Below are positions 1 through 48,994 of a stretch of 48,994 nucleotides of DNA, piece after piece. A program made the position numbers and the translations under genes. The notes below the pieces were generated by a model, which saw only the letters and a list, made by a program, of their open reading frames with translations, ran no database searches and was not told the origin of the DNA. Origin of the DNA: a virus. The stretch spans positions 1-48,994 of the IMG/VR virus record IMGVR_UViG_3300024261_000050, one strand, 5' to 3'. Numbering within the stretch: the stretch's first letter is position 1; each line of letters begins with the position of its first letter.

Positions 1-150
1 GTCCAAGACTTAGCTGATGAACATGTGCTAGCTATATTAAATAAATACCTGGAAGCTAGAACATTTACAACGAACAGTGACAGAAGCATGCCTAATAAAT
101 ATTATGAAATTAAAATTGAAGCTTTAAGAAGAGGGCTAATTGACAGATGA
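1..150 (+). CDS. 3' end of an unidentified protein (partial)
   Basis: Open frame from the window edge to a TGA stop; about 49 residues are visible, ending EALRRGLIDR. The start lies outside the window. Its stop overlaps the next start as ATGA, so it belongs to the same operon and uses TGA as a genuine stop. I do not recognise a family. Confidence 0.6.
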   Translation, partial: VQDLADEHVLAILNKYLEARTFTTNSDRSMPNKYYEIKIEALRRGLIDR

Positions 151-350
151 AGATTAATGCATTAGAAATGGGCACAAAGAAGTCCTCTCAGGTTATACCT
201 GTAATAAATGATTTGATAAAAGAAATAGAGGATTTAAAAGAAATAATAAAGGACCACATGGACTATACCGGATACTTTGAAGACCATGGTATTGCTTTAA
301 GAGAGAATATGTGGGAACATAACGATAAAAAAATAAAAGTAGTAGTATGA
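147..350 (+). CDS. Small charged protein, unknown function
   Basis: 67 residues, Lys/Glu-rich, with a likely helical segment at about residues 20-40 (DLIKEIEDLKEIIKDH). Both ends overlap neighbours by four bases (ATGA), typical of translationally coupled phage genes. It ends in TGA just before the RNA ligase. No family recognised. Confidence 0.65.
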   Translation: MKINALEMGTKKSSQVIPVINDLIKEIEDLKEIIKDHMDYTGYFEDHGIALRENMWEHNDKKIKVVV

Positions 351-1249
351 GCCAATTCACAAGATATCAACACATAGAAAAGTATCAAACTATGGAAGTA
401 GAAGGAATAGAGCTTGGTAAAGTCTACGTCTTTCCAAAAATAGATGGGACCAACGCATCTGTTTGGTTAGATGACGATGACATCACCATCAAAGCTGGCT
501 CTCGTAATAGAGAATTAACCTTTGATAATGATAATGCTGGGTTTTTCAAAGCAATTAGAAGTGACTATGATAATATTCATCACTATTTATACGAGCATCC
601 AACACACATATTATACGGCGAATGGTTAGTCAAACACACATTACAAACATATGAAGAAAATGCTTGGCGCAAGTTTTATGTATTTGATGTTATGGTAAAT
701 GACATGTACGTAAATTACGATACTTACAAAGAATGGTTGGAAGAGTTTAGTATAGACTACATTCCTGCTATTTGTTCTATTGCAAACGGGGCTTCAGATA
801 AATTCCACTACCAACTTGAAAACTCTAACTACTTAGTTAAGGACGGAGAAGGTTTGGGTGAAGGCGTGGTACTAAAGAATTATGACTTTGTAAATAAGTT
901 TGGACGAACAACATGGGCTAAAATCGTTAGATCAGACTTTAAAGCAAGTTTCCATAAAATAATGGGGCACCCTGAAATGAAGGGCAAAGACACCACAGAA
1001 ATAAAGATAGCTGAACAGTATATTACGTCACATTTAGTTGAAAAAGAGTTTGCTAAAATAGTGAATAAAAACGACGGGTGGTCTAGTAAATTCATACCTC
1101 AGCTACTCGAAACAGTTTTTTATAGTTTGATTACTGAAGAAATGAATGATATATTAAAGAAGTATAAGAATCCAACTATTAATTTTGGAACTCTTAGAAA
1201 TTTTGTTATACACCAAATCAAACTAAAAAAACATGAGATATTTAGTTAA
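347..1249 (+). CDS. RNA ligase (Rnl2-like nucleotidyltransferase)
   Basis: 300 residues. The nucleotidyltransferase motif I is visible at residues 31-36 (KIDGTN, Lys31 the predicted AMP-accepting lysine). It is followed by a GEWLVKH segment near residue 90, an EGVVLKN motif IV and a WAKIVRSDF motif V with the second catalytic Lys. Members of this superfamily seal nicked RNA through an enzyme-AMP intermediate; in phages they repair tRNAs cut by host defences. That role here is inferred from the family. Length and motif order fit the Rnl2-like group, with a C-terminal extension of about 90 residues. The start overlaps the upstream stop as ATGA. A separate DNA ligase lies at 12248. Confidence 0.88.
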   Translation: MSQFTRYQHIEKYQTMEVEGIELGKVYVFPKIDGTNASVWLDDDDITIKAGSRNRELTFDNDNAGFFKAIRSDYDNIHHYLYEHPTHILYGEWLVKHTLQTYEENAWRKFYVFDVMVNDMYVNYDTYKEWLEEFSIDYIPAICSIANGASDKFHYQLENSNYLVKDGEGLGEGVVLKNYDFVNKFGRTTWAKIVRSDFKASFHKIMGHPEMKGKDTTEIKIAEQYITSHLVEKEFAKIVNKNDGWSSKFIPQLLETVFYSLITEEMNDILKKYKNPTINFGTLRNFVIHQIKLKKHEIFS

Positions 1250-1406
1250 AGTACTTTCAAACTTACCGTGGTTAATATTCGTTATTATCTGGAATTTTAA
1301 ATTTCCAGAAGCTACCCCCCCCATAGCTGACATATTGGCTACGGTTTGTTTGTTTTTATTTAATAGAAGTTATACACAAAGATTCGAGGACAACTATGCA
1401 AAGTAA
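1233..1406 (+). CDS. Small membrane protein
   Basis: 57 residues from ATG 1233 to TAA 1404-1406. Two hydrophobic stretches are visible: about residues 9-20 (SNLPWLIFVIIW) and 32-43 (ADILATVCLFLF), so it is probably a two-pass inner-membrane protein. It overlaps the end of the RNA ligase gene and the start of the next gene. Function unknown. Confidence 0.55.
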   Translation: MRYLVKVLSNLPWLIFVIIWNFKFPEATPPIADILATVCLFLFNRSYTQRFEDNYAK

Positions 1407-1737
1407 AGATGCACTAAAAAAAATAGGATTAGATGCTTACACAGAACTAGGAAAATCACACAAAGCATTAGAAGAATACATTGATAAGTTAGGGACTACT
1501 GTAAAAAACGGGAGGCTAACAGATAAAGATTGGGTGTTATTAGTTAGAAAAATGGTGGACCTTGTACACAAACACCCTGAGCTAAGGATTGGGCAAGCTT
1601 ATATGAATGCCTTATGTGAAGTAGAGCCTGCTTTGTATACGTGTATAACGGGTACAGATGCAGACTGTTTTTATTTAGACAGTAATTTGCACAAATTCAT
1701 GAAATATTTAAATGGAGAAAAAGCTGATGAAAATTAA
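1396..1737 (+). CDS. Unknown phage protein
   Basis: 113 residues, soluble, mixed charge, no motif I can assign. The start overlaps the small membrane protein and the stop overlaps the next small gene, so it is part of the same coupled operon. Confidence 0.6.
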   Translation: MQSKDALKKIGLDAYTELGKSHKALEEYIDKLGTTVKNGRLTDKDWVLLVRKMVDLVHKHPELRIGQAYMNALCEVEPALYTCITGTDADCFYLDSNLHKFMKYLNGEKADEN

Positions 1738-1888
1738 AATACCAGAAAACTACGATGTAACTATAAGAGATGGTTATTTGCAAGTGGTAGAAATTAAACA
1801 ATGTAAAGATGGGGTTATCAGAGTTGAAAAACTTGTATACTCTGATGATTATCCCGCGCTAAAATTGAACCGAACGAAAACACTGTAA
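1727..1888 (+). CDS. Small unknown protein
   Basis: 53 residues from ATG 1727 (MKIKIPENYDVTI) to TAA 1886-1888. It overlaps the upstream gene by 11 bases. It looks like a small beta-rich protein; no family recognised. Confidence 0.5.
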   Translation: MKIKIPENYDVTIRDGYLQVVEIKQCKDGVIRVEKLVYSDDYPALKLNRTKTL

Positions 1889-1918
1889 TTCAAAATTATG
1901 AATTAAAGGAGAAATAAA

Positions 1919-2176
1919 ATGAAATACGAACAATTAACAGAAAAGTACGGAACAGACAAAATAGAAGATGTCCCAGTAGAAACGTATAGTCAGTATGAAA
2001 AATCAAAAATGAGCACAATGAAATTAAAACTACATAGTGCAAAATTGGGAGATTTTATCAAAGATTATATCGAACACACTAATATTTCTAAATGGAGACG
2101 TAGTTTTGATTGGGATATCGTAGAAGAACAAATTCGCAAACATTTAAACCAAGCTACAGTTCAATGGCATCAATAG
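1919..2176 (+). CDS. Unknown small protein
   Basis: 85 residues preceded by a good ribosome-binding site (AAAGGAGAAATAA). Charged and probably helical, without metal-binding or membrane motifs. Ends in TAG. Function unknown. Confidence 0.6.
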   Translation: MKYEQLTEKYGTDKIEDVPVETYSQYEKSKMSTMKLKLHSAKLGDFIKDYIEHTNISKWRRSFDWDIVEEQIRKHLNQATVQWHQ

Positions 2177-2185
2177 GAAAATAGG

Positions 2186-2482
2186 ATGAAAAATACTAAA
2201 GATATACCAAAAGGTTTTTATTGCTATGATAAGAATGGACATTGTACTCATTATGCTATACTTCCAGATTTACCAGAACAAGCAAATGGTTTTTGCTCTT
2301 TTATGGGAAAATCAGATCAAGACTTAAATAAGGAATATGCTAAAACTGTAAGAATTAAAAAATCAAAAGATAAGAGCGTAGAAGGGGAGCTAGTAGTTGA
2401 TGTATATGGCAAGCCTTTTGAGTTTTCACTGCTCTGGGACCAAGTTAAAGAGTGTGGTGAAAATATGGTAGAAACAGAATGA
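2186..2482 (+). CDS. Unknown small protein
   Basis: 98 residues. It has a short N-terminal Cys/His stretch (FYCYDKNGHCTHY) but no complete zinc site. Its TGA stop overlaps the next ATG (ATGA at 2479-2482), again showing TGA as a stop on this strand. Confidence 0.6.
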   Translation: MKNTKDIPKGFYCYDKNGHCTHYAILPDLPEQANGFCSFMGKSDQDLNKEYAKTVRIKKSKDKSVEGELVVDVYGKPFEFSLLWDQVKECGENMVETE

Positions 2483-2703
2483 AAGATGGTATAAGAGCTG
2501 AGAATAAACAAAGCGCAATACTTAAGTATAATAGTGGTCATGGGGCTATACTTTGTTCTACGTGTAATATTATTGTTAAAGAAGGGCACTACACTTTTAC
2601 AGAGGCGGAACAAGATGCTTTTTTTAATAATGGTAACTTAGATCCATACTATTGCGACAAATGCAAACAAAAAATAATGGAGAATACTAATGAAACAATT
2701 TAA
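2479..2703 (+). CDS. Small putative zinc-binding protein
   Basis: 74 residues with two CxxC pairs, CSTC at about residue 26 and CDKC at about residue 61, the usual spacing of a small zinc ribbon. Phage proteins of this kind are often nucleic-acid binding or regulatory; the target cannot be inferred. Start coupled to the upstream TGA stop. Confidence 0.6.
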   Translation: MKDGIRAENKQSAILKYNSGHGAILCSTCNIIVKEGHYTFTEAEQDAFFNNGNLDPYYCDKCKQKIMENTNETI

Positions 2704-3103
2704 TAATTTATTTAAAATATTAGAAAATACAGGTGAACACTTTCATAGGACTATATGTGGTCTGATAGGCGGGTACTGCGAAGACCGCTTTACTTTACAA
2801 GAAATAAAACCTGTTATTGATCATATTGTGGAAAAGGATTTAATTACATGGAGTATCGAAAATGAAGATAATGATGGAGAAGATACGATTGATTATTTTA
2901 TTGCTATAGATAATGAAAATGGAAATGAATTTTATTCATTTTTAGATATTTACCATGAACTGTATTCCGTACCTACTGCGGTCCTCGGCATGGCTAATCC
3001 TTGTGAGAATTATTTCATTTTGGAAAATTTTGATAATAAAGAAGTTATAGAGCTGTTTCTTAGAAAAGTAGGAATAGAACTTGGAGAAGGAGAAGAAGAA
3101 TGA
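2690..3103 (+). CDS. Unknown acidic protein
   Basis: 137 residues, strongly acidic, ending GEGEEE. It overlaps the upstream gene by 14 bases and its TGA stop overlaps the next start (ATGA at 3100). No family recognised. Confidence 0.6.
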   Translation: MKQFNNLFKILENTGEHFHRTICGLIGGYCEDRFTLQEIKPVIDHIVEKDLITWSIENEDNDGEDTIDYFIAIDNENGNEFYSFLDIYHELYSVPTAVLGMANPCENYFILENFDNKEVIELFLRKVGIELGEGEEE

Positions 3104-3249
3104 AAAGAACGTGGACAGGAGAACATAAAACATTTAAGTCTAAAAAAGAAAAGGACACACAACTTGAGTGGCTATTATTTAAAACAGCCTTAGGATTTTT
3201 AATAGCCACGGCGTATATGTATTACATAATATTAGGAGGTCCGTCATGA
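3100..3249 (+). CDS. Small single-pass membrane protein
   Basis: 49 residues from ATG 3100 to TGA 3247-3249. A basic N-terminus is followed by one hydrophobic segment at about residues 25-45 (WLLFKTALGFLIATAYMYYI). The reading frame starts and ends in four-base ATGA overlaps with its neighbours, which supports it as a real gene. Confidence 0.55.
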   Translation: MKRTWTGEHKTFKSKKEKDTQLEWLLFKTALGFLIATAYMYYIILGGPS

Positions 3250-3716
3250 ACAAAAATTTAGACAAACAATTGATAGAAAAATATCCGAAAATATTTAGGG
3301 ATAGATACGCAGACTTAAAAGAAACAGCAATGTGCTGGGGCTTCGAGTGTGACGATGGTTGGAATTGGCTGATAGACAGTCTTTGTGAGTCTGTACAAAG
3401 TTACATAGATAGTAATAATGTGTCACAGTTCGTTGCTACACAAGTAAAAGAAAAGTTTGGTACATTACGGTTTTATGGCGATGGGGGCGACGAGCTTATA
3501 GACGGGATGACATGGCTAGCAGAACACCAGTCAGAGACTATATGTGAAAAATGTGGAGAATCTGGCCGTCTACAAGTAAGCGGTGGAAACCCGAATGGGT
3601 GGATGAAGACACTTTGCAAATATTGTGCTTATGCCTTGGAGTACAAAGATTATCCTTCTACGGAAGAGATAGAAAAGTTTAATAAAGAGCAGGAGACTAA
3701 AAGAAATGAGTTATAG
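3246..3716 (+). CDS. Conserved phage protein with zinc-finger-like C-terminus
   Basis: 156 residues. The layout DDGWNWLIDSLC, then VKEKFGTLRFYGDGG, then two Cys pairs (CEKC and CKYC) about 25 residues apart is one I know from many phage proteins of unknown function. The four cysteines probably bind zinc. A strong ribosome-binding site (AGGAGG) precedes the start, which overlaps the upstream TGA stop. Confidence 0.7.
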   Translation: MNKNLDKQLIEKYPKIFRDRYADLKETAMCWGFECDDGWNWLIDSLCESVQSYIDSNNVSQFVATQVKEKFGTLRFYGDGGDELIDGMTWLAEHQSETICEKCGESGRLQVSGGNPNGWMKTLCKYCAYALEYKDYPSTEEIEKFNKEQETKRNEL

Positions 3717-4071
3717 TAGATGGGGAAGCCCCGGACGTTGGTATTGCTTCTGGTCAGCAAAAACTGAGTCTAAAAAACGAGATGACCAACTGTTTGAAAT
3801 TTGTGAAATTGGAAGAGGGCATTTATTTTCATACGGAGAGATGAAAAAAGATCTAGACAAAGTTTTACAGGAAGTAAAGGATAATTACGCGTTGCAAACA
3901 ACGTGCAGTATGTTTAAAGAAGTTCCTGAAGGCGGAACGCTTGTAGATGCTACTTATGAAGAAACTGTTATTGAACCAGCTCCAGTGTCTAATAATGATC
4001 TTAAAGAATTAAAAACATATATGATTCGATTTATAGATGACGTTGAGGAGGACACTGATTTATATGACTAG
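3706..4071 (+). CDS. Unknown phage protein
   Basis: 121 residues. The aromatic N-terminus (SRWGSPGRWYCFW) resembles small phage proteins of unknown function; the C-terminal half is acidic. Overlaps the upstream gene by 11 bases. Confidence 0.6.
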   Translation: MSYSRWGSPGRWYCFWSAKTESKKRDDQLFEICEIGRGHLFSYGEMKKDLDKVLQEVKDNYALQTTCSMFKEVPEGGTLVDATYEETVIEPAPVSNNDLKELKTYMIRFIDDVEEDTDLYD

Positions 4072-4294
4072 CTGGTACATAATACAAGTAGATTTTGAAT
4101 ACTTGTCTGATATAGATACTAGATTATGCTTTAGAGAGTATACAACTCTTAAAACAAGAGCTATGCGTGTATCTAACAAGCAGTCGAGGGAATTAAAAGC
4201 TCATTTAGATGATCAAGGAATTACTTATGAGTTTGTTAGAACAACTTATACACCTCAAACAGCTAAACGATTTAATCTTAATAGAGGGTATTAA
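4064..4294 (+). CDS. Unknown small protein
   Basis: 76 residues starting MTSWYIIQVDFEY. I chose ATG 4064 because a GAGGAGG ribosome-binding site lies at 4045-4051 and the start overlaps the upstream TAG; an earlier in-frame ATG at 4037 has no such site. No family recognised. Confidence 0.55.
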   Translation: MTSWYIIQVDFEYLSDIDTRLCFREYTTLKTRAMRVSNKQSRELKAHLDDQGITYEFVRTTYTPQTAKRFNLNRGY

Positions 4295-4322
4295 AAAATT
4301 ACAGTACTAGGAGAAAATAAAT

Positions 4323-4928
4323 ATGAAAATACATAATGAAAATTGCGAAGGATGCGTATCTACAGAAGGCGAGAAAGAGTGCTTCGATGATATAAGCGAA
4401 ATGATGAATTACCATAAATCACAAAGATCTTGGTACGAAGTTATCTGGGATGGCATTTATTACCCATGTTGGAGAGTATTTGATAAAATAAGATATTTTC
4501 CAAAAGAAGTTAAATGGTTTATTCAACGAGGAAAAAGGGGATGGTCAGACTGCGACAGTTGGAATGTGTATTCCCACATAGCAGAGATACTTCCATCCAT
4601 GCTTAAGAAAATGAAGGAAGACAATCATGGGTACCCCTCAGCAATGTATGACGATAACGAATGGGAGCATACGGATGCCGAGGATAAAGCAGCAAAAGAA
4701 AAATGGGGTAAGATACTAAATGGTATTATTAAAACATTTGAAATTGAAGCTGGTATAGGTGATTCAGTTATTTTAGACCTAGGACCTCGCCCTACTAAGA
4801 GACAAAGAGAGTTTGGAAAAGAGCATTGTGAGAAATTTGGCGTTAAACTGCTAACTAAAGAAGATAGAAAAATTAGAAAAGAGGGCTGGAAAAACTTCCA
4901 GAAGTATTTTCACAACTTATGGGATTAA
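4323..4928 (+). CDS. Conserved phage protein of unknown function
   Basis: 201 residues. The central segment RYFPKEVKWFIQRGKRGWSD, followed by a helical region with many charged residues, resembles a family of phage proteins without known function. It starts after a GGAGAAAATAA ribosome-binding site and overlaps the next gene. Confidence 0.65.
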   Translation: MKIHNENCEGCVSTEGEKECFDDISEMMNYHKSQRSWYEVIWDGIYYPCWRVFDKIRYFPKEVKWFIQRGKRGWSDCDSWNVYSHIAEILPSMLKKMKEDNHGYPSAMYDDNEWEHTDAEDKAAKEKWGKILNGIIKTFEIEAGIGDSVILDLGPRPTKRQREFGKEHCEKFGVKLLTKEDRKIRKEGWKNFQKYFHNLWD

Positions 4929-5320
4929 ATATGGAAAGCAAAGAAAATAAAATAGGTCATTTTGATTGTGCTTGTCACGATCGAGACCATATGATTAAAG
5001 TGTCCCATTTTAATTGGGGACCTGGTGATGAACATAATATACAAGAAATAGATTTTAATTTTGTTATACATCATACTTGTTGGGAAGCTAATAAAAATGG
5101 ATATACTACTGAAAGTAGAATTCAAGAAAAGGCTAGAGATTTTCTTAACTTCTTTAGGCGCATTTGGTGGAGAATACGTAAATCGGCAGAAATACTTACT
5201 ACTGGCAGTATAAAATTAGAAGGAAATTGGTCCGCTACAGAAGAAAGCTTTGCAGGTCTTAGAAAATGGATGAATAAAACCGCTAAGATAATTAAGCAAG
5301 AAAATGGGAGAGTATTGTAA
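4919..5320 (+). CDS. Unknown phage protein
   Basis: 133 residues from ATG 4919; ATG 4931 is an equally possible start. A short His/Cys cluster near the N-terminus (HFDCACHDRDH) could bind metal, followed by an Arg/Trp-rich helix (FFRRIWWRIRK). The stop TAA abuts the next ATG (TAATG). Confidence 0.6.
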   Translation: MGLNMESKENKIGHFDCACHDRDHMIKVSHFNWGPGDEHNIQEIDFNFVIHHTCWEANKNGYTTESRIQEKARDFLNFFRRIWWRIRKSAEILTTGSIKLEGNWSATEESFAGLRKWMNKTAKIIKQENGRVL

Positions 5321-6120
5321 TGAGCGATGAAAAACAAACATGCTGTCAACCAGAAGAATCCTGTAAAGATGATATAAACGATGTGATGAGTTTAGAGGAT
5401 AAAAAGAAAATGGAGCTTGACCTGTACTTATCTACATGCCAAGCAGCGGACGTAATACCAGACGACTTTGTTGTAAAAGCAGTAAAAGAATACTTACCGA
5501 GAAGCTATGATGGCCACACACACCACCATGCTAAACGAGAGTTAGAAATGGGCGAGTGGTTAAAAAAAGGCGAAGACACGCTGTATAACGGCATGATCGG
5601 AGAAGCAGTATTAGAATTAATATCTGTTTTTGCAGGCCAAGGTCACTCCGGTATGAGTGCCGGAGTCGTAACAAGTTTATTTACAAAACTGTCAAAGCAT
5701 GAGCCATTAGGCCCCCTTACGGGCGAAGACAACGAGTGGGTTTCTGATGTAGACAAATACAGTAAGGAGTTTGCAGAAGAAAATGGATATGGATACCAAA
5801 ACAAACGTGAGTCTGCAGTATTTAAAAACAGTAAAGATGGTACGGCATACTATCTATACGCAATAGTGTTTAGAGAAGAGGATGGATCGACTTTTACAGG
5901 CAACAGTATTGAGATGCCTGACAGCAGCATGCTTACAAGCAGGCAGTACATAAAAGGATTTCCTTTTACACCTAAAACATTTTACATTGATGTTGTGTCG
6001 AAACGATACAAAGATAGAGATGAAAAACTTGAAGATATAAACGGGGACTGGTGGAAACACTGGATTAAGGACGAAAGCCAGTTGAAGGAAGTTTGGGAAT
6101 ACTACGATAAATATAAATAA
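5320..6120 (+). CDS. Conserved phage protein of unknown function
   Basis: 266 residues. It has a GQGHSGMSAG segment near residue 108, PLTGEDNEW near residue 137, and QNKRESAVF near residue 160, a combination I associate with a widespread phage family of unknown function. An HTHHHAKRE stretch near residue 68 may bind metal. Start coupled to the upstream stop. Confidence 0.65.
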   Translation: MSDEKQTCCQPEESCKDDINDVMSLEDKKKMELDLYLSTCQAADVIPDDFVVKAVKEYLPRSYDGHTHHHAKRELEMGEWLKKGEDTLYNGMIGEAVLELISVFAGQGHSGMSAGVVTSLFTKLSKHEPLGPLTGEDNEWVSDVDKYSKEFAEENGYGYQNKRESAVFKNSKDGTAYYLYAIVFREEDGSTFTGNSIEMPDSSMLTSRQYIKGFPFTPKTFYIDVVSKRYKDRDEKLEDINGDWWKHWIKDESQLKEVWEYYDKYK

Positions 6121-6167
6121 CATAGGAAAAATAAATATGAACTTACATAAAGACAAGGATACTTAAA

Positions 6168-6509
6168 ATGGGATTAGACACGTACTCAAGTAAAGAAGAA
6201 CTGGATTATGGAAAGATAGAGCTTTGTGGTGGAATGATGTCTGCTAATGGCCAAGGATCGTTTCGTGGAAAGGTTTACTCTGATTTTATAGAGAAAGTTA
6301 CAGGCGAAAGTTTGTATCAAGAAAAAATATCGAATAAAACAGTAAGAACTATGTCCTTTAAACTGACTAAGTATATAGAAGATAATACAGAAGAGACACA
6401 TAACCCAGATCTATACGAATGGGAAGTGACGTGGGAAGATGCAAAAAATCTTGCTAAGTGGTTCAGAGCTACGGCTTGGGACGATGCCGATGTTCTAGGA
6501 TGGTGGTAA
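6168..6509 (+). CDS. Unknown phage protein
   Basis: 113 residues beginning MGLDTYSSKEEL, a typical start for small phage hypothetical proteins, with a Trp-rich C-terminus. It lies one base upstream of the metallophosphoesterase gene. Function unknown. Confidence 0.6.
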   Translation: MGLDTYSSKEELDYGKIELCGGMMSANGQGSFRGKVYSDFIEKVTGESLYQEKISNKTVRTMSFKLTKYIEDNTEETHNPDLYEWEVTWEDAKNLAKWFRATAWDDADVLGWW

Positions 6510-6510
6510 G

Positions 6511-7158
6511 ATGAAGCTAGTATGTATATCTGATAACCATAATAACTACAATGATTTTATTGTCCCAAACGGAGATGTCCTTATACATGCAGGTGACTTT
6601 TCTTATCAAGGCAAGCCCGGAGAGATAGTAGATTTTATGGACTGGTTAAACAGACAGCCACATACACATAAACTATGGATCCCAGGGAACCATGAGTTGT
6701 CCTTAGAAGATTTTCCATACAATATTGAGACGATTGAAAAAGAAACTAGTTCAGTTTGTTTGCATAACAAAGAATACACAATAGATGGGGCCAGATTTTT
6801 CGGAGCAGCGTTTACACCAGAATTTAATCACTGGGCGTACAATCTTACAGATAGACAATCAAAAGTATTTTGGGAAAATGCACCTAGTACGGACGTACTC
6901 GTATCCCATGGACCACCTAGAGATGTATTGGATACATCTGGGTATCACGGTAGGCCATTAGGATGTAAGTATCATTTTGAGTACTTAAAACGAACCAAAC
7001 CGAAGATTAATGTATTCGGCCACATACATGGATCAGGGGGCTTAGAAGAAAAACTTCAATGGGACAACGGAAGTACAACGCTTTGTGCAAATGTATCAGT
7101 ATTAAACGAAAAGTATAAGTTCGAAAATGAACCTACTGTCCTTGACGTAAATATTTAA
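6511..7158 (+). CDS. Metallophosphoesterase (calcineurin-like)
   Basis: 215 residues carrying the dimetal phosphoesterase motifs in order: DxH at residues 8-10 (SDNH), GD near residue 28 (HAGDFS), GNHE near residue 59, an SHGPP histidine near residue 133 and GHIHG near residue 171. The family hydrolyses phosphomonoesters, phosphodiesters or nucleotides; which substrate is used here cannot be read from the motifs. A second, different member lies at 10252. Confidence 0.9.
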   Translation: MKLVCISDNHNNYNDFIVPNGDVLIHAGDFSYQGKPGEIVDFMDWLNRQPHTHKLWIPGNHELSLEDFPYNIETIEKETSSVCLHNKEYTIDGARFFGAAFTPEFNHWAYNLTDRQSKVFWENAPSTDVLVSHGPPRDVLDTSGYHGRPLGCKYHFEYLKRTKPKINVFGHIHGSGGLEEKLQWDNGSTTLCANVSVLNEKYKFENEPTVLDVNI

Positions 7159-7171
7159 ATTAAGGAAAATT

Positions 7172-7486
7172 ATGAAAGAGCCAAGAACGAAGTATGAAGT
7201 ATTGGAAATGGTAAAAGAACTTCGTAACTTACAGTTTGATGAGTTAGAAAATCTGGGTAAGTCTATGATGTTAGAAGACATGTTCCCAGATAAACCATTT
7301 CCAGTAAAGATAGAAGTTTCCGGAGGAAATATAGAGAAGCCTTATGAACTAGCTACAGCTTATTTTACTTTTGCTGATGGGTCCGTAGAAAACATAAAAT
7401 TAATGGAGGTCTCAAAAAAATTGTGGCCTCAAGAACTAATAAACCAATTTAATAAAGATGAAAAAAGAAAGTCCATCGACAGATAG
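7172..7486 (+). CDS. Unknown small protein
   Basis: 104 residues, soluble and charged, probably helical at both ends. The ribosome-binding site AAGGAAAA precedes the start. Overlaps the next gene by 29 bases. No family recognised. Confidence 0.55.
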   Translation: MKEPRTKYEVLEMVKELRNLQFDELENLGKSMMLEDMFPDKPFPVKIEVSGGNIEKPYELATAYFTFADGSVENIKLMEVSKKLWPQELINQFNKDEKRKSIDR

Positions 7487-7868
7487 CACAATAAATACTC
7501 TCAACTACTCACATAGCACGATTCCAAGTGTATACACATGTTCAGCAGGAACAGCCAACAGTTCATTTTTATACCCAGATGTTCAAAGTACAAGTATACA
7601 GCTTACAGCGTCTAATGGTGAAATAATAAATTTATTTATTGATGATAATGATGGCTTGCTTAAGTGCTCTGGAAAAATAGATGAAGAAACAATAACACCT
7701 TTCATAAACCTATTTAACCAAAGACTTATTGAGGATTCAAATATTCCGGTAAAATTAGAGTTGCTGCTTATTGATGCTGTGGGCTTGCTAAAAAAGAGCG
7801 GCGCGGTAAAAACCTCTCAAGGAAAGAAGTTACTAAGAAAATTTAAAAGTTATTTACTAGGAGAATAA
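7458..7868 (+). CDS. Unknown protein
   Basis: 136 residues. The N-terminal 40 residues are rich in Ser/Thr/Tyr and look disordered; the rest is a compact mixed fold with a basic C-terminus. The overlap with the upstream gene is long, so the true start may be a later codon. Confidence 0.5.
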   Translation: MKKESPSTDSTINTLNYSHSTIPSVYTCSAGTANSSFLYPDVQSTSIQLTASNGEIINLFIDDNDGLLKCSGKIDEETITPFINLFNQRLIEDSNIPVKLELLLIDAVGLLKKSGAVKTSQGKKLLRKFKSYLLGE

Positions 7869-7869
7869 A

Positions 7870-7947
7870 ATGGATAAAGCTGTTAATAAGTATATTGTAA
7901 ATGATGGAGAAATAAGATGGGAACAAATTATTACAGAGAACCCTTAA
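7870..7947 (+). CDS. Putative 25-residue peptide
   Basis: Reads MDKAVNKYIVNDGEIRWEQ and ends ITENP. It has a good ribosome-binding site (AGGAGAATAAA) directly after the upstream stop, but it overlaps the start of the next gene. It could be a leader peptide for translational coupling or a chance frame. Confidence 0.35.
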   Translation: MDKAVNKYIVNDGEIRWEQIITENP

Positions 7948-8387
7948 AAGAAAGATATAATGAAGACTGTGATTTAAATTATTTTACAGATAAGTATGAA
8001 TCACACATCGGTAAACGTAGCGCAGCAGGATACTATTGCTGGGACTGCAAAACGACGTTAAAGGTCGGCGGAGAAGCCAAAGTACATTATGACGGAGAGT
8101 GGTATGATGAGTGTCCTAAGTGTGGTGCATCTAAGCATGTAGAGACTTTAGACGATAGTTCTGCTGGACGAGAGCTTGGGTTTAATAAATCAAATACAAG
8201 CAAGCATAACGGCGTTAGAACAGTGTCTTCTTTTAATTGGGCTATAGATCCTGAAACTTTAGATAGTGTATTAAACGAAAAAACATATAATGAATATGGA
8301 GATGACTTCACAAAAGAAGAGTTTAAAAATCTTATTTCAGACTGTCCTATACACTTTACTAGGTCAATTGGGAAAGAATTTTCATAG
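7917..8387 (+). CDS. Conserved phage protein with zinc ribbon
   Basis: 156 residues starting MGTNYYREP, a start seen in many phage proteins of unknown function. A four-Cys zinc ribbon is visible as CWDC near residue 41 and CPKC near residue 66. The preceding site GGAGAAATAAG positions the start. Confidence 0.65.
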   Translation: MGTNYYREPLKERYNEDCDLNYFTDKYESHIGKRSAAGYYCWDCKTTLKVGGEAKVHYDGEWYDECPKCGASKHVETLDDSSAGRELGFNKSNTSKHNGVRTVSSFNWAIDPETLDSVLNEKTYNEYGDDFTKEEFKNLISDCPIHFTRSIGKEFS

Positions 8388-8398
8388 GGAGAAATAAA

Positions 8399-8611
8399 AT
8401 GAGTACAGTAAAAGATACTTGCGCATGTGGGGCTAAGTTTGAGTTTACAGAACAAAAAGGGTGGGGACGAGGTTGCGACACCATGCACAAACAATGGCTT
8501 ACTGCACATGAAACGTGCAGAAATAAATATGTGCAACCTGCTTGGATTGTTCCAGTAGATGAAAGTTTAAAACCGCCATTTGAAATAACTTGCAATACAA
8601 AGGAGAAATAA
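8399..8611 (+). CDS. Small Cys-containing protein
   Basis: 70 residues with cysteines in CACGAKF, a single CD, and an HETCRNKY segment, suggesting a small metal-binding or disulphide-free zinc fold. Good ribosome-binding site (GGGAGAAATAAA). Function unknown. Confidence 0.55.
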   Translation: MSTVKDTCACGAKFEFTEQKGWGRGCDTMHKQWLTAHETCRNKYVQPAWIVPVDESLKPPFEITCNTKEK

Positions 8612-8612
8612 A

Positions 8613-9011
8613 ATGAATAAACAAACGTTTATAAAAATAGTAAAGTGTCTTAGAAAGCAATATGCTTTAGAGCACGATTTCGCTAATGCAATGGAACCTG
8701 TTCTAGACGGCAGGTTTGTTCCACAAATATCTAACGACGTAATGGAAGCTTTTAGGCTTGCGCTCGTAAGTGCTACAGACGAAGATTTTGAAGACTGGGC
8801 CTGGTGGTGGTTGTACGACTGTAACGGGATAGATAAAGATTTGGAGCATGATTGGTTTATAAGAGATGCTAAAGAACAAAAAAACGAAGCCATCTTTACG
8901 CAAGGCACAAGAGAGCCTCTTGCGGCATTTAGTGATGGCAAAGAATACGCACCACGCAACGCCGAGGAGCTATATGAAATGATTGAACTTTTTAACGATG
9001 AGAAGGGATAA
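8613..9011 (+). CDS. Unknown phage protein
   Basis: 132 residues, with a Trp-rich segment near residue 58 (DWAWWWLYDC) and repeated acidic stretches. It follows the previous gene directly, with an AAGGAGAAATAAA ribosome-binding site. No family recognised. Confidence 0.6.
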   Translation: MNKQTFIKIVKCLRKQYALEHDFANAMEPVLDGRFVPQISNDVMEAFRLALVSATDEDFEDWAWWWLYDCNGIDKDLEHDWFIRDAKEQKNEAIFTQGTREPLAAFSDGKEYAPRNAEELYEMIELFNDEKG

Positions 9012-9028
9012 ATAATGAGGAGCATATA

Positions 9029-9376
9029 ATGTCAACTAGAGCAACATACACAATACACAATGAAGAGTTAAGACCTCAGACATACTACATACACCATGAT
9101 GGGTACGAAGCTGGGGCTAAAAGTTATTTTCAAGAAATGGTGGACTATGAGGGTCCGGGCAGTAATCAAGACCGCTTTATAAAAGCTAATATAGGAGCCA
9201 CGTTTACTTACGGTCGCGAGGCACATGGGGATACTGAATATCACTATGACTTGTCAGTAACAGGGCTAGTAACGATGCAGGAATCGGAGGGGTTTACTGA
9301 AGATGGGCCGAGAGACTGGGTAACTATAAAAACAATAGATCTAGATAAATGGTTGGAGGAAGTAAACAATGGGTAG
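9029..9376 (+). CDS. Conserved phage protein of unknown function
   Basis: 115 residues starting MSTRATYTIH, with a DGYEAGAKSYF segment, a pattern I recognise from small phage proteins of unknown function. A GAGGAG ribosome-binding site precedes the start. Confidence 0.65.
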   Translation: MSTRATYTIHNEELRPQTYYIHHDGYEAGAKSYFQEMVDYEGPGSNQDRFIKANIGATFTYGREAHGDTEYHYDLSVTGLVTMQESEGFTEDGPRDWVTIKTIDLDKWLEEVNNG

Positions 9377-9659
9377 AGAAAAACAATTGCAGGAAGTACC
9401 AATGACCAGAGAATACTTTATGGAGAAGAACGCCAGTAGTAATAAATCTATTGAGGTTTTTAGGATGAAGTGTTGTGACGAAGAAGTTGGGCGACATATC
9501 TTAAATAAAAATATACCAGAAGACTTGGAATTAGTTGAAGATCACTGTGAACGATACTTGCAAACTTACAAGAGTGCAGAGTCCATAACTCCTATTTATT
9601 GTAGTTGTGGTCGGCTCCAAGAATATGAAATTAGCCTGGATGGGAGGAAAACATGGTAA
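9369..9659 (+). CDS. Small Cys-containing protein
   Basis: 96 residues with a CC pair near residue 34 and a CSCG near residue 78. The cysteines may form a metal site. Overlaps both neighbours by a few bases, consistent with coupled translation. Confidence 0.55.
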   Translation: MGREKQLQEVPMTREYFMEKNASSNKSIEVFRMKCCDEEVGRHILNKNIPEDLELVEDHCERYLQTYKSAESITPIYCSCGRLQEYEISLDGRKTW

Positions 9660-9808
9660 CAACAGACAAAAAAGATAACTTAAGGTTTACGGTGCCCGGA
9701 GGAGGCTGGTTTTATATATGGCTTATTATGTGGGTAGGCGACCCTGACATAATAGACAGTATAATAGAAGTGATAAAGGCATTGTCATCCTGGATAGGGA
9801 GGTTATAA
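9653..9808 (+). CDS. Small membrane-associated protein
   Basis: 51 residues from ATG 9653 to TAA 9806-9808. A Trp-rich hydrophobic stretch near residues 15-30 (PGGGWFYIWLIMWVG) and a C-terminal amphipathic helix suggest membrane association. Preceded by GGGAGG and overlapping the upstream stop. Confidence 0.5.
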   Translation: MVTTDKKDNLRFTVPGGGWFYIWLIMWVGDPDIIDSIIEVIKALSSWIGRL

Positions 9809-9809
9809 A

Positions 9810-10142
9810 ATGATAAGTAAAAAACAAAGTATACATGATTTTGGCCCACATCTAGAAAAGATACTGGTTAGAATGTGTAAAGTTGTGGGGGCAGACCCCA
9901 ATACAATAGACTTTAAAACAGATAATTGGTATCACTTATATTCTTGGACACCAGAAACAGAGGCAAAATTCAAAGAGTGGATGGTAAAGTACCTTAGAAC
10001 AACTGCTGCTGCCAGGTCGGAGCTTTTCGGGCACGGGACTTATGTAAGAAAGGAATTACTTGAACGAGAAGTAGATATGTTTAACTTGAATTATGGGTGG
10101 AAGACTAAGAATTATGAGGATATAGAATGGGAGCAAGATTAA
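9810..10142 (+). CDS. Unknown protein
   Basis: 110 residues with an aromatic central segment (WYHLYSWTPETEAKFKEW). A GGGAGG ribosome-binding site lies just upstream. It overlaps the following small membrane-protein gene by 16 bases. Confidence 0.6.
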   Translation: MISKKQSIHDFGPHLEKILVRMCKVVGADPNTIDFKTDNWYHLYSWTPETEAKFKEWMVKYLRTTAAARSELFGHGTYVRKELLEREVDMFNLNYGWKTKNYEDIEWEQD

Positions 10143-10252
10143 TACAGGCTCTGAAAATTGTAACCTTACCATTTTTACTGATTATCGTATTAGTGGTCGG
10201 TACGTTTAGAGGGGTCGTCTCGCACATAAAAGAGATGGGGAAAAAAGAGTAA
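10127..10252 (+). CDS. Small single-pass membrane protein
   Basis: 41 residues from ATG 10127. One clear transmembrane segment spans about residues 9-27 (LKIVTLPFLLIIVLVVGTF), followed by a basic tail. Its stop overlaps the next start as TAATG. Function unknown. Confidence 0.55.
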   Translation: MGARLIQALKIVTLPFLLIIVLVVGTFRGVVSHIKEMGKKE

Positions 10253-10818
10253 TGAATTACTTCACAAGTGACCTTCATTTTAATCACGCTAAAATATGTG
10301 ACTATACAAAGCGTCCATGGAAAGAAGATGTGGAAAAAATGAATAGTACACTTATAAATAATATTAATTCTAGGGTAAAACCTAGCGACACTTTATACCA
10401 CGTTGGTGATTTTGCTTTTAAAGGCGGGTGGCAAGGTGGGAAAGAAGCTGCCCAACATTTTGAGGATAGAATTAATTGCAAAGTTATTCATGTACTAGGA
10501 AATCATGACCGTAATAACCACATAAAAAACAGTATTAGATATGCTGAAATGTGGTTTGGCAATAAACGATGGTGCTTACAACATCACCCACCAGAGCCTA
10601 GACAGTTGAGACGGTTTCCGTACGCAGGAGATACTACCACGGTTTATTTAGTAGGCCATGTCCATGAAGCATGGAAACATAAATGGGTAGAAGATTTTCT
10701 TGTAATTAATGTAGGTACAGATGTTTGGAATTACAGGCCTATAAACACAAGTGAAATAGTAGTATATGCAGATAGATGTATTAAACGATTAACCAAAGGA
10801 ATAGATAATGCCAAATAA
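10252..10818 (+). CDS. Metallophosphoesterase, second copy
   Basis: 188 residues with the motifs SDLHFNH (residues 6-12), VGDFAF near residue 51, GNHDR near residue 83 and GHVHEAW near residue 140. These are the metal ligands of calcineurin-like phosphoesterases. The SDLHFNH and GNHD layout is the one common in phage-encoded phosphoesterases. It differs clearly from the enzyme at 6511, so the two are not a recent duplication. Substrate unknown. Confidence 0.88.
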   Translation: MNYFTSDLHFNHAKICDYTKRPWKEDVEKMNSTLINNINSRVKPSDTLYHVGDFAFKGGWQGGKEAAQHFEDRINCKVIHVLGNHDRNNHIKNSIRYAEMWFGNKRWCLQHHPPEPRQLRRFPYAGDTTTVYLVGHVHEAWKHKWVEDFLVINVGTDVWNYRPINTSEIVVYADRCIKRLTKGIDNAK

Positions 10819-11080
10819 TAACTGGGAATCGCAGAGAGCAGAAATTGCGGCTTGGCTTTCTGGTTGGTCTGGAATGATTAAAAAATGGGTTGATAAAATC
10901 CTAGACTCAGACCATGACGTTGACAAGAATAAAATTATAAACACTCTAACAGAGTGGATTAAATATCTTGAAGACACAAAACTAAAGATAATAAAAATGA
11001 ACAGTACACCTCCCAAAGAAGAACCTGAGGGGTATGTCTCTAAAGAAACTAACGAAGACAAACAAAACTTAACCGAGTAG
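10808..11080 (+). CDS. Unknown small protein
   Basis: 90 residues, helical and Trp/Lys-rich in the first half, acidic and Pro-rich in the last 25 residues. Overlaps the phosphoesterase gene by 11 bases. No family recognised. Confidence 0.55.
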   Translation: MPNNNWESQRAEIAAWLSGWSGMIKKWVDKILDSDHDVDKNKIINTLTEWIKYLEDTKLKIIKMNSTPPKEEPEGYVSKETNEDKQNLTE

Positions 11081-11099
11081 CAACAAACCAAAATCAACA

Positions 11100-11231
11100 A
11101 TGAAAATGAACAAAGAAGCTATTTCTGCCCGTAGTAAGATATACTACGAAGGTAACAAAGAAGCTATTGCCGCTAAGAGTAAGGTATATAGGGAAGTTAA
11201 CAAAGAAGCTATTTCCCCTCCCATTAACTGA
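11100..11231 (+). CDS. 43-residue tandem-repeat peptide
   Basis: From ATG 11100 to TGA 11229-11231. It is built of a 15-residue unit of the form NKEAIxAxSKxYxEx repeated twice and then truncated (NKEAISPPIN). Such N-K-E repeats occur as linker repeats next to HNH-type endonuclease domains, so this may be the remnant of a larger gene, but it may also be an intact small protein. No ribosome-binding site is obvious. Confidence 0.4.
   Translation: MKMNKEAISARSKIYYEGNKEAIAAKSKVYREVNKEAISPPIN
11109..11213 (+). repeat. 45-bp tandem repeat
   Basis: The 15-base sequence AACAAAGAAGCTATT recurs at 11109, 11154 and 11199, exactly 45 bases apart, within diverged 45-base units. The period is a multiple of three and the frame stays open, so the repeat is coding. 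Confidence 0.8.
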
Positions 11232-11245
11232 GGGTAAATAAAAAA

Positions 11246-11426
11246 TAGCCGAGCAACCACAAACCCACTGGTATTTAGGTCTTCAAGGGGAATGGAATGC
11301 GAACTTGATGTAAATCCTGCTCGGCTAAAGGCTGGGCGCACACTTGCCCAAAAAGTGGGTGGTATGCCTATAAGAATGATGGACGAAAAGCCAGCATGGT
11401 AACAGGCCAGTATGCATACCACTTTT
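11246..11426 (+). repeat. Two consecutive inverted repeats (structured region)
   Basis: First pair: TAGCCGAGCA at 11246-11255 with its perfect complement TGCTCGGCTA at 11318-11327. Second pair: 11351-11367 with GCATACCACTTTT at 11414-11426, 13 paired bases with a four-base bulge. Together they would form two adjacent stem-loops of about 80 bases each. This could be a small noncoding RNA. No T-run follows, so they are not ordinary terminators. Confidence 0.55.
11292..11402 (+). CDS. Putative 36-residue peptide
   Basis: From ATG 11292, preceded by AAGGGG, to TAA 11400-11402, reading MECELDVNPARLKAGRT and ending DEKPAW. It lies inside the inverted-repeat region, so either the peptide or the RNA structure, or both, may be the functional element. 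Confidence 0.3.
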   Translation: MECELDVNPARLKAGRTLAQKVGGMPIRMMDEKPAW

Positions 11427-11451
11427 AGTAACTAATAAGGAAACAAATAAC

Positions 11452-11526
11452 ATGATCACATTTAACGATTATTTAGGGTCAATGAAATACACGGACCAAG
11501 AGGACATCCTCTTGAACAAGACATAG
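11452..11526 (+). CDS. Putative 24-residue peptide
   Basis: Reads MITFNDYLGSMKYTDQED and ends ILLNKT, with an AAGGAAAC ribosome-binding site ten bases upstream. Too short for family assignment. Confidence 0.35.
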   Translation: MITFNDYLGSMKYTDQEDILLNKT

Positions 11527-11571
11527 AAGAAATACTAATTAAAAATTCAAACACAACAATCAGGAAATAAC

Positions 11572-11751
11572 ATGAATAACACAAAACAAATATACGAACA
11601 CATAACAGCATTATACATGGACTTCGTAGATAACCATGAAGAAAGCATGAACGGAAACAAAGCAGCTGGAAGCAGAGCACGTAAAGCACTTGGCGAGATT
11701 AAGAAACTTGTAACTGCTTATCGTAAAGCATCTGTAGAGGCATCAAAATAA
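11572..11751 (+). CDS. Histone H1-like DNA-binding protein
   Basis: 59 residues from ATG 11572 (AGGAAATAAC upstream) to TAA 11749-11751. The segment NKAAGSRARKALGEIKKL followed by TAYRKAS matches the short histone H1-like (Hc1-type) proteins found in bacteria and phages, in which a basic helix binds DNA without sequence specificity. Probable role: compaction or regulation of phage or host DNA, inferred from the family. The stop overlaps the next start (TAATG). Confidence 0.7.
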   Translation: MNNTKQIYEHITALYMDFVDNHEESMNGNKAAGSRARKALGEIKKLVTAYRKASVEASK

Positions 11752-12065
11752 TGAAAGTAAATCTTTTAATGCAGGTAAATGACGTAAGTCTGACTGCTGA
11801 AAATATAACACTAACTAAAGCATTTGAAACTATGCATACTACGCTTAGATTTACAGATGTGGATAAAGAGTCTAAGATTGGGGTTTCATTGTCGGGAACA
11901 GATAAGTATTCTGACAATTATTGGCGTTTAGGGTCTGGTACACATAGTAACTTCTATGAAATGGTCGGAGATATTAATGACACACTTACAACCTCTCCAG
12001 GTTGGCCAACGGGGCTTAAGATTCCTAAAAGATTCATTAAAAAATGGGAGCTTAATGAGGCATAA
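11751..12065 (+). CDS. Unknown protein
   Basis: 104 residues, mixed alpha/beta composition, no recognisable motif. Coupled to the histone-like gene by TAATG and overlapping the next gene by 11 bases. Confidence 0.55.
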   Translation: MKVNLLMQVNDVSLTAENITLTKAFETMHTTLRFTDVDKESKIGVSLSGTDKYSDNYWRLGSGTHSNFYEMVGDINDTLTTSPGWPTGLKIPKRFIKKWELNEA

Positions 12066-12264
12066 ATTAAGAACTATAGACAAAGGACAGTTTTATATAC
12101 AACTATTCACAGCTATTTTATTTATGTATAAATCTATAGAGGTATCGCCCATAAGCCCTATAAATGTTTTAATCGGCTTATTGTTACTAACAGGATGGTC
12201 TTTAGGGGCCGTTAGACATAGAACTGTTAGAAGGAGATTAAGAAATAATGAAAACAAAAACTAA
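12055..12264 (+). CDS. Small membrane protein
   Basis: 69 residues. Start ATG 12055 is chosen because GGGAG lies just upstream and it overlaps the previous stop; an upstream in-frame ATG would run through the previous gene. Two hydrophobic segments (FYIQLFTAILFMY and INVLIGLLLLTGWSLGA) and a very basic C-terminus (RHRTVRRRLR) suggest a two-pass membrane protein with a cytoplasmic tail. Confidence 0.55.
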   Translation: MRHKLRTIDKGQFYIQLFTAILFMYKSIEVSPISPINVLIGLLLLTGWSLGAVRHRTVRRRLRNNENKN

Positions 12265-13390
12265 ATTCGGACCCATATATGCATTAGCTTCGAATGGTAA
12301 GATAAAAATATGGCAAGCAATTATCCGCCCAACTGATCGCGGTGCTTATATAACGTATAAATATGGCTACGATGATGGACAGCAACAAACACAAATGAGA
12401 GAAGTATTTGAAGGTAAAAATCTCGGTAAAAAGAATGAGACTACTGCATTTGAGCAAGCTTGTAAGGACGCTGAAAGTAAATACAATAAAAAATGTGATG
12501 CAGGCTATCAAGCGGATAAGGATGGATTAACCGTCCCAATTTTACCAATGTTAGCTCACTCTTATAGTAAGCGAGGTCATAACATAAATTGGCCCTGCTA
12601 TATTCAACCAAAGATAGACGGAATTCGCTGTACTTTCACAATGAAAAACGATGTTATTACAATGTTTACACGGAAAGGTAAAGAGTTTACCCCATTACCC
12701 CATTTAGATGGTGCTATCCGATTGTTATATGAAAATGTACAGTCTAACCACTTCTCTACTGAAGATTTATATTTTGATGGAGAAATGTATTCTGATACTT
12801 TAACCTTTCAAGAATTAGCAGGAACGCTTCGCAGACATAAAAATACAGATGAAACTCTTAACCAAATATATTTAGTTGTATTTGATATATTCTATTTAAG
12901 TAAAGATAGGGCGTATGATTTTGGGTTTAGAACGGCTTTATTAGACCAATTTTTTGAGTCGTATACAAGTAGTTATATTAAGTTAATTGAGACTGAGCAG
13001 GTGACCGATGAGGCAATGGTTCACGAGCAACACCAGGAGTATATTGAAGCTGGTTACGAGGGCATAATGCTGCGTAACGCATTAGGTGCCTACAAACTAA
13101 ACCAGCGTTCTGCTGATCTTCAGAAACTTAAAATGTTTCAAGACGAAGAATTTGAAATAGTTGGTTTTAAAGAAGGAGAGGGCGTTGAAGAAGGTTGTGT
13201 AGTATGGCAATGTACTACAGGGGCATATACTTTCTGGGTTAGGCCAAGAGGTACTCAGGAGATACGAAAAGAATTGTTTAAACACGGATATGACTATATT
13301 GGAAAACAACTTACAGTACGTTATCAAGAATTAACTGATGACGGGAAACCTAGATTTCCCGTGGGAATTTCAATACGAGACTATGAATAA
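12248..13390 (+). CDS. ATP-dependent DNA ligase
   Basis: 380 residues. The adenylation motif KIDGIR is at residues 122-127 (Lys122 predicted to be adenylated). It is followed by FDGEMY, FDIFYL, EGIMLRN and a basic LQKLKMF motif V, in the order expected for the nucleotidyltransferase domain, and then an OB-fold-like C-terminus. About 95 residues precede the catalytic domain and include a Trp/Tyr-rich stretch (IWQAIIRPTDRGAYITYKYG) that may bind DNA. It seals nicks in phage DNA during replication or repair. It overlaps both neighbours. Confidence 0.9.
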   Translation: MKTKTKFGPIYALASNGKIKIWQAIIRPTDRGAYITYKYGYDDGQQQTQMREVFEGKNLGKKNETTAFEQACKDAESKYNKKCDAGYQADKDGLTVPILPMLAHSYSKRGHNINWPCYIQPKIDGIRCTFTMKNDVITMFTRKGKEFTPLPHLDGAIRLLYENVQSNHFSTEDLYFDGEMYSDTLTFQELAGTLRRHKNTDETLNQIYLVVFDIFYLSKDRAYDFGFRTALLDQFFESYTSSYIKLIETEQVTDEAMVHEQHQEYIEAGYEGIMLRNALGAYKLNQRSADLQKLKMFQDEEFEIVGFKEGEGVEEGCVVWQCTTGAYTFWVRPRGTQEIRKELFKHGYDYIGKQLTVRYQELTDDGKPRFPVGISIRDYE

Positions 13391-13658
13391 AAAAGAAACA
13401 ATGAAAGAACTAATAGCTGAAGCTAACCCAGAAGCAATGTTAGCAGACGGGTTCGACGACGCCTTAATTGGGTATACAGATGGTAGCAATGTTATCGCAG
13501 TTTATGACAGAGATAGGTGCGTAAGCATACTAAACCAAGACATGCCACTAGAAGATGCTGAAGATTACTTTTATTACAACGTAATAGGATCGTATGTAGG
13601 TGAGTATACTCCTATATTTATTAAAGTATTTAACAAAGAAGAGGAATTTAATGACTAG
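13383..13658 (+). CDS. Conserved phage protein of unknown function
   Basis: 91 residues. Start ATG 13383 overlaps the ligase end. The segments MLADGFDDALIGY and EDAEDYFYYNVIGSYVGEYTP are characteristic of a small phage family without known function. Confidence 0.65.
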   Translation: MNKKETMKELIAEANPEAMLADGFDDALIGYTDGSNVIAVYDRDRCVSILNQDMPLEDAEDYFYYNVIGSYVGEYTPIFIKVFNKEEEFND

Positions 13659-13833
13659 AAAAGAGGTTATAAAAACAAGTGGGCAGTTTTCAATATATGG
13701 GGTATTTAGGTTTTCAACTTATATGCTTTCAGCAGTATCTTTATATATAGAGGACTTTCAGATGGCTGCTATCACTTTAGGGTTTGGAGCACTACTTGGT
13801 TTTATCAGACGTGTAGCAAGAATTTGGGAATAA
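13651..13833 (+). CDS. Small membrane protein
   Basis: 60 residues starting MTRKEVIKT, chosen because GAGGAATTTA precedes ATG 13651. A hydrophobic stretch (ITLGFGALLGFI) and a preceding amphipathic segment suggest one or two membrane passes. Function unknown. Confidence 0.5.
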   Translation: MTRKEVIKTSGQFSIYGVFRFSTYMLSAVSLYIEDFQMAAITLGFGALLGFIRRVARIWE

Positions 13834-13836
13834 GTC

Positions 13837-13865
13837 TTGATCGTTTAAGATTTATATACTATATT
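13837..13865 (+). promoter_or_regulatory. Candidate sigma70-like promoter for Hsp20
   Basis: TTGATC at 13837-13842 and TATATT at 13860-13865 are separated by 17 bases, followed by AAAG. The same arrangement is seen before the HNH gene at 15394. It lies about 95 bases upstream of the Hsp20 start. Confidence 0.45.
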
Positions 13866-13958
13866 AAAGAATAACCGTACTTAGATAGGCGGTGAACAAA
13901 AAACCCGTAGTGATCTAACGACACTACAATCAAACCTTACTATATGGAGGAATTACAC

Positions 13959-14381
13959 ATGACAAATGCATTATACACACAACACACGGGTCTATTCGAC
14001 CTATTTTTTAGAGACTATATTAGAGACGAAGTTTATTCGCCACTACCTGATAAAGTTCATTACCCCACAGATATATACGAAGATGCCATTGGGCTATCAA
14101 TTGACATAGTTGCAATTGGAGCGCAGAAGGATGATGTCAGTATATTAACAGAAGACGGTAATACTCTAAAAGTAACTTACAAAAATACTAGTAAACCTAT
14201 GGATGAAAATGTGAAGCATTGGCATTCTAGGAATATAACTAGAAAGGATTTTGAATTTGGATGGACTATTCCTACGAAATTCAATCTTACAAAAATAAGC
14301 GCTGAGTATGAAGGGGGAGTCATTAAATTTCGAATACCTTTTTCAGAGGCGTCTAAACCTAAAGAAATAAAATTAGGATAA
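13959..14381 (+). CDS. Small heat-shock protein (Hsp20/alpha-crystallin)
   Basis: 140 residues from ATG 13959, chosen for its GGAGG site 8 bases upstream. The alpha-crystallin domain covers about residues 35-135: PTDIYEDAIGLSIDIVAIGAQ opens it, KDDVSILTEDGNTLKVTYK follows, and EYEGGVIKFRIPF is the closing strand with the G-x-(I/L)-x-I type motif. Such ATP-independent holdases keep unfolded proteins soluble; several large phages carry one. It forms a single transcription unit with its own promoter and terminator. Confidence 0.88.
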   Translation: MTNALYTQHTGLFDLFFRDYIRDEVYSPLPDKVHYPTDIYEDAIGLSIDIVAIGAQKDDVSILTEDGNTLKVTYKNTSKPMDENVKHWHSRNITRKDFEFGWTIPTKFNLTKISAEYEGGVIKFRIPFSEASKPKEIKLG

Positions 14382-14426
14382 ATGACAGTATAAAATAACT
14401 AAGTTTACGCCTATCTAATACAGCTT

Positions 14427-14453
14427 AAGCCCCACTTATTAGTGGGGCTTTCT
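14427..14453 (+). terminator. Rho-independent terminator after Hsp20
   Basis: Perfect stem AAGCCCCAC / GTGGGGCTT with a 6-base loop, followed by a short T-rich tail (TCTATT). Confidence 0.85.
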
Positions 14454-14478
14454 ATTAATAATAACTTGGAGACAAGCT

Positions 14479-14661
14479 TTGAAAAATAATACTAACGAAA
14501 ATACGTCTATATTTGGTAGTTTTAAAACACAAGACGATATAAATCATTCTTACGGCATGCTTATGAAAAGCCTCCCTAAAAAAAGTAGAGGTGCAGTAAC
14601 AATTTTTATAGGACGTTTAGAAGAGACTTTAAAACAATGGAAGGGAAATAGAAATGAATAG
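14479..14661 (+). CDS. Small unknown protein (TTG start)
   Basis: 60 residues starting at TTG 14479, with TTGGAGA about ten bases upstream. The frame opens shortly after the terminator and overlaps the nuclease gene, suggesting a two-gene unit. No family recognised. Confidence 0.5.
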   Translation: MKNNTNENTSIFGSFKTQDDINHSYGMLMKSLPKKSRGAVTIFIGRLEETLKQWKGNRNE

Positions 14662-15376
14662 TTTATTTGATGACAATCTTCTATTCAATGAGAAGAAACA
14701 TAAGTACTCTTTAAAAAATAGGCCAGACTTTGTTTTTACTAGTACAACTACGATGATACACAAATTTTTCCCTGTCTTTAACGGGCCTAGAATTGCTCAG
14801 AATTTAATCGATAGTGTGCCTAAATATTCTGGAATGACAAAAGAAGCGGTAATGAAGGATTGGAGAAAGAGTGCTACGGACGGAACAAGGGTTCACAATG
14901 AGTTAGAAAAATACGTCCTAAATAGGCGCACTAAGCCTAAGGAAGAAAAGTCTAAACAAGGAGTTCAATGGTTAAAGGACAGGGTTTTTACGCAAAAAAA
15001 TTGGGTAGTATATCCGGAAGCAGCCATGTTTAGTACAGATATAGGTATTTCCGGTACAGCTGATTTATTAATACATAATACAGAAACAGATGAGTATGTT
15101 ATTGGGGATTGGAAAACAAATAAAAAGATAACTAAAACTTCTTACGGTAATAAAGTAGGCACAAGGCAAGCAACTAGACACTTAAAAGATTGTAACTACA
15201 ACCATTACGCCCTTCAGTTTAGCATGTATAGGTATATACTAGAAAAATACTACGGGTTGAATATAAAAAATTCTTTTCTCATTCATCTTAGTAAGGGTAG
15301 CTATAAAGACTATAAGATGCCTTACCTTAAAAATGAGATTAAGAACATGTTAAGAGACTATGAGTCTATAAAATAA
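14654..15376 (+). CDS. PD-(D/E)XK family exonuclease
   Basis: 240 residues. The core of a Cas4/RecB-like nuclease is visible: an early TRVHNELEKY helix (His-Glu) near residue 78, ISGTADLLI near residue 138 (Asp), VIGDWKTNK near residue 154 (the D-x-K element), and ALQFSMYRYILE near residue 190 (the QxxxY motif). Such enzymes degrade or resect DNA ends during phage recombination or host DNA breakdown. It overlaps the upstream small gene by 8 bases. Confidence 0.82.
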   Translation: MNSLFDDNLLFNEKKHKYSLKNRPDFVFTSTTTMIHKFFPVFNGPRIAQNLIDSVPKYSGMTKEAVMKDWRKSATDGTRVHNELEKYVLNRRTKPKEEKSKQGVQWLKDRVFTQKNWVVYPEAAMFSTDIGISGTADLLIHNTETDEYVIGDWKTNKKITKTSYGNKVGTRQATRHLKDCNYNHYALQFSMYRYILEKYYGLNIKNSFLIHLSKGSYKDYKMPYLKNEIKNMLRDYESIK

Positions 15377-15393
15377 TTGTTGTATAACAGTCC

Positions 15394-15422
15394 TTGATTT
15401 ACCGATTATTTATTCTTATATT
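15394..15422 (+). promoter_or_regulatory. Candidate promoter for the HNH gene
   Basis: TTGATT at 15394-15399, a 17-base spacer, and TATATT at 15417-15422 followed by AAAG. The -10 element ends only 5 bases before ATG 15428, so the transcript may be leaderless or the true start may lie further downstream. Confidence 0.45.
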
Positions 15423-15427
15423 AAAGT

Positions 15428-15772
15428 ATGAGAAAAAATAAATATATTGAAAAAGAGTGCCAGAAGCACGGGGAAACGACTTACGTGTTAGAGAGTAGCG
15501 GGTACTATAGGTGTAAAAAGTGTCGTGTAGCTAATATGAGTAAATCAAGAAAAAACTTAAAGAGAAGGTTGGTGAGCCATTATGGTGGGGAATGTACTTC
15601 TTGTGGGTATGACAAGACTATTGAAGCTTTGGTTTTCCATCATAGAGTTCCTAAAAATAAAAGCTTCTCTATTTCTAGTACCGTGAGAAATTTTAAAGAA
15701 ATGACAAAGGAGGCTAAAAAGTGTGATTTATTGTGTGCTAATTGTCACGCAGAAACGCATGCTAAAGATTAG
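15428..15772 (+). CDS. HNH endonuclease (free-standing)
   Basis: 114 residues. The HNH core is visible as CTSCGYDKTIEALVFHHRVP followed by LLCANCHAETH, with two CxxC pairs that bind structural zinc and the HH/N/H catalytic residues. A further CKKC pair lies in the N-terminal part. Such genes are often self-spreading homing endonucleases. It ends against the oppositely oriented pilin-like cluster and may have carried that cluster in. Confidence 0.88.
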   Translation: MRKNKYIEKECQKHGETTYVLESSGYYRCKKCRVANMSKSRKNLKRRLVSHYGGECTSCGYDKTIEALVFHHRVPKNKSFSISSTVRNFKEMTKEAKKCDLLCANCHAETHAKD

Positions 15773-16016
15773 TAGTCGCAAATCTGATAGCTTTTTTTCG
15801 ATACCATAAGAAAGTAAGTATCTCATCTTCTGCTTCAGCACCACGAACACCTGCAACTGTGGTTACTTTTTCAACTTCATATTCTTTTGTTGTGACTTCT
15901 TCAATTTCATTCCAGACTGTGTTATCCCACTCAATATCGTCAAGGGGCAAATCTTTACCTACCCCTTGACAAAATACTAAGCTACTAAGGAGTGGTATAC
16001 TCAGTAGGACTTTCAT
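15762..16016 (-). CDS. Secreted protein next to the pilin genes
   Basis: 84 residues with an N-terminal signal sequence (MKVLLSIPLLSSLVFCQG) that could be cleaved before or at the Cys. The remaining 65 residues are acidic and Trp-containing. It overlaps the pilin-like gene upstream by 32 bases and the HNH gene tail by 11 bases. Probably exported and functionally linked to the pilins; no family recognised. Stop TAG. Confidence 0.55.
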   Translation of the reverse strand: MKVLLSIPLLSSLVFCQGVGKDLPLDDIEWDNTVWNEIEEVTTKEYEVEKVTTVAGVRGAEAEDEILTFLWYRKKAIRFATTNL

Positions 16017-16410
16017 CTAAACTGAACGCTAATGAGTCATAAGAATAGTACCATATTTCATCATTTGCCCGCCTGTGAAAGATGGCAGGTGACGTTAATG
16101 CAGTCTTATCAAACTGCCACTCGTTATCTTCATCAGGAATTCCTAATGTCATAGTAACTATAATATTACGAGTTCTTTCTAATACTGACAAAGGGTGTCC
16201 TGGCCATGCTTCCTTACCATCAGTAATTAATCTGATATCTGCTTCAGATTCTAACCCTATCCAAATATTATTAACAACTGCTTTCTCAGCGGCTATCTCA
16301 GCTTTAGCTATTGTATTTGCATAGCGAGGCAGAGCAACTGCCGCTAATATGCCTAATATAATTGTAGTCATTACTAGCTCAATAAGAGTAAATCCTTTGT
16401 TGTTTTTCAT
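15985..16410 (-). CDS. Type IV pilin / type II pseudopilin-like protein
   Basis: 141 residues. The prepilin signature is textbook: a short basic leader ending in Gly, then FTLIELV with Glu at position +5, then a hydrophobic helix (MTTIILGILAAVALPRYA). Prepilin peptidase would cut after Gly6 and the helix would pack into a pilus or pseudopilus core. The C-terminal part is a globular, Trp-containing domain. Pilin genes are rare in phage genomes; this one may alter host pili (superinfection exclusion) or serve in the virion, both inferences. Confidence 0.82.
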   Translation of the reverse strand: MKNNKGFTLIELVMTTIILGILAAVALPRYANTIAKAEIAAEKAVVNNIWIGLESEADIRLITDGKEAWPGHPLSVLERTRNIIVTMTLGIPDEDNEWQFDKTALTSPAIFHRRANDEIWYYSYDSLAFSLDESPTEYTTP

Positions 16411-16420
16411 GGTATCTTTT

Positions 16421-17071
16421 CTACGGTCTAAGTGTTTTATTAAACATAGCTGGATTTTCTAAATCAGCTACATATAGAGTTGGAGCTTCTGCAGCTTCAC
16501 CACTACCGCCACCAGGGATTACTACATAAATGTAATGTCCATCCTGAAATGGTGATTTAATTGTTTGATCTCCAAATCCCGCTAAGAATTCAGTAGAACC
16601 AACAATAGCGCCTGCGTCATCAACTACTGAAACATCAGATTGATTGACTACAGGAATCCCTGCAGCTACATGAGTTAATCCAAACACTGACGACCAGTTT
16701 GCACCTTCTGTATCTGAATACTTCTCGAACCCACCATCGGATAATGCAATTTCAGTTGCTGTTCTTGCGGCAAGTATTTCTGTAATGGTTGCTCCATCGC
16801 TGCCATATCCACCTACAACTCTATCAAATTTTTCTTGTCCTGGAAATCTTCCACGACCTTCATCAGATACAGCTTTATTATAAAAGTTATTCGCCGATTG
16901 AACAATTGCGTCAATGTTTGAGATAGCTTTACGTTTCTTAGCACCGGCACCCACTCCAGAGAATTTAGGTGCAGCAACCGTTGCCATAGTACCCATCATT
17001 GCAGCAACAACAGCAAATTCAGCTAATGAAGCTCCACGGGTTCTTTTAAGATAGTTAGTTAGTTTGAACAT
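16421..17071 (-). CDS. Second type IV pilin-like protein
   Basis: 216 residues. A basic N-terminus (MFKLTNYLKRTRG) is followed by ASLAEFAVVAAMMGTMATVA, which has the prepilin pattern of Gly cleavage site, Glu at +5 and a hydrophobic helix. The first residue after Gly is Ala instead of Phe. The globular part is Gly/Ala-rich. It is the first gene of the three-gene cluster and probably forms a pilus-like assembly with the next one. Function in the phage unknown. Confidence 0.72.
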   Translation of the reverse strand: MFKLTNYLKRTRGASLAEFAVVAAMMGTMATVAAPKFSGVGAGAKKRKAISNIDAIVQSANNFYNKAVSDEGRGRFPGQEKFDRVVGGYGSDGATITEILAARTATEIALSDGGFEKYSDTEGANWSSVFGLTHVAAGIPVVNQSDVSVVDDAGAIVGSTEFLAGFGDQTIKSPFQDGHYIYVVIPGGGSGEAAEAPTLYVADLENPAMFNKTLRP

Positions 17072-17206
17072 TTTATATTGTTCTCCATGTTATGTTATTT
17101 AATTAGTTTTAATTATTATTTATTAAACATAGCAAATATCATGCCACATATTAGTAATATGTTTAAGTTAACATATTGCTATACTTACAGTTATACAAAA
17201 TTATAA

Positions 17207-17216
17207 GGTATAAGAA
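17207..17216 (+). promoter_or_regulatory. Repeated GGTATAAGAA motif in the divergent region
   Basis: The 238-base AT-rich region between the pilin cluster and the ClpP gene holds GGTATAAGAA, also seen at 18516-18525 and 30429-30438, each time in an intergenic region upstream of plus-strand genes. It may be a phage promoter element. No gene is seen in 17072-17309. Confidence 0.35.
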
Positions 17217-17309
17217 TTATATATGTATCATTCTATTACATAATGTACAATTATGGTACAATAGTATAGTAACGATACACTTAATAAAAAAGATAAGGAA
17301 ACAAAAGAA

Positions 17310-17885
17310 ATGAACTTAGTACCATTTATTATAGAAAGTACAGCAAAAGGCGAAAGAGCCTACGATATATATTCCAGGCTTTTAAAAGAGGGCATTATAT
17401 TTATTGGGACACCGATAAATGATATGGTAGCAAACAGTATTATTGCACAAATTCTTCTTCTAGAGGCAGAAGAAGATGTAGACGTAATTCATATGTATAT
17501 AAACTCTCCAGGTGGAAACATTACATCAGGGTTAGCTATATATGACACAATGCAGAGTATTAACACCCCTATAGCTACTACATGCGTAGGACAAGCTTCT
17601 AGTATGGGTGCGTTGTTACTAGCAGGTGGGGCAAAAGGACAACGATCGGCGTTACCTAACTCACGGATCATGATTCATCAACCTCATGGTGGAATTATGG
17701 GGCAAGAATCTGACATACAAATACAGGCCGATGAAATGAAGCGAATGAGGTCGTCTTTAAATGCTATCTTATCGAAACATACGAAAAGGACATTGAAAAA
17801 GATAGAAAAAGATACGGATAGAGACTATTTTATGTCTTCTGATGAGGCAAGAAAATATGGAATTATAGATAAAGTATTAAATTAA
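17310..17885 (+). CDS. clpP: ClpP serine protease subunit
   Basis: 191 residues, full length for ClpP. The catalytic triad can be placed: Ser98 in GQASSMGA, His123 in MIHQPHGG and Asp168 in EKDTDRDYF. The [12 protein letters not shown] oxyanion-hole region lies at residues 63-74. ClpP forms barrel-shaped complexes that degrade proteins delivered by ClpX or ClpA, including tmRNA-tagged products. It lies 1.6 kb upstream of a phage tmRNA and 2 kb upstream of a second ClpP-like gene, which suggests a joint role in protein quality control or remodelling of host proteins. Start ATG 17310 is preceded by AAGGAAAC. Confidence 0.93.
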
Positions 17886-17901
17886 CGAGGAGAATTTACT
17901 A

Positions 17902-18267
17902 ATGGAATTTGAAATAGTATTAAATGAAATCGAACAAAGATTGGATGTTGAACAAAAAGAATCTTTACTTAGAGATTTAATTAGTTATGCAGATAGGGGA
18001 TGGCTAGAGATGTCGCTCAGAGACTTTGATGTGATTGGTAGAACAAAGATATATAAAGATTTTGGTTGGCATAACATGGCACACCAGATGCGCGGGGCAG
18101 AACAAAGGAAAGATGCCCACCTCACATCATTACTAGGGAATGTCTCAATAGGCGGATGGATTAGTAGGTATCTATTACAGTACCCTTTAAAACAGTTCTT
18201 ACCTCTACTCCACCGGTACATGTCAGTAGCAGGCTTAAACCTCACCGTAGGCATAACCAATAATTAA
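17902..18267 (+). CDS. Unknown protein
   Basis: 121 residues, with a helical N-terminus and a hydrophobic C-terminal third. Directly follows ClpP with a GAGGAGAA ribosome-binding site, so it is probably co-transcribed. No family recognised. Confidence 0.6.
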   Translation: MEFEIVLNEIEQRLDVEQKESLLRDLISYADRGWLEMSLRDFDVIGRTKIYKDFGWHNMAHQMRGAEQRKDAHLTSLLGNVSIGGWISRYLLQYPLKQFLPLLHRYMSVAGLNLTVGITNN

Positions 18268-18269
18268 CT

Positions 18270-18497
18270 ATGAGTAAAGATCAAATAGCGTCTCAACAAC
18301 CACTTAATATTAATATGGAAAATACCACACTAATGAAGTGTGTTAAGTGTAAATCTACAACGTTTTCAGAAGGTGTCCAATTAAGGAGGATATCTGAGAT
18401 TGCGTCACCCACAGGACAGGCAGGCATTATACCAGTACCAGTCTTTTTCTGCATCAGCTGTAAATCAGAGATTACCCAAGAGAACAAAGAAACATAA
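18270..18497 (+). CDS. Small zinc-ribbon protein
   Basis: 75 residues with CVKC near residue 24 and CISC near residue 61, separated by a GIIPVPVFFC strand. This arrangement (CxxC, then a proline-rich strand, then CxxC) is found in small phage proteins of unknown function. Starts two bases after the preceding stop. Confidence 0.6.
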   Translation: MSKDQIASQQPLNINMENTTLMKCVKCKSTTFSEGVQLRRISEIASPTGQAGIIPVPVFFCISCKSEITQENKET

Positions 18498-18591
18498 AAT
18501 AAATTAGTATAATTTGGTATAAGAAAAATAGTGTTTATAGGCTTGGCACTAAAATAAAATGCAAGCCTCACATTTGAAAACAGGAAATAAC

Positions 18592-18894
18592 ATGGAAAAA
18601 AATAAAAGTACGTGGGCAGTAATAGTCTACGTGGGCAATTACATGAGGAAAGAAAAAGGGTCTTCTTGTGACCTAATTGGGGTCTATCCGACTAAAGAAG
18701 CAGCTATGTTTATTAGTCGTAAGGCTAAATTTAATATGAAGTTAGCCTTCTACCCCAAAGTAATCCCATCCAGTGCTCCCGTAACTACGACTAAAGTCGA
18801 GCCTTATTTAGCGTACATTAACGAAAAAGAGGAAAAAAGAAATGGCAACAGCAAAAGCATTACCGATGATAAACGGTACAGCAAACGGGGCTGA
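18592..18894 (+). CDS. Unknown protein
   Basis: 100 residues from ATG 18592, chosen because CAGGAAATAAC precedes it; an earlier in-frame ATG at 18559 lacks a site. A GGTATAAGAA motif lies about 70 bases upstream. Overlaps the next gene by 53 bases. No family recognised. Confidence 0.5.
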   Translation: MEKNKSTWAVIVYVGNYMRKEKGSSCDLIGVYPTKEAAMFISRKAKFNMKLAFYPKVIPSSAPVTTTKVEPYLAYINEKEEKRNGNSKSITDDKRYSKRG

Positions 18895-19219
18895 TTTTAA
18901 GATTACAGGGAGCGGGCGAATGAGCACCGGACTTGTTGAGAAATCCGTCCAAATCTCCCAAGCTATGGGGACTAAGTTTGAAGTAGAAGTTAGAGGAGAC
19001 TATATCTGGATTATGGCTAAGCGCCATAAAATGAGTTTAGATCATCTCTTAAGCTTGGTTAAAAAGAATGCGAAGGTGCGTAACATAAGATGGAAAGGAA
19101 ATAAATACAGAATTTCTAAGAAGTCTGAAGGCATATGCTGGCCATCGCGAAGCGGAGTTTGGGGATCATCTGGATCTGTGAAAAGTCATAGACCATGGTA
19201 TCTTACCCCAGGTAAGTAA
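18842..19219 (+). CDS. Unknown basic protein
   Basis: 125 residues, basic, with a Ser/Gly-rich C-terminus (SRSGVWGSSGSVKSH). Preceded by GAGGAAAAAAGA. Ends just before a strong terminator. It may bind nucleic acid on charge grounds, but no motif supports this. Confidence 0.55.
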   Translation: MATAKALPMINGTANGADFKITGSGRMSTGLVEKSVQISQAMGTKFEVEVRGDYIWIMAKRHKMSLDHLLSLVKKNAKVRNIRWKGNKYRISKKSEGICWPSRSGVWGSSGSVKSHRPWYLTPGK

Positions 19220-19226
19220 TAAAATT

Positions 19227-19263
19227 AAGAAGGGAGGGCTTAACGGCTCTCCCCTTCTTTTTT
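19227..19263 (+). terminator. Rho-independent terminator
   Basis: GC-rich stem with left arm AAGAAGGGAGGGC and right arm GGCTCTCCCCTTCTT, followed by a T-run. Separates the ClpP operon from the tmRNA region. Confidence 0.8.
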
Positions 19264-19299
19264 ACTTTGAAGTAAGACAAAATCGGAGTATATTTAATT

Positions 19300-19494
19300 A
19301 TGAGTATAAACATGACAAACTTTAAAGAACAAACAGATGGATCTGCGACGCTTGATTTACATTATGATAAAGACTTTGAAGTATTTTTAAAAGAAAAGTT
19401 TGGTTGGAAGAGAGTAACTCAAAAAAGAATAGAAAAATTTATAAACGATACTTTACTTGAAATGGTGAGTAAAGACATAAAAAATACACAATAA
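19300..19494 (+). CDS. Unknown small protein
   Basis: 64 residues, charged, probably helical at the C-terminus. It ends five bases before the tmRNA 5' end, so the two are probably on one transcript. No family recognised. Confidence 0.5.
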   Translation: MSINMTNFKEQTDGSATLDLHYDKDFEVFLKEKFGWKRVTQKRIEKFINDTLLEMVSKDIKNTQ

Positions 19495-19498
19495 TAAT

Positions 19499-19922
19499 GG
19501 GCCCTAACTAGTATCGATTGGCAGAACTTACTATATGAAGCGCAGTCATGAAGAAAACATGTAAAAAATCAACCGTCAATTTAATTGGCAATTATAGTTA
19601 CGCAGCTGCAGCTTAATTGACTGTAGCCATCGTCCTTTGACTCCGATAAAGGAAAAGCGATGACATTATCGGGAAGAACCTACTACTTGTAGTGAAAAAA
19701 GGTTAGAAGTAATACGCAATAAACCAGTAACCTTGAGAAACACGGTGAAAGCCCAGCTGTTAGATTGTGTAAAGTATCGTTGGTTACCATCGAGCTACGA
19801 CGATTAAATTTGAGAAAAGAACAGACATGGTAGACTTTGTCAGGGGGAAAGAAACTGACTAAACTGTAAATGACTTTTATAGAAGGCTGAGCAAGACGCG
19901 GGGGCAGTACCCGTGGGGTCCA
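19499..19922 (+). ncRNA. ssrA: Phage-encoded tmRNA
   Basis: The two ends form a 7-bp acceptor stem (GGGCCCT at 19499-19505 with GGGGTCC at 19915-19921, two G-U pairs), followed by A73; CCA is not fully encoded. Near the 3' end AACTGACTAAACTGTA and GACGCGGG match the conserved tmRNA 3' segment. The T-loop is unusual (GGCAGTA). A short tag frame ends GCA GCT GCA GCT TAA; with AAT after CGTC as resume codon it reads NLIGNYSYAAAA. Hairpins typical of tmRNA pseudoknots lie between. tmRNA frees ribosomes stalled on mRNAs without stop codons and tags the product for ClpP-type proteases, two of which are encoded nearby. Confidence 0.85.
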
Positions 19923-19951
19923 CAAAATTAATATAAAACCAATTAGGCGTA

Positions 19952-20530
19952 ATGATAAAGATAAAAAGTTCTTTAAAAAAGGATGTAGTGTTTGATTGTA
20001 TAGATTATAATATAAACATCGACAGTAGAACGATGTATTATAGTGATGAAATAGATCTATACTCTCCAGCATGGATAAAAAGTAGGATAGAAGCTATATA
20101 CGCCTTAACAGGAGATAACAAGTCTCCCGTAACATTGGAGATAACTTCTTATGGTGGGGACGTGTACGGCATGTTTGGTGCTATAGATGTCATAAAAAAT
20201 GCACCCACAAAAGTAAATACAGTGGGTAGGGGGGCAATAATGTCTGCAGCCACCTGGATACTAGCATCAGGGACGGGAGATAGGATATTAGCTCCACATA
20301 CCACAGTAATGATACATGAGATATCATCACTTATAAATGGAACTAGTAAAGACATAATAGCAGAAGCATCTCATTTAAAAAGCTTACAAACAAAGATGTA
20401 TAATACGTTTGAAGCGTATTCAAATAAATCAAGCACATACTGGAAAAAGATGTCGAAAGTAAATTTTTATCTTACACCTGAGAAATGCTTAGATTTAGGA
20501 ATCATTAATAAAATAGAAGGAAGTAAATAA
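19952..20530 (+). CDS. ClpP-like protein, second copy
   Basis: 192 residues with the ClpP/crotonase fold: EITSYGGDVYGMFGAI at residues 63-78, Ser98 in GRGAIMSAATW and His122 in MIHEISS. The position of the catalytic Asp is not conserved: where ClpP has DTxRD this protein reads KKMSKVN. It resembles the ClpP-related proteases of phages that act in head maturation, but it stands next to the tmRNA and not beside the portal gene. It may mix with the complete ClpP at 17310 or have a separate role. Confidence 0.82.
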   Translation: MIKIKSSLKKDVVFDCIDYNINIDSRTMYYSDEIDLYSPAWIKSRIEAIYALTGDNKSPVTLEITSYGGDVYGMFGAIDVIKNAPTKVNTVGRGAIMSAATWILASGTGDRILAPHTTVMIHEISSLINGTSKDIIAEASHLKSLQTKMYNTFEAYSNKSSTYWKKMSKVNFYLTPEKCLDLGIINKIEGSK

Positions 20531-20531
20531 A

Positions 20532-20756
20532 ATGGAAACAGAAACATTTGTAGATTTTAAAGGCGATAAAGGGCATTTACTCCCTGCGCAAGAGCAGTTT
20601 TTACTGGATTTTTCAAGGCATATGTCTAAGTACGTAGAAGATAATCCGCAAGGAAGTGCAGGAGAGCTGATGTTTATGTTAGAAGAGATTTTAATGAAGA
20701 CTCAGATAGCCCAAGAAATGCTAGACGTAACCGGGGAGATAAGAACTAATGGATAG
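20532..20756 (+). CDS. Unknown small protein
   Basis: 74 residues, acidic and helical. Follows the ClpP-like gene with AAGGAAGTAAATAA as ribosome-binding site and overlaps the next gene by 8 bases. No family recognised. Confidence 0.55.
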   Translation: METETFVDFKGDKGHLLPAQEQFLLDFSRHMSKYVEDNPQGSAGELMFMLEEILMKTQIAQEMLDVTGEIRTNG

Positions 20757-21237
20757 GGTCAGAAGAACAAAAGTAGAAATTGAAGCTGGTATGACTTTTG
20801 AGCAAAAGAAGAAGGGATACACCCTCGATGACTTAGATGTGCCAGAAACTTTAAAGAAAAAAAAGATAGAAATAACAACAAAAAATGGCGATAAAACTTG
20901 GGAAACAGTAGATCATGAGTATAAGACTATTTATAAATATAAGGATCACGAAAGGGTGATAGAGAAAGAAGTACCTGTTGTAAAAGAAGTTAGAATTTTA
21001 AATGGGACAAAGAAAACCGAAAAAACTGTAGATGAAATTTTAAGTGAAGAGCTAGGAAAGTGTGTATGGGAATGGAAAACAGTGAAAATGGACAATAAGT
21101 TTAGAGTTGGAATGCTGGACGAATTGGGGAAAAAGGGATGGAAGTTTGCTTTCATTACGGAGTGGTCTTTAATAGACCCAAGTAAAAAAAATAAACCACA
21201 TACTATAAGTTTCCAGAGACCAATCTTCAAGTCATGA
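20749..21237 (+). CDS. Unknown charged protein
   Basis: 162 residues, very rich in Lys and Glu, with a central stretch of alternating charge (KYKDHERVIEKEVPVVKEV). The C-terminal part (LGKKGWKFAFITEWSL) is more hydrophobic. Its TGA stop overlaps the next ATG, so TGA serves as stop here. No family recognised. Confidence 0.55.
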   Translation: MDRVRRTKVEIEAGMTFEQKKKGYTLDDLDVPETLKKKKIEITTKNGDKTWETVDHEYKTIYKYKDHERVIEKEVPVVKEVRILNGTKKTEKTVDEILSEELGKCVWEWKTVKMDNKFRVGMLDELGKKGWKFAFITEWSLIDPSKKNKPHTISFQRPIFKS

Positions 21238-21476
21238 AGAGAGTAACTGACGAAGATACTCAAAAATTACAGGAGATTGAAGAGTTACTAAAGTTTACTA
21301 AAGAAAGATTAGAGGGTAAAAGTCCTACAGAACAAGCTAAACAAATACTTTTGTTGCAAGTTGGTAGGACTTTTTCTCATACTTTAGAGAGCCATGGGAT
21401 AGAAGTTAGTGATGTTTTAATGAACGACTTTAAGGAAGCTTACACAAAAGACATACTAAATTTCTCAATAAAATAA
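21234..21476 (+). CDS. Unknown small helical protein
   Basis: 80 residues, charged and probably all-helical. Start coupled to the upstream TGA stop (ATGA). No family recognised. Confidence 0.55.
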   Translation: MKRVTDEDTQKLQEIEELLKFTKERLEGKSPTEQAKQILLLQVGRTFSHTLESHGIEVSDVLMNDFKEAYTKDILNFSIK

Positions 21477-21494
21477 AAAAGTAAAGGATTACAA

Positions 21495-22271
21495 ATGAAA
21501 ATCTATACACATTCTTATGTAGATTTGGATGCTGCATTCTCAGCATCCTTAGTTAAATTACACAACAGTGATAAAAAATGTACAATCGAGTTCGTTTCTG
21601 CAGACCATGACGGAGTTGGTCTGGATACGGATTCTATTATAGTAGACTTGGAAGCAGGTGGCAAAGGCTTAAAAGGAGATAAATCAGCATTTTCAAGTTA
21701 TCTAAATATGTACTGCAAAAACACTTATAAGGAGGCATTCACTAATCTTTCTAGGTTCATAGACGCCCAAGACTCAACAGGCGACTGGAGCACTGGGTAC
21801 GAGATTTATGGAGAAGGTATGGAATCTATTCCTACCCTACAATACTTATTTAATTCTCTAAGAAGCAGTTATGACGACGACAAAGCATTAGTCAACTTCG
21901 CACATAACGTCCTAATAGGTGAACTAAAAAATTATAAAAAGTATCGTAAAGCACTAGTGGAGGCGGAGGAAGCAGAATGGGTGTACAATAACATAGCTAT
22001 AACTAAAGGTGTAGAGACACAAACCACTGGTATCTTGTTTTCCAAAGGAGCCGACTTCGTTATATACGAAGATGGAAATAATCTAGGAGTTCTTAGATCA
22101 AAATACTTGGCGGAAGTTAACTTAGGAAACAAGCTAAAGAGCGAGTTACCTTCTTGGTTTCATCACGAGTCCGGATTTTTATCTAGCTGGGGAACGAGGA
22201 AAGCTATAAAGTCAACCCCACCGAGCATATCTTCCGAGCAATTAGCAGGGATAATACACACACTATTTTAA
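21495..22271 (+). CDS. Possible DHH-type phosphoesterase
   Basis: 258 residues. The N-terminus (HSYVDLDAAFSASLV) has the H-x-x-x-D-x-D-A layout of DHH-family phosphoesterases, and later Asp-containing motifs (IIVDLEAGG, RFIDAQDSTGDW) could complete the metal site. DHH enzymes cleave short oligonucleotides or cyclic dinucleotides. The match is only to the motif layout, so the assignment is tentative. Last gene before a convergent terminator. Confidence 0.5.
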   Translation: MKIYTHSYVDLDAAFSASLVKLHNSDKKCTIEFVSADHDGVGLDTDSIIVDLEAGGKGLKGDKSAFSSYLNMYCKNTYKEAFTNLSRFIDAQDSTGDWSTGYEIYGEGMESIPTLQYLFNSLRSSYDDDKALVNFAHNVLIGELKNYKKYRKALVEAEEAEWVYNNIAITKGVETQTTGILFSKGADFVIYEDGNNLGVLRSKYLAEVNLGNKLKSELPSWFHHESGFLSSWGTRKAIKSTPPSISSEQLAGIIHTLF

Positions 22272-22284
22272 TTTATAAGAAAAG

Positions 22285-22309
22285 GAAAAGGTACACATGT
22301 AACCTTTTC
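22285..22309. terminator. Bidirectional terminator between convergent operons
   Basis: Stem GAAAAGGT / ACCTTTTC with a 9-base loop, flanked by A-rich and T-rich runs on the two sides, in the 45-base gap between convergent genes. Confidence 0.75.
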
Positions 22310-22316
22310 TTTTACC

Positions 22317-22886
22317 TTAAAAAGGCTTGTACTTCTCCCTAGCAGACTTATAAGTATATACAGGGGTTTCTGAGTCTCTGACTAGTTTAGTCCCCCCTAA
22401 TTTTATATCAGGTTTTTTATCTTCTTCACCTGCTTCCTCTTCGTTTCTCTCACCCTCTTCCTTGTAAACATAAGAGTCGACATCTCTTTCTGCAGTTTTA
22501 CCTTGTATAGGTGGGTCATTTTTTTGTACAGAAATCTTTGGTTTATTTTCTTTCTCTGTTTTCTCTACCTTAAAGTTAGATTTAGTAAAATTTTGATTAT
22601 TAAAGTAGTCACTTAGGTCATCTTCGGCTACTAAAGAATAATATACGTGTGGTTTATTGTCGTCACTTTTAAACCCAAGTTTCTTAGTTTCTTCAAATCC
22701 CACGTCAGTGGTAGTAACTTTTAAAGTTACAACATCATATCCCCACCGTTTATTAGGTATGTGCCTTAATATAACGCAAGGATCGGACTCACCTACTAGT
22801 TCCAAATACCCATTTAAGTATTCTGAATTATATTCGTGGTCTCTCCATACAATAGTTTGATCATCATTGTTTTTAAAGTAAGGCAT
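22317..22886 (-). CDS. Unknown acidic protein
   Basis: 189 residues. The N-terminal half looks folded and aromatic; the C-terminal half is a disordered, Lys/Glu-rich tail (EEGERNEEEAGEEDKKPD). Last gene of the minus-strand polymerase operon. Ends in TAA. No family recognised. Confidence 0.6.
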   Translation of the reverse strand: MPYFKNNDDQTIVWRDHEYNSEYLNGYLELVGESDPCVILRHIPNKRWGYDVVTLKVTTTDVGFEETKKLGFKSDDNKPHVYYSLVAEDDLSDYFNNQNFTKSNFKVEKTEKENKPKISVQKNDPPIQGKTAERDVDSYVYKEEGERNEEEAGEEDKKPDIKLGGTKLVRDSETPVYTYKSAREKYKPF

Positions 22887-22887
22887 A

Positions 22888-23376
22888 TTATAATCCTAGT
22901 TGCAAAGTAGTTGCTAGCCTAGCCTCTCTACTTAAAGGTAATTTTTCATTTTTATCTTCTACCCACATTTTAAATGATGGAAATACCTTACTATCACTAC
23001 TTATATTTTTATTAACAGAGTACCAGTCAGCTAGAGCTTCTAACTGATTCTCTAATGGTTGATCGATTCCCATCTTGTGAGCATGGTGTAAGTTTCTTTT
23101 ATAATGCCCATCAACAGCATCCCTAAACAATTTTTTAATAAGAGGGTCTTTAATCCCTGTAACCCCTTTTGGTCCTTTAAAGTATGCTACATATGGGTTC
23201 CACATATCTTTACTAAATTTATCCATATCATGCTTTAAAAGAGTACTCAAAGGAATACCAAGGTTACGGCCAGGGCTTATCATGGAAGCTTTATGTTTTA
23301 ATAAATATTTTAAGTAACTTCCATGATCTTTTAAAGTTAAGTCTTCGTATTGGGCTATTTTTTTAAAGTATTTCAT
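22888..23376 (-). CDS. DUF5662-like protein
   Basis: 162 residues. The pattern of an N-terminal YLLKHKASMI segment, LLKHDMDKFS, and YKRNLHHAHK followed by an ALADWYS helix matches phage proteins of the DUF5662 type. The conserved His and Asp suggest a metal site. Function unknown. Its start overlaps the upstream stop by one base. Confidence 0.6.
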   Translation of the reverse strand: MKYFKKIAQYEDLTLKDHGSYLKYLLKHKASMISPGRNLGIPLSTLLKHDMDKFSKDMWNPYVAYFKGPKGVTGIKDPLIKKLFRDAVDGHYKRNLHHAHKMGIDQPLENQLEALADWYSVNKNISSDSKVFPSFKMWVEDKNEKLPLSREARLATTLQLGL

Positions 23377-23720
23377 TATTTTATAATATCCTTATAGTGA
23401 GTACCTAGTTTAATATTATTTTTTTTGAACCAACCTGAGTTAGTTTCTATAACATATTTATATTCACCAGCCCCGAACACTGGGTATCTCTGTTCCTCTA
23501 CAAGCTTTTCCACGTTCAGAAGATTACCTTTTACATCAAAAAAGCCTACATCAATTGAGAAGGAAACATTTTTATTTCAAAAGTTACCAGACTTTGGTTC
23601 TCCAAAGATGAATAATGCACCTTCATTAGTCTTTAATTTATTTTGACCCATAAGACCTTTCATTTGGTCGTTAGGTGATGTGGCGGTAAATCTGATATTT
23701 AATTTATGTGTTTTTTTCAT
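23376..23720 (-). CDS. DUF192 family protein with in-frame TGA
   Basis: 114 residues from ATG 23720 to TAA 23376-23378, with one in-frame TGA at 23577-23579 (codon 48). The DUF192 pattern is clear: QMKGLMGQNKL, then GALFIFGEP, then NF-(TGA)-NKNVSFSIDVGFFD, and finally GEYKYVIETNSG. In DUF192 proteins this segment reads FWMKNT, so the TGA falls exactly on the conserved tryptophan. This is among the best single pieces of evidence that TGA encodes Trp here. The molecular role of the family is not established. Confidence 0.85.
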
Positions 23721-23746
23721 TTACAGTTACGTTGTTGTACTTATTA

Positions 23747-24343
23747 TTATAAGTAGATTTTTATTAAATTTCTAAGGGCATCAAATCTTGTTGCTTTATG
23801 TCTAAATGCTCCTACTCCAGACTCAATTGGATATAAAAATTCCCTGACTTTTCTAGATATAGGAATATCGTATCCTTTCATCATTCTGTTTTGAGCAGCA
23901 AATTCTTCTATCGCATCTCTCTTGCCTCTAGTAAATTTATCTTTCAGTGTTTTTGGTCTAAAAGTTTTTTGAGGGTTCTTTTGGTTTCTTATAGCGTGGG
24001 TAAGCTCATGCTTTTTTATCATAGGATACTCCGCCCCCAACTTTCTTTTATTTAAAAAAACTAGTTGTTTTCCGCTTTTCATGCCTACAGTTTTTGCTAC
24101 TGGGAATGAGCCTAAGTCTTGGTATAAACTTTCCCCCATTATTTTGCCTACAGCCTTATCCAGGTCATTTCAGTTATTTATTTCTTTTATTGACAAGGCA
24201 GTTTTAGTTAATTTTAAGTTTCCCAACCCAGTTCTTCTTAGTGCCCTAATAAAAGGTGGTTTTTTTCCAGCAGCCAAAGATTTGTCCATTAACTTTTTTA
24301 ATTCCGGAACTTTTTTTGTACTAAGCGGTCTTTGGAAACTCAT
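23747..24343 (-). CDS. HELTH-motif protein with in-frame TGA
   Basis: 198 codons plus stop; the start ATG 24343 overlaps the polymerase stop by one base. An in-frame TGA lies at 24170-24172 (codon 58), in EINN-(TGA)-NDLDKAVG. Residues near 108 read MIKKHELTHAIRN, an HExxH metal-binding motif typical of zinc metalloproteases, so it may be a small metallopeptidase, perhaps acting on a virion protein. If TGA were a stop, only an internally started C-terminal fragment could hold the motif. Confidence 0.65.
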
Positions 24344-27300
24344 TAATAATACTCCCCTTCATTTCTAGCAAATTCTTCCCCATAAATATATGCAGGTATT
24401 GGGTCTTTACCGTGTATGTCCGTCACCTGACCAGCAGAAGCCCCCTCTACTAAAGCAGCTTTTATCCTATTAGTAGTAAATTTTGTTAACCAATCTTCAC
24501 TGTCTGAGTTAAGAGTATCTACGGATTTAAAATATGGCCTATATCCTATTAAGTCTAATCCAGTCATTTCCCTTTCTTTATTTAGTCTTTCAATTCTTGT
24601 AATGGACGTTTTGTCTCCCCTTAAAAACCCGCTACCTGTCGGAGCTTCTGTAATATATGCATTATCAGATATACCTCTTACTATAGTTTCAAATGTTTTC
24701 TTAAAAAATTTACTATCAAATACAGGACCATTTAGCTCGTCAACAATATATTGCTGTGCCTCTAAGTGAGATTTTAAGTCACTCAACTCTTGCGGTTTTA
24801 TAGTTCCATCAGATACCTTATCTCCCACATTGACTAAGTCACCTATTTTTACTACTGGGATTCTTCCGGAAGGAACTGTAAACGTTTTGTCGTTCTGAGT
24901 TCCATACCCTTCTATTCTAAGGTCATAACCTCCTATAGGATTCTTTTCTATCCACTTTACCTTTCCCTTTACATCGCTAAGAGTAGCTTTACCGAGCAGC
25001 TTCTCAGGAACTTTTAACAATTGTTCTAATCTAGGAAATTTATCTGTCAAGCCTCCACCCGCAGACGCAGATCCACCACTATGAAAAGTTTTCATAACTA
25101 ATTGTGTCGAGCGTTCGGTCAAAGCTTGGGACTCAAGAATACCAATAGAAACACCTACTGAAGGTAGACTTCCGTTAGGCATTAACCCGTAACAAAAACT
25201 GCAGATACCTTCTACAGACTCACAAGTCAAGGGGCTACGAACTTTTATTGACCTTATTCCTGCAGTCTTTAGCTTCAAAATCATGTTACTATTGATCAAG
25301 TCATTTCTCCTTGCGACACCAGACACGGACTGTCCTAGAACTCTATCCATGGCGTCCTTGCTATCCACCGTCATTTCTATATCTCTTAATGTCTTGCAAT
25401 CTTCTTCAGTAATAAGTAAATTTCTATTTACGCTAAGCAAAGTTTTGTTTAAAGCCCCAGAATCCTGAGTATTTACTGCTCTGTCAATAGTTCCCTTTCT
25501 TACCGCATACATTGAATTAAAGTATGATGGAGTGTCTATCCCCTCACCGTAAGATTTTAAAACGGGTATAGGCAACGCTTTACCAGAAACATCCTGCAAA
25601 ACCCCTGGCATCGATAAAACTTGTCTTATAGAGTCTTTCTTACTAAAAGATCCTGACTCATACATTCTGTATAAATTATTTGAGGAAGATAGGCTTTTAT
25701 CTTGTGCTTTTTCTGTATCAGTAGTAAGCTTTAATAAAGCCTCTATTCTTTTATCTCCTGACATCGCCTGTATCTTAGGAAGTCTGTCTTTATACAGTCT
25801 ATCTCTATAATCCCTATTTATAGCAAAATCTGTAATAGATACAGTGTTACCGATTGTATGCCCATACTGGACAGATAAATCCTTCCAGGCATTTATAATA
25901 ACAGAAAATTTATCACGGTAGTTCTTTCCTACCCTAGAAAGCACGTCACCAACTGTATTAGCATCCATTACGCGGGAGTAATCCTTTAATGGCTCTGGCA
26001 AATCTTTATTTATATAGTACTGCCCAAGAGTCATATTTTGTCTGCCTAGCTTAAAAACATCTGTCATCTCAAGTCTTGCACTCTTAGCATCTGATATAGT
26101 CTTAAAAGATTTACCGGTATTTTTACCTAGTAAGCTAGCTTGGTACAGCCCTAACTGGTAATCCTGTCCCAGATCGGGTACAACAGAAAGATCACCGTGC
26201 TTAAAAATATTTTTACTTGGTAACATACGATTAGCTTCTTCTATTGCATCGTTGCCAATTGGTATGTTTACTGACATAGTGTCCCCGTCAAAGTCAGCAT
26301 TAAACCCTTTCACAACTATAGGGTTTAATTTTATATCACTTCCATCAGTAAGGACGGTATTAAATGCTTGAATACTATGTTTGTGTAAAGAAGGCGCCCT
26401 ATTAATAACTACTGGTCTAGATTTTACTACATTATTTAAAGAATTTTTAGCTAAAATATCTTCGTCATTGTATGCTTTTAAAGCTGCTGACGCACTCATA
26501 CCTTGTTGCTTTAAATCCTTTATAATAAAAGGTTGAAATATCTTGTAAGCCATTTTAGTGGGAACGCCTACCTGGTCTATCCCCAAGGACGGCTCAACAG
26601 TGATGGTAGATCTTCCTGATAAATCCTGTCTAGAGTCCCACATAGTACCGTGAACAAACCCACGTTTTAAACTTTGTCCAGATAAATCTTTTAAAATACC
26701 CTTATACTTTTTATTCCCATAAGTTATTGGGTCTATAAACCCTTGTAGAGCTTTTACAGAACTATATAAATTATTTGAGTACTTAATTTCATCTTCTTTA
26801 GTTAGTACGTTAGCTGCTTTAGCTTTTCTATAACCCTGGTTGATAAGCCCCACATCCCTATAATGGTGATTTAAATCATTTACCATTAAATCTCCAGAGG
26901 GTAATGGATAAATTGGTCTAAAAATTGGCGGTAAAACTGGTAGGTATTGCATAGTATACGCATCATAAGCACTTAACTTCAACTTTTTTAAATTCTGTAA
27001 AAACCTAACCTTTTTATTCAATTTATTGACATCTGATGGAGGAGCTTTTTTTAACATACGTTTTGATGAAGTGAGCTCTTTACCCACATCTAAGCTTTTA
27101 AGTGCTGAAAGTATAGAATTAAAACCGCCAGCTTTTTTAAAGCTAGGATCTAATCTCTCACTACCATCCATAACAGAACTAAATTTATTTTCTGTTATAC
27201 CCAGTATTTTTTGAATAGAATCTTGATACATAGGATTAGGTATTCTATCAACTAACTTAATGTGGGACCAATTCTTCCCAGAAGACCCGCCTGTAACGTC

Positions 27301-30300
27301 GTTGTCAAATAAACCTCCTTTCCTGCTAGCAAGGTTTTTACCTATCAATAACGCACCAGGATCTTTTAATTCCCCATTACTTAATTTTTTTACATCCTTG
27401 TCTGTGAGAGGAAAGATTTTTATTGTGTCGCCAACTTTCTCTGTATTTACGCCAGCTGCTTTTAATCTATTTAACATCTTATCAAATACAAAGTTTCTAG
27501 ACGGTTTAGGGGGCATCAAACCCAATTGTAATGCTCTCCAGTACTCTTCATTTTCTCTGCCTTTTATGTTTGCAATTTCATACAAATTATTTTTTGCACC
27601 ATGGGCCAAATATGCGTAAGTCTCCATATGACCAGCTTTCTGTGCACCTTTACCAACAGGCCTGTTGTCTACATCATAGCTTCCTATTCCGTGACCAGCG
27701 GATTTTTTCTTGACGATGTGCCTAAGTTTCATAAAATATTTTTCACCGACAAATATGGGGTTTTTAAAAGCTTTCCCAGTCTTACCATCAGTTAAAATTT
27801 CATTAGGCTCAACGCCTGCTTTCTTTATATCAGCCAGCACCCTTTTAGAAGAGTCATCATTCGGGTCATCGAAGTTATCTACTATATAAGTGTTTCCAGT
27901 TTTCTTTGCAATTTTTCCAGCCCCAGCTTCTAAGAGTTGTCCAATATTCATACGTCCAGGGACACCGTGTGGGTTCAACATTATGTCTACAGAAGTACCA
28001 TCGGGCCTATGTGGTGCTTCACTGTCAGGAATTATTTTAGTAACAATATTTTTATTACCATATCTCCCGCTCAGTTTGTCAGCTAGTTTAAATGGGTGTA
28101 CAGATTTTATGTAAATATCTAAGTTTCTACCTATTTTTTTAATATCTATTACTGTACCAGACTCATCCTCATCTCACTCTACAACAACTTTGGTGTACAT
28201 ACTAAATATAGCCTTATTTAATTTTTTTAATGCTCTTTCTTGATCATCCAAAACTTTTTCAACTAAAAAAGCTGCCACTACCTCACCAGGAAAAAATTCT
28301 TTTCCTTTTTTTGCTATACCATCTGACCCTAACTTAGCTAGGTTATCTGGACTAATCTCATCTGGATACCACGCCGAAAACTTTTTCTTATCAAACGAAC
28401 TAATCTTAGGATTAAAGTAAACATTTTTTTTATGGATCATTGTGTGTGAAAGTTTTTCAGCAGCACTTTCCGTTATCACTGCTCCGTCTTCGAAATTGTA
28501 TCCTTTCCAAGGCATGTATGCCACAGTCAAATTTTTACCTATTGATAAAGCTCCGTTACTAGAATAATTGCTGTCAGCTAGTGAGTCCCCCTCTTTTACT
28601 TTGTCCCCTACTTTAACTAATACATCGGAGTGAAGAAATCCATCTTGATTTAATGGAAAATTATTGTACAGTCCCTTACTGAATGACTCCCCGTTAGACT
28701 TTTTTATAGTCACGTAATCATCTGTAATTTTTTCTATAATACCTCGCTCCCCTTTCAGTATGACCGGATTTAAAAAGTTTCCTACTAACTGTTCGTACGT
28801 TTTATCTTCATCCCGTTTTACCTGGACATAAGGAGCTTCTTTTTGATCTAATGCAAGCGCCTGTGTAATCATGCGACCTCCCATCGACCCCCTATTACCT
28901 TGTACAGTTTCTAAAAAAGGAACCATATTTGACTCAAAGGAAAACATAGATTTAGGCGATCTCAAGTAAAAATCGACTTCTGAAGATGAGATCTTCTTAG
29001 TTTTACCTTCATGCATAACAATAACTCTAGGCCCTCGTGACTTGGGAAGACCGTTAACAGTTATATATTGATCTGGAAATCCTACCACCTTAGAAAAAAA
29101 CTGAGTAGGATTTAAATAGTGGATTTTTCCTTTCTTATCAATTACCGGGCTAGTTATGTCATTTCCTACCTTATGGACTTCTGAAGTTAAGCCGACTGAC
29201 ACCCCAATTTTCCCCGATTCTGGGGTAGCGAGGGAGTCTAAAAAACCGAAGTGTGAAGGTTGGACAGACCTAGCCTCCATTGTAATTGCATGGCTACTAC
29301 CTATCCCACCCGTGCCCATTGGTGTCGTTTTTCTCCAATCAGCTAGTATACTTGCAGGGTTAGTTTGTGGAGGAGTTGCAGATAAGTCGCCCACAGTAAA
29401 GAACTCTTTTATTGGCTTAGAGAAAGCACTAGCACTAACAATATCCCTAACGTTATCTTTCAATGACATGGATCGGATCATTTTTCTCTGCAAAGATTCT
29501 TTATGTTTATCAAAATGTGCTGACAATAAATCATCTATACCATATATATTTTTAAAGATTAAACTATCTCTTTTGTCGGGTATATCGATCCCTTTATTTA
29601 TATTCAGTAACTTCACCGATGAAGCTAATAAGGTTTTTCCATTTACAGTTTCGTATCCTGTACCTAGAGTCACCTTAGTTGTTTCTTTACTAACTTTTGT
29701 ATAGTTATTGAAGTACTCATTTAAGCCATTAATAACCTCCTTATAATCTTTCGGATCTTTTTTGTAGAAGTTTTTGTAAATTGAGGTCATTTCTGAAACC
29801 TCAGTATTTAGTGCCCCTTTTTTATTTAGTAATAAAAGGTCAGATCCCCAAGCTTTTTCCATATCTCTATCAGATACGCCGAGTAAGTTTAGTAATGTCC
29901 AGAGTCTATATTTTCTATTTTTTAATATTACAACAAAAATTTGTTTTATAGGATCCAGCTGCATTTTAAAATTATAGCCACGCTCAAGATTAAATTCATT
30001 CTCAAGCTCACCATTATTCTTTACCCTAGCATATATACCAGACTTTCTTCTAAGTTGGTTGGTTGTTTGATACTCATTACCGTCTATTATTGCTGTGAAC
30101 CTGTTTGTTAGCTTTGGTATGTGTCCTATTTTTGAATTTTTTTTCTGACTAATAATCTTACCAGAAGTAGAGTCAATAATCTTTATATCAGCATATATAG
30201 GAATTTGCCATGTCTTCCTGTTTAATTTTACTTTCTTTTGCTCAGGGAAATCCATATCAGAGAGAGTATCTTTTACTACGACATTCTCTATAATAAGTTT

Positions 30301-30405
30301 TCTACCATTAGATTCTACGGGGAAGGCCGCCTCTATAGAGTTAGATATGGAAGAAAAGATGTTTTTATTCTGGAGTCGGTGGTCTAAGTAATTAGCGTTT
30401 TTCAT
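24343..30405 (-). CDS. Fused RNA polymerase beta-beta' subunit with in-frame TGA
   Basis: One frame of 2,020 residues from ATG 30405 to TAA 24343-24345, broken only by TGA at 28174-28176 (codon 744). Beta motifs: PSHFGFLDSLATPESGKIG, GNRGSMGGRM, then NLTVAYMPWKGYNFEDGAVI before the TGA; LADKLSGRYGNKNIV and LNPHGVPGRMNIGQ after it. Beta' follows without a stop or start: GGLFDNDVTGG, the catalytic NADFDGD at about residues 1369-1375 and a CxxxxxxCxxC cluster before the GGSASAGGGL trigger region. The TGA lies in the conserved C-terminal part of beta, so full polymerase requires reading TGA as an amino acid, presumably Trp. It would transcribe phage genes. No sigma or alpha homologue is seen in the window. 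Confidence 0.93.
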
Positions 30406-30450
30406 AGAAATTTTTTTTTATAAATATTGGTATAAGAATTAAGTAACGTT

Positions 30451-30478
30451 GTACTGTTTAAATATAAACTAACAGTAC
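30451..30478. repeat. Inverted repeat upstream of the polymerase
   Basis: GTACTGTT at 30451-30458 and AACAGTAC at 30471-30478 form a perfect 8-base dyad in the divergent region between the polymerase gene and the plus-strand operon, 20 bases from a GGTATAAGAA motif. It could be an operator or a small stem-loop. Confidence 0.5.
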
Positions 30479-30511
30479 GGCTATGTCAACTGATAAACCA
30501 GGGACATATTT

Positions 30512-30577
30512 TTGAATACAAAAGAAAAAGAAAGTGATCCCAACGACGAAATTTACGTCGAACCTTGGGGTAAGTAA
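30512..30577 (+). CDS. Putative 21-residue peptide (TTG start)
   Basis: Reads NTKEKESDPNDEIYVEPWGK from TTG 30512 to TAA. The composition looks protein-like, but there is no strong ribosome-binding site. An imperfect hairpin (GAAAGGGAC / GTCTCTTTC) follows at about 30583-30606. The rest of 30406-30634 shows no gene. Confidence 0.28.
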   Translation: MNTKEKESDPNDEIYVEPWGK

Positions 30578-30634
30578 GGAAAGAAAGGGACTATCTGTCT
30601 CTTTCTAATTTAAAAAAAATAACCATATTTATCT

Positions 30635-30763
30635 ATGAAAGATTCTGAAATGAAGTCATCAATAACAGACATAGTAAAAACTGTTTCTACGTTTGTACTT
30701 GATCTAATTTATGGCACCGACGAAGAACACACAAAAAAAGATTCGAAAAAAAAAGATAAGTAA
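30635..30763 (+). CDS. Small lysine-rich protein
   Basis: 42 residues from ATG 30635 to TAA 30761-30763, with an amphipathic helix (SITDIVKTVSTFVLDLIYG) and a lysine-rich tail. Precedes the next gene by 12 bases. Function unknown. Confidence 0.45.
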   Translation: MKDSEMKSSITDIVKTVSTFVLDLIYGTDEEHTKKDSKKKDK

Positions 30764-30775
30764 AGGAAACTAAAG

Positions 30776-31087
30776 ATGATTGATATCCCGAAGCAGGACC
30801 CAATAAGTTATGAAGAATCGGCGTATGATTTAGAAGGATACGACTTTGTAAGGGACGTACATGTAAATGTTTGTACAAATGATGTTGGGTATGTAACTAA
30901 ACTAGAAGTCATGGTATGTACAAACAGTCTAGAAAGTTTTTCAGATATTGTTCTTCCTGTTGAGTTTAAAAATAAGGAAGAGTTTGATCAACTACTGGAA
31001 GGCAAGTTGAAACAAGCAGACGAACACTTTAAAAAAGAAAACGAAAGATTAGAAGCCTCTTTTAGGCAATGCAGATTATTTAATTAA
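30776..31087 (+). CDS. Unknown protein
   Basis: 103 residues, mixed fold with a helical, charged C-terminus. Preceded by AAGGAAACTAAAG and located directly upstream of the AAA+ ATPase. No family recognised. Confidence 0.55.
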   Translation: MIDIPKQDPISYEESAYDLEGYDFVRDVHVNVCTNDVGYVTKLEVMVCTNSLESFSDIVLPVEFKNKEEFDQLLEGKLKQADEHFKKENERLEASFRQCRLFN

Positions 31088-31109
31088 AAACAAAGGAAAC
31101 AAAAAAAAG

Positions 31110-32242
31110 ATGTTAAAAAAATTATTAAAAACAGAGAGTACCTTAAACTCTTATTTTATAGAGAGGGAAGACGAAGTCAGAGGACTAACCTTAGGCATAT
31201 TATCGGGAAACAATGTTCTATTTTTGGGCCCTCCCGGAGTATCTAAGTCACTTCTTGTAAATAGTTGGGCGTCGTTAATTAAGGACACTAACTATTTTGG
31301 ATGGCTAGTGAACAGATTCTCAACACCAGAAGAGCTTTTTGGCCCTTACTCTTTAAAAGGTTTGGAAAACGATGAGTACAAAAGAATTACGGATGGAAAA
31401 CTTCCGGACTCTCATGTAGGTTTTATTGATGAAGTCTTCAAGTGTAATTCAGGTGTTTTAAATGCATTACTAAGCGTGTTAAATGAGAGAACCTTCTACA
31501 ATAACGGGAAGGCAGTGAAGACCCCAATATTAACAGTGGTAGGCGCATCAAATGAATTACCAGAAGAATCTGATAACTTAGAAGCTATGTACGATAGATT
31601 TCAGTTAAAATATATGGTAAGCCGCATTCAGGAGCCATCTAATTTTTCTAAATTAATGAAATTAAAAAATGGTTTGAAGGAAATACGACTTTAAGTTTAT
31701 CCGACATTCATGCCGCAAAAGCTCAAGCAATGGAAGTTCAGATATCCGATGAAATGGTTGACCTTCTAACTGAGCTGAGAGAAAAGTTAAAGGAAGAAAA
31801 TATCGACGTTACTGATAGGACATATATGTTTTCTAAAAAATTACTAAAAGCAGAAGCGTATATGAACGGTAAATCAGAAGTAACTGAAGAAGACTTTGAA
31901 ATTTTACAAAACGCATTTTGGTCTGAACCAGGTCAGAAAAAAACTGTATACAGCACTATCTTAAACACCGTAAACCCAGCAAAGAGTAAAGTCTTAGATA
32001 TTTATTATGACGCTACGGACTTATTTGAGGATTTAATGGCAAGTAAAAAAGATAACATAGAATCTACAGAGAAGAGTATGGAAGCTGTAATTAAGTTAAA
32101 AGATGCTAAAAAATCTTTACGGGGACATTACTTAGATGCTAAGAAAAATGGACAAGACTACAAAATTGTACAGAAATACGAAAAGAAAGTAGACATCTAT
32201 TTAAATAAAGTATACGCAGAATGTTTGGAGGTTTCATTTTAA
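31110..32242 (+). CDS. MoxR/RavA-like AAA+ ATPase, requires -1 frameshift
   Basis: Two frames together give a complete MoxR-type ATPase of about 375 residues. Frame 1 (31110-31694) has Walker A GPPGVSKS at residues 40-47, Walker B VGFIDEVFK near residue 105 and a sensor GASNELPEE. Its last seven residues are out of family. The -1 frame continues with WFEGNTTLSLSDIHAAKAQA and the lid domain with DRTYMFSKKLLKAEAYMNG, ending at 32242. The switch point is A_AAA_AAT at 31664-31670, in phase for -1 slippage. MoxR ATPases remodel partner proteins together with VWA proteins, and one follows here. Either programmed frameshifting or a one-base homopolymer deletion explains the break. Confidence 0.78.
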
Positions 32243-33787
32243 ATGAAAAGTTTATCAAAGAAAAATAGATCTATATTAAGCGAGATCAGGTCAGAAGAGT
32301 TTACTATAGACCACGATAACTTTGATATTAAGAACTTTCAAGAGTTACTAGTAAAAAATCCTAAGATAGCCCGATTATATATCGAAGGATCAAAAGAATA
32401 CCCACAATTCAAAAATCTTCAACAAGATGTTTATGATTCATTATATAAATACGGGCCGAAAAAAGTACATGAGTCAGATATACAATTAGAGTACCTATTA
32501 AATAGTCAAATTATGGATGCAGTAGTAGACTCTAATAAGTATAAGGAATTAAGATTAATGACAAGGCTGGATAAGGTAAATTCAGCCGTCGGGTCTGAGG
32601 TATTAGGTAATGATGTGAAAGACTTGGTTGACAAGTTAAGAGAGGAGTTTGAAGACGCATTAAATAATGCAAAACAAGCTCAGAAACAAGTAGACGATGA
32701 ACAGGGACAAGGTAAGGGTGAGCAACCCGAGTCCGAGGGAGGTGCCGGAGATCAAGAAGGTAAAGGACAGGAATTCACATCTCTTGAGGAAGCACAAAAG
32801 AAACTGGAAGAGTCTATGAAGACCTTGAACAACTTTATTGATGAACGTGAAAGACGTCAGATAGATAAAATGCTGGACAATGCTTTAAGTGAGACGAAGG
32901 AAACTTCGGACATGATTACTAACTGGGGGTTAGAACAAGACCCAAGTTACAGCAAAGCAGGGTACCAACAAAAGTTGAAACTGATTGAAAGGCTAAAGTC
33001 ATCAAAAAAGCTACAAGAAATATCTAAGTTAGCTGGAAGATACAAAAGATTAGCTGTAAACTCTCAGAAAGAAAAAATACGAAAGGGAGCAGATTCTCTA
33101 TATGACATAGTTACGGGGAATGACCTGGGACGAGTGTTATCTAGCGAAGCAATGAAGTTAAGAAAACCTATATTGAAAACCTTGTTTATGAAAGAGTATC
33201 TAGAAGAATCGTTACTACAATATGAGTACCAAGGCAAGGAAAGGAAAGGTAATGGTCCTATGATATGTTGCATTGACTCGTCTGGAAGTATGGGAGGTAT
33301 CCCAGAAATTTGGGCAAAATCAGTAGCTATGGGATTGTTAGATATTTCAAGACAGCAAAAAAGATCCTTCATGGTCATACATTTCGATGCGTCAAGCAAA
33401 GAAAGTTTGCACACCAATACTTTTGACAAAAACGGAAGTTACAATATAGAAGAGGTGCTAGACATGGCAGAATACTTCACGAGTGGCGGCACATTATTCG
33501 AGCCATCCCTAGATCTAGCAAGAGACAAGATCGAACAAGAGAAAGACTTCGAAAAAGCTGATATAGTTTTTATAACTGACGGAGAATCTACCATAAGACC
33601 AAATTGGTTATCTAACTTTAAGAAGTGGAAGTCAGAAAAGAATGTAAAGATACAATCTATACTAATAGATATGGGCTATAATTTTCAAGGAAGCTTGGAT
33701 TTATTCAGCGATTCAGTTACAAAACTGAGAGAATTGACCTCATCATCTTTGGATGAGTTAGCTACGGACATCTTTAAAAACATATAA
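32243..33787 (+). CDS. VWA-domain protein, partner of the MoxR ATPase
   Basis: 514 residues. The VWA domain occupies about residues 335-510 with MIDAS motif DSSGSMG at residue 345, SGGTLFEP near residue 412 and FITDGES near residue 445. The middle third is a long coiled coil with a Gln/Gly/Glu-rich hinge (GQGKGEQPESEGGAGDQEG). MoxR plus VWA pairs such as RavA-ViaA act as chaperone-like machines; the phage substrate is unknown. Starts one base after the ATPase stop, so the two are co-translated. Confidence 0.85.
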   Translation: MKSLSKKNRSILSEIRSEEFTIDHDNFDIKNFQELLVKNPKIARLYIEGSKEYPQFKNLQQDVYDSLYKYGPKKVHESDIQLEYLLNSQIMDAVVDSNKYKELRLMTRLDKVNSAVGSEVLGNDVKDLVDKLREEFEDALNNAKQAQKQVDDEQGQGKGEQPESEGGAGDQEGKGQEFTSLEEAQKKLEESMKTLNNFIDERERRQIDKMLDNALSETKETSDMITNWGLEQDPSYSKAGYQQKLKLIERLKSSKKLQEISKLAGRYKRLAVNSQKEKIRKGADSLYDIVTGNDLGRVLSSEAMKLRKPILKTLFMKEYLEESLLQYEYQGKERKGNGPMICCIDSSGSMGGIPEIWAKSVAMGLLDISRQQKRSFMVIHFDASSKESLHTNTFDKNGSYNIEEVLDMAEYFTSGGTLFEPSLDLARDKIEQEKDFEKADIVFITDGESTIRPNWLSNFKKWKSEKNVKIQSILIDMGYNFQGSLDLFSDSVTKLRELTSSSLDELATDIFKNI

Positions 33788-34097
33788 TTACAGTTACATA
33801 GGACAGAGTCGTCCGGGCAATACGTTTCGTATAGCATTGTAGGTTAGCCTACCACTCAGTTGCACGAGATTAGTGGTTAGTGTAGTTATAGTTAAATCAA
33901 CAGTTACGAGAGTAACATACTACGATGGCTGATACGGCCATCTATGATTATAATGTTGTACAAATACTATTTTGCACAGCAATATCATCAAGAACAAAAT
34001 CTAAACAGTTTTTAAGATCGTTAAAAACTGGTAGTATAACTACTAAAATGCGGGCGGGGAGATAACTCTCCCCACCCCATGACAAGGAGAAGACAAC
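33788..34097 (+). ncRNA. Structured region upstream of the reverse transcriptase (candidate retron msr-msd)
   Basis: 310 bases without a gene but full of stem-loops: ATACG-TTT-CGTAT (33820-33832), GTAGG-TTAG-CCTAC, CCACT/AGTGG, GTTAC-GAGA-GTAAC, GATGGC/GCCATC, CAGTTTTTAA/TTAAAAACTG, and GGGGAG/CTCCCC before the ribosome-binding site. GTAGTTATA near 33882 and TATAACTAC near 34034 are perfect 9-base complements enclosing most of the hairpins, as the a1/a2 ends of a retron RNA would. The TTTCG loop recalls retron msr stem-loops. No RNA end or branch G can be fixed from sequence alone. Confidence 0.45.
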
Positions 34098-35000
34098 ATG
34101 ACAATTTTTGAAATGGTAGAGAAAGATAGAGAAGAGTTGAAAGATATAGACAAAAATAAGGAGTTATATTATCTGTCGTACCCCATAAAGAAAAGAAATG
34201 GTAATAGTAGATGGTTAGACGCACCTCAAGGTGAGTTAAAAGATTTTCAAGAGGCCTTTCTTTATAAATTTTTATACAAGTTTAAACCACATCCAGCAGC
34301 AGTAGGGTTTGTGACAAAAAAACACGTATCAGATGGCGCTAAAAAACATTTAAAAAATAATGTACTGCTTACAATAGACGTACTAAATTTCTTTGGAAGT
34401 ATACATGAACTTAGAGTTATAAAATTAATTAGCTTCTTGTTTAGTGCATACGTAAAAAGAGACCCATCTTTTGTATTCAGGAAAGACGACATACCATTAA
34501 TAGCCTCTTTATTAACATTTAAAGGATCTATTCCCCAGGGCGCCCCGTCAAGTCCAGCATTATCGAATTTGTATTGCCTTAGACTAGACAAGAATTTAAC
34601 TAACTTTGCAGAAAACCACAATCTTGTGTACACCAGATATGCTGATGATTCTGCATTTAGTCATAAAAATAGGACCGAAGATATAGGCAAGCTTATTCCT
34701 GAAATAGAGATGTTTTTTAACGCAGAAGCTTTAGTATTAAATAAAAAGAAAACTAAAGTTAGGAGACCTCATAAAAGAATGGTAGTCACGGGAGTAGTAA
34801 TAAATGATAAATTAGGGATTCCTAAATGGAAAAGTAAAAATTTTAGAGCTAAGTTACATAACTTAATAAGAGACAATAAGTCAGTAACATTAGAAGAATA
34901 TCAAAAAATGAGAGGTTATGCAGAATGGATACGAACATTGGACCCACTAAAGGGAAAAAAGTTTATAAAACAACTTGGGAACGTGACTTTATCAGATTAA
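34098..35000 (+). CDS. Retron-type reverse transcriptase
   Basis: 300 residues. Reverse-transcriptase motifs in order: LTIDVLNFFGSI (catalytic Asp94) at 91-102, GSIPQGAPSSPALSN at 143-157, TRYADDSAFS (YADD at 181-184) and LNKKKTKV near 214. Retron features: GFVTKKHVSDGAKKHL at 70-85, where GAKKH matches the retron NAxxH motif, and VVTGVVIND at 229-237, the VTG motif of the thumb. Retron enzymes make branched RNA-DNA hybrids from a neighbouring RNA and usually serve anti-phage defence; in a phage they may defend against rivals. Strong site AAGGAGAAGACAAC upstream. Confidence 0.9.
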   Translation: MTIFEMVEKDREELKDIDKNKELYYLSYPIKKRNGNSRWLDAPQGELKDFQEAFLYKFLYKFKPHPAAVGFVTKKHVSDGAKKHLKNNVLLTIDVLNFFGSIHELRVIKLISFLFSAYVKRDPSFVFRKDDIPLIASLLTFKGSIPQGAPSSPALSNLYCLRLDKNLTNFAENHNLVYTRYADDSAFSHKNRTEDIGKLIPEIEMFFNAEALVLNKKKTKVRRPHKRMVVTGVVINDKLGIPKWKSKNFRAKLHNLIRDNKSVTLEEYQKMRGYAEWIRTLDPLKGKKFIKQLGNVTLSD

Positions 35001-35449
35001 AAGAGTTACGAGAGTCTTTCTTAAAGTTAAGTAATGCCCACGTTTACCTACCATTTGGGTGGATAGACTTAGGGAATCCTATAAAGCCAAAGAAAAAATT
35101 GGGAAGGTATACCCACAAGTCAATAAAACCTGAATTTAGGCCACTAATCCCAAAGCATTTTAATGCGGGCATGGGTTTGGGAACTATAGGCTTTATGACA
35201 GCTTACGCTGAGTCAGTTAGGGAAAGAAAAATTTTAGGGTTACAGATGACGTTCCCTGCGAGTACTGGGGAGCATTTGATACACAGAGTGACTGGGTTTA
35301 AATATAAGTGGAATAAATCGTCTGTAACAATAAAACGAATTTTAGGGACAACAAAAATCCCTAGAGTAGAAGAGCAAATACTTTGTTTGCTCAGAGAATG
35401 TAACAGGTTTTTTAACCTGTACTGTGAAGAGAAGATAGTTAGAATATAA
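34925..35449 (+). CDS. Unknown protein overlapping the reverse transcriptase
   Basis: 174 residues if started at ATG 34925, which has GAGAGG nine bases upstream. It overlaps the reverse transcriptase by 76 bases in the -1 frame. Inside the overlap, A_AAA_AAG at 34955-34961 is in phase with the reverse transcriptase, so a frameshift fusion is possible as well. Basic, aromatic, with a Lys/Pro-rich stretch (NPIKPKKKLGRYTHKSIKP). I recognise no family; by position it is the candidate retron effector or accessory protein. Confidence 0.6.
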   Translation: MDTNIGPTKGKKVYKTTWERDFIRLKELRESFLKLSNAHVYLPFGWIDLGNPIKPKKKLGRYTHKSIKPEFRPLIPKHFNAGMGLGTIGFMTAYAESVRERKILGLQMTFPASTGEHLIHRVTGFKYKWNKSSVTIKRILGTTKIPRVEEQILCLLRECNRFFNLYCEEKIVRI

Positions 35450-35472
35450 ATAATAAACCGGAACAATATAAT

Positions 35473-35601
35473 ATGATACCTACATTAATCGGAGCTGTTA
35501 TTTTGCAGACAGTTGGGGCTGTTGCCTCAATACTAGCAGAAGAACAGTATAGAAAAGCTAAAGGTAAAGGAAATAAAAAACATAAAAAAAAGAAAAGCTA
35601 A
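35473..35601 (+). CDS. Small membrane protein with basic tail
   Basis: 42 residues from ATG 35473 to TAA 35599-35601: one hydrophobic helix (LIGAVILQTVGAVASILA) and a lysine-rich tail (KGKGNKKHKKKKS). Small toxic peptides can look like this, but so can phage lysis or membrane proteins. Function unknown. Confidence 0.45.
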   Translation: MIPTLIGAVILQTVGAVASILAEEQYRKAKGKGNKKHKKKKS

Positions 35602-35645
35602 ACCGATAATTAGGAAACGTATGACGACGAGGACAAAAATATAAC

Positions 35646-35834
35646 ATGCAGTTTAAAATAAAATTGGAGACGGGAAAAAAAGGAAGTGAATCTAGAATTT
35701 TATTTGTTAGAGCTGATAGCATAATTGGTGCTATGGATATATCAAATAAAGTTAGAGGTAGCAAGTTAAAAGAGATAACACCTATCACATATGAAGAGTA
35801 TATGGCAGGTGTGCGTAAGAAATATGATAATTAA
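35646..35834 (+). CDS. Unknown small protein
   Basis: 62 residues, basic, beta-then-helix composition (FKIKLETGKKGSESRILFV). GAGGACAAAAATATAAC precedes the start. No family recognised. Confidence 0.5.
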   Translation: MQFKIKLETGKKGSESRILFVRADSIIGAMDISNKVRGSKLKEITPITYEEYMAGVRKKYDN

Positions 35835-35846
35835 CCAGTAATATAA

Positions 35847-36569
35847 GTGAGACTCAGAGCATTTACTCAGAATAGCAAGACAATTCTTTCTGTAGATTTC
35901 TCTAGAACTACGTGCCCACAAGTATGTGAGTATTGTTACGTAGGAAACATGGAAAGAATATATCCAAGCTATAAAGAAAAAATAAAGAAAAATGCAAACT
36001 GGGCAACTGGAAACTATGAAAACTTCTCGTCGCAATTAAATGACGAATACACATCAACAAGGAAAAGTAAAGCAAAAAAACTAAGACGGGTGAGTAAATT
36101 ACCCGTTAGAATATACGGCTCTGGAGATTTTATCCCAGAACATCTAATGTTTATGGAAAGATTAGACTTTAAGTTTTATGTAATTAGCAAGTCACTAACA
36201 TCCAACTTTATGCATAAATACATAGATGAATTATTGAAAATGGATAATCTGACAAATTTAGTGTTGAGTTTCGACGCACAAAATTTAGATAATTATAATG
36301 GTATAAGTAAATTATATGGTGACGATCGGATTTCATTCGCTTTTACTGGCATGGCAGACGAGTTTAAAGAAGTCAGACTTGACAAACAGTTCGATATATT
36401 TTTTAATATATCTAATAAAAAAATCGAGAAAGAAAAATCAAAACTGTATAAGGAACAATGCCCATGTGATAGTGGAGCAATGGCCCATAACGAAAGTTGC
36501 TCTTTCTGCAACAAGTGTTGGAAGTCATCATTAACAAAAGACAAGGATTGGAATAAGGAACATATATGA
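35847..36569 (+). CDS. GP88/radical-SAM-like Cys-rich protein
   Basis: 240 residues from GTG 35847. CPQVCEYCY at residues 23-31 gives a CxxxCxxC cluster, the radical-SAM type iron-sulphur motif, also found in the phage GP88 family. A second Cys group near the C-terminus (CPCDSG, CSFCNKCW) could hold another cluster. The middle (YGSGDFIPEHLMFMERL) fits a TIM-barrel-like body. If a radical SAM enzyme, it would cleave S-adenosylmethionine to start a radical reaction on an unknown substrate. Ends in TGA overlapping the next ATG. Confidence 0.6.
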   Translation: MRLRAFTQNSKTILSVDFSRTTCPQVCEYCYVGNMERIYPSYKEKIKKNANWATGNYENFSSQLNDEYTSTRKSKAKKLRRVSKLPVRIYGSGDFIPEHLMFMERLDFKFYVISKSLTSNFMHKYIDELLKMDNLTNLVLSFDAQNLDNYNGISKLYGDDRISFAFTGMADEFKEVRLDKQFDIFFNISNKKIEKEKSKLYKEQCPCDSGAMAHNESCSFCNKCWKSSLTKDKDWNKEHI

Positions 36570-36787
36570 GTTTACTAGGAAAAGAGTTAAGAACAGAACC
36601 CATCATTGATGAAATAGAAGTATTATATGATGAGTTTAAAAAGTTGTACAACGAAGTGCTGGTTAAAGGCGGTATAAAAAGATCTATCAAACTCAGAAGC
36701 ACAGCAAGACAGCTTCAAATGGCGTTTAAATCATTTAGACCTGCCTCTGTGAGCGATACACGGGAGCACTTAGGAAGAATTAAGTAA
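36566..36787 (+). CDS. Unknown small helical protein
   Basis: 73 residues, charged, probably helical throughout. Coupled to the preceding gene by ATGA. No family recognised. Confidence 0.5.
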   Translation: MSLLGKELRTEPIIDEIEVLYDEFKKLYNEVLVKGGIKRSIKLRSTARQLQMAFKSFRPASVSDTREHLGRIK

Positions 36788-37378
36788 AAAAAATACACAT
36801 AGTTTATCTATTATGTTAATAGCATAAAAAGACATACGATTCGTATATCAATGATACGTATACATTCCTTCTTAGGAACAAAGTCTGAAAAAATTAGAGG
36901 ACCGCAGGAAAAAAACTAACTATCCAGAAAAGATGCCTTCTGGATAGTACTATTTTTTTTCCACACGGACTCCTACTTTTTTGCAGTCCTCAAAGTATGT
37001 GTGTTAGAAACGATAAATCTCGCAGTTTATCTATTAACACAAGTAGAGTTAGTGGAGCATATGTTTCGTATGCACATAACAATCAGCATTAACATGAAAC
37101 GGTACAGCTAGAAGGAGGAAAGAAAAATCCCTCCTCCAATCTGTACCGGTACACATGTTAATGCTGCAGACAGCAAAGAGTATCCCGGAATTCCATCCGA
37201 CTCTTCGTGGGCCCCAAGACTCTGGCGATCAGCTCACCAGCGGGCGCGCCCTTCATCGCCGCCGTCCCAGGATCTTCAGGCGTTTTCGAAACTGGGCCAG
37301 GTCAGGATTAGGTGATCAGGAGAACATTTTTGCAGTGCGAGCTATCATAAAAAAGGAACTAACCATTCCTTTTTTTTA
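36788..37378 (+). ncRNA. Large structured noncoding locus with GC-rich patch
   Basis: 590 bases without a convincing gene. Stem-loops in order: CTATTA/TAATAG, TTCCT/AGGAA, TATCCAGAA/TTCTGGATA nested within GAGGACCGCA/TGCAGTCCTC, GATAAA/TTTATC, GCATA-TGTTTCG-TATGC at 37057-37073, and a long hairpin with perfect 13-base arms at 37084-37096 and 37154-37166 enclosing GGTACAG/CTGTACC and GGAGG/CCTCC. Then comes a GC-rich patch at 37191-37320 (80 of 130 bases G or C by my count) with further dyads, and a terminator. AGTTTATCTATTA occurs twice (36801, 37024). Candidate large ornate RNA, or a retron-like msr-msd for the enzyme at 34098. Confidence 0.5.
37349..37377 (+). terminator. Rho-independent terminator of the noncoding locus
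   Basis: AAAAAAGGAA, a 7-base loop, then TTCCTTTTTTTT. It closes the structured region and supports transcription of the locus on the plus strand. Confidence 0.8.
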
Positions 37379-37457
37379 ACTTAAAAATTCTTTTTTTTAG
37401 TTTGAAATATGTTTATATTAAAGAGAGACTAAAATTAACTAAAAATCAAACTTATAA

Positions 37458-38765
37458 ATGAAGAAGAAAATTCTAGCATGGTGTGACTTTAATGTTCCTA
37501 CTGGGTTTGCAAACGTAGCAAAAAATTTATTAGAAGACTTACATGAAGAGTATGAATTATCTATACTTGGGATTAACTACCACGGACATACTAAGTATGA
37601 CACAAGTAAGTGGTTCGTATACTCCATAACAAATCAAGACCCACTAGGGGTACGACGACTACCTAAAATAGCTGCCGAAGAGAATCCTGATATCCTATTT
37701 TTATTCCAGGACATATTTCATATATCAGACCATCTCGAGGAGCTGAAAAAAGCCTTACCAGAAAAAACAAAGATAGTAAGTTATTTCCCCATAGATGGGG
37801 GACCATTCTCTCTCGCATGGGGGAATGTATTCTCCGGGTCAGACGCAGTTATTACTTACTCTGATTGGGCCATAAAGACTATAAAAGATACCTTTCCTAA
37901 AATAAATACTACAATTCATAAGTTATATCACGGAGTGAACATAGATACTTTTTATCCACATGCATACGGAAAGATAAAAAGTTTAAGAAAAGAGTGGGGA
38001 TGGGAAGGTAAATTTGTTCTTTCTAATGTCAATAGATTCCAACCCAGAAAAGCAGTACCATTAAACCTTAGAGCTTACTCGTTATTTTCTAAAGGGTATA
38101 AGGAATGTAAGTGTGGTAATCATATGCCTATATCAAAGAAATCCTGTGACCTAAATATGTGTAAAAAAGAAGACATTATAAAAGTAGTAGAGCATGATAG
38201 AAACGACATATTTCTTTACTTACACATGATGCCTAAAGAATCTTCTATGGGGCCAGGAAGAGCTAATCTATTGCAGAATCACATACTAAATGCGGGATTC
38301 ACAGATAAGGATGTCAACAATATTATAGGAGTAAATGCAAACAATATTTATGGAGGCGGAGTAACGGAGGACATGGTAAATGATATTTACAATGCATCTA
38401 ATATAAATGTTAGTTCTACTTTAGGAGAAGGTTGTGGGCTTAGTTTTTTAGAGTCAGCAGCTACAGGAACTCCTAGCATTGCCCCAAAGAACTCAGCTAT
38501 CCCAGAGATGTTAAACGGAACCGGAACATTAGTTAAAAATAATGCCATAATGAATCAAGCAATGGATAATGCTCATATGCGACCTATGGTTGATCCGTGG
38601 GAACTAGCATTAGCTTACGAAAAAGAGTATAAAAGGTGGAAAAAGGAATGCCCAGATGGCGGGAAAGAGTTACGAAAAGATTGTACAAATAATATAGATA
38701 CGAATTTTCTTTGGGATGATAAGAAAGAAAAATTAAATAAAATATTTAAAGATGTATTAAAGTAG
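37458..38765 (+). CDS. Glycosyltransferase (GT4-like) with a Cys-rich insert
   Basis: 435 residues. The N-terminal Rossmann domain starts KKKILAWCDFNVPTGFANVA. YHGVNIDTFYP links to the second domain, and EGCGLSFLESAATGTPSIAP near residue 325 is the conserved donor-binding motif of GT-B retaining transferases. A four-Cys insert (CKCGN, CDLNMC) near residue 220 may bind zinc. Phage glycosyltransferases decorate phage DNA, capsids or host surface sugars; which applies is unknown. A TATATTAAAG box lies about 40 bases upstream. Confidence 0.85.
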   Translation: MKKKILAWCDFNVPTGFANVAKNLLEDLHEEYELSILGINYHGHTKYDTSKWFVYSITNQDPLGVRRLPKIAAEENPDILFLFQDIFHISDHLEELKKALPEKTKIVSYFPIDGGPFSLAWGNVFSGSDAVITYSDWAIKTIKDTFPKINTTIHKLYHGVNIDTFYPHAYGKIKSLRKEWGWEGKFVLSNVNRFQPRKAVPLNLRAYSLFSKGYKECKCGNHMPISKKSCDLNMCKKEDIIKVVEHDRNDIFLYLHMMPKESSMGPGRANLLQNHILNAGFTDKDVNNIIGVNANNIYGGGVTEDMVNDIYNASNINVSSTLGEGCGLSFLESAATGTPSIAPKNSAIPEMLNGTGTLVKNNAIMNQAMDNAHMRPMVDPWELALAYEKEYKRWKKECPDGGKELRKDCTNNIDTNFLWDDKKEKLNKIFKDVLK

Positions 38766-38767
38766 TA

Positions 38768-38947
38768 CTACTCAAATTCTAGATACCAAACAGTTATCAT
38801 TGCCTTCCCCAACTTATCATAAGTAAATTCATCTCTTAAGATTTCACAGTTGGGGTTGTTCAAAATATCCTCGTATTGAGCTTTTTCTAGCTCGTCCTCT
38901 AACGAAAATTTTTTGACATTAATTTTACCGTCCTCATTAAAGTTCAA
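38768..38947 (-). CDS. Small unknown protein (TTG start)
   Basis: 59 residues from TTG 38947 with GAGG about eight bases upstream, ending at TAG 38768-38770; reads NFNEDGKINVKKFSLEDELE and is acidic and helical. It overlaps the upstream gene by 11 bases and ends two bases from the glycosyltransferase stop. No family recognised. Confidence 0.5.
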   Translation of the reverse strand: MNFNEDGKINVKKFSLEDELEKAQYEDILNNPNCEILRDEFTYDKLGKAMITVWYLEFE

Positions 38948-39152
38948 TAGGAACTACCTCAAGCTTATCTAGGTCATCACTATCATTTATCACGTCAGGA
39001 TCATAGTCTAGCTCTTCTCACCTATCACCCTCCCCATTATAATAGTTAGAAACTTTTTCTAATCCTTTATCATCTGTACATAAAATTTTAGTTATTTTAC
39101 CTGTGGAAGTATTTTTAAAAACTTTATACGTTCCATATTTTGTCATAGACAT
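38937..39152 (-). CDS. Small unknown protein with in-frame TGA
   Basis: 71 residues from ATG 39152, which overlaps the portal stop by one base, to TAA 38937-38939. TGA at 39018-39020 (codon 45) lies in NGEGDR-(TGA)-EELDYDPD; both sides have normal protein composition. Read with Trp it is a continuous acidic protein. No family recognised. Confidence 0.62.
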
Positions 39153-41017
39153 TATACATTCCCTCTGGTTTGTCCCTTCTGTTTTTCAGAGTCATCCTGC
39201 ACTCGCTGTGTTTCTGACTGTTGGTTGTTCTGGGACTGATTACTAATATTTTTAGCTGCTTGTTCAGCTTGCTGTTGCTGTATCATCATAATCTGGTTCA
39301 TTCTTTCCGTAACTAAGCCGTACGTAATTGGCATATCTGCTGCCATTTTTTGTAACCTTTGTTTCTGTTGAGCTTGTGGCAACCCAAGCAATTCGTACGA
39401 ATACCTCTCAATTAATTGAGCAGGATCAGCTGGTATTCCTTGGTTCTCTCTTGCGAGTTCTTCCCCAAATAGTTCAGCTTTCAGTCTTGTTTGCTCACTT
39501 TGAGCTGCTTGCTGAGCCCGAACATTGTACCTAGCAATAGTTATACCTGCCTTACCTTGTGCCTCGGCCGCAGCTATTTGTCTATTAGATTGCTGTTCGT
39601 TCATTATAGACTGGGTTTTTTGTAGGGCCTCTTGCTCTGCGGCATAGTTGTACCCAAACTCATCCAGTAACCTAGCATCACTAATCTTACCGGTTTGGTT
39701 TAAATTAATAGCTAACTGTTTTGCAGAAGCATCGTCAGCCATTTTAAACTTTTTAAAGTGTACCTTTACCTTAGGATAACTTAATATTTTATTTATTTTT
39801 GTAAGTACAAAGTGATTTAAAAAATCAGTTAGTAGCTCCCTATACGTAAGAAAATGGTTCTCAACAATACGTAACGATACGCTAGAACTTGTCCAAGAGC
39901 CACCACCTTTAATAAACTCTACTGGAACACCTAAACTATTTATTATACTTTCTTCTAAAAATCGCATCTCTGGAGTTAGCAATAACGCTCTAGCATTACC
40001 ACCTAACTCTTGGTAACCGATAGGGATAGGAAAAACACCAATATGGTTTGGGTCTTTTTTCCACTTTTTAATTTGGTCCTCCATTTGTCCTTTCCATTTA
40101 CCGAGATTCATTTGTGTGAACGGATCAAGTGTAGTTGTATTAGCAGGATGAATAGCTTTTTTTGGAACAATATGCTCATTAGCAATTGCTTCATTACCAC
40201 GTCTTAAGGTTTGTAAGTAATAAATTTCTTTTAGAGCAGGCAGTATAATTGGCTTGCCCCATCCCATATCTTCTTCTGCAAGAGTAGGTCTTTTAAAATG
40301 ATAAAAATTAGACTGGTCTAATTCAATTTTCTTTCTTTTCTTTAGTGACTTAAGAAAAATAGCCGGAACACCTTTTAATATAGTTTTATTTCCTGATATA
40401 ATTTGACTCTTAATCTTAGGTGGTATACTATAAAAGTAAGTAGATTTTCCAGTTATAGGATTAAATTCAATATCAATATTTTCTGGAGACCATCTCACTA
40501 GATCAAAGTTATCTATAGACTTAAAGTACTCGTCTTCTACTGACATCATTATTTCTCCAGCACCACAAGAATCACATTTTCCATGGAATTGGAATTTTTT
40601 TAGCTTAAAGTTCTTTATGTTATCAATTAAGTCTGTATTGCCGCAACTAGAGCACTTTAAAAAACGTCTAAAGCCTACTGAAGCGGATATAAAAGCGTTG
40701 CCGTAAGTAAAATAGTCTAACCCTATGCTTATCAAAAAACTTTTAATTTTTAGTTTATCATGTAAAGCAGTGTCATACTTATCCCTAGTTGCTGAATCAA
40801 TACTATTTTCATATAAAATATCAGTGATAGGGTATTCAGTAAGCTTTGTAATTATATTATTTAAGAACCCATTAGTATAAAAGAATGTTCTACAATACTT
40901 AAATAAAGTCTTTATATTTTTTGGTATAAAATTTCTAGCTAAATCGAAAAAAGGGTTCGGGTATTTATTACCCGTCGTGCTTGTTATATCAGCATCTGAG
41001 ATTGGTCTTACTGGCAT
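39152..41017 (-). CDS. Portal protein
   Basis: 621 residues. The N-terminal two thirds fit a phage portal: helix-rich start, a zinc-ribbon-like insert with CSSCG and CDSCG near residues 121 and 150, then PALKEIYYLQTLRRGNEAIA and LLTPEMRFLEESIINSLGVP before the clip and crown region. The last 170 residues are a Gln/Ala-rich coiled coil. Portals form the dodecameric DNA gate at one capsid vertex. Trp is encoded only by TGG here. Ribosome-binding site AGGGAGAAACAAC. Confidence 0.75.
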   Translation of the reverse strand: MPVRPISDADITSTTGNKYPNPFFDLARNFIPKNIKTLFKYCRTFFYTNGFLNNIITKLTEYPITDILYENSIDSATRDKYDTALHDKLKIKSFLISIGLDYFTYGNAFISASVGFRRFLKCSSCGNTDLIDNIKNFKLKKFQFHGKCDSCGAGEIMMSVEDEYFKSIDNFDLVRWSPENIDIEFNPITGKSTYFYSIPPKIKSQIISGNKTILKGVPAIFLKSLKKRKKIELDQSNFYHFKRPTLAEEDMGWGKPIILPALKEIYYLQTLRRGNEAIANEHIVPKKAIHPANTTTLDPFTQMNLGKWKGQMEDQIKKWKKDPNHIGVFPIPIGYQELGGNARALLLTPEMRFLEESIINSLGVPVEFIKGGGSWTSSSVSLRIVENHFLTYRELLTDFLNHFVLTKINKILSYPKVKVHFKKFKMADDASAKQLAINLNQTGKISDARLLDEFGYNYAAEQEALQKTQSIMNEQQSNRQIAAAEAQGKAGITIARYNVRAQQAAQSEQTRLKAELFGEELARENQGIPADPAQLIERYSYELLGLPQAQQKQRLQKMAADMPITYGLVTERMNQIMMIQQQQAEQAAKNISNQSQNNQQSETQRVQDDSEKQKGQTRGNV

Positions 41018-41038
41018 GTTGTTTCTCCCTAGTAATGT

Positions 41039-41521
41039 TTAAACTAGATACTCTCGTATCTTTAAATACCTCATGGCTTGTATACCTAAGTAATCTTCAT
41101 TTAAAGGGAACGGTCCTTTCTCTGCAAGACTCTTTACCTGTTCGTAATCTCTATTAGGTTCTATTCCGACGTTAGGTGGATAAAACATGTACCCACGATC
41201 ATTAAAAATATATTTTATATACATTTTAACTTCATGAGAAAGTTTAAATTCGGGATAAATTTGTTTTATCTTATCTATTGCTTTCCACACTAACTCAGGA
41301 GTAGAACCCTCACGTTTACCGATGTCAGGGCTAATTCCATTTAAAACTAAGACTACATTTTCGAATACATCCATGTCTAAGTAAGGTGCTTTTGAGTGAA
41401 GTAGTAAGTGTTTCACTTGTAAAAGTTGTCTTTCTTTGTCTGTCATTCTCGGATCCAAACTCATAAGAGTTTCTGGTTCCAGTACTTCCCTGTTTTCAAG
41501 TGTCTGTTCTAAGTTATTCAT
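41039..41521 (-). CDS. Unknown virion-region protein
   Basis: 160 residues, soluble, mixed charge (ETLMSLDPRMTDKERQLLQV near the N-terminus). It overlaps the next upstream gene by 8 bases and lies directly before portal, so a role in head or neck assembly is possible. No family recognised. Confidence 0.55.
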   Translation of the reverse strand: MNNLEQTLENREVLEPETLMSLDPRMTDKERQLLQVKHLLLHSKAPYLDMDVFENVVLVLNGISPDIGKREGSTPELVWKAIDKIKQIYPEFKLSHEVKMYIKYIFNDRGYMFYPPNVGIEPNRDYEQVKSLAEKGPFPLNEDYLGIQAMRYLKIREYLV

Positions 41522-41870
41522 TGCTTTCTAAAATTGGGTCAGTAGTGCCTATATGTTTATCAAGAAACTTTTTATAAATTGGGTTCATTGTGAGAGCTAT
41601 TGCCATAGCAGGAGCTATCTTTAAAGCTTTTAATCCTATACCGCTGTAATGTTTTTTAAAAAAGTTTTTTCTAACTGAATTGCCCACATTCCTTGCTCCC
41701 TCTACCTGTTTATTTGTGATAGATGCATCTAGAGGGTAAAGAATCGGAAGACTTGATATACCAGCTAAGCCTCCAGCTACTAAACTTTTTACTGGGTCGG
41801 GCAGGCTAAATCTTTTTTCTTTTTTGCCTTCGGCATACTTTACTAACATAAAAGAATGGTCAACGTTCAC
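41514..41870 (-). CDS. Small membrane-associated protein
   Basis: 118 residues from GTG 41870. A Gly/Ala-rich hydrophobic stretch (SLVAGGLAGISSLPILYP) and a second one (LKIAPAMAIALTMNP) suggest two membrane passes, with basic residues between. The start codon overlaps the upstream TAG. Function unknown. Confidence 0.5.
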   Translation of the reverse strand: MNVDHSFMLVKYAEGKKEKRFSLPDPVKSLVAGGLAGISSLPILYPLDASITNKQVEGARNVGNSVRKNFFKKHYSGIGLKALKIAPAMAIALTMNPIYKKFLDKHIGTTDPILESNE

Positions 41871-42865
41871 TATTCATCCTCCAGAGCAGCGTCCATAAAA
41901 CACCCTCTTGCCACGGCTGTTAAAGGCTCCTCTACCAGCTTTATCTCACTAATATTAATAGGAAATTCCTTTTGATTAAATTGAGCTTTAAATACTTCGA
42001 TAAACCCTTTAATCATAGACGTACCTCCACCTATCACTATTGGCACTGCCTCTGGAAAATGAGGCATAGCTTCGTTTATTTCAAATTGATTAGCAATATT
42101 ATCTAAGAGGTATTTAATTAATACCTGATAATAACTTCTAATTGCGTGTACCTCTCGTTCATTGTCTTCATCATAAATTGTATTATCTGATAAGTCTATT
42201 TTATTAGATTCTTTTATAAATTGAGCTTTAGCTAGAGGTATTCCAGTATCTAAAGAGACGTGTTGATCTATAAAATCTCCACCCCTACTAACACTAAAAG
42301 TTAGTGCAACCAATCCTTGGTACATTATAGCGATATTAGCCATTCCTGCGCCCATTGATATTGATATCCCCGTTAGATTATTATTATTATCAGATAGTCC
42401 AGCATATCCTAAAGCTTCTGCTTCTTTTATAGACCTAGCTTTGTACCCTATACTTTCAATCATGGTTGATAAAACATCTTCGTGATAGTCCACTAACGTT
42501 TCTTTATCTATTGGCTTAGATGGTACACAATAAACACATACTTCTCCGTCTTCAGAAGGTTTCCCCAGTAGTGAGGAAATAATTTCCCGTAAAACCGGTA
42601 AGGCGTCCCTTTCAGATGGGTTTAATAGTCCCTTAGACATAGGCCTCTTTAAATCCTTATTACCAAATATTTGTGCATAGTCATAAGCGCTCTTGCCAAT
42701 AACATGCAATCTTTTATTAATCTCAACAAACGGCACATTTAATCGTTTTAGTGACTTAATAGTAGTCGGGCTTTTATCTATTGTTAAAAAAGCATTTCGT
42801 TGTATTTTTACACCGTCCTCTGATGCAGCTACGTAATTCCCTGTCCCACAATCTAATCCTTTCAT
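41870..42865 (-). CDS. Actin-like ATPase (ParM/FtsA-type fold)
   Basis: 331 residues. The actin-fold nucleotide-binding elements are visible: phosphate-1 loop MKGLDCGTGNYVAAS at residues 1-15, phosphate-2 region GISISMGAGMANIAIMY near residue 167 and the adenosine loop PIVIGGGTSMIKGF near residue 280. Phage actin-like proteins can form filaments that segregate or position phage DNA; here the gene lies within the virion cluster, so it may act in packaging or in positioning capsids. These roles are inferred. Ends in TAG. Confidence 0.75.
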   Translation of the reverse strand: MKGLDCGTGNYVAASEDGVKIQRNAFLTIDKSPTTIKSLKRLNVPFVEINKRLHVIGKSAYDYAQIFGNKDLKRPMSKGLLNPSERDALPVLREIISSLLGKPSEDGEVCVYCVPSKPIDKETLVDYHEDVLSTMIESIGYKARSIKEAEALGYAGLSDNNNNLTGISISMGAGMANIAIMYQGLVALTFSVSRGGDFIDQHVSLDTGIPLAKAQFIKESNKIDLSDNTIYDEDNEREVHAIRSYYQVLIKYLLDNIANQFEINEAMPHFPEAVPIVIGGGTSMIKGFIEVFKAQFNQKEFPINISEIKLVEEPLTAVARGCFMDAALEDE

Positions 42866-42868
42866 AAA

Positions 42869-43420
42869 TTATTTACCTTTCATTTTTTTTAAATCTTTTA
42901 AAGCCTTTTTTATGTCTACCCTACTTTTTTCAAGTTTAATATCCATACTACTAGTAGTGGCCTTTTCTATGTAAGGGTTTGACCCTTTCTTTATGTCTAT
43001 ATGTTTTGGTACAGAATACTTACGTACATCAACTTCCTTAGAAGTACTCGATGTTTTTTTGTCACTACTTACCACACTATTTACTACTATCGGAGAATTA
43101 GTACTTTTTTTAAACCAAAATGCTGCTATGAAAATTGATAGCAATACTAATAAAATCCTGAATTCTACTACGTAATAATATATAGGGTTTTGCACTGTTT
43201 CTATTGGAATAAGTATTTCATCCCCAGGAAATATTTTATCGGGATTAATTCCTAAGGATTCTTTGTTTAAATGGTAAACACTACTTCAAGAAACTCCGTA
43301 AATTTCAGATATTTTACTAACAGATTCACCGCTTCTTACTGTGTGCTGTTTAGCTCTAATATAATCAGTACCAAACAAAAACGACGTTACCAGCAGTAAG
43401 TATACTAATAACCTTTTCAT
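42869..43420 (-). CDS. Secreted/membrane LysM protein with in-frame TGA
   Basis: 183 residues from ATG 43420 to TAA 42869. A signal sequence (MKRLLVYLLLVTSFLFG) is followed by a LysM domain: QHTVRSGESVSKISEIYGVS-(TGA)-SSVYHLN, then PDKIFPGDEILIP. TGA at 43286-43288 (codon 45) sits where many LysM domains have an aromatic or Trp residue. A transmembrane helix (EFRILLVLLSIFIAAFWF) follows, then a Lys-rich tail. LysM domains bind peptidoglycan, so the protein probably contacts the cell wall during lysis or entry. Confidence 0.78.
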
Positions 43421-43422
43421 TT

Positions 43423-44496
43423 TTATAGTCTGGAAGTGATTTCTTCTCTAATAGGCTTTGGCAAAGAAGCTAATATGTCTAAACCCTCTTCACCCCGTAA
43501 CTCAGGTATAATATCATTTCCAACTAGTGGAGTAAGTTCTGAATCAGGAATACTCCTTAGCTGTTCATGGGTAACTGTAGTACCGTCGACATCAATAGAA
43601 GCAACTTTAGGTAAGTCTAGAGTGGCCATTAACGGGTCCTCTATACCCTTACCATAAGTACCCGTTAGGGATGCTTCTTTGTCTAACTCATACATAGTTA
43701 ATGCAGAAACAATAGCACCTTTACTGTCAGCTTCCTTTAGTAAATTATCATACTTAGAACTTAATTCATCCTCATTATCTTTTAAATAGCTCTTCCTAAT
43801 TTGAACATGGTTATAGAATTCAGTATTAAATATTTCTGAGTCTAAACTAGCATACTTTTCAACTGCAGTCTTATTTAGGAATACCTCGTTTAAACTAGCT
43901 GCTTTCTGTAAATTAGATATAAACTCTAATTTCTTATCAACAGGCATTTTATAGTGATTTTTCTCGAAGTAAGATGCTGCTTTTTTTATGTTAATTGGTG
44001 TGTCAATAGGGTATCTTTCTTCCTTCTCCCATGCGTATAGGGAAGGAGACACTTCTTGGTTACCAACTTTATTTACAAAGTCAGCTTCATTTATATCTCT
44101 AATGTCAAAAACATTGTCTATATAATCTTCTGATGCGTACTTAGAAAGTCCGTCTGGAGTTTGTAATTTATGTGAAGCAGCTGCTCTTGTTAAGTTAGCT
44201 GCTGCAACTTTAATAACTTCTTCTGGTAATGTATCTAAAGATTCAGATAGAAAAGCCATGTTCAGCTCTACAAGCTCCGGAGTGTACATAGCAAATTTAT
44301 TTAATTTACCTGTTCTGGGATGCCATAAAACTAAAGCGAAGTCTCGTTCGTTTTTTGTCTGCTGCTCTTCATAGCTTGGAATATGCGCTGTTTTCACGCT
44401 ATCTGACAATCCTTCAACTATGCTTGCAAGTTTTTCTATCTCATTTGCCATGATATAGTCAACAACATCCAAGTTCATACTTGCAATTTTATTCAT
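43423..44496 (-). CDS. Unknown structural-region protein
   Basis: 357 residues, helical, with recurring K-(Y/I/V)-AS motifs (IEKLASIV, LSKYASED, VEKYASLD, LDKEASLT, LPKVASID). The spacing suggests repeated helical units or linker peptides. It could be a scaffold or an internal virion protein; I do not recognise a family. No internal TGA. Confidence 0.6.
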   Translation of the reverse strand: MNKIASMNLDVVDYIMANEIEKLASIVEGLSDSVKTAHIPSYEEQQTKNERDFALVLWHPRTGKLNKFAMYTPELVELNMAFLSESLDTLPEEVIKVAAANLTRAAASHKLQTPDGLSKYASEDYIDNVFDIRDINEADFVNKVGNQEVSPSLYAWEKEERYPIDTPINIKKAASYFEKNHYKMPVDKKLEFISNLQKAASLNEVFLNKTAVEKYASLDSEIFNTEFYNHVQIRKSYLKDNEDELSSKYDNLLKEADSKGAIVSALTMYELDKEASLTGTYGKGIEDPLMATLDLPKVASIDVDGTTVTHEQLRSIPDSELTPLVGNDIIPELRGEEGLDILASLPKPIREEITSRL

Positions 44497-44499
44497 TTG

Positions 44500-45114
44500 T
44501 TAGCCCTCGTTTTTTATTTTATTTATGTAATCGTAAGCAACATACCCAGGACATGCAGGCTTCCCGAAGTCAGCGTGACCATATATGTCTGCTTTAGTTA
44601 TAGACAATTTATCCATATTAAGCAAGTGTTCTATCAATTTTTTTAGAGACGAGAGCTGTGCTTGAGAAGGTCCACTAGATGTTCCTTTGTGACCCTCGCC
44701 GTCAAAGTCACCAACCAACATTATTCCTATACTTGATGTATTTTGTCCCTTAGCTTGCCATACGGTATGACTTAATTGATTACAGTGGTATACATCCCCT
44801 TCTTTTGATATCCCATAATGATAACAAAAATGGGGACACCCGTTAGGAGAGATATGATTAGGTTGGATATGGTAGTTATTGACTTGCTCTACTGTGGCAT
44901 CACCAAGTTCTTGGTGCACAATTATTTTATTTATAGATGCTAGCGATCTTTTACTTCATTTTCTTGACTCGTGCCATTGTAACTCACTAATTACATTATC
45001 AATAACAAATGGTTTTTTTATTGCCTCTTCTGAAACTTTTTTATCTGGAGCTGGTATTGTCCTCTTTAGTAAGATTTTAATAAATTCTCAAACGTATGTT
45101 AGTATTATTTTCAT
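44500..45114 (-). CDS. Endolysin: N-acetylmuramoyl-L-alanine amidase with two in-frame TGAs
   Basis: 204 residues from ATG 45114 to TAA 44500. TGAs at 45088-45090 (codon 9, ILTYV-(TGA)-EFIK) and 44956-44958 (codon 53, SRK-(TGA)-SKRSL) interrupt the frame before the catalytic domain. The amidase_2/PGRP core then follows: INKIIVHQE (first zinc His), HFCYHYGISKEGDVYH, and YGHADFGKPACPG (His and Cys zinc ligands). It cuts the amide bond between muramic acid and the stem peptide. Start inside the frame after the second TGA would remove the strand carrying the first zinc His region, so Trp decoding is probably needed for an active enzyme. Confidence 0.85.
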
Positions 45115-45127
45115 GTTTTAATTTAGG

Positions 45128-45394
45128 TTAGTTTTGGGCAGGCCTGGTAGGAATTGAACCCACGCACTCCGTTTTGGACGCGGAGGGGGACAGTTTTGAA
45201 GACTGCTCGTCACCCAGCTGACGCCTCAGGCCTATTTTATTTTTTATATAGTCCTGTGACGCATTATTAGCATCATCAATATTATTGTATGCATTATCTA
45301 GAATTTTGGTTTGTTGTAAACAATGGTCGTCTATTTGTACAGAAAAATTGTCTGTACCATAAATAGCGTCTATATGTATTTCGAGTCTCTTCAT
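45128..45394 (-). CDS. Small protein whose 3' end overlaps the tRNA
   Basis: 88 residues from ATG 45394 to TAA 45128-45130. The first 54 residues (MKRLEIHIDAIYGTDNFSVQ onwards) look like a normal small protein. The rest is translation of the tRNA gene at 45139-45233, which has no stop in this frame. Cutting out the tRNA would leave a message without a stop codon. Function unknown. Confidence 0.45.
   Translation of the reverse strand: MKRLEIHIDAIYGTDNFSVQIDDHCLQQTKILDNAYNNIDDANNASQDYIKNKIGLRRQLGDEQSSKLSPSASKTECVGSIPTRPAQN
45139..45233 (-). tRNA. tRNA with anticodon UCA (reads UGA; predicted Trp), long variable arm
   Basis: 95 nt. Acceptor stem AGGCCTG/CAGGCCT pairs perfectly; discriminator G73; CCA not fully encoded. 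D-arm CGTC/GACG with AGCTGGGT loop. Anticodon arm GCAGT-CTTCAAA-ACTGT places TCA at 34-36 (window 45197-45199). T-arm GTGGG-TTCAATT-CCTAC. A1-U72, G2-C71, G3-C70 and G73 are the known bacterial tRNA-Trp identity elements, and the anticodon loop differs from a Trp loop mainly at base 34. A 26-base variable region forms CTCCG/CGGAG with loop CGTCCAAAA, itself like a Trp (CCA) anticodon loop. Length and variable arm also recall tRNA-Sec, the main alternative. It would decode the in-frame TGAs around it. Confidence 0.85.
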
Positions 45395-45717
45395 TATTTA
45401 TCCAATGTCTTAGTTATTCCAGCACCTAGTATGGTGTATAAAAGTTTTTTAAACCATAGTTGCTCCCAGAAGGGGACTTGTAGTTTGTCTACCTCCTGGT
45501 AGTTAATAATTATAGAGTCCTGGATAGCTATTAAACTATCCTTATTAACACACTCCTGTAGCTTGACTAAAAGAGTGTCAAACTGTGTTGGTGTAAATAC
45601 TATACTACCTACATCAACTAAGGTAGGTTTAGTTAGGAGCTCTTGACAACCCACTAAACTAAAGCTTAGAAAGGAGATCGTTAAAGTGCTTAACTTTATC
45701 TTCTGGAACAATGTCAT
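45394..45717 (-). CDS. Outer-membrane lipoprotein, spanin-like (Rz1 analogue)
   Basis: 107 residues with a lipoprotein signal ending in SFSLVGC (lipobox Cys24). The mature part is soluble with a hydrophobic C-terminal segment (LLYTILGAGI). Its 5' end overlaps the 3' end of the next membrane-protein gene by 59 bases in another frame, as Rz1 does with Rz. With the amidase close by, a role as outer-membrane spanin in host lysis is likely but inferred from layout only. Confidence 0.6.
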   Translation of the reverse strand: MTLFQKIKLSTLTISFLSFSLVGCQELLTKPTLVDVGSIVFTPTQFDTLLVKLQECVNKDSLIAIQDSIIINYQEVDKLQVPFWEQLWFKKLLYTILGAGITKTLDK

Positions 45718-45922
45718 TTATTTCTTTCTCAATAGATTTTTTTTTATTTTTATTTTGCAGCCTGTTTCTTTTTTCTAAAAGGCGTTTTATCTTATTTCTT
45801 TTAATTTTAATCTCCGCTGAATCGTTAGATAATACTTTAGACCCAGCGTAGATTAATACTACATAAGAAATTATGTGTAACAGTTCCCTTATAAGTGAAG
45901 CTAGGTTACTTAGCTTCTTCAT
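45659..45922 (-). CDS. Inner-membrane coiled-coil protein, spanin- or holin-like
   Basis: 87 residues: one N-terminal transmembrane helix (LLHIISYVVLIYAGSKVL), then a long Lys/Glu-rich helix (KIKRNKIKRLLEKRNRLQNK). One membrane helix plus a charged coiled coil is the layout of an inner-membrane spanin. It overlaps both neighbours. A holin role is the alternative. Ends in TAG. Confidence 0.55.
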   Translation of the reverse strand: MKKLSNLASLIRELLHIISYVVLIYAGSKVLSNDSAEIKIKRNKIKRLLEKRNRLQNKNKKKSIEKEINDIVPEDKVKHFNDLLSKL

Positions 45923-46130
45923 CTGTCCCTACTAATTCCCGCAAACTTTCTATTTTGCCTCTTGTAAAGTCATGTACTTCTTTTTCTTGTGCAATAGCTT
46001 GACGTATTTCGTTCTCTTGTTCACGTAATTTCTGTATATTGTCGTTGTATTCTTGCACCTTTTGCACACGAGCATTATTTTCTTCTTCTAACTTATGTAT
46101 CTTTTCTTCCAGCATTTTGGTATCTTTCAT
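45906..46130 (-). CDS. Small coiled-coil protein
   Basis: 74 residues forming an almost continuous predicted coiled coil (MLEEKIHKLEEENNARVQKV onwards). It overlaps the spanin-like gene by 17 bases. It may be part of the lysis cassette or a tail-related chaperone; no family recognised. The 138 bases upstream (46131-46268) hold no gene. Confidence 0.5.
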   Translation of the reverse strand: MKDTKMLEEKIHKLEEENNARVQKVQEYNDNIQKLREQENEIRQAIAQEKEVHDFTRGKIESLRELVGTDEEAK

Positions 46131-46268
46131 ATTATTGTAGTTTGGTTAAGTTTGAAAGTGTTATATTATTTAATATATTAAGTTTGATTATGAAAAGCAA
46201 TGGTTATTTATGGTATTTTTCTTTTATATTTTATAGCTGTTTCCCACCTAGACATTATGCCCTAAATA

Positions 46269-48994
46269 CTACCCACAATGGTACGTACAACCAACAAACG
46301 CTACCATGTACACTACTCCATCATACTCCACCTCTTCTAGTTTATACTTAGTATCATCATCAAAATTACAGTCCATTGTTATTTTAGCAACAGTATAGTT
46401 GTGTAGTACATCATCTGATTGTTTCATGCCTATACCAGGAATAGGTGATGAAGTTATATAGTCCCCATTTTCTAGATTTCCAGAATAATTTGATATCCAA
46501 ACAGCACCCTCCCCTAAGGAGTTTATTTTTAAGTACTCATTTAGCATAGAGTTTCCTTCACTGTCTACAAGTAGATTTTTATCATCGTCAAATTTTCTGG
46601 TGTTAGTAATGCCAGATATAACGCCGTAAACCGACTTATCCATTTTTGTGGAAGATACCTCAACATTCGTTCATGTGTCCATTATATCAATAGAAGAGAT
46701 ACCCGTATTCATTGACCGATCTGTATAACCAGGACTAGAAGTGACAATTTTACCTATATAATTCTCTATGTTATCCTTGTAGTAGTTAATTGTATTATCA
46801 GATGGCCATGATTTATGGGTACCAGTAAAAAATAAACTGGTCCAAAATACTCCCCCAGTATCATCGGTTAGGAACTCATCGTTAGCTGCAGTTGAATTGT
46901 TAGAATCGTATAAGAACGATCTCATTCTAACAGTACCGTTGACATCAAGCTGACTAGTTGGAGCGTCAACATTTATACCTACGTTCCCACCAGAAATATT
47001 TAGTTTATTACCATTCTCAAGTTTAAAATTTATAAAAGACCCTGGAGTACCTCACCCTATATAACACCCCCTAGTATCAGAACTATCTCTTACTTCAAAG
47101 TACCCATAGTGGTCGGAGTCGGAAGTATATTTAGATGTAATAGCTCCATAATTACATCTTATTTTTCCCCCACTTCATCAAATAGCTCCCCAGGGTTGGT
47201 AGTGCCAACACCGACATTTCCATCATACTTTATAGTCAGTCTGTCAAATAAGTCCTTATCATAAAGGTTATTAACGGCAAATCTAAGGTCAGTTTTGTCA
47301 TAACTGGTATTCATATTATCAGTGTGCCTTACAGCCCTAATTGCAGCCCCTATCTGGTCAGTGTCCTCGGATGGATTCATAGTATTTGATTTAAAAGCGA
47401 TCCCAGCGAATGCGTTTTCTGTTGCATTATCGTTGTGTATAACTAGCTCAAAGTCACTAAATATGTTATTGTTGGATGTAGTTGTGCCGTCATCTCCCCT
47501 AATTTCCATAACCCCAGCAGCAATTGTCCCTACGCCACCTGCACTTAATTTATTAGTAATTTTGACATCACCACCCGTTACATATAATTTATATGAACCA
47601 TTTAGATTATCATCTCCGATAGTTACTTGTCCTGCTGTAATTCCTTTTTGAAAATATGGGGGGAAAGAATCGTAGGATGACGCGGCTAAAAGTCTAAAAT
47701 CAAAAGTAGATTTTAATCAAAAGTACCTTGCGCCAGAGGTATGCCTTCCCAAGTTGGTGTAGGAAACGCCGTTTAGTTCAACATCGTAGCTTCAAAAAGC
47801 GTCTCCATCCAAATTATTAGATGTAGCCCCTGTCAGGTCATCAGCGTCTCCTCCAAAATTGTATTTTCCAAGCGAAAAATCACTGCTAGTAGTACCAAAA
47901 CCTAACGAAAGAGTGTTGGAGTTATAAGTTGAGTTAGTTGCATATGATTCTAATGTTGTGGAACTAACACCTACAGATCGTTTATAATAAAAAGTAGAGT
48001 TGGCTCCTTCTATGTATACTTGGTGTCCTCCTCTTAGTCCTGGAGTAATTATCATTCCTATCGGATAGTCCAGCGATGGGGTCTCCATCCGAACCATACC
48101 AGCACTCTCCCCGCCTCGAGCTCCATTTAAAATTAAAGCATAGTAATTTCCGGAACCGGAAGTCCAATCTGATACATATCTCACGAAATATTTTCCAAAA
48201 TCAGCATGTGTCTCGTAAGCGTATATATTTAAAGCTCTATAGTTAAAATAATCTGCCTCTGCGTAATCATCTAAAGAGAGTTTTCGTGCATTTACGAATT
48301 CACCTTGTAAGGTACCTGCTGTAATTGAATCAGCTGTCATTTCTCTTGAAATCCTAACATCGTCCACTTTTGTCTCATTAGCTCCCTCATATAATTCTAA
48401 TTGTATTTGCGTACAACTTGAATTAAATCCTAAACCAGTAACCCCATTACCAAATTGATAGGATTTTTTTACATAAGATGATGTTAAAGGTCCATCTACT
48501 AATAGCTCCAAAGTTGATAAGTATGTCCCTGAGCTATTGTATTGTCGGACAGATATCGAAAATTCAGAACTTGCCGACCCTTTTGCGTAACAACTGAAAA
48601 AGTATTTTTCAGTTCTTGATATTGGTATTAAAGCATGGTCCGACTCGCTTGTATTGTTTAGTGTATACGCATATTGAACAACGGGGTCAACACCAACTGC
48701 CAAAATTAATGCTCTTGTACCCCCATATGAGTCACTTGTTGAAGCATTTGAGTCTGTATCTCATGCTGTCGTACTACTACTGTTAGATCACCCTTGAGGT
48801 CTAGTTCCTATTCTACCTTCAAAATCTCCATTAACAACTGAATTATCATTTCCAGGGAGTCCGATTACACCGTCTGGGCCTTGGGCTCCTTCATCCCCCG
48901 TCGGTCCTGAGGGACCGGATGCTCCGATTACACCAGTAGGTCCGGAAGGTCCCGTAACTCCTTCTTCTCCTGTAGGTCCAGATGCTCCGATTAC
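46269..48994 (-). CDS. Collagen-like tail fibre with six in-frame TGAs and one frame break (5' partial)
   Basis: The gene enters from the right edge. Order: collagen-type Gly-X-Y repeats ([16 protein letters not shown]), a carbohydrate-binding-like domain opening [16 protein letters not shown]-(TGA), beta-rich shaft with [11 protein letters not shown], and a C-terminal domain with [19 protein letters not shown] like intramolecular-chaperone fibre ends. TGAs: 48788-48790, 48761-48763, 47792-47794, 47717-47719, 47052-47054 and 46671-46673. The first sits where carbohydrate-binding modules carry Trp (PxGW). At 47159-47161 the frame meets TAA right after GAA AAA; the -1 frame continues as [15 protein letters not shown]. 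Likely receptor-binding fibre. Confidence 0.8.

Follow-up and report, generated by a model that had tools for sequence, protein, structure and literature searches.

We consider it likely that the fused beta-beta' RNA polymerase encoded in the window (the whole 48,994-nucleotide stretch of viral DNA analyzed here) is made late in infection and packaged in the virion, and that its in-frame TGA is one case of a TGA-to-tryptophan recoding of the late gene set, the polymerase being an outcome of the switch between codes and not its controller. The earlier note on this DNA had proposed that a suppressor tRNA gates the polymerase and so orders the transcription programs through the genetic code. The gene and its parts are the following:

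24343–30405, minus strand: fused beta-beta' RNA polymerase gene, ATG to TAA, 2,020 codons with 1 in-frame TGA
27436–30405, minus strand: beta-like part, residues ~1–990
24346–27210, minus strand: beta'-like part, residues ~1066–2020, with E. coli beta' aligned from residue ~143–158
28174–28176, minus strand: TGA codon 744, read as Trp; this column of 90 aligned polymerases holds Trp in 87 and Tyr in 3
28048–28086, minus strand: conserved LADKLSGRYGNKN of beta, residues 774–786, downstream of the TGA
26281–26301, minus strand: NADFDGD catalytic loop, residues 1369–1375

The position of the 2,020-codon frame and of its single TGA at codon 744 was confirmed, on the minus strand, which the earlier note had left unstated. 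Both Rpb2 and Rpb1 domains are present in the frame; solved beta chains match residues ~58–987, and solved beta' chains match from ~1066. The three aspartates of the catalytic loop (D1371, D1373 and D1375) are invariant in the polymerase alignment, and the invariant residues of LADKLSGRYGNKN are D776, K777, G780, R781, N784 and K785. As had been claimed, the TGA precedes this conserved region and all of beta'. Alignment of the beta' part with bacterial beta' begins only at residue ~143–158 of the latter, so its N-terminal zinc-binding region seems to be missing. Under the standard code, the locus splits into frames of 743 and 1,212 codons. The long frame is not a product of chance, because it aligns end to end with relatives at 58–61% identity. 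The TGA is also not an assembly error, since the separate record IMGVR_UViG_3300025592_000008 (64,739 bases) shows the same TGA and differs from the window by 9 mismatches and 5 gaps (99.97% identity). No Shine-Dalgarno-like sequence was found before the polymerase ATG.

A profile scan of viral contigs returned at least 459 relatives of the polymerase. A single continuous beta-beta' frame was found in 79 of the best 80 of these at least 459 relatives, which is an upper estimate because coverage-based selection favors unbroken frames. The fusion had been described as rare; within this clade it is ordinary. In distant relatives (Salmonella phage Arash, Vibrio phage D69 and record G005), the last part of beta' forms a separate gene, with the split at about query residue 1400–1455, while beta and the first part of beta' stay together. 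The polymerase of Vibrio phage D148 has further breaks, with a homing endonuclease gene between the pieces. A split at codon 744, which the earlier note had named as evidence against its own reading, is known in none of the relatives.

Searches with the tRNA pattern and the polymerase identified three further recoded phages, G011 (210,208 bases), G012 (205,518 bases) and G015 (73,364 bases), which are considered below together with record G001. At the position of codon 744, the six relatives read at the DNA level (L004, L005, L006, L007, L008 and L010) have TGG, the codon that the earlier note had suggested looking for, and TAT occurs there in two records of one further relative. When the four recoded phages were compared with non-recoded relatives, 71 in-frame TGA columns held 41 W, 11 Y and 6 F, and 103 TGG columns from the same genes held 60 W, 12 Y, 12 L and 6 F. 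The Trp share was 58% at TGA columns and 58% at TGG columns. A Ser, Cys or Gly meaning of TGA would leave a different set of residues at these columns. Judged from these alignments, TGA means tryptophan in the recoded phages.

The polymerase shares this codon use with its neighbors on the minus strand, where the following features are found:

23376–23720, minus strand: DUF192 protein, TGA at codon 48
23747–24343, minus strand: late-strand gene, TGA at codon 58
38937–39152, minus strand: small late-strand gene, TGA at codon 45
39152–41017, minus strand: portal protein, which marks this strand as structural
42869–43420, minus strand: LysM-domain protein, TGA at codon 45
44500–45114, minus strand: Amidase_2 (endolysin-like), TGA at codons 9 and 53, the latter matched by Trp in both relatives
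45135–45234, minus strand: tRNA with anticodon UCA, long variable arm, A1-U72 and G73; predicted Trp-charged opal suppressor
46269–48994, minus strand: collagen-repeat tail-fiber-like frames with in-frame TGAs

Early and late were assigned from gene content and strand only, with TGA and TGG counted from hand-listed genes in the window and through a simple home-made gene caller in the other genomes. On this basis, the plus (early) strand of the window, whose genes include DNA ligase, RNA ligase, Clp protease, reverse transcriptase and AAA ATPase, has 145 TGG and 0 TGA Trp codons, and 5 of its 47 genes end in TGA. The minus (late) strand, with portal, amidase, fiber and polymerase among its genes, has 43 TGG and 12 in-frame TGA codons, and none of its 22 genes ends in TGA. 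The TGA at codon 48 of the DUF192 gene presumably falls on the conserved Trp position of the family motif. The same strand bias was obtained elsewhere. TGA/TGG counts on the structural versus the other strand were 11/47 versus 1/89 in G001, 106/253 versus 1/370 in G011, 117/139 versus 14/407 in G012 and 50/84 versus 0/76 in G015 (Fisher p 1e-4 to 1e-42). In G011, TGA is carried by the genes for a baseplate wedge protein and the terminase large subunit, among others, and amidase and fiber are also among the TGA-bearing late genes. The 14 off-strand TGAs of G012 lie in a nine-gene block (21003–31631, minus strand) that is largely without counterparts in G011, and we count this cluster against a clean early/late split. 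TGA serves as a stop on early strands (24/163 and 21/157). In the relatives G002 and G003, which have no tRNA(UCA), there are 0–2 in-frame TGAs per strand and TGA stops on both strands. On this codon and stop usage, early genes run on the standard code, and TGA-as-Trp covers the structural and lysis strand.

In a FastTree tree, the recoded phages and the non-recoded G003 form a fully supported clade. L099, whose polymerase has no TGA, nests within this clade with weak support, so either one gain of recoding with a loss or several gains is possible. A distant and otherwise unbroken polymerase (L138) has a single in-frame TGA at codon 683, a variable position. Backup stops behind the early TGA stops were considered as a further feature of the early genes and dropped; they follow 4/5 such stops in the window, but are no more frequent in G011 and G012 than in non-recoded relatives. 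Several other observations concern the window itself. The fiber gene (46269–48994, minus strand) is split into two frames in the window but forms a single frame of 932 codons in G001, which probably reflects an indel difference or error. Window positions 1–245 have a second copy nearby in G001 (49270–49514, 98.8% match). On the plus strand, 5320–6120 encodes a homologue of the anti-Thoeris protein Tad3 (Pfam 4e-31), and 34098–35000 is a reverse transcriptase domain gene with homologues in G003 and G002, possibly part of a diversity-generating retroelement.

Two promoter-like elements lie between the polymerase and the divergent early genes:

30461–30489, minus strand: sigma70-like promoter TTGACA-N17-TATATT, ~55 nt upstream of the polymerase ATG
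30429–30437, plus strand: early-strand promoter-like motif GGTATAAGA, facing the divergent early genes

A similar sigma70-like element is present upstream of the polymerase in 7/7 phages compared. Copies of GGTATAAGA on the plus strand of the window lie at 2488, 17207, 18516 and 30429. In the recoded records, this core has 0 late-strand sites and 11, 21, 20 and 9 early-strand sites; late versus early counts are 2 versus 23 in G003 and 2 versus 15 in G002. The sites of G011 divide 0 versus 21 by strand, and 20/21 are outside called genes. The full motif TGGTATAAGAA occurs almost solely on the early strand (the minus strand in G001, G011, G012, G015, G003 and G002) and outside genes, and it probably serves as an early promoter specific to the phage. 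TTCTTATACC, upstream of the polymerase, was considered as a late promoter and rejected, being the reverse complement of the early-strand motif that faces the divergent early genes. An operator-like inverted repeat, GTACTGTT...AACAGTAC (window ~30450–30480, minus strand), overlaps the –10 element of the polymerase promoter; it occurs once in G001 and is absent from the relatives searched.

Virion proteomics of a distant relative bears on where such a polymerase acts. In purified virions of Arash, gp206 gave 3,516 spectra, the highest of all proteins, and gp216 gave 1,210 (PMC10585845). The authors of that study suggested a role in early transcription, yet abundant enzymes may merely be carried over (PMC10585845). 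Both gp206 and gp216 are homologous to the window polymerase, Arash being distant at ~30% identity. By analogy we infer that the polymerase is packaged here too, and likewise which enzyme would read which promoter and all of the timing that follows. The virion would deliver full-length polymerase at infection, and the delivered enzyme would read the early-strand GGTATAAGA promoters. Early genes, written in the standard code, would be translated by the unmodified host. Late transcripts, including that of tRNA(UCA), would come next, and Trp-tRNA(UCA) would allow the TGA-bearing late mRNAs to be completed, that of new polymerase among them. The new polymerase would then be packed into progeny, and the suppressor tRNA would serve the polymerase of the next generation, not the start of present transcription. 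The early motif, combined with a host-type promoter for the polymerase gene, fits an injected polymerase that transcribes early genes. Phage N4 is arranged in this way, with an injected enzyme that transcribes the early genes and whose own gene is read from a host-type promoter.

The earlier note placed the polymerase at the start of the next program instead. If the polymerase were made during infection and TGA read-through were the switch that starts the next transcription program, the presence of at least one polymerase TGA in 4/4 recoded phages and the single homologous polymerase locus found in the 210-kb relative G011 would both agree with it. The conserved host-like promoter could be read early, and its strength and position ~55 nt upstream make early transcription of the polymerase by the host enzyme possible. 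We nevertheless regard this switch as unlikely, because the polymerase TGAs are neither enriched nor fixed in position. TGA per Trp codon in the polymerase versus other late genes was 1/13 versus 10/45 in G001, 3/14 versus 103/345 in G011, 4/13 versus 113/243 in G012 and 4/13 versus 46/121 in G015, with no enrichment in any of the four recoded phages (Fisher p 0.39–0.77). The polymerase TGAs are at codon 744 in the window, at codons 50, 185 and 1443 in G011, at codons 64, 166, 354 and 958 in G012, with a fifth near the end in the longer match, and at codons 167, 964, 1054 and 1507 in G015. At the position of codon 744, G011 has Trp rather than TGA. With positions that vary by phage and no enrichment in the polymerase, a dedicated gate at codon 744 was given up as the preferred reading. 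Moreover, with a virion-borne enzyme, as the Arash homologue is, transcription could begin without new synthesis, and tRNA(UCA) itself lies in the late block.

The claim of a gated polymerase therefore survives only in part. Completion of the polymerase does depend on TGA decoding, given the Trp column, the phage tRNA(UCA) and a host apparently unable to read UGA as Trp, and the 743-residue product made otherwise would lack the C-terminal part of beta and the whole of beta'. Gating specific to the polymerase is not supported, given the spread of TGA over the late gene set, the absence of enrichment and the wandering positions. The further idea that the suppressor orders transcription programs is not supported either; the Arash homologue in virions points to a late product that enters ready-made at the next infection, and the early genes have a promoter-like motif of their own.

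Hosts with UGA as Trp exist, and Mycoplasma or Spiroplasma are the hosts of many phages for which table 4 is predicted (PMC11210395). A phage that simply follows the code of such a host is very unlikely here, because the early-strand genes essentially lack TGA as a Trp codon and have TGA among their stops, a usage that suggests a host in which UGA is not decoded as Trp. The phages also have a dedicated tRNA(UCA), and two have a normal tRNA-Trp(CCA) in addition. The earlier note had named a host with constitutive UGA decoding as evidence against its own reading; the codon and stop usage of the early genes speaks against such a host.

The window tRNA(UCA) adjoins the amidase gene and is co-directional with the late genes. 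It lies in the late block of 4/4 recoded phages, with the main tRNA arrays on the opposite (early) strand; the array of G011 includes tRNA-Trp(CCA), and that of G012 holds a tRNA with anticodon CUA (UAG; ARAGORN, 105393–105469, minus strand). All four tRNA(UCA) homologues have a long variable arm, the GUCUUCAAAAC loop and G73, and A1-U72 is present in 3/4. Rfam prefers the tRNA-Sec model RF01852, at 38.5 bits for the window, 32.5 for G011, 42.2 for G015 and 48.5 for G012, of which only G012 exceeds the gathering cut-off of 47 bits. The UCA anticodon and the long variable arm are traits of tRNA-Sec. The acceptor/T branch of tRNA-Sec is 13 bp (8/5 in bacteria); it is absent from the G011 and G015 homologues, where the predicted acceptor has 7 bp and the T stem 5 bp, and in the predicted fold of the window tRNA a canonical T stem is not formed. 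By these predicted features, the tRNA body is tRNA-Sec-like, with Trp-like ends and a Trp-like anticodon arm. A body that resembles tRNA-Sec and not tRNA-Trp does not make Trp charging obvious; the codon columns and the known Trp identity elements of tRNA point to it. It is possible, though less likely than not, that a tRNA-Sec-like scaffold has been turned into a Trp-charged late opal suppressor in this phage clade, and late proteins, including a polymerase exported in the virion for the next infection, would then be completable only during the late program. The tRNA pattern was also sought in bacterial genomes as a source of the tRNA or a host, with no matches.

Decoding of TGA as selenocysteine or serine by a tRNA-Sec-type tRNA draws on the Rfam preference (G012 above the cut-off, the window below) and on the initial charging of tRNA-Sec with Ser. 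We hold it to be highly improbable, since the TGA columns track Trp and not Ser or Cys, A1-U72 is found in 3/4 of the tRNAs, and G73 and the Trp-like GUCUUCAAAAC loop are found in all. We give almost no credence to two genes separated by a true TGA stop, a 743-residue beta fragment and a 1,212-residue protein from 27981, because, although both frames are present under the standard code and related phages do split the polymerase (though elsewhere), the 65 residues from the TGA to the next ATG (744–808) hold invariant positions and align unbroken in relatives, the TGA sits on a conserved Trp, and a Shine-Dalgarno-like sequence is not evident before 27981.

The late recoding described here is a variant of known phage stop-codon recoding, in which the new elements are a probable virion polymerase in the recoded set and an unusual tRNA. 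With the non-recoded sister phages as controls, the early/late code split is measurable within one clade. The window offers a clean case of a phage polymerase as a recoded gene, and a tRNA-Sec-like body with Trp-like identity ends bears on the origin of suppressor tRNAs. Stop-codon recoding in phages is known from Borges et al. 2022, as cited in PMC10746230, PMC11210395 and PMC13059738. In the phages so described, a phage tRNA reads the stop, in-frame stops lie in structural and lysis genes, and early genes are standard, all as in our phages. Release factor 1 (PF00472) and Trp-tRNA synthetase (PF00579), both optional in those systems, were not found in six records, four of them recoded, with G001 and G015 partial. 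The phages described here differ further in the tRNA-Sec-like tRNA body and in a recoded set that includes a multi-subunit-type RNA polymerase. The clade resembles the mReC phages as presented in the excerpts of PMC7481178 consulted, being large tailed phages from IMG/VR metagenomes with clear beta and beta' homologues. In those excerpts beta and beta' are separate and fusion is mentioned only for crAssphage, whereas here they form one chain. Arash (gp206/gp216, PMC10585845) and the Vibrio phages D69, D148 and D181, with genomes of ~180–187 kb, have a homologous polymerase. In Arash and D69 a single chain likewise holds beta together with the beginning of beta', but the last beta' part is a separate gene, identity is ~30%, and their polymerase frames have no in-frame stop. 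In phiKZ-like jumbo phages and N4, the phage polymerase is injected and reads early promoters (PMC7598289, PMC10612078). Here, the corresponding enzyme would be a single fused multi-subunit-type chain with a stop codon in its gene, and its injection is suggested by analogy with these systems.
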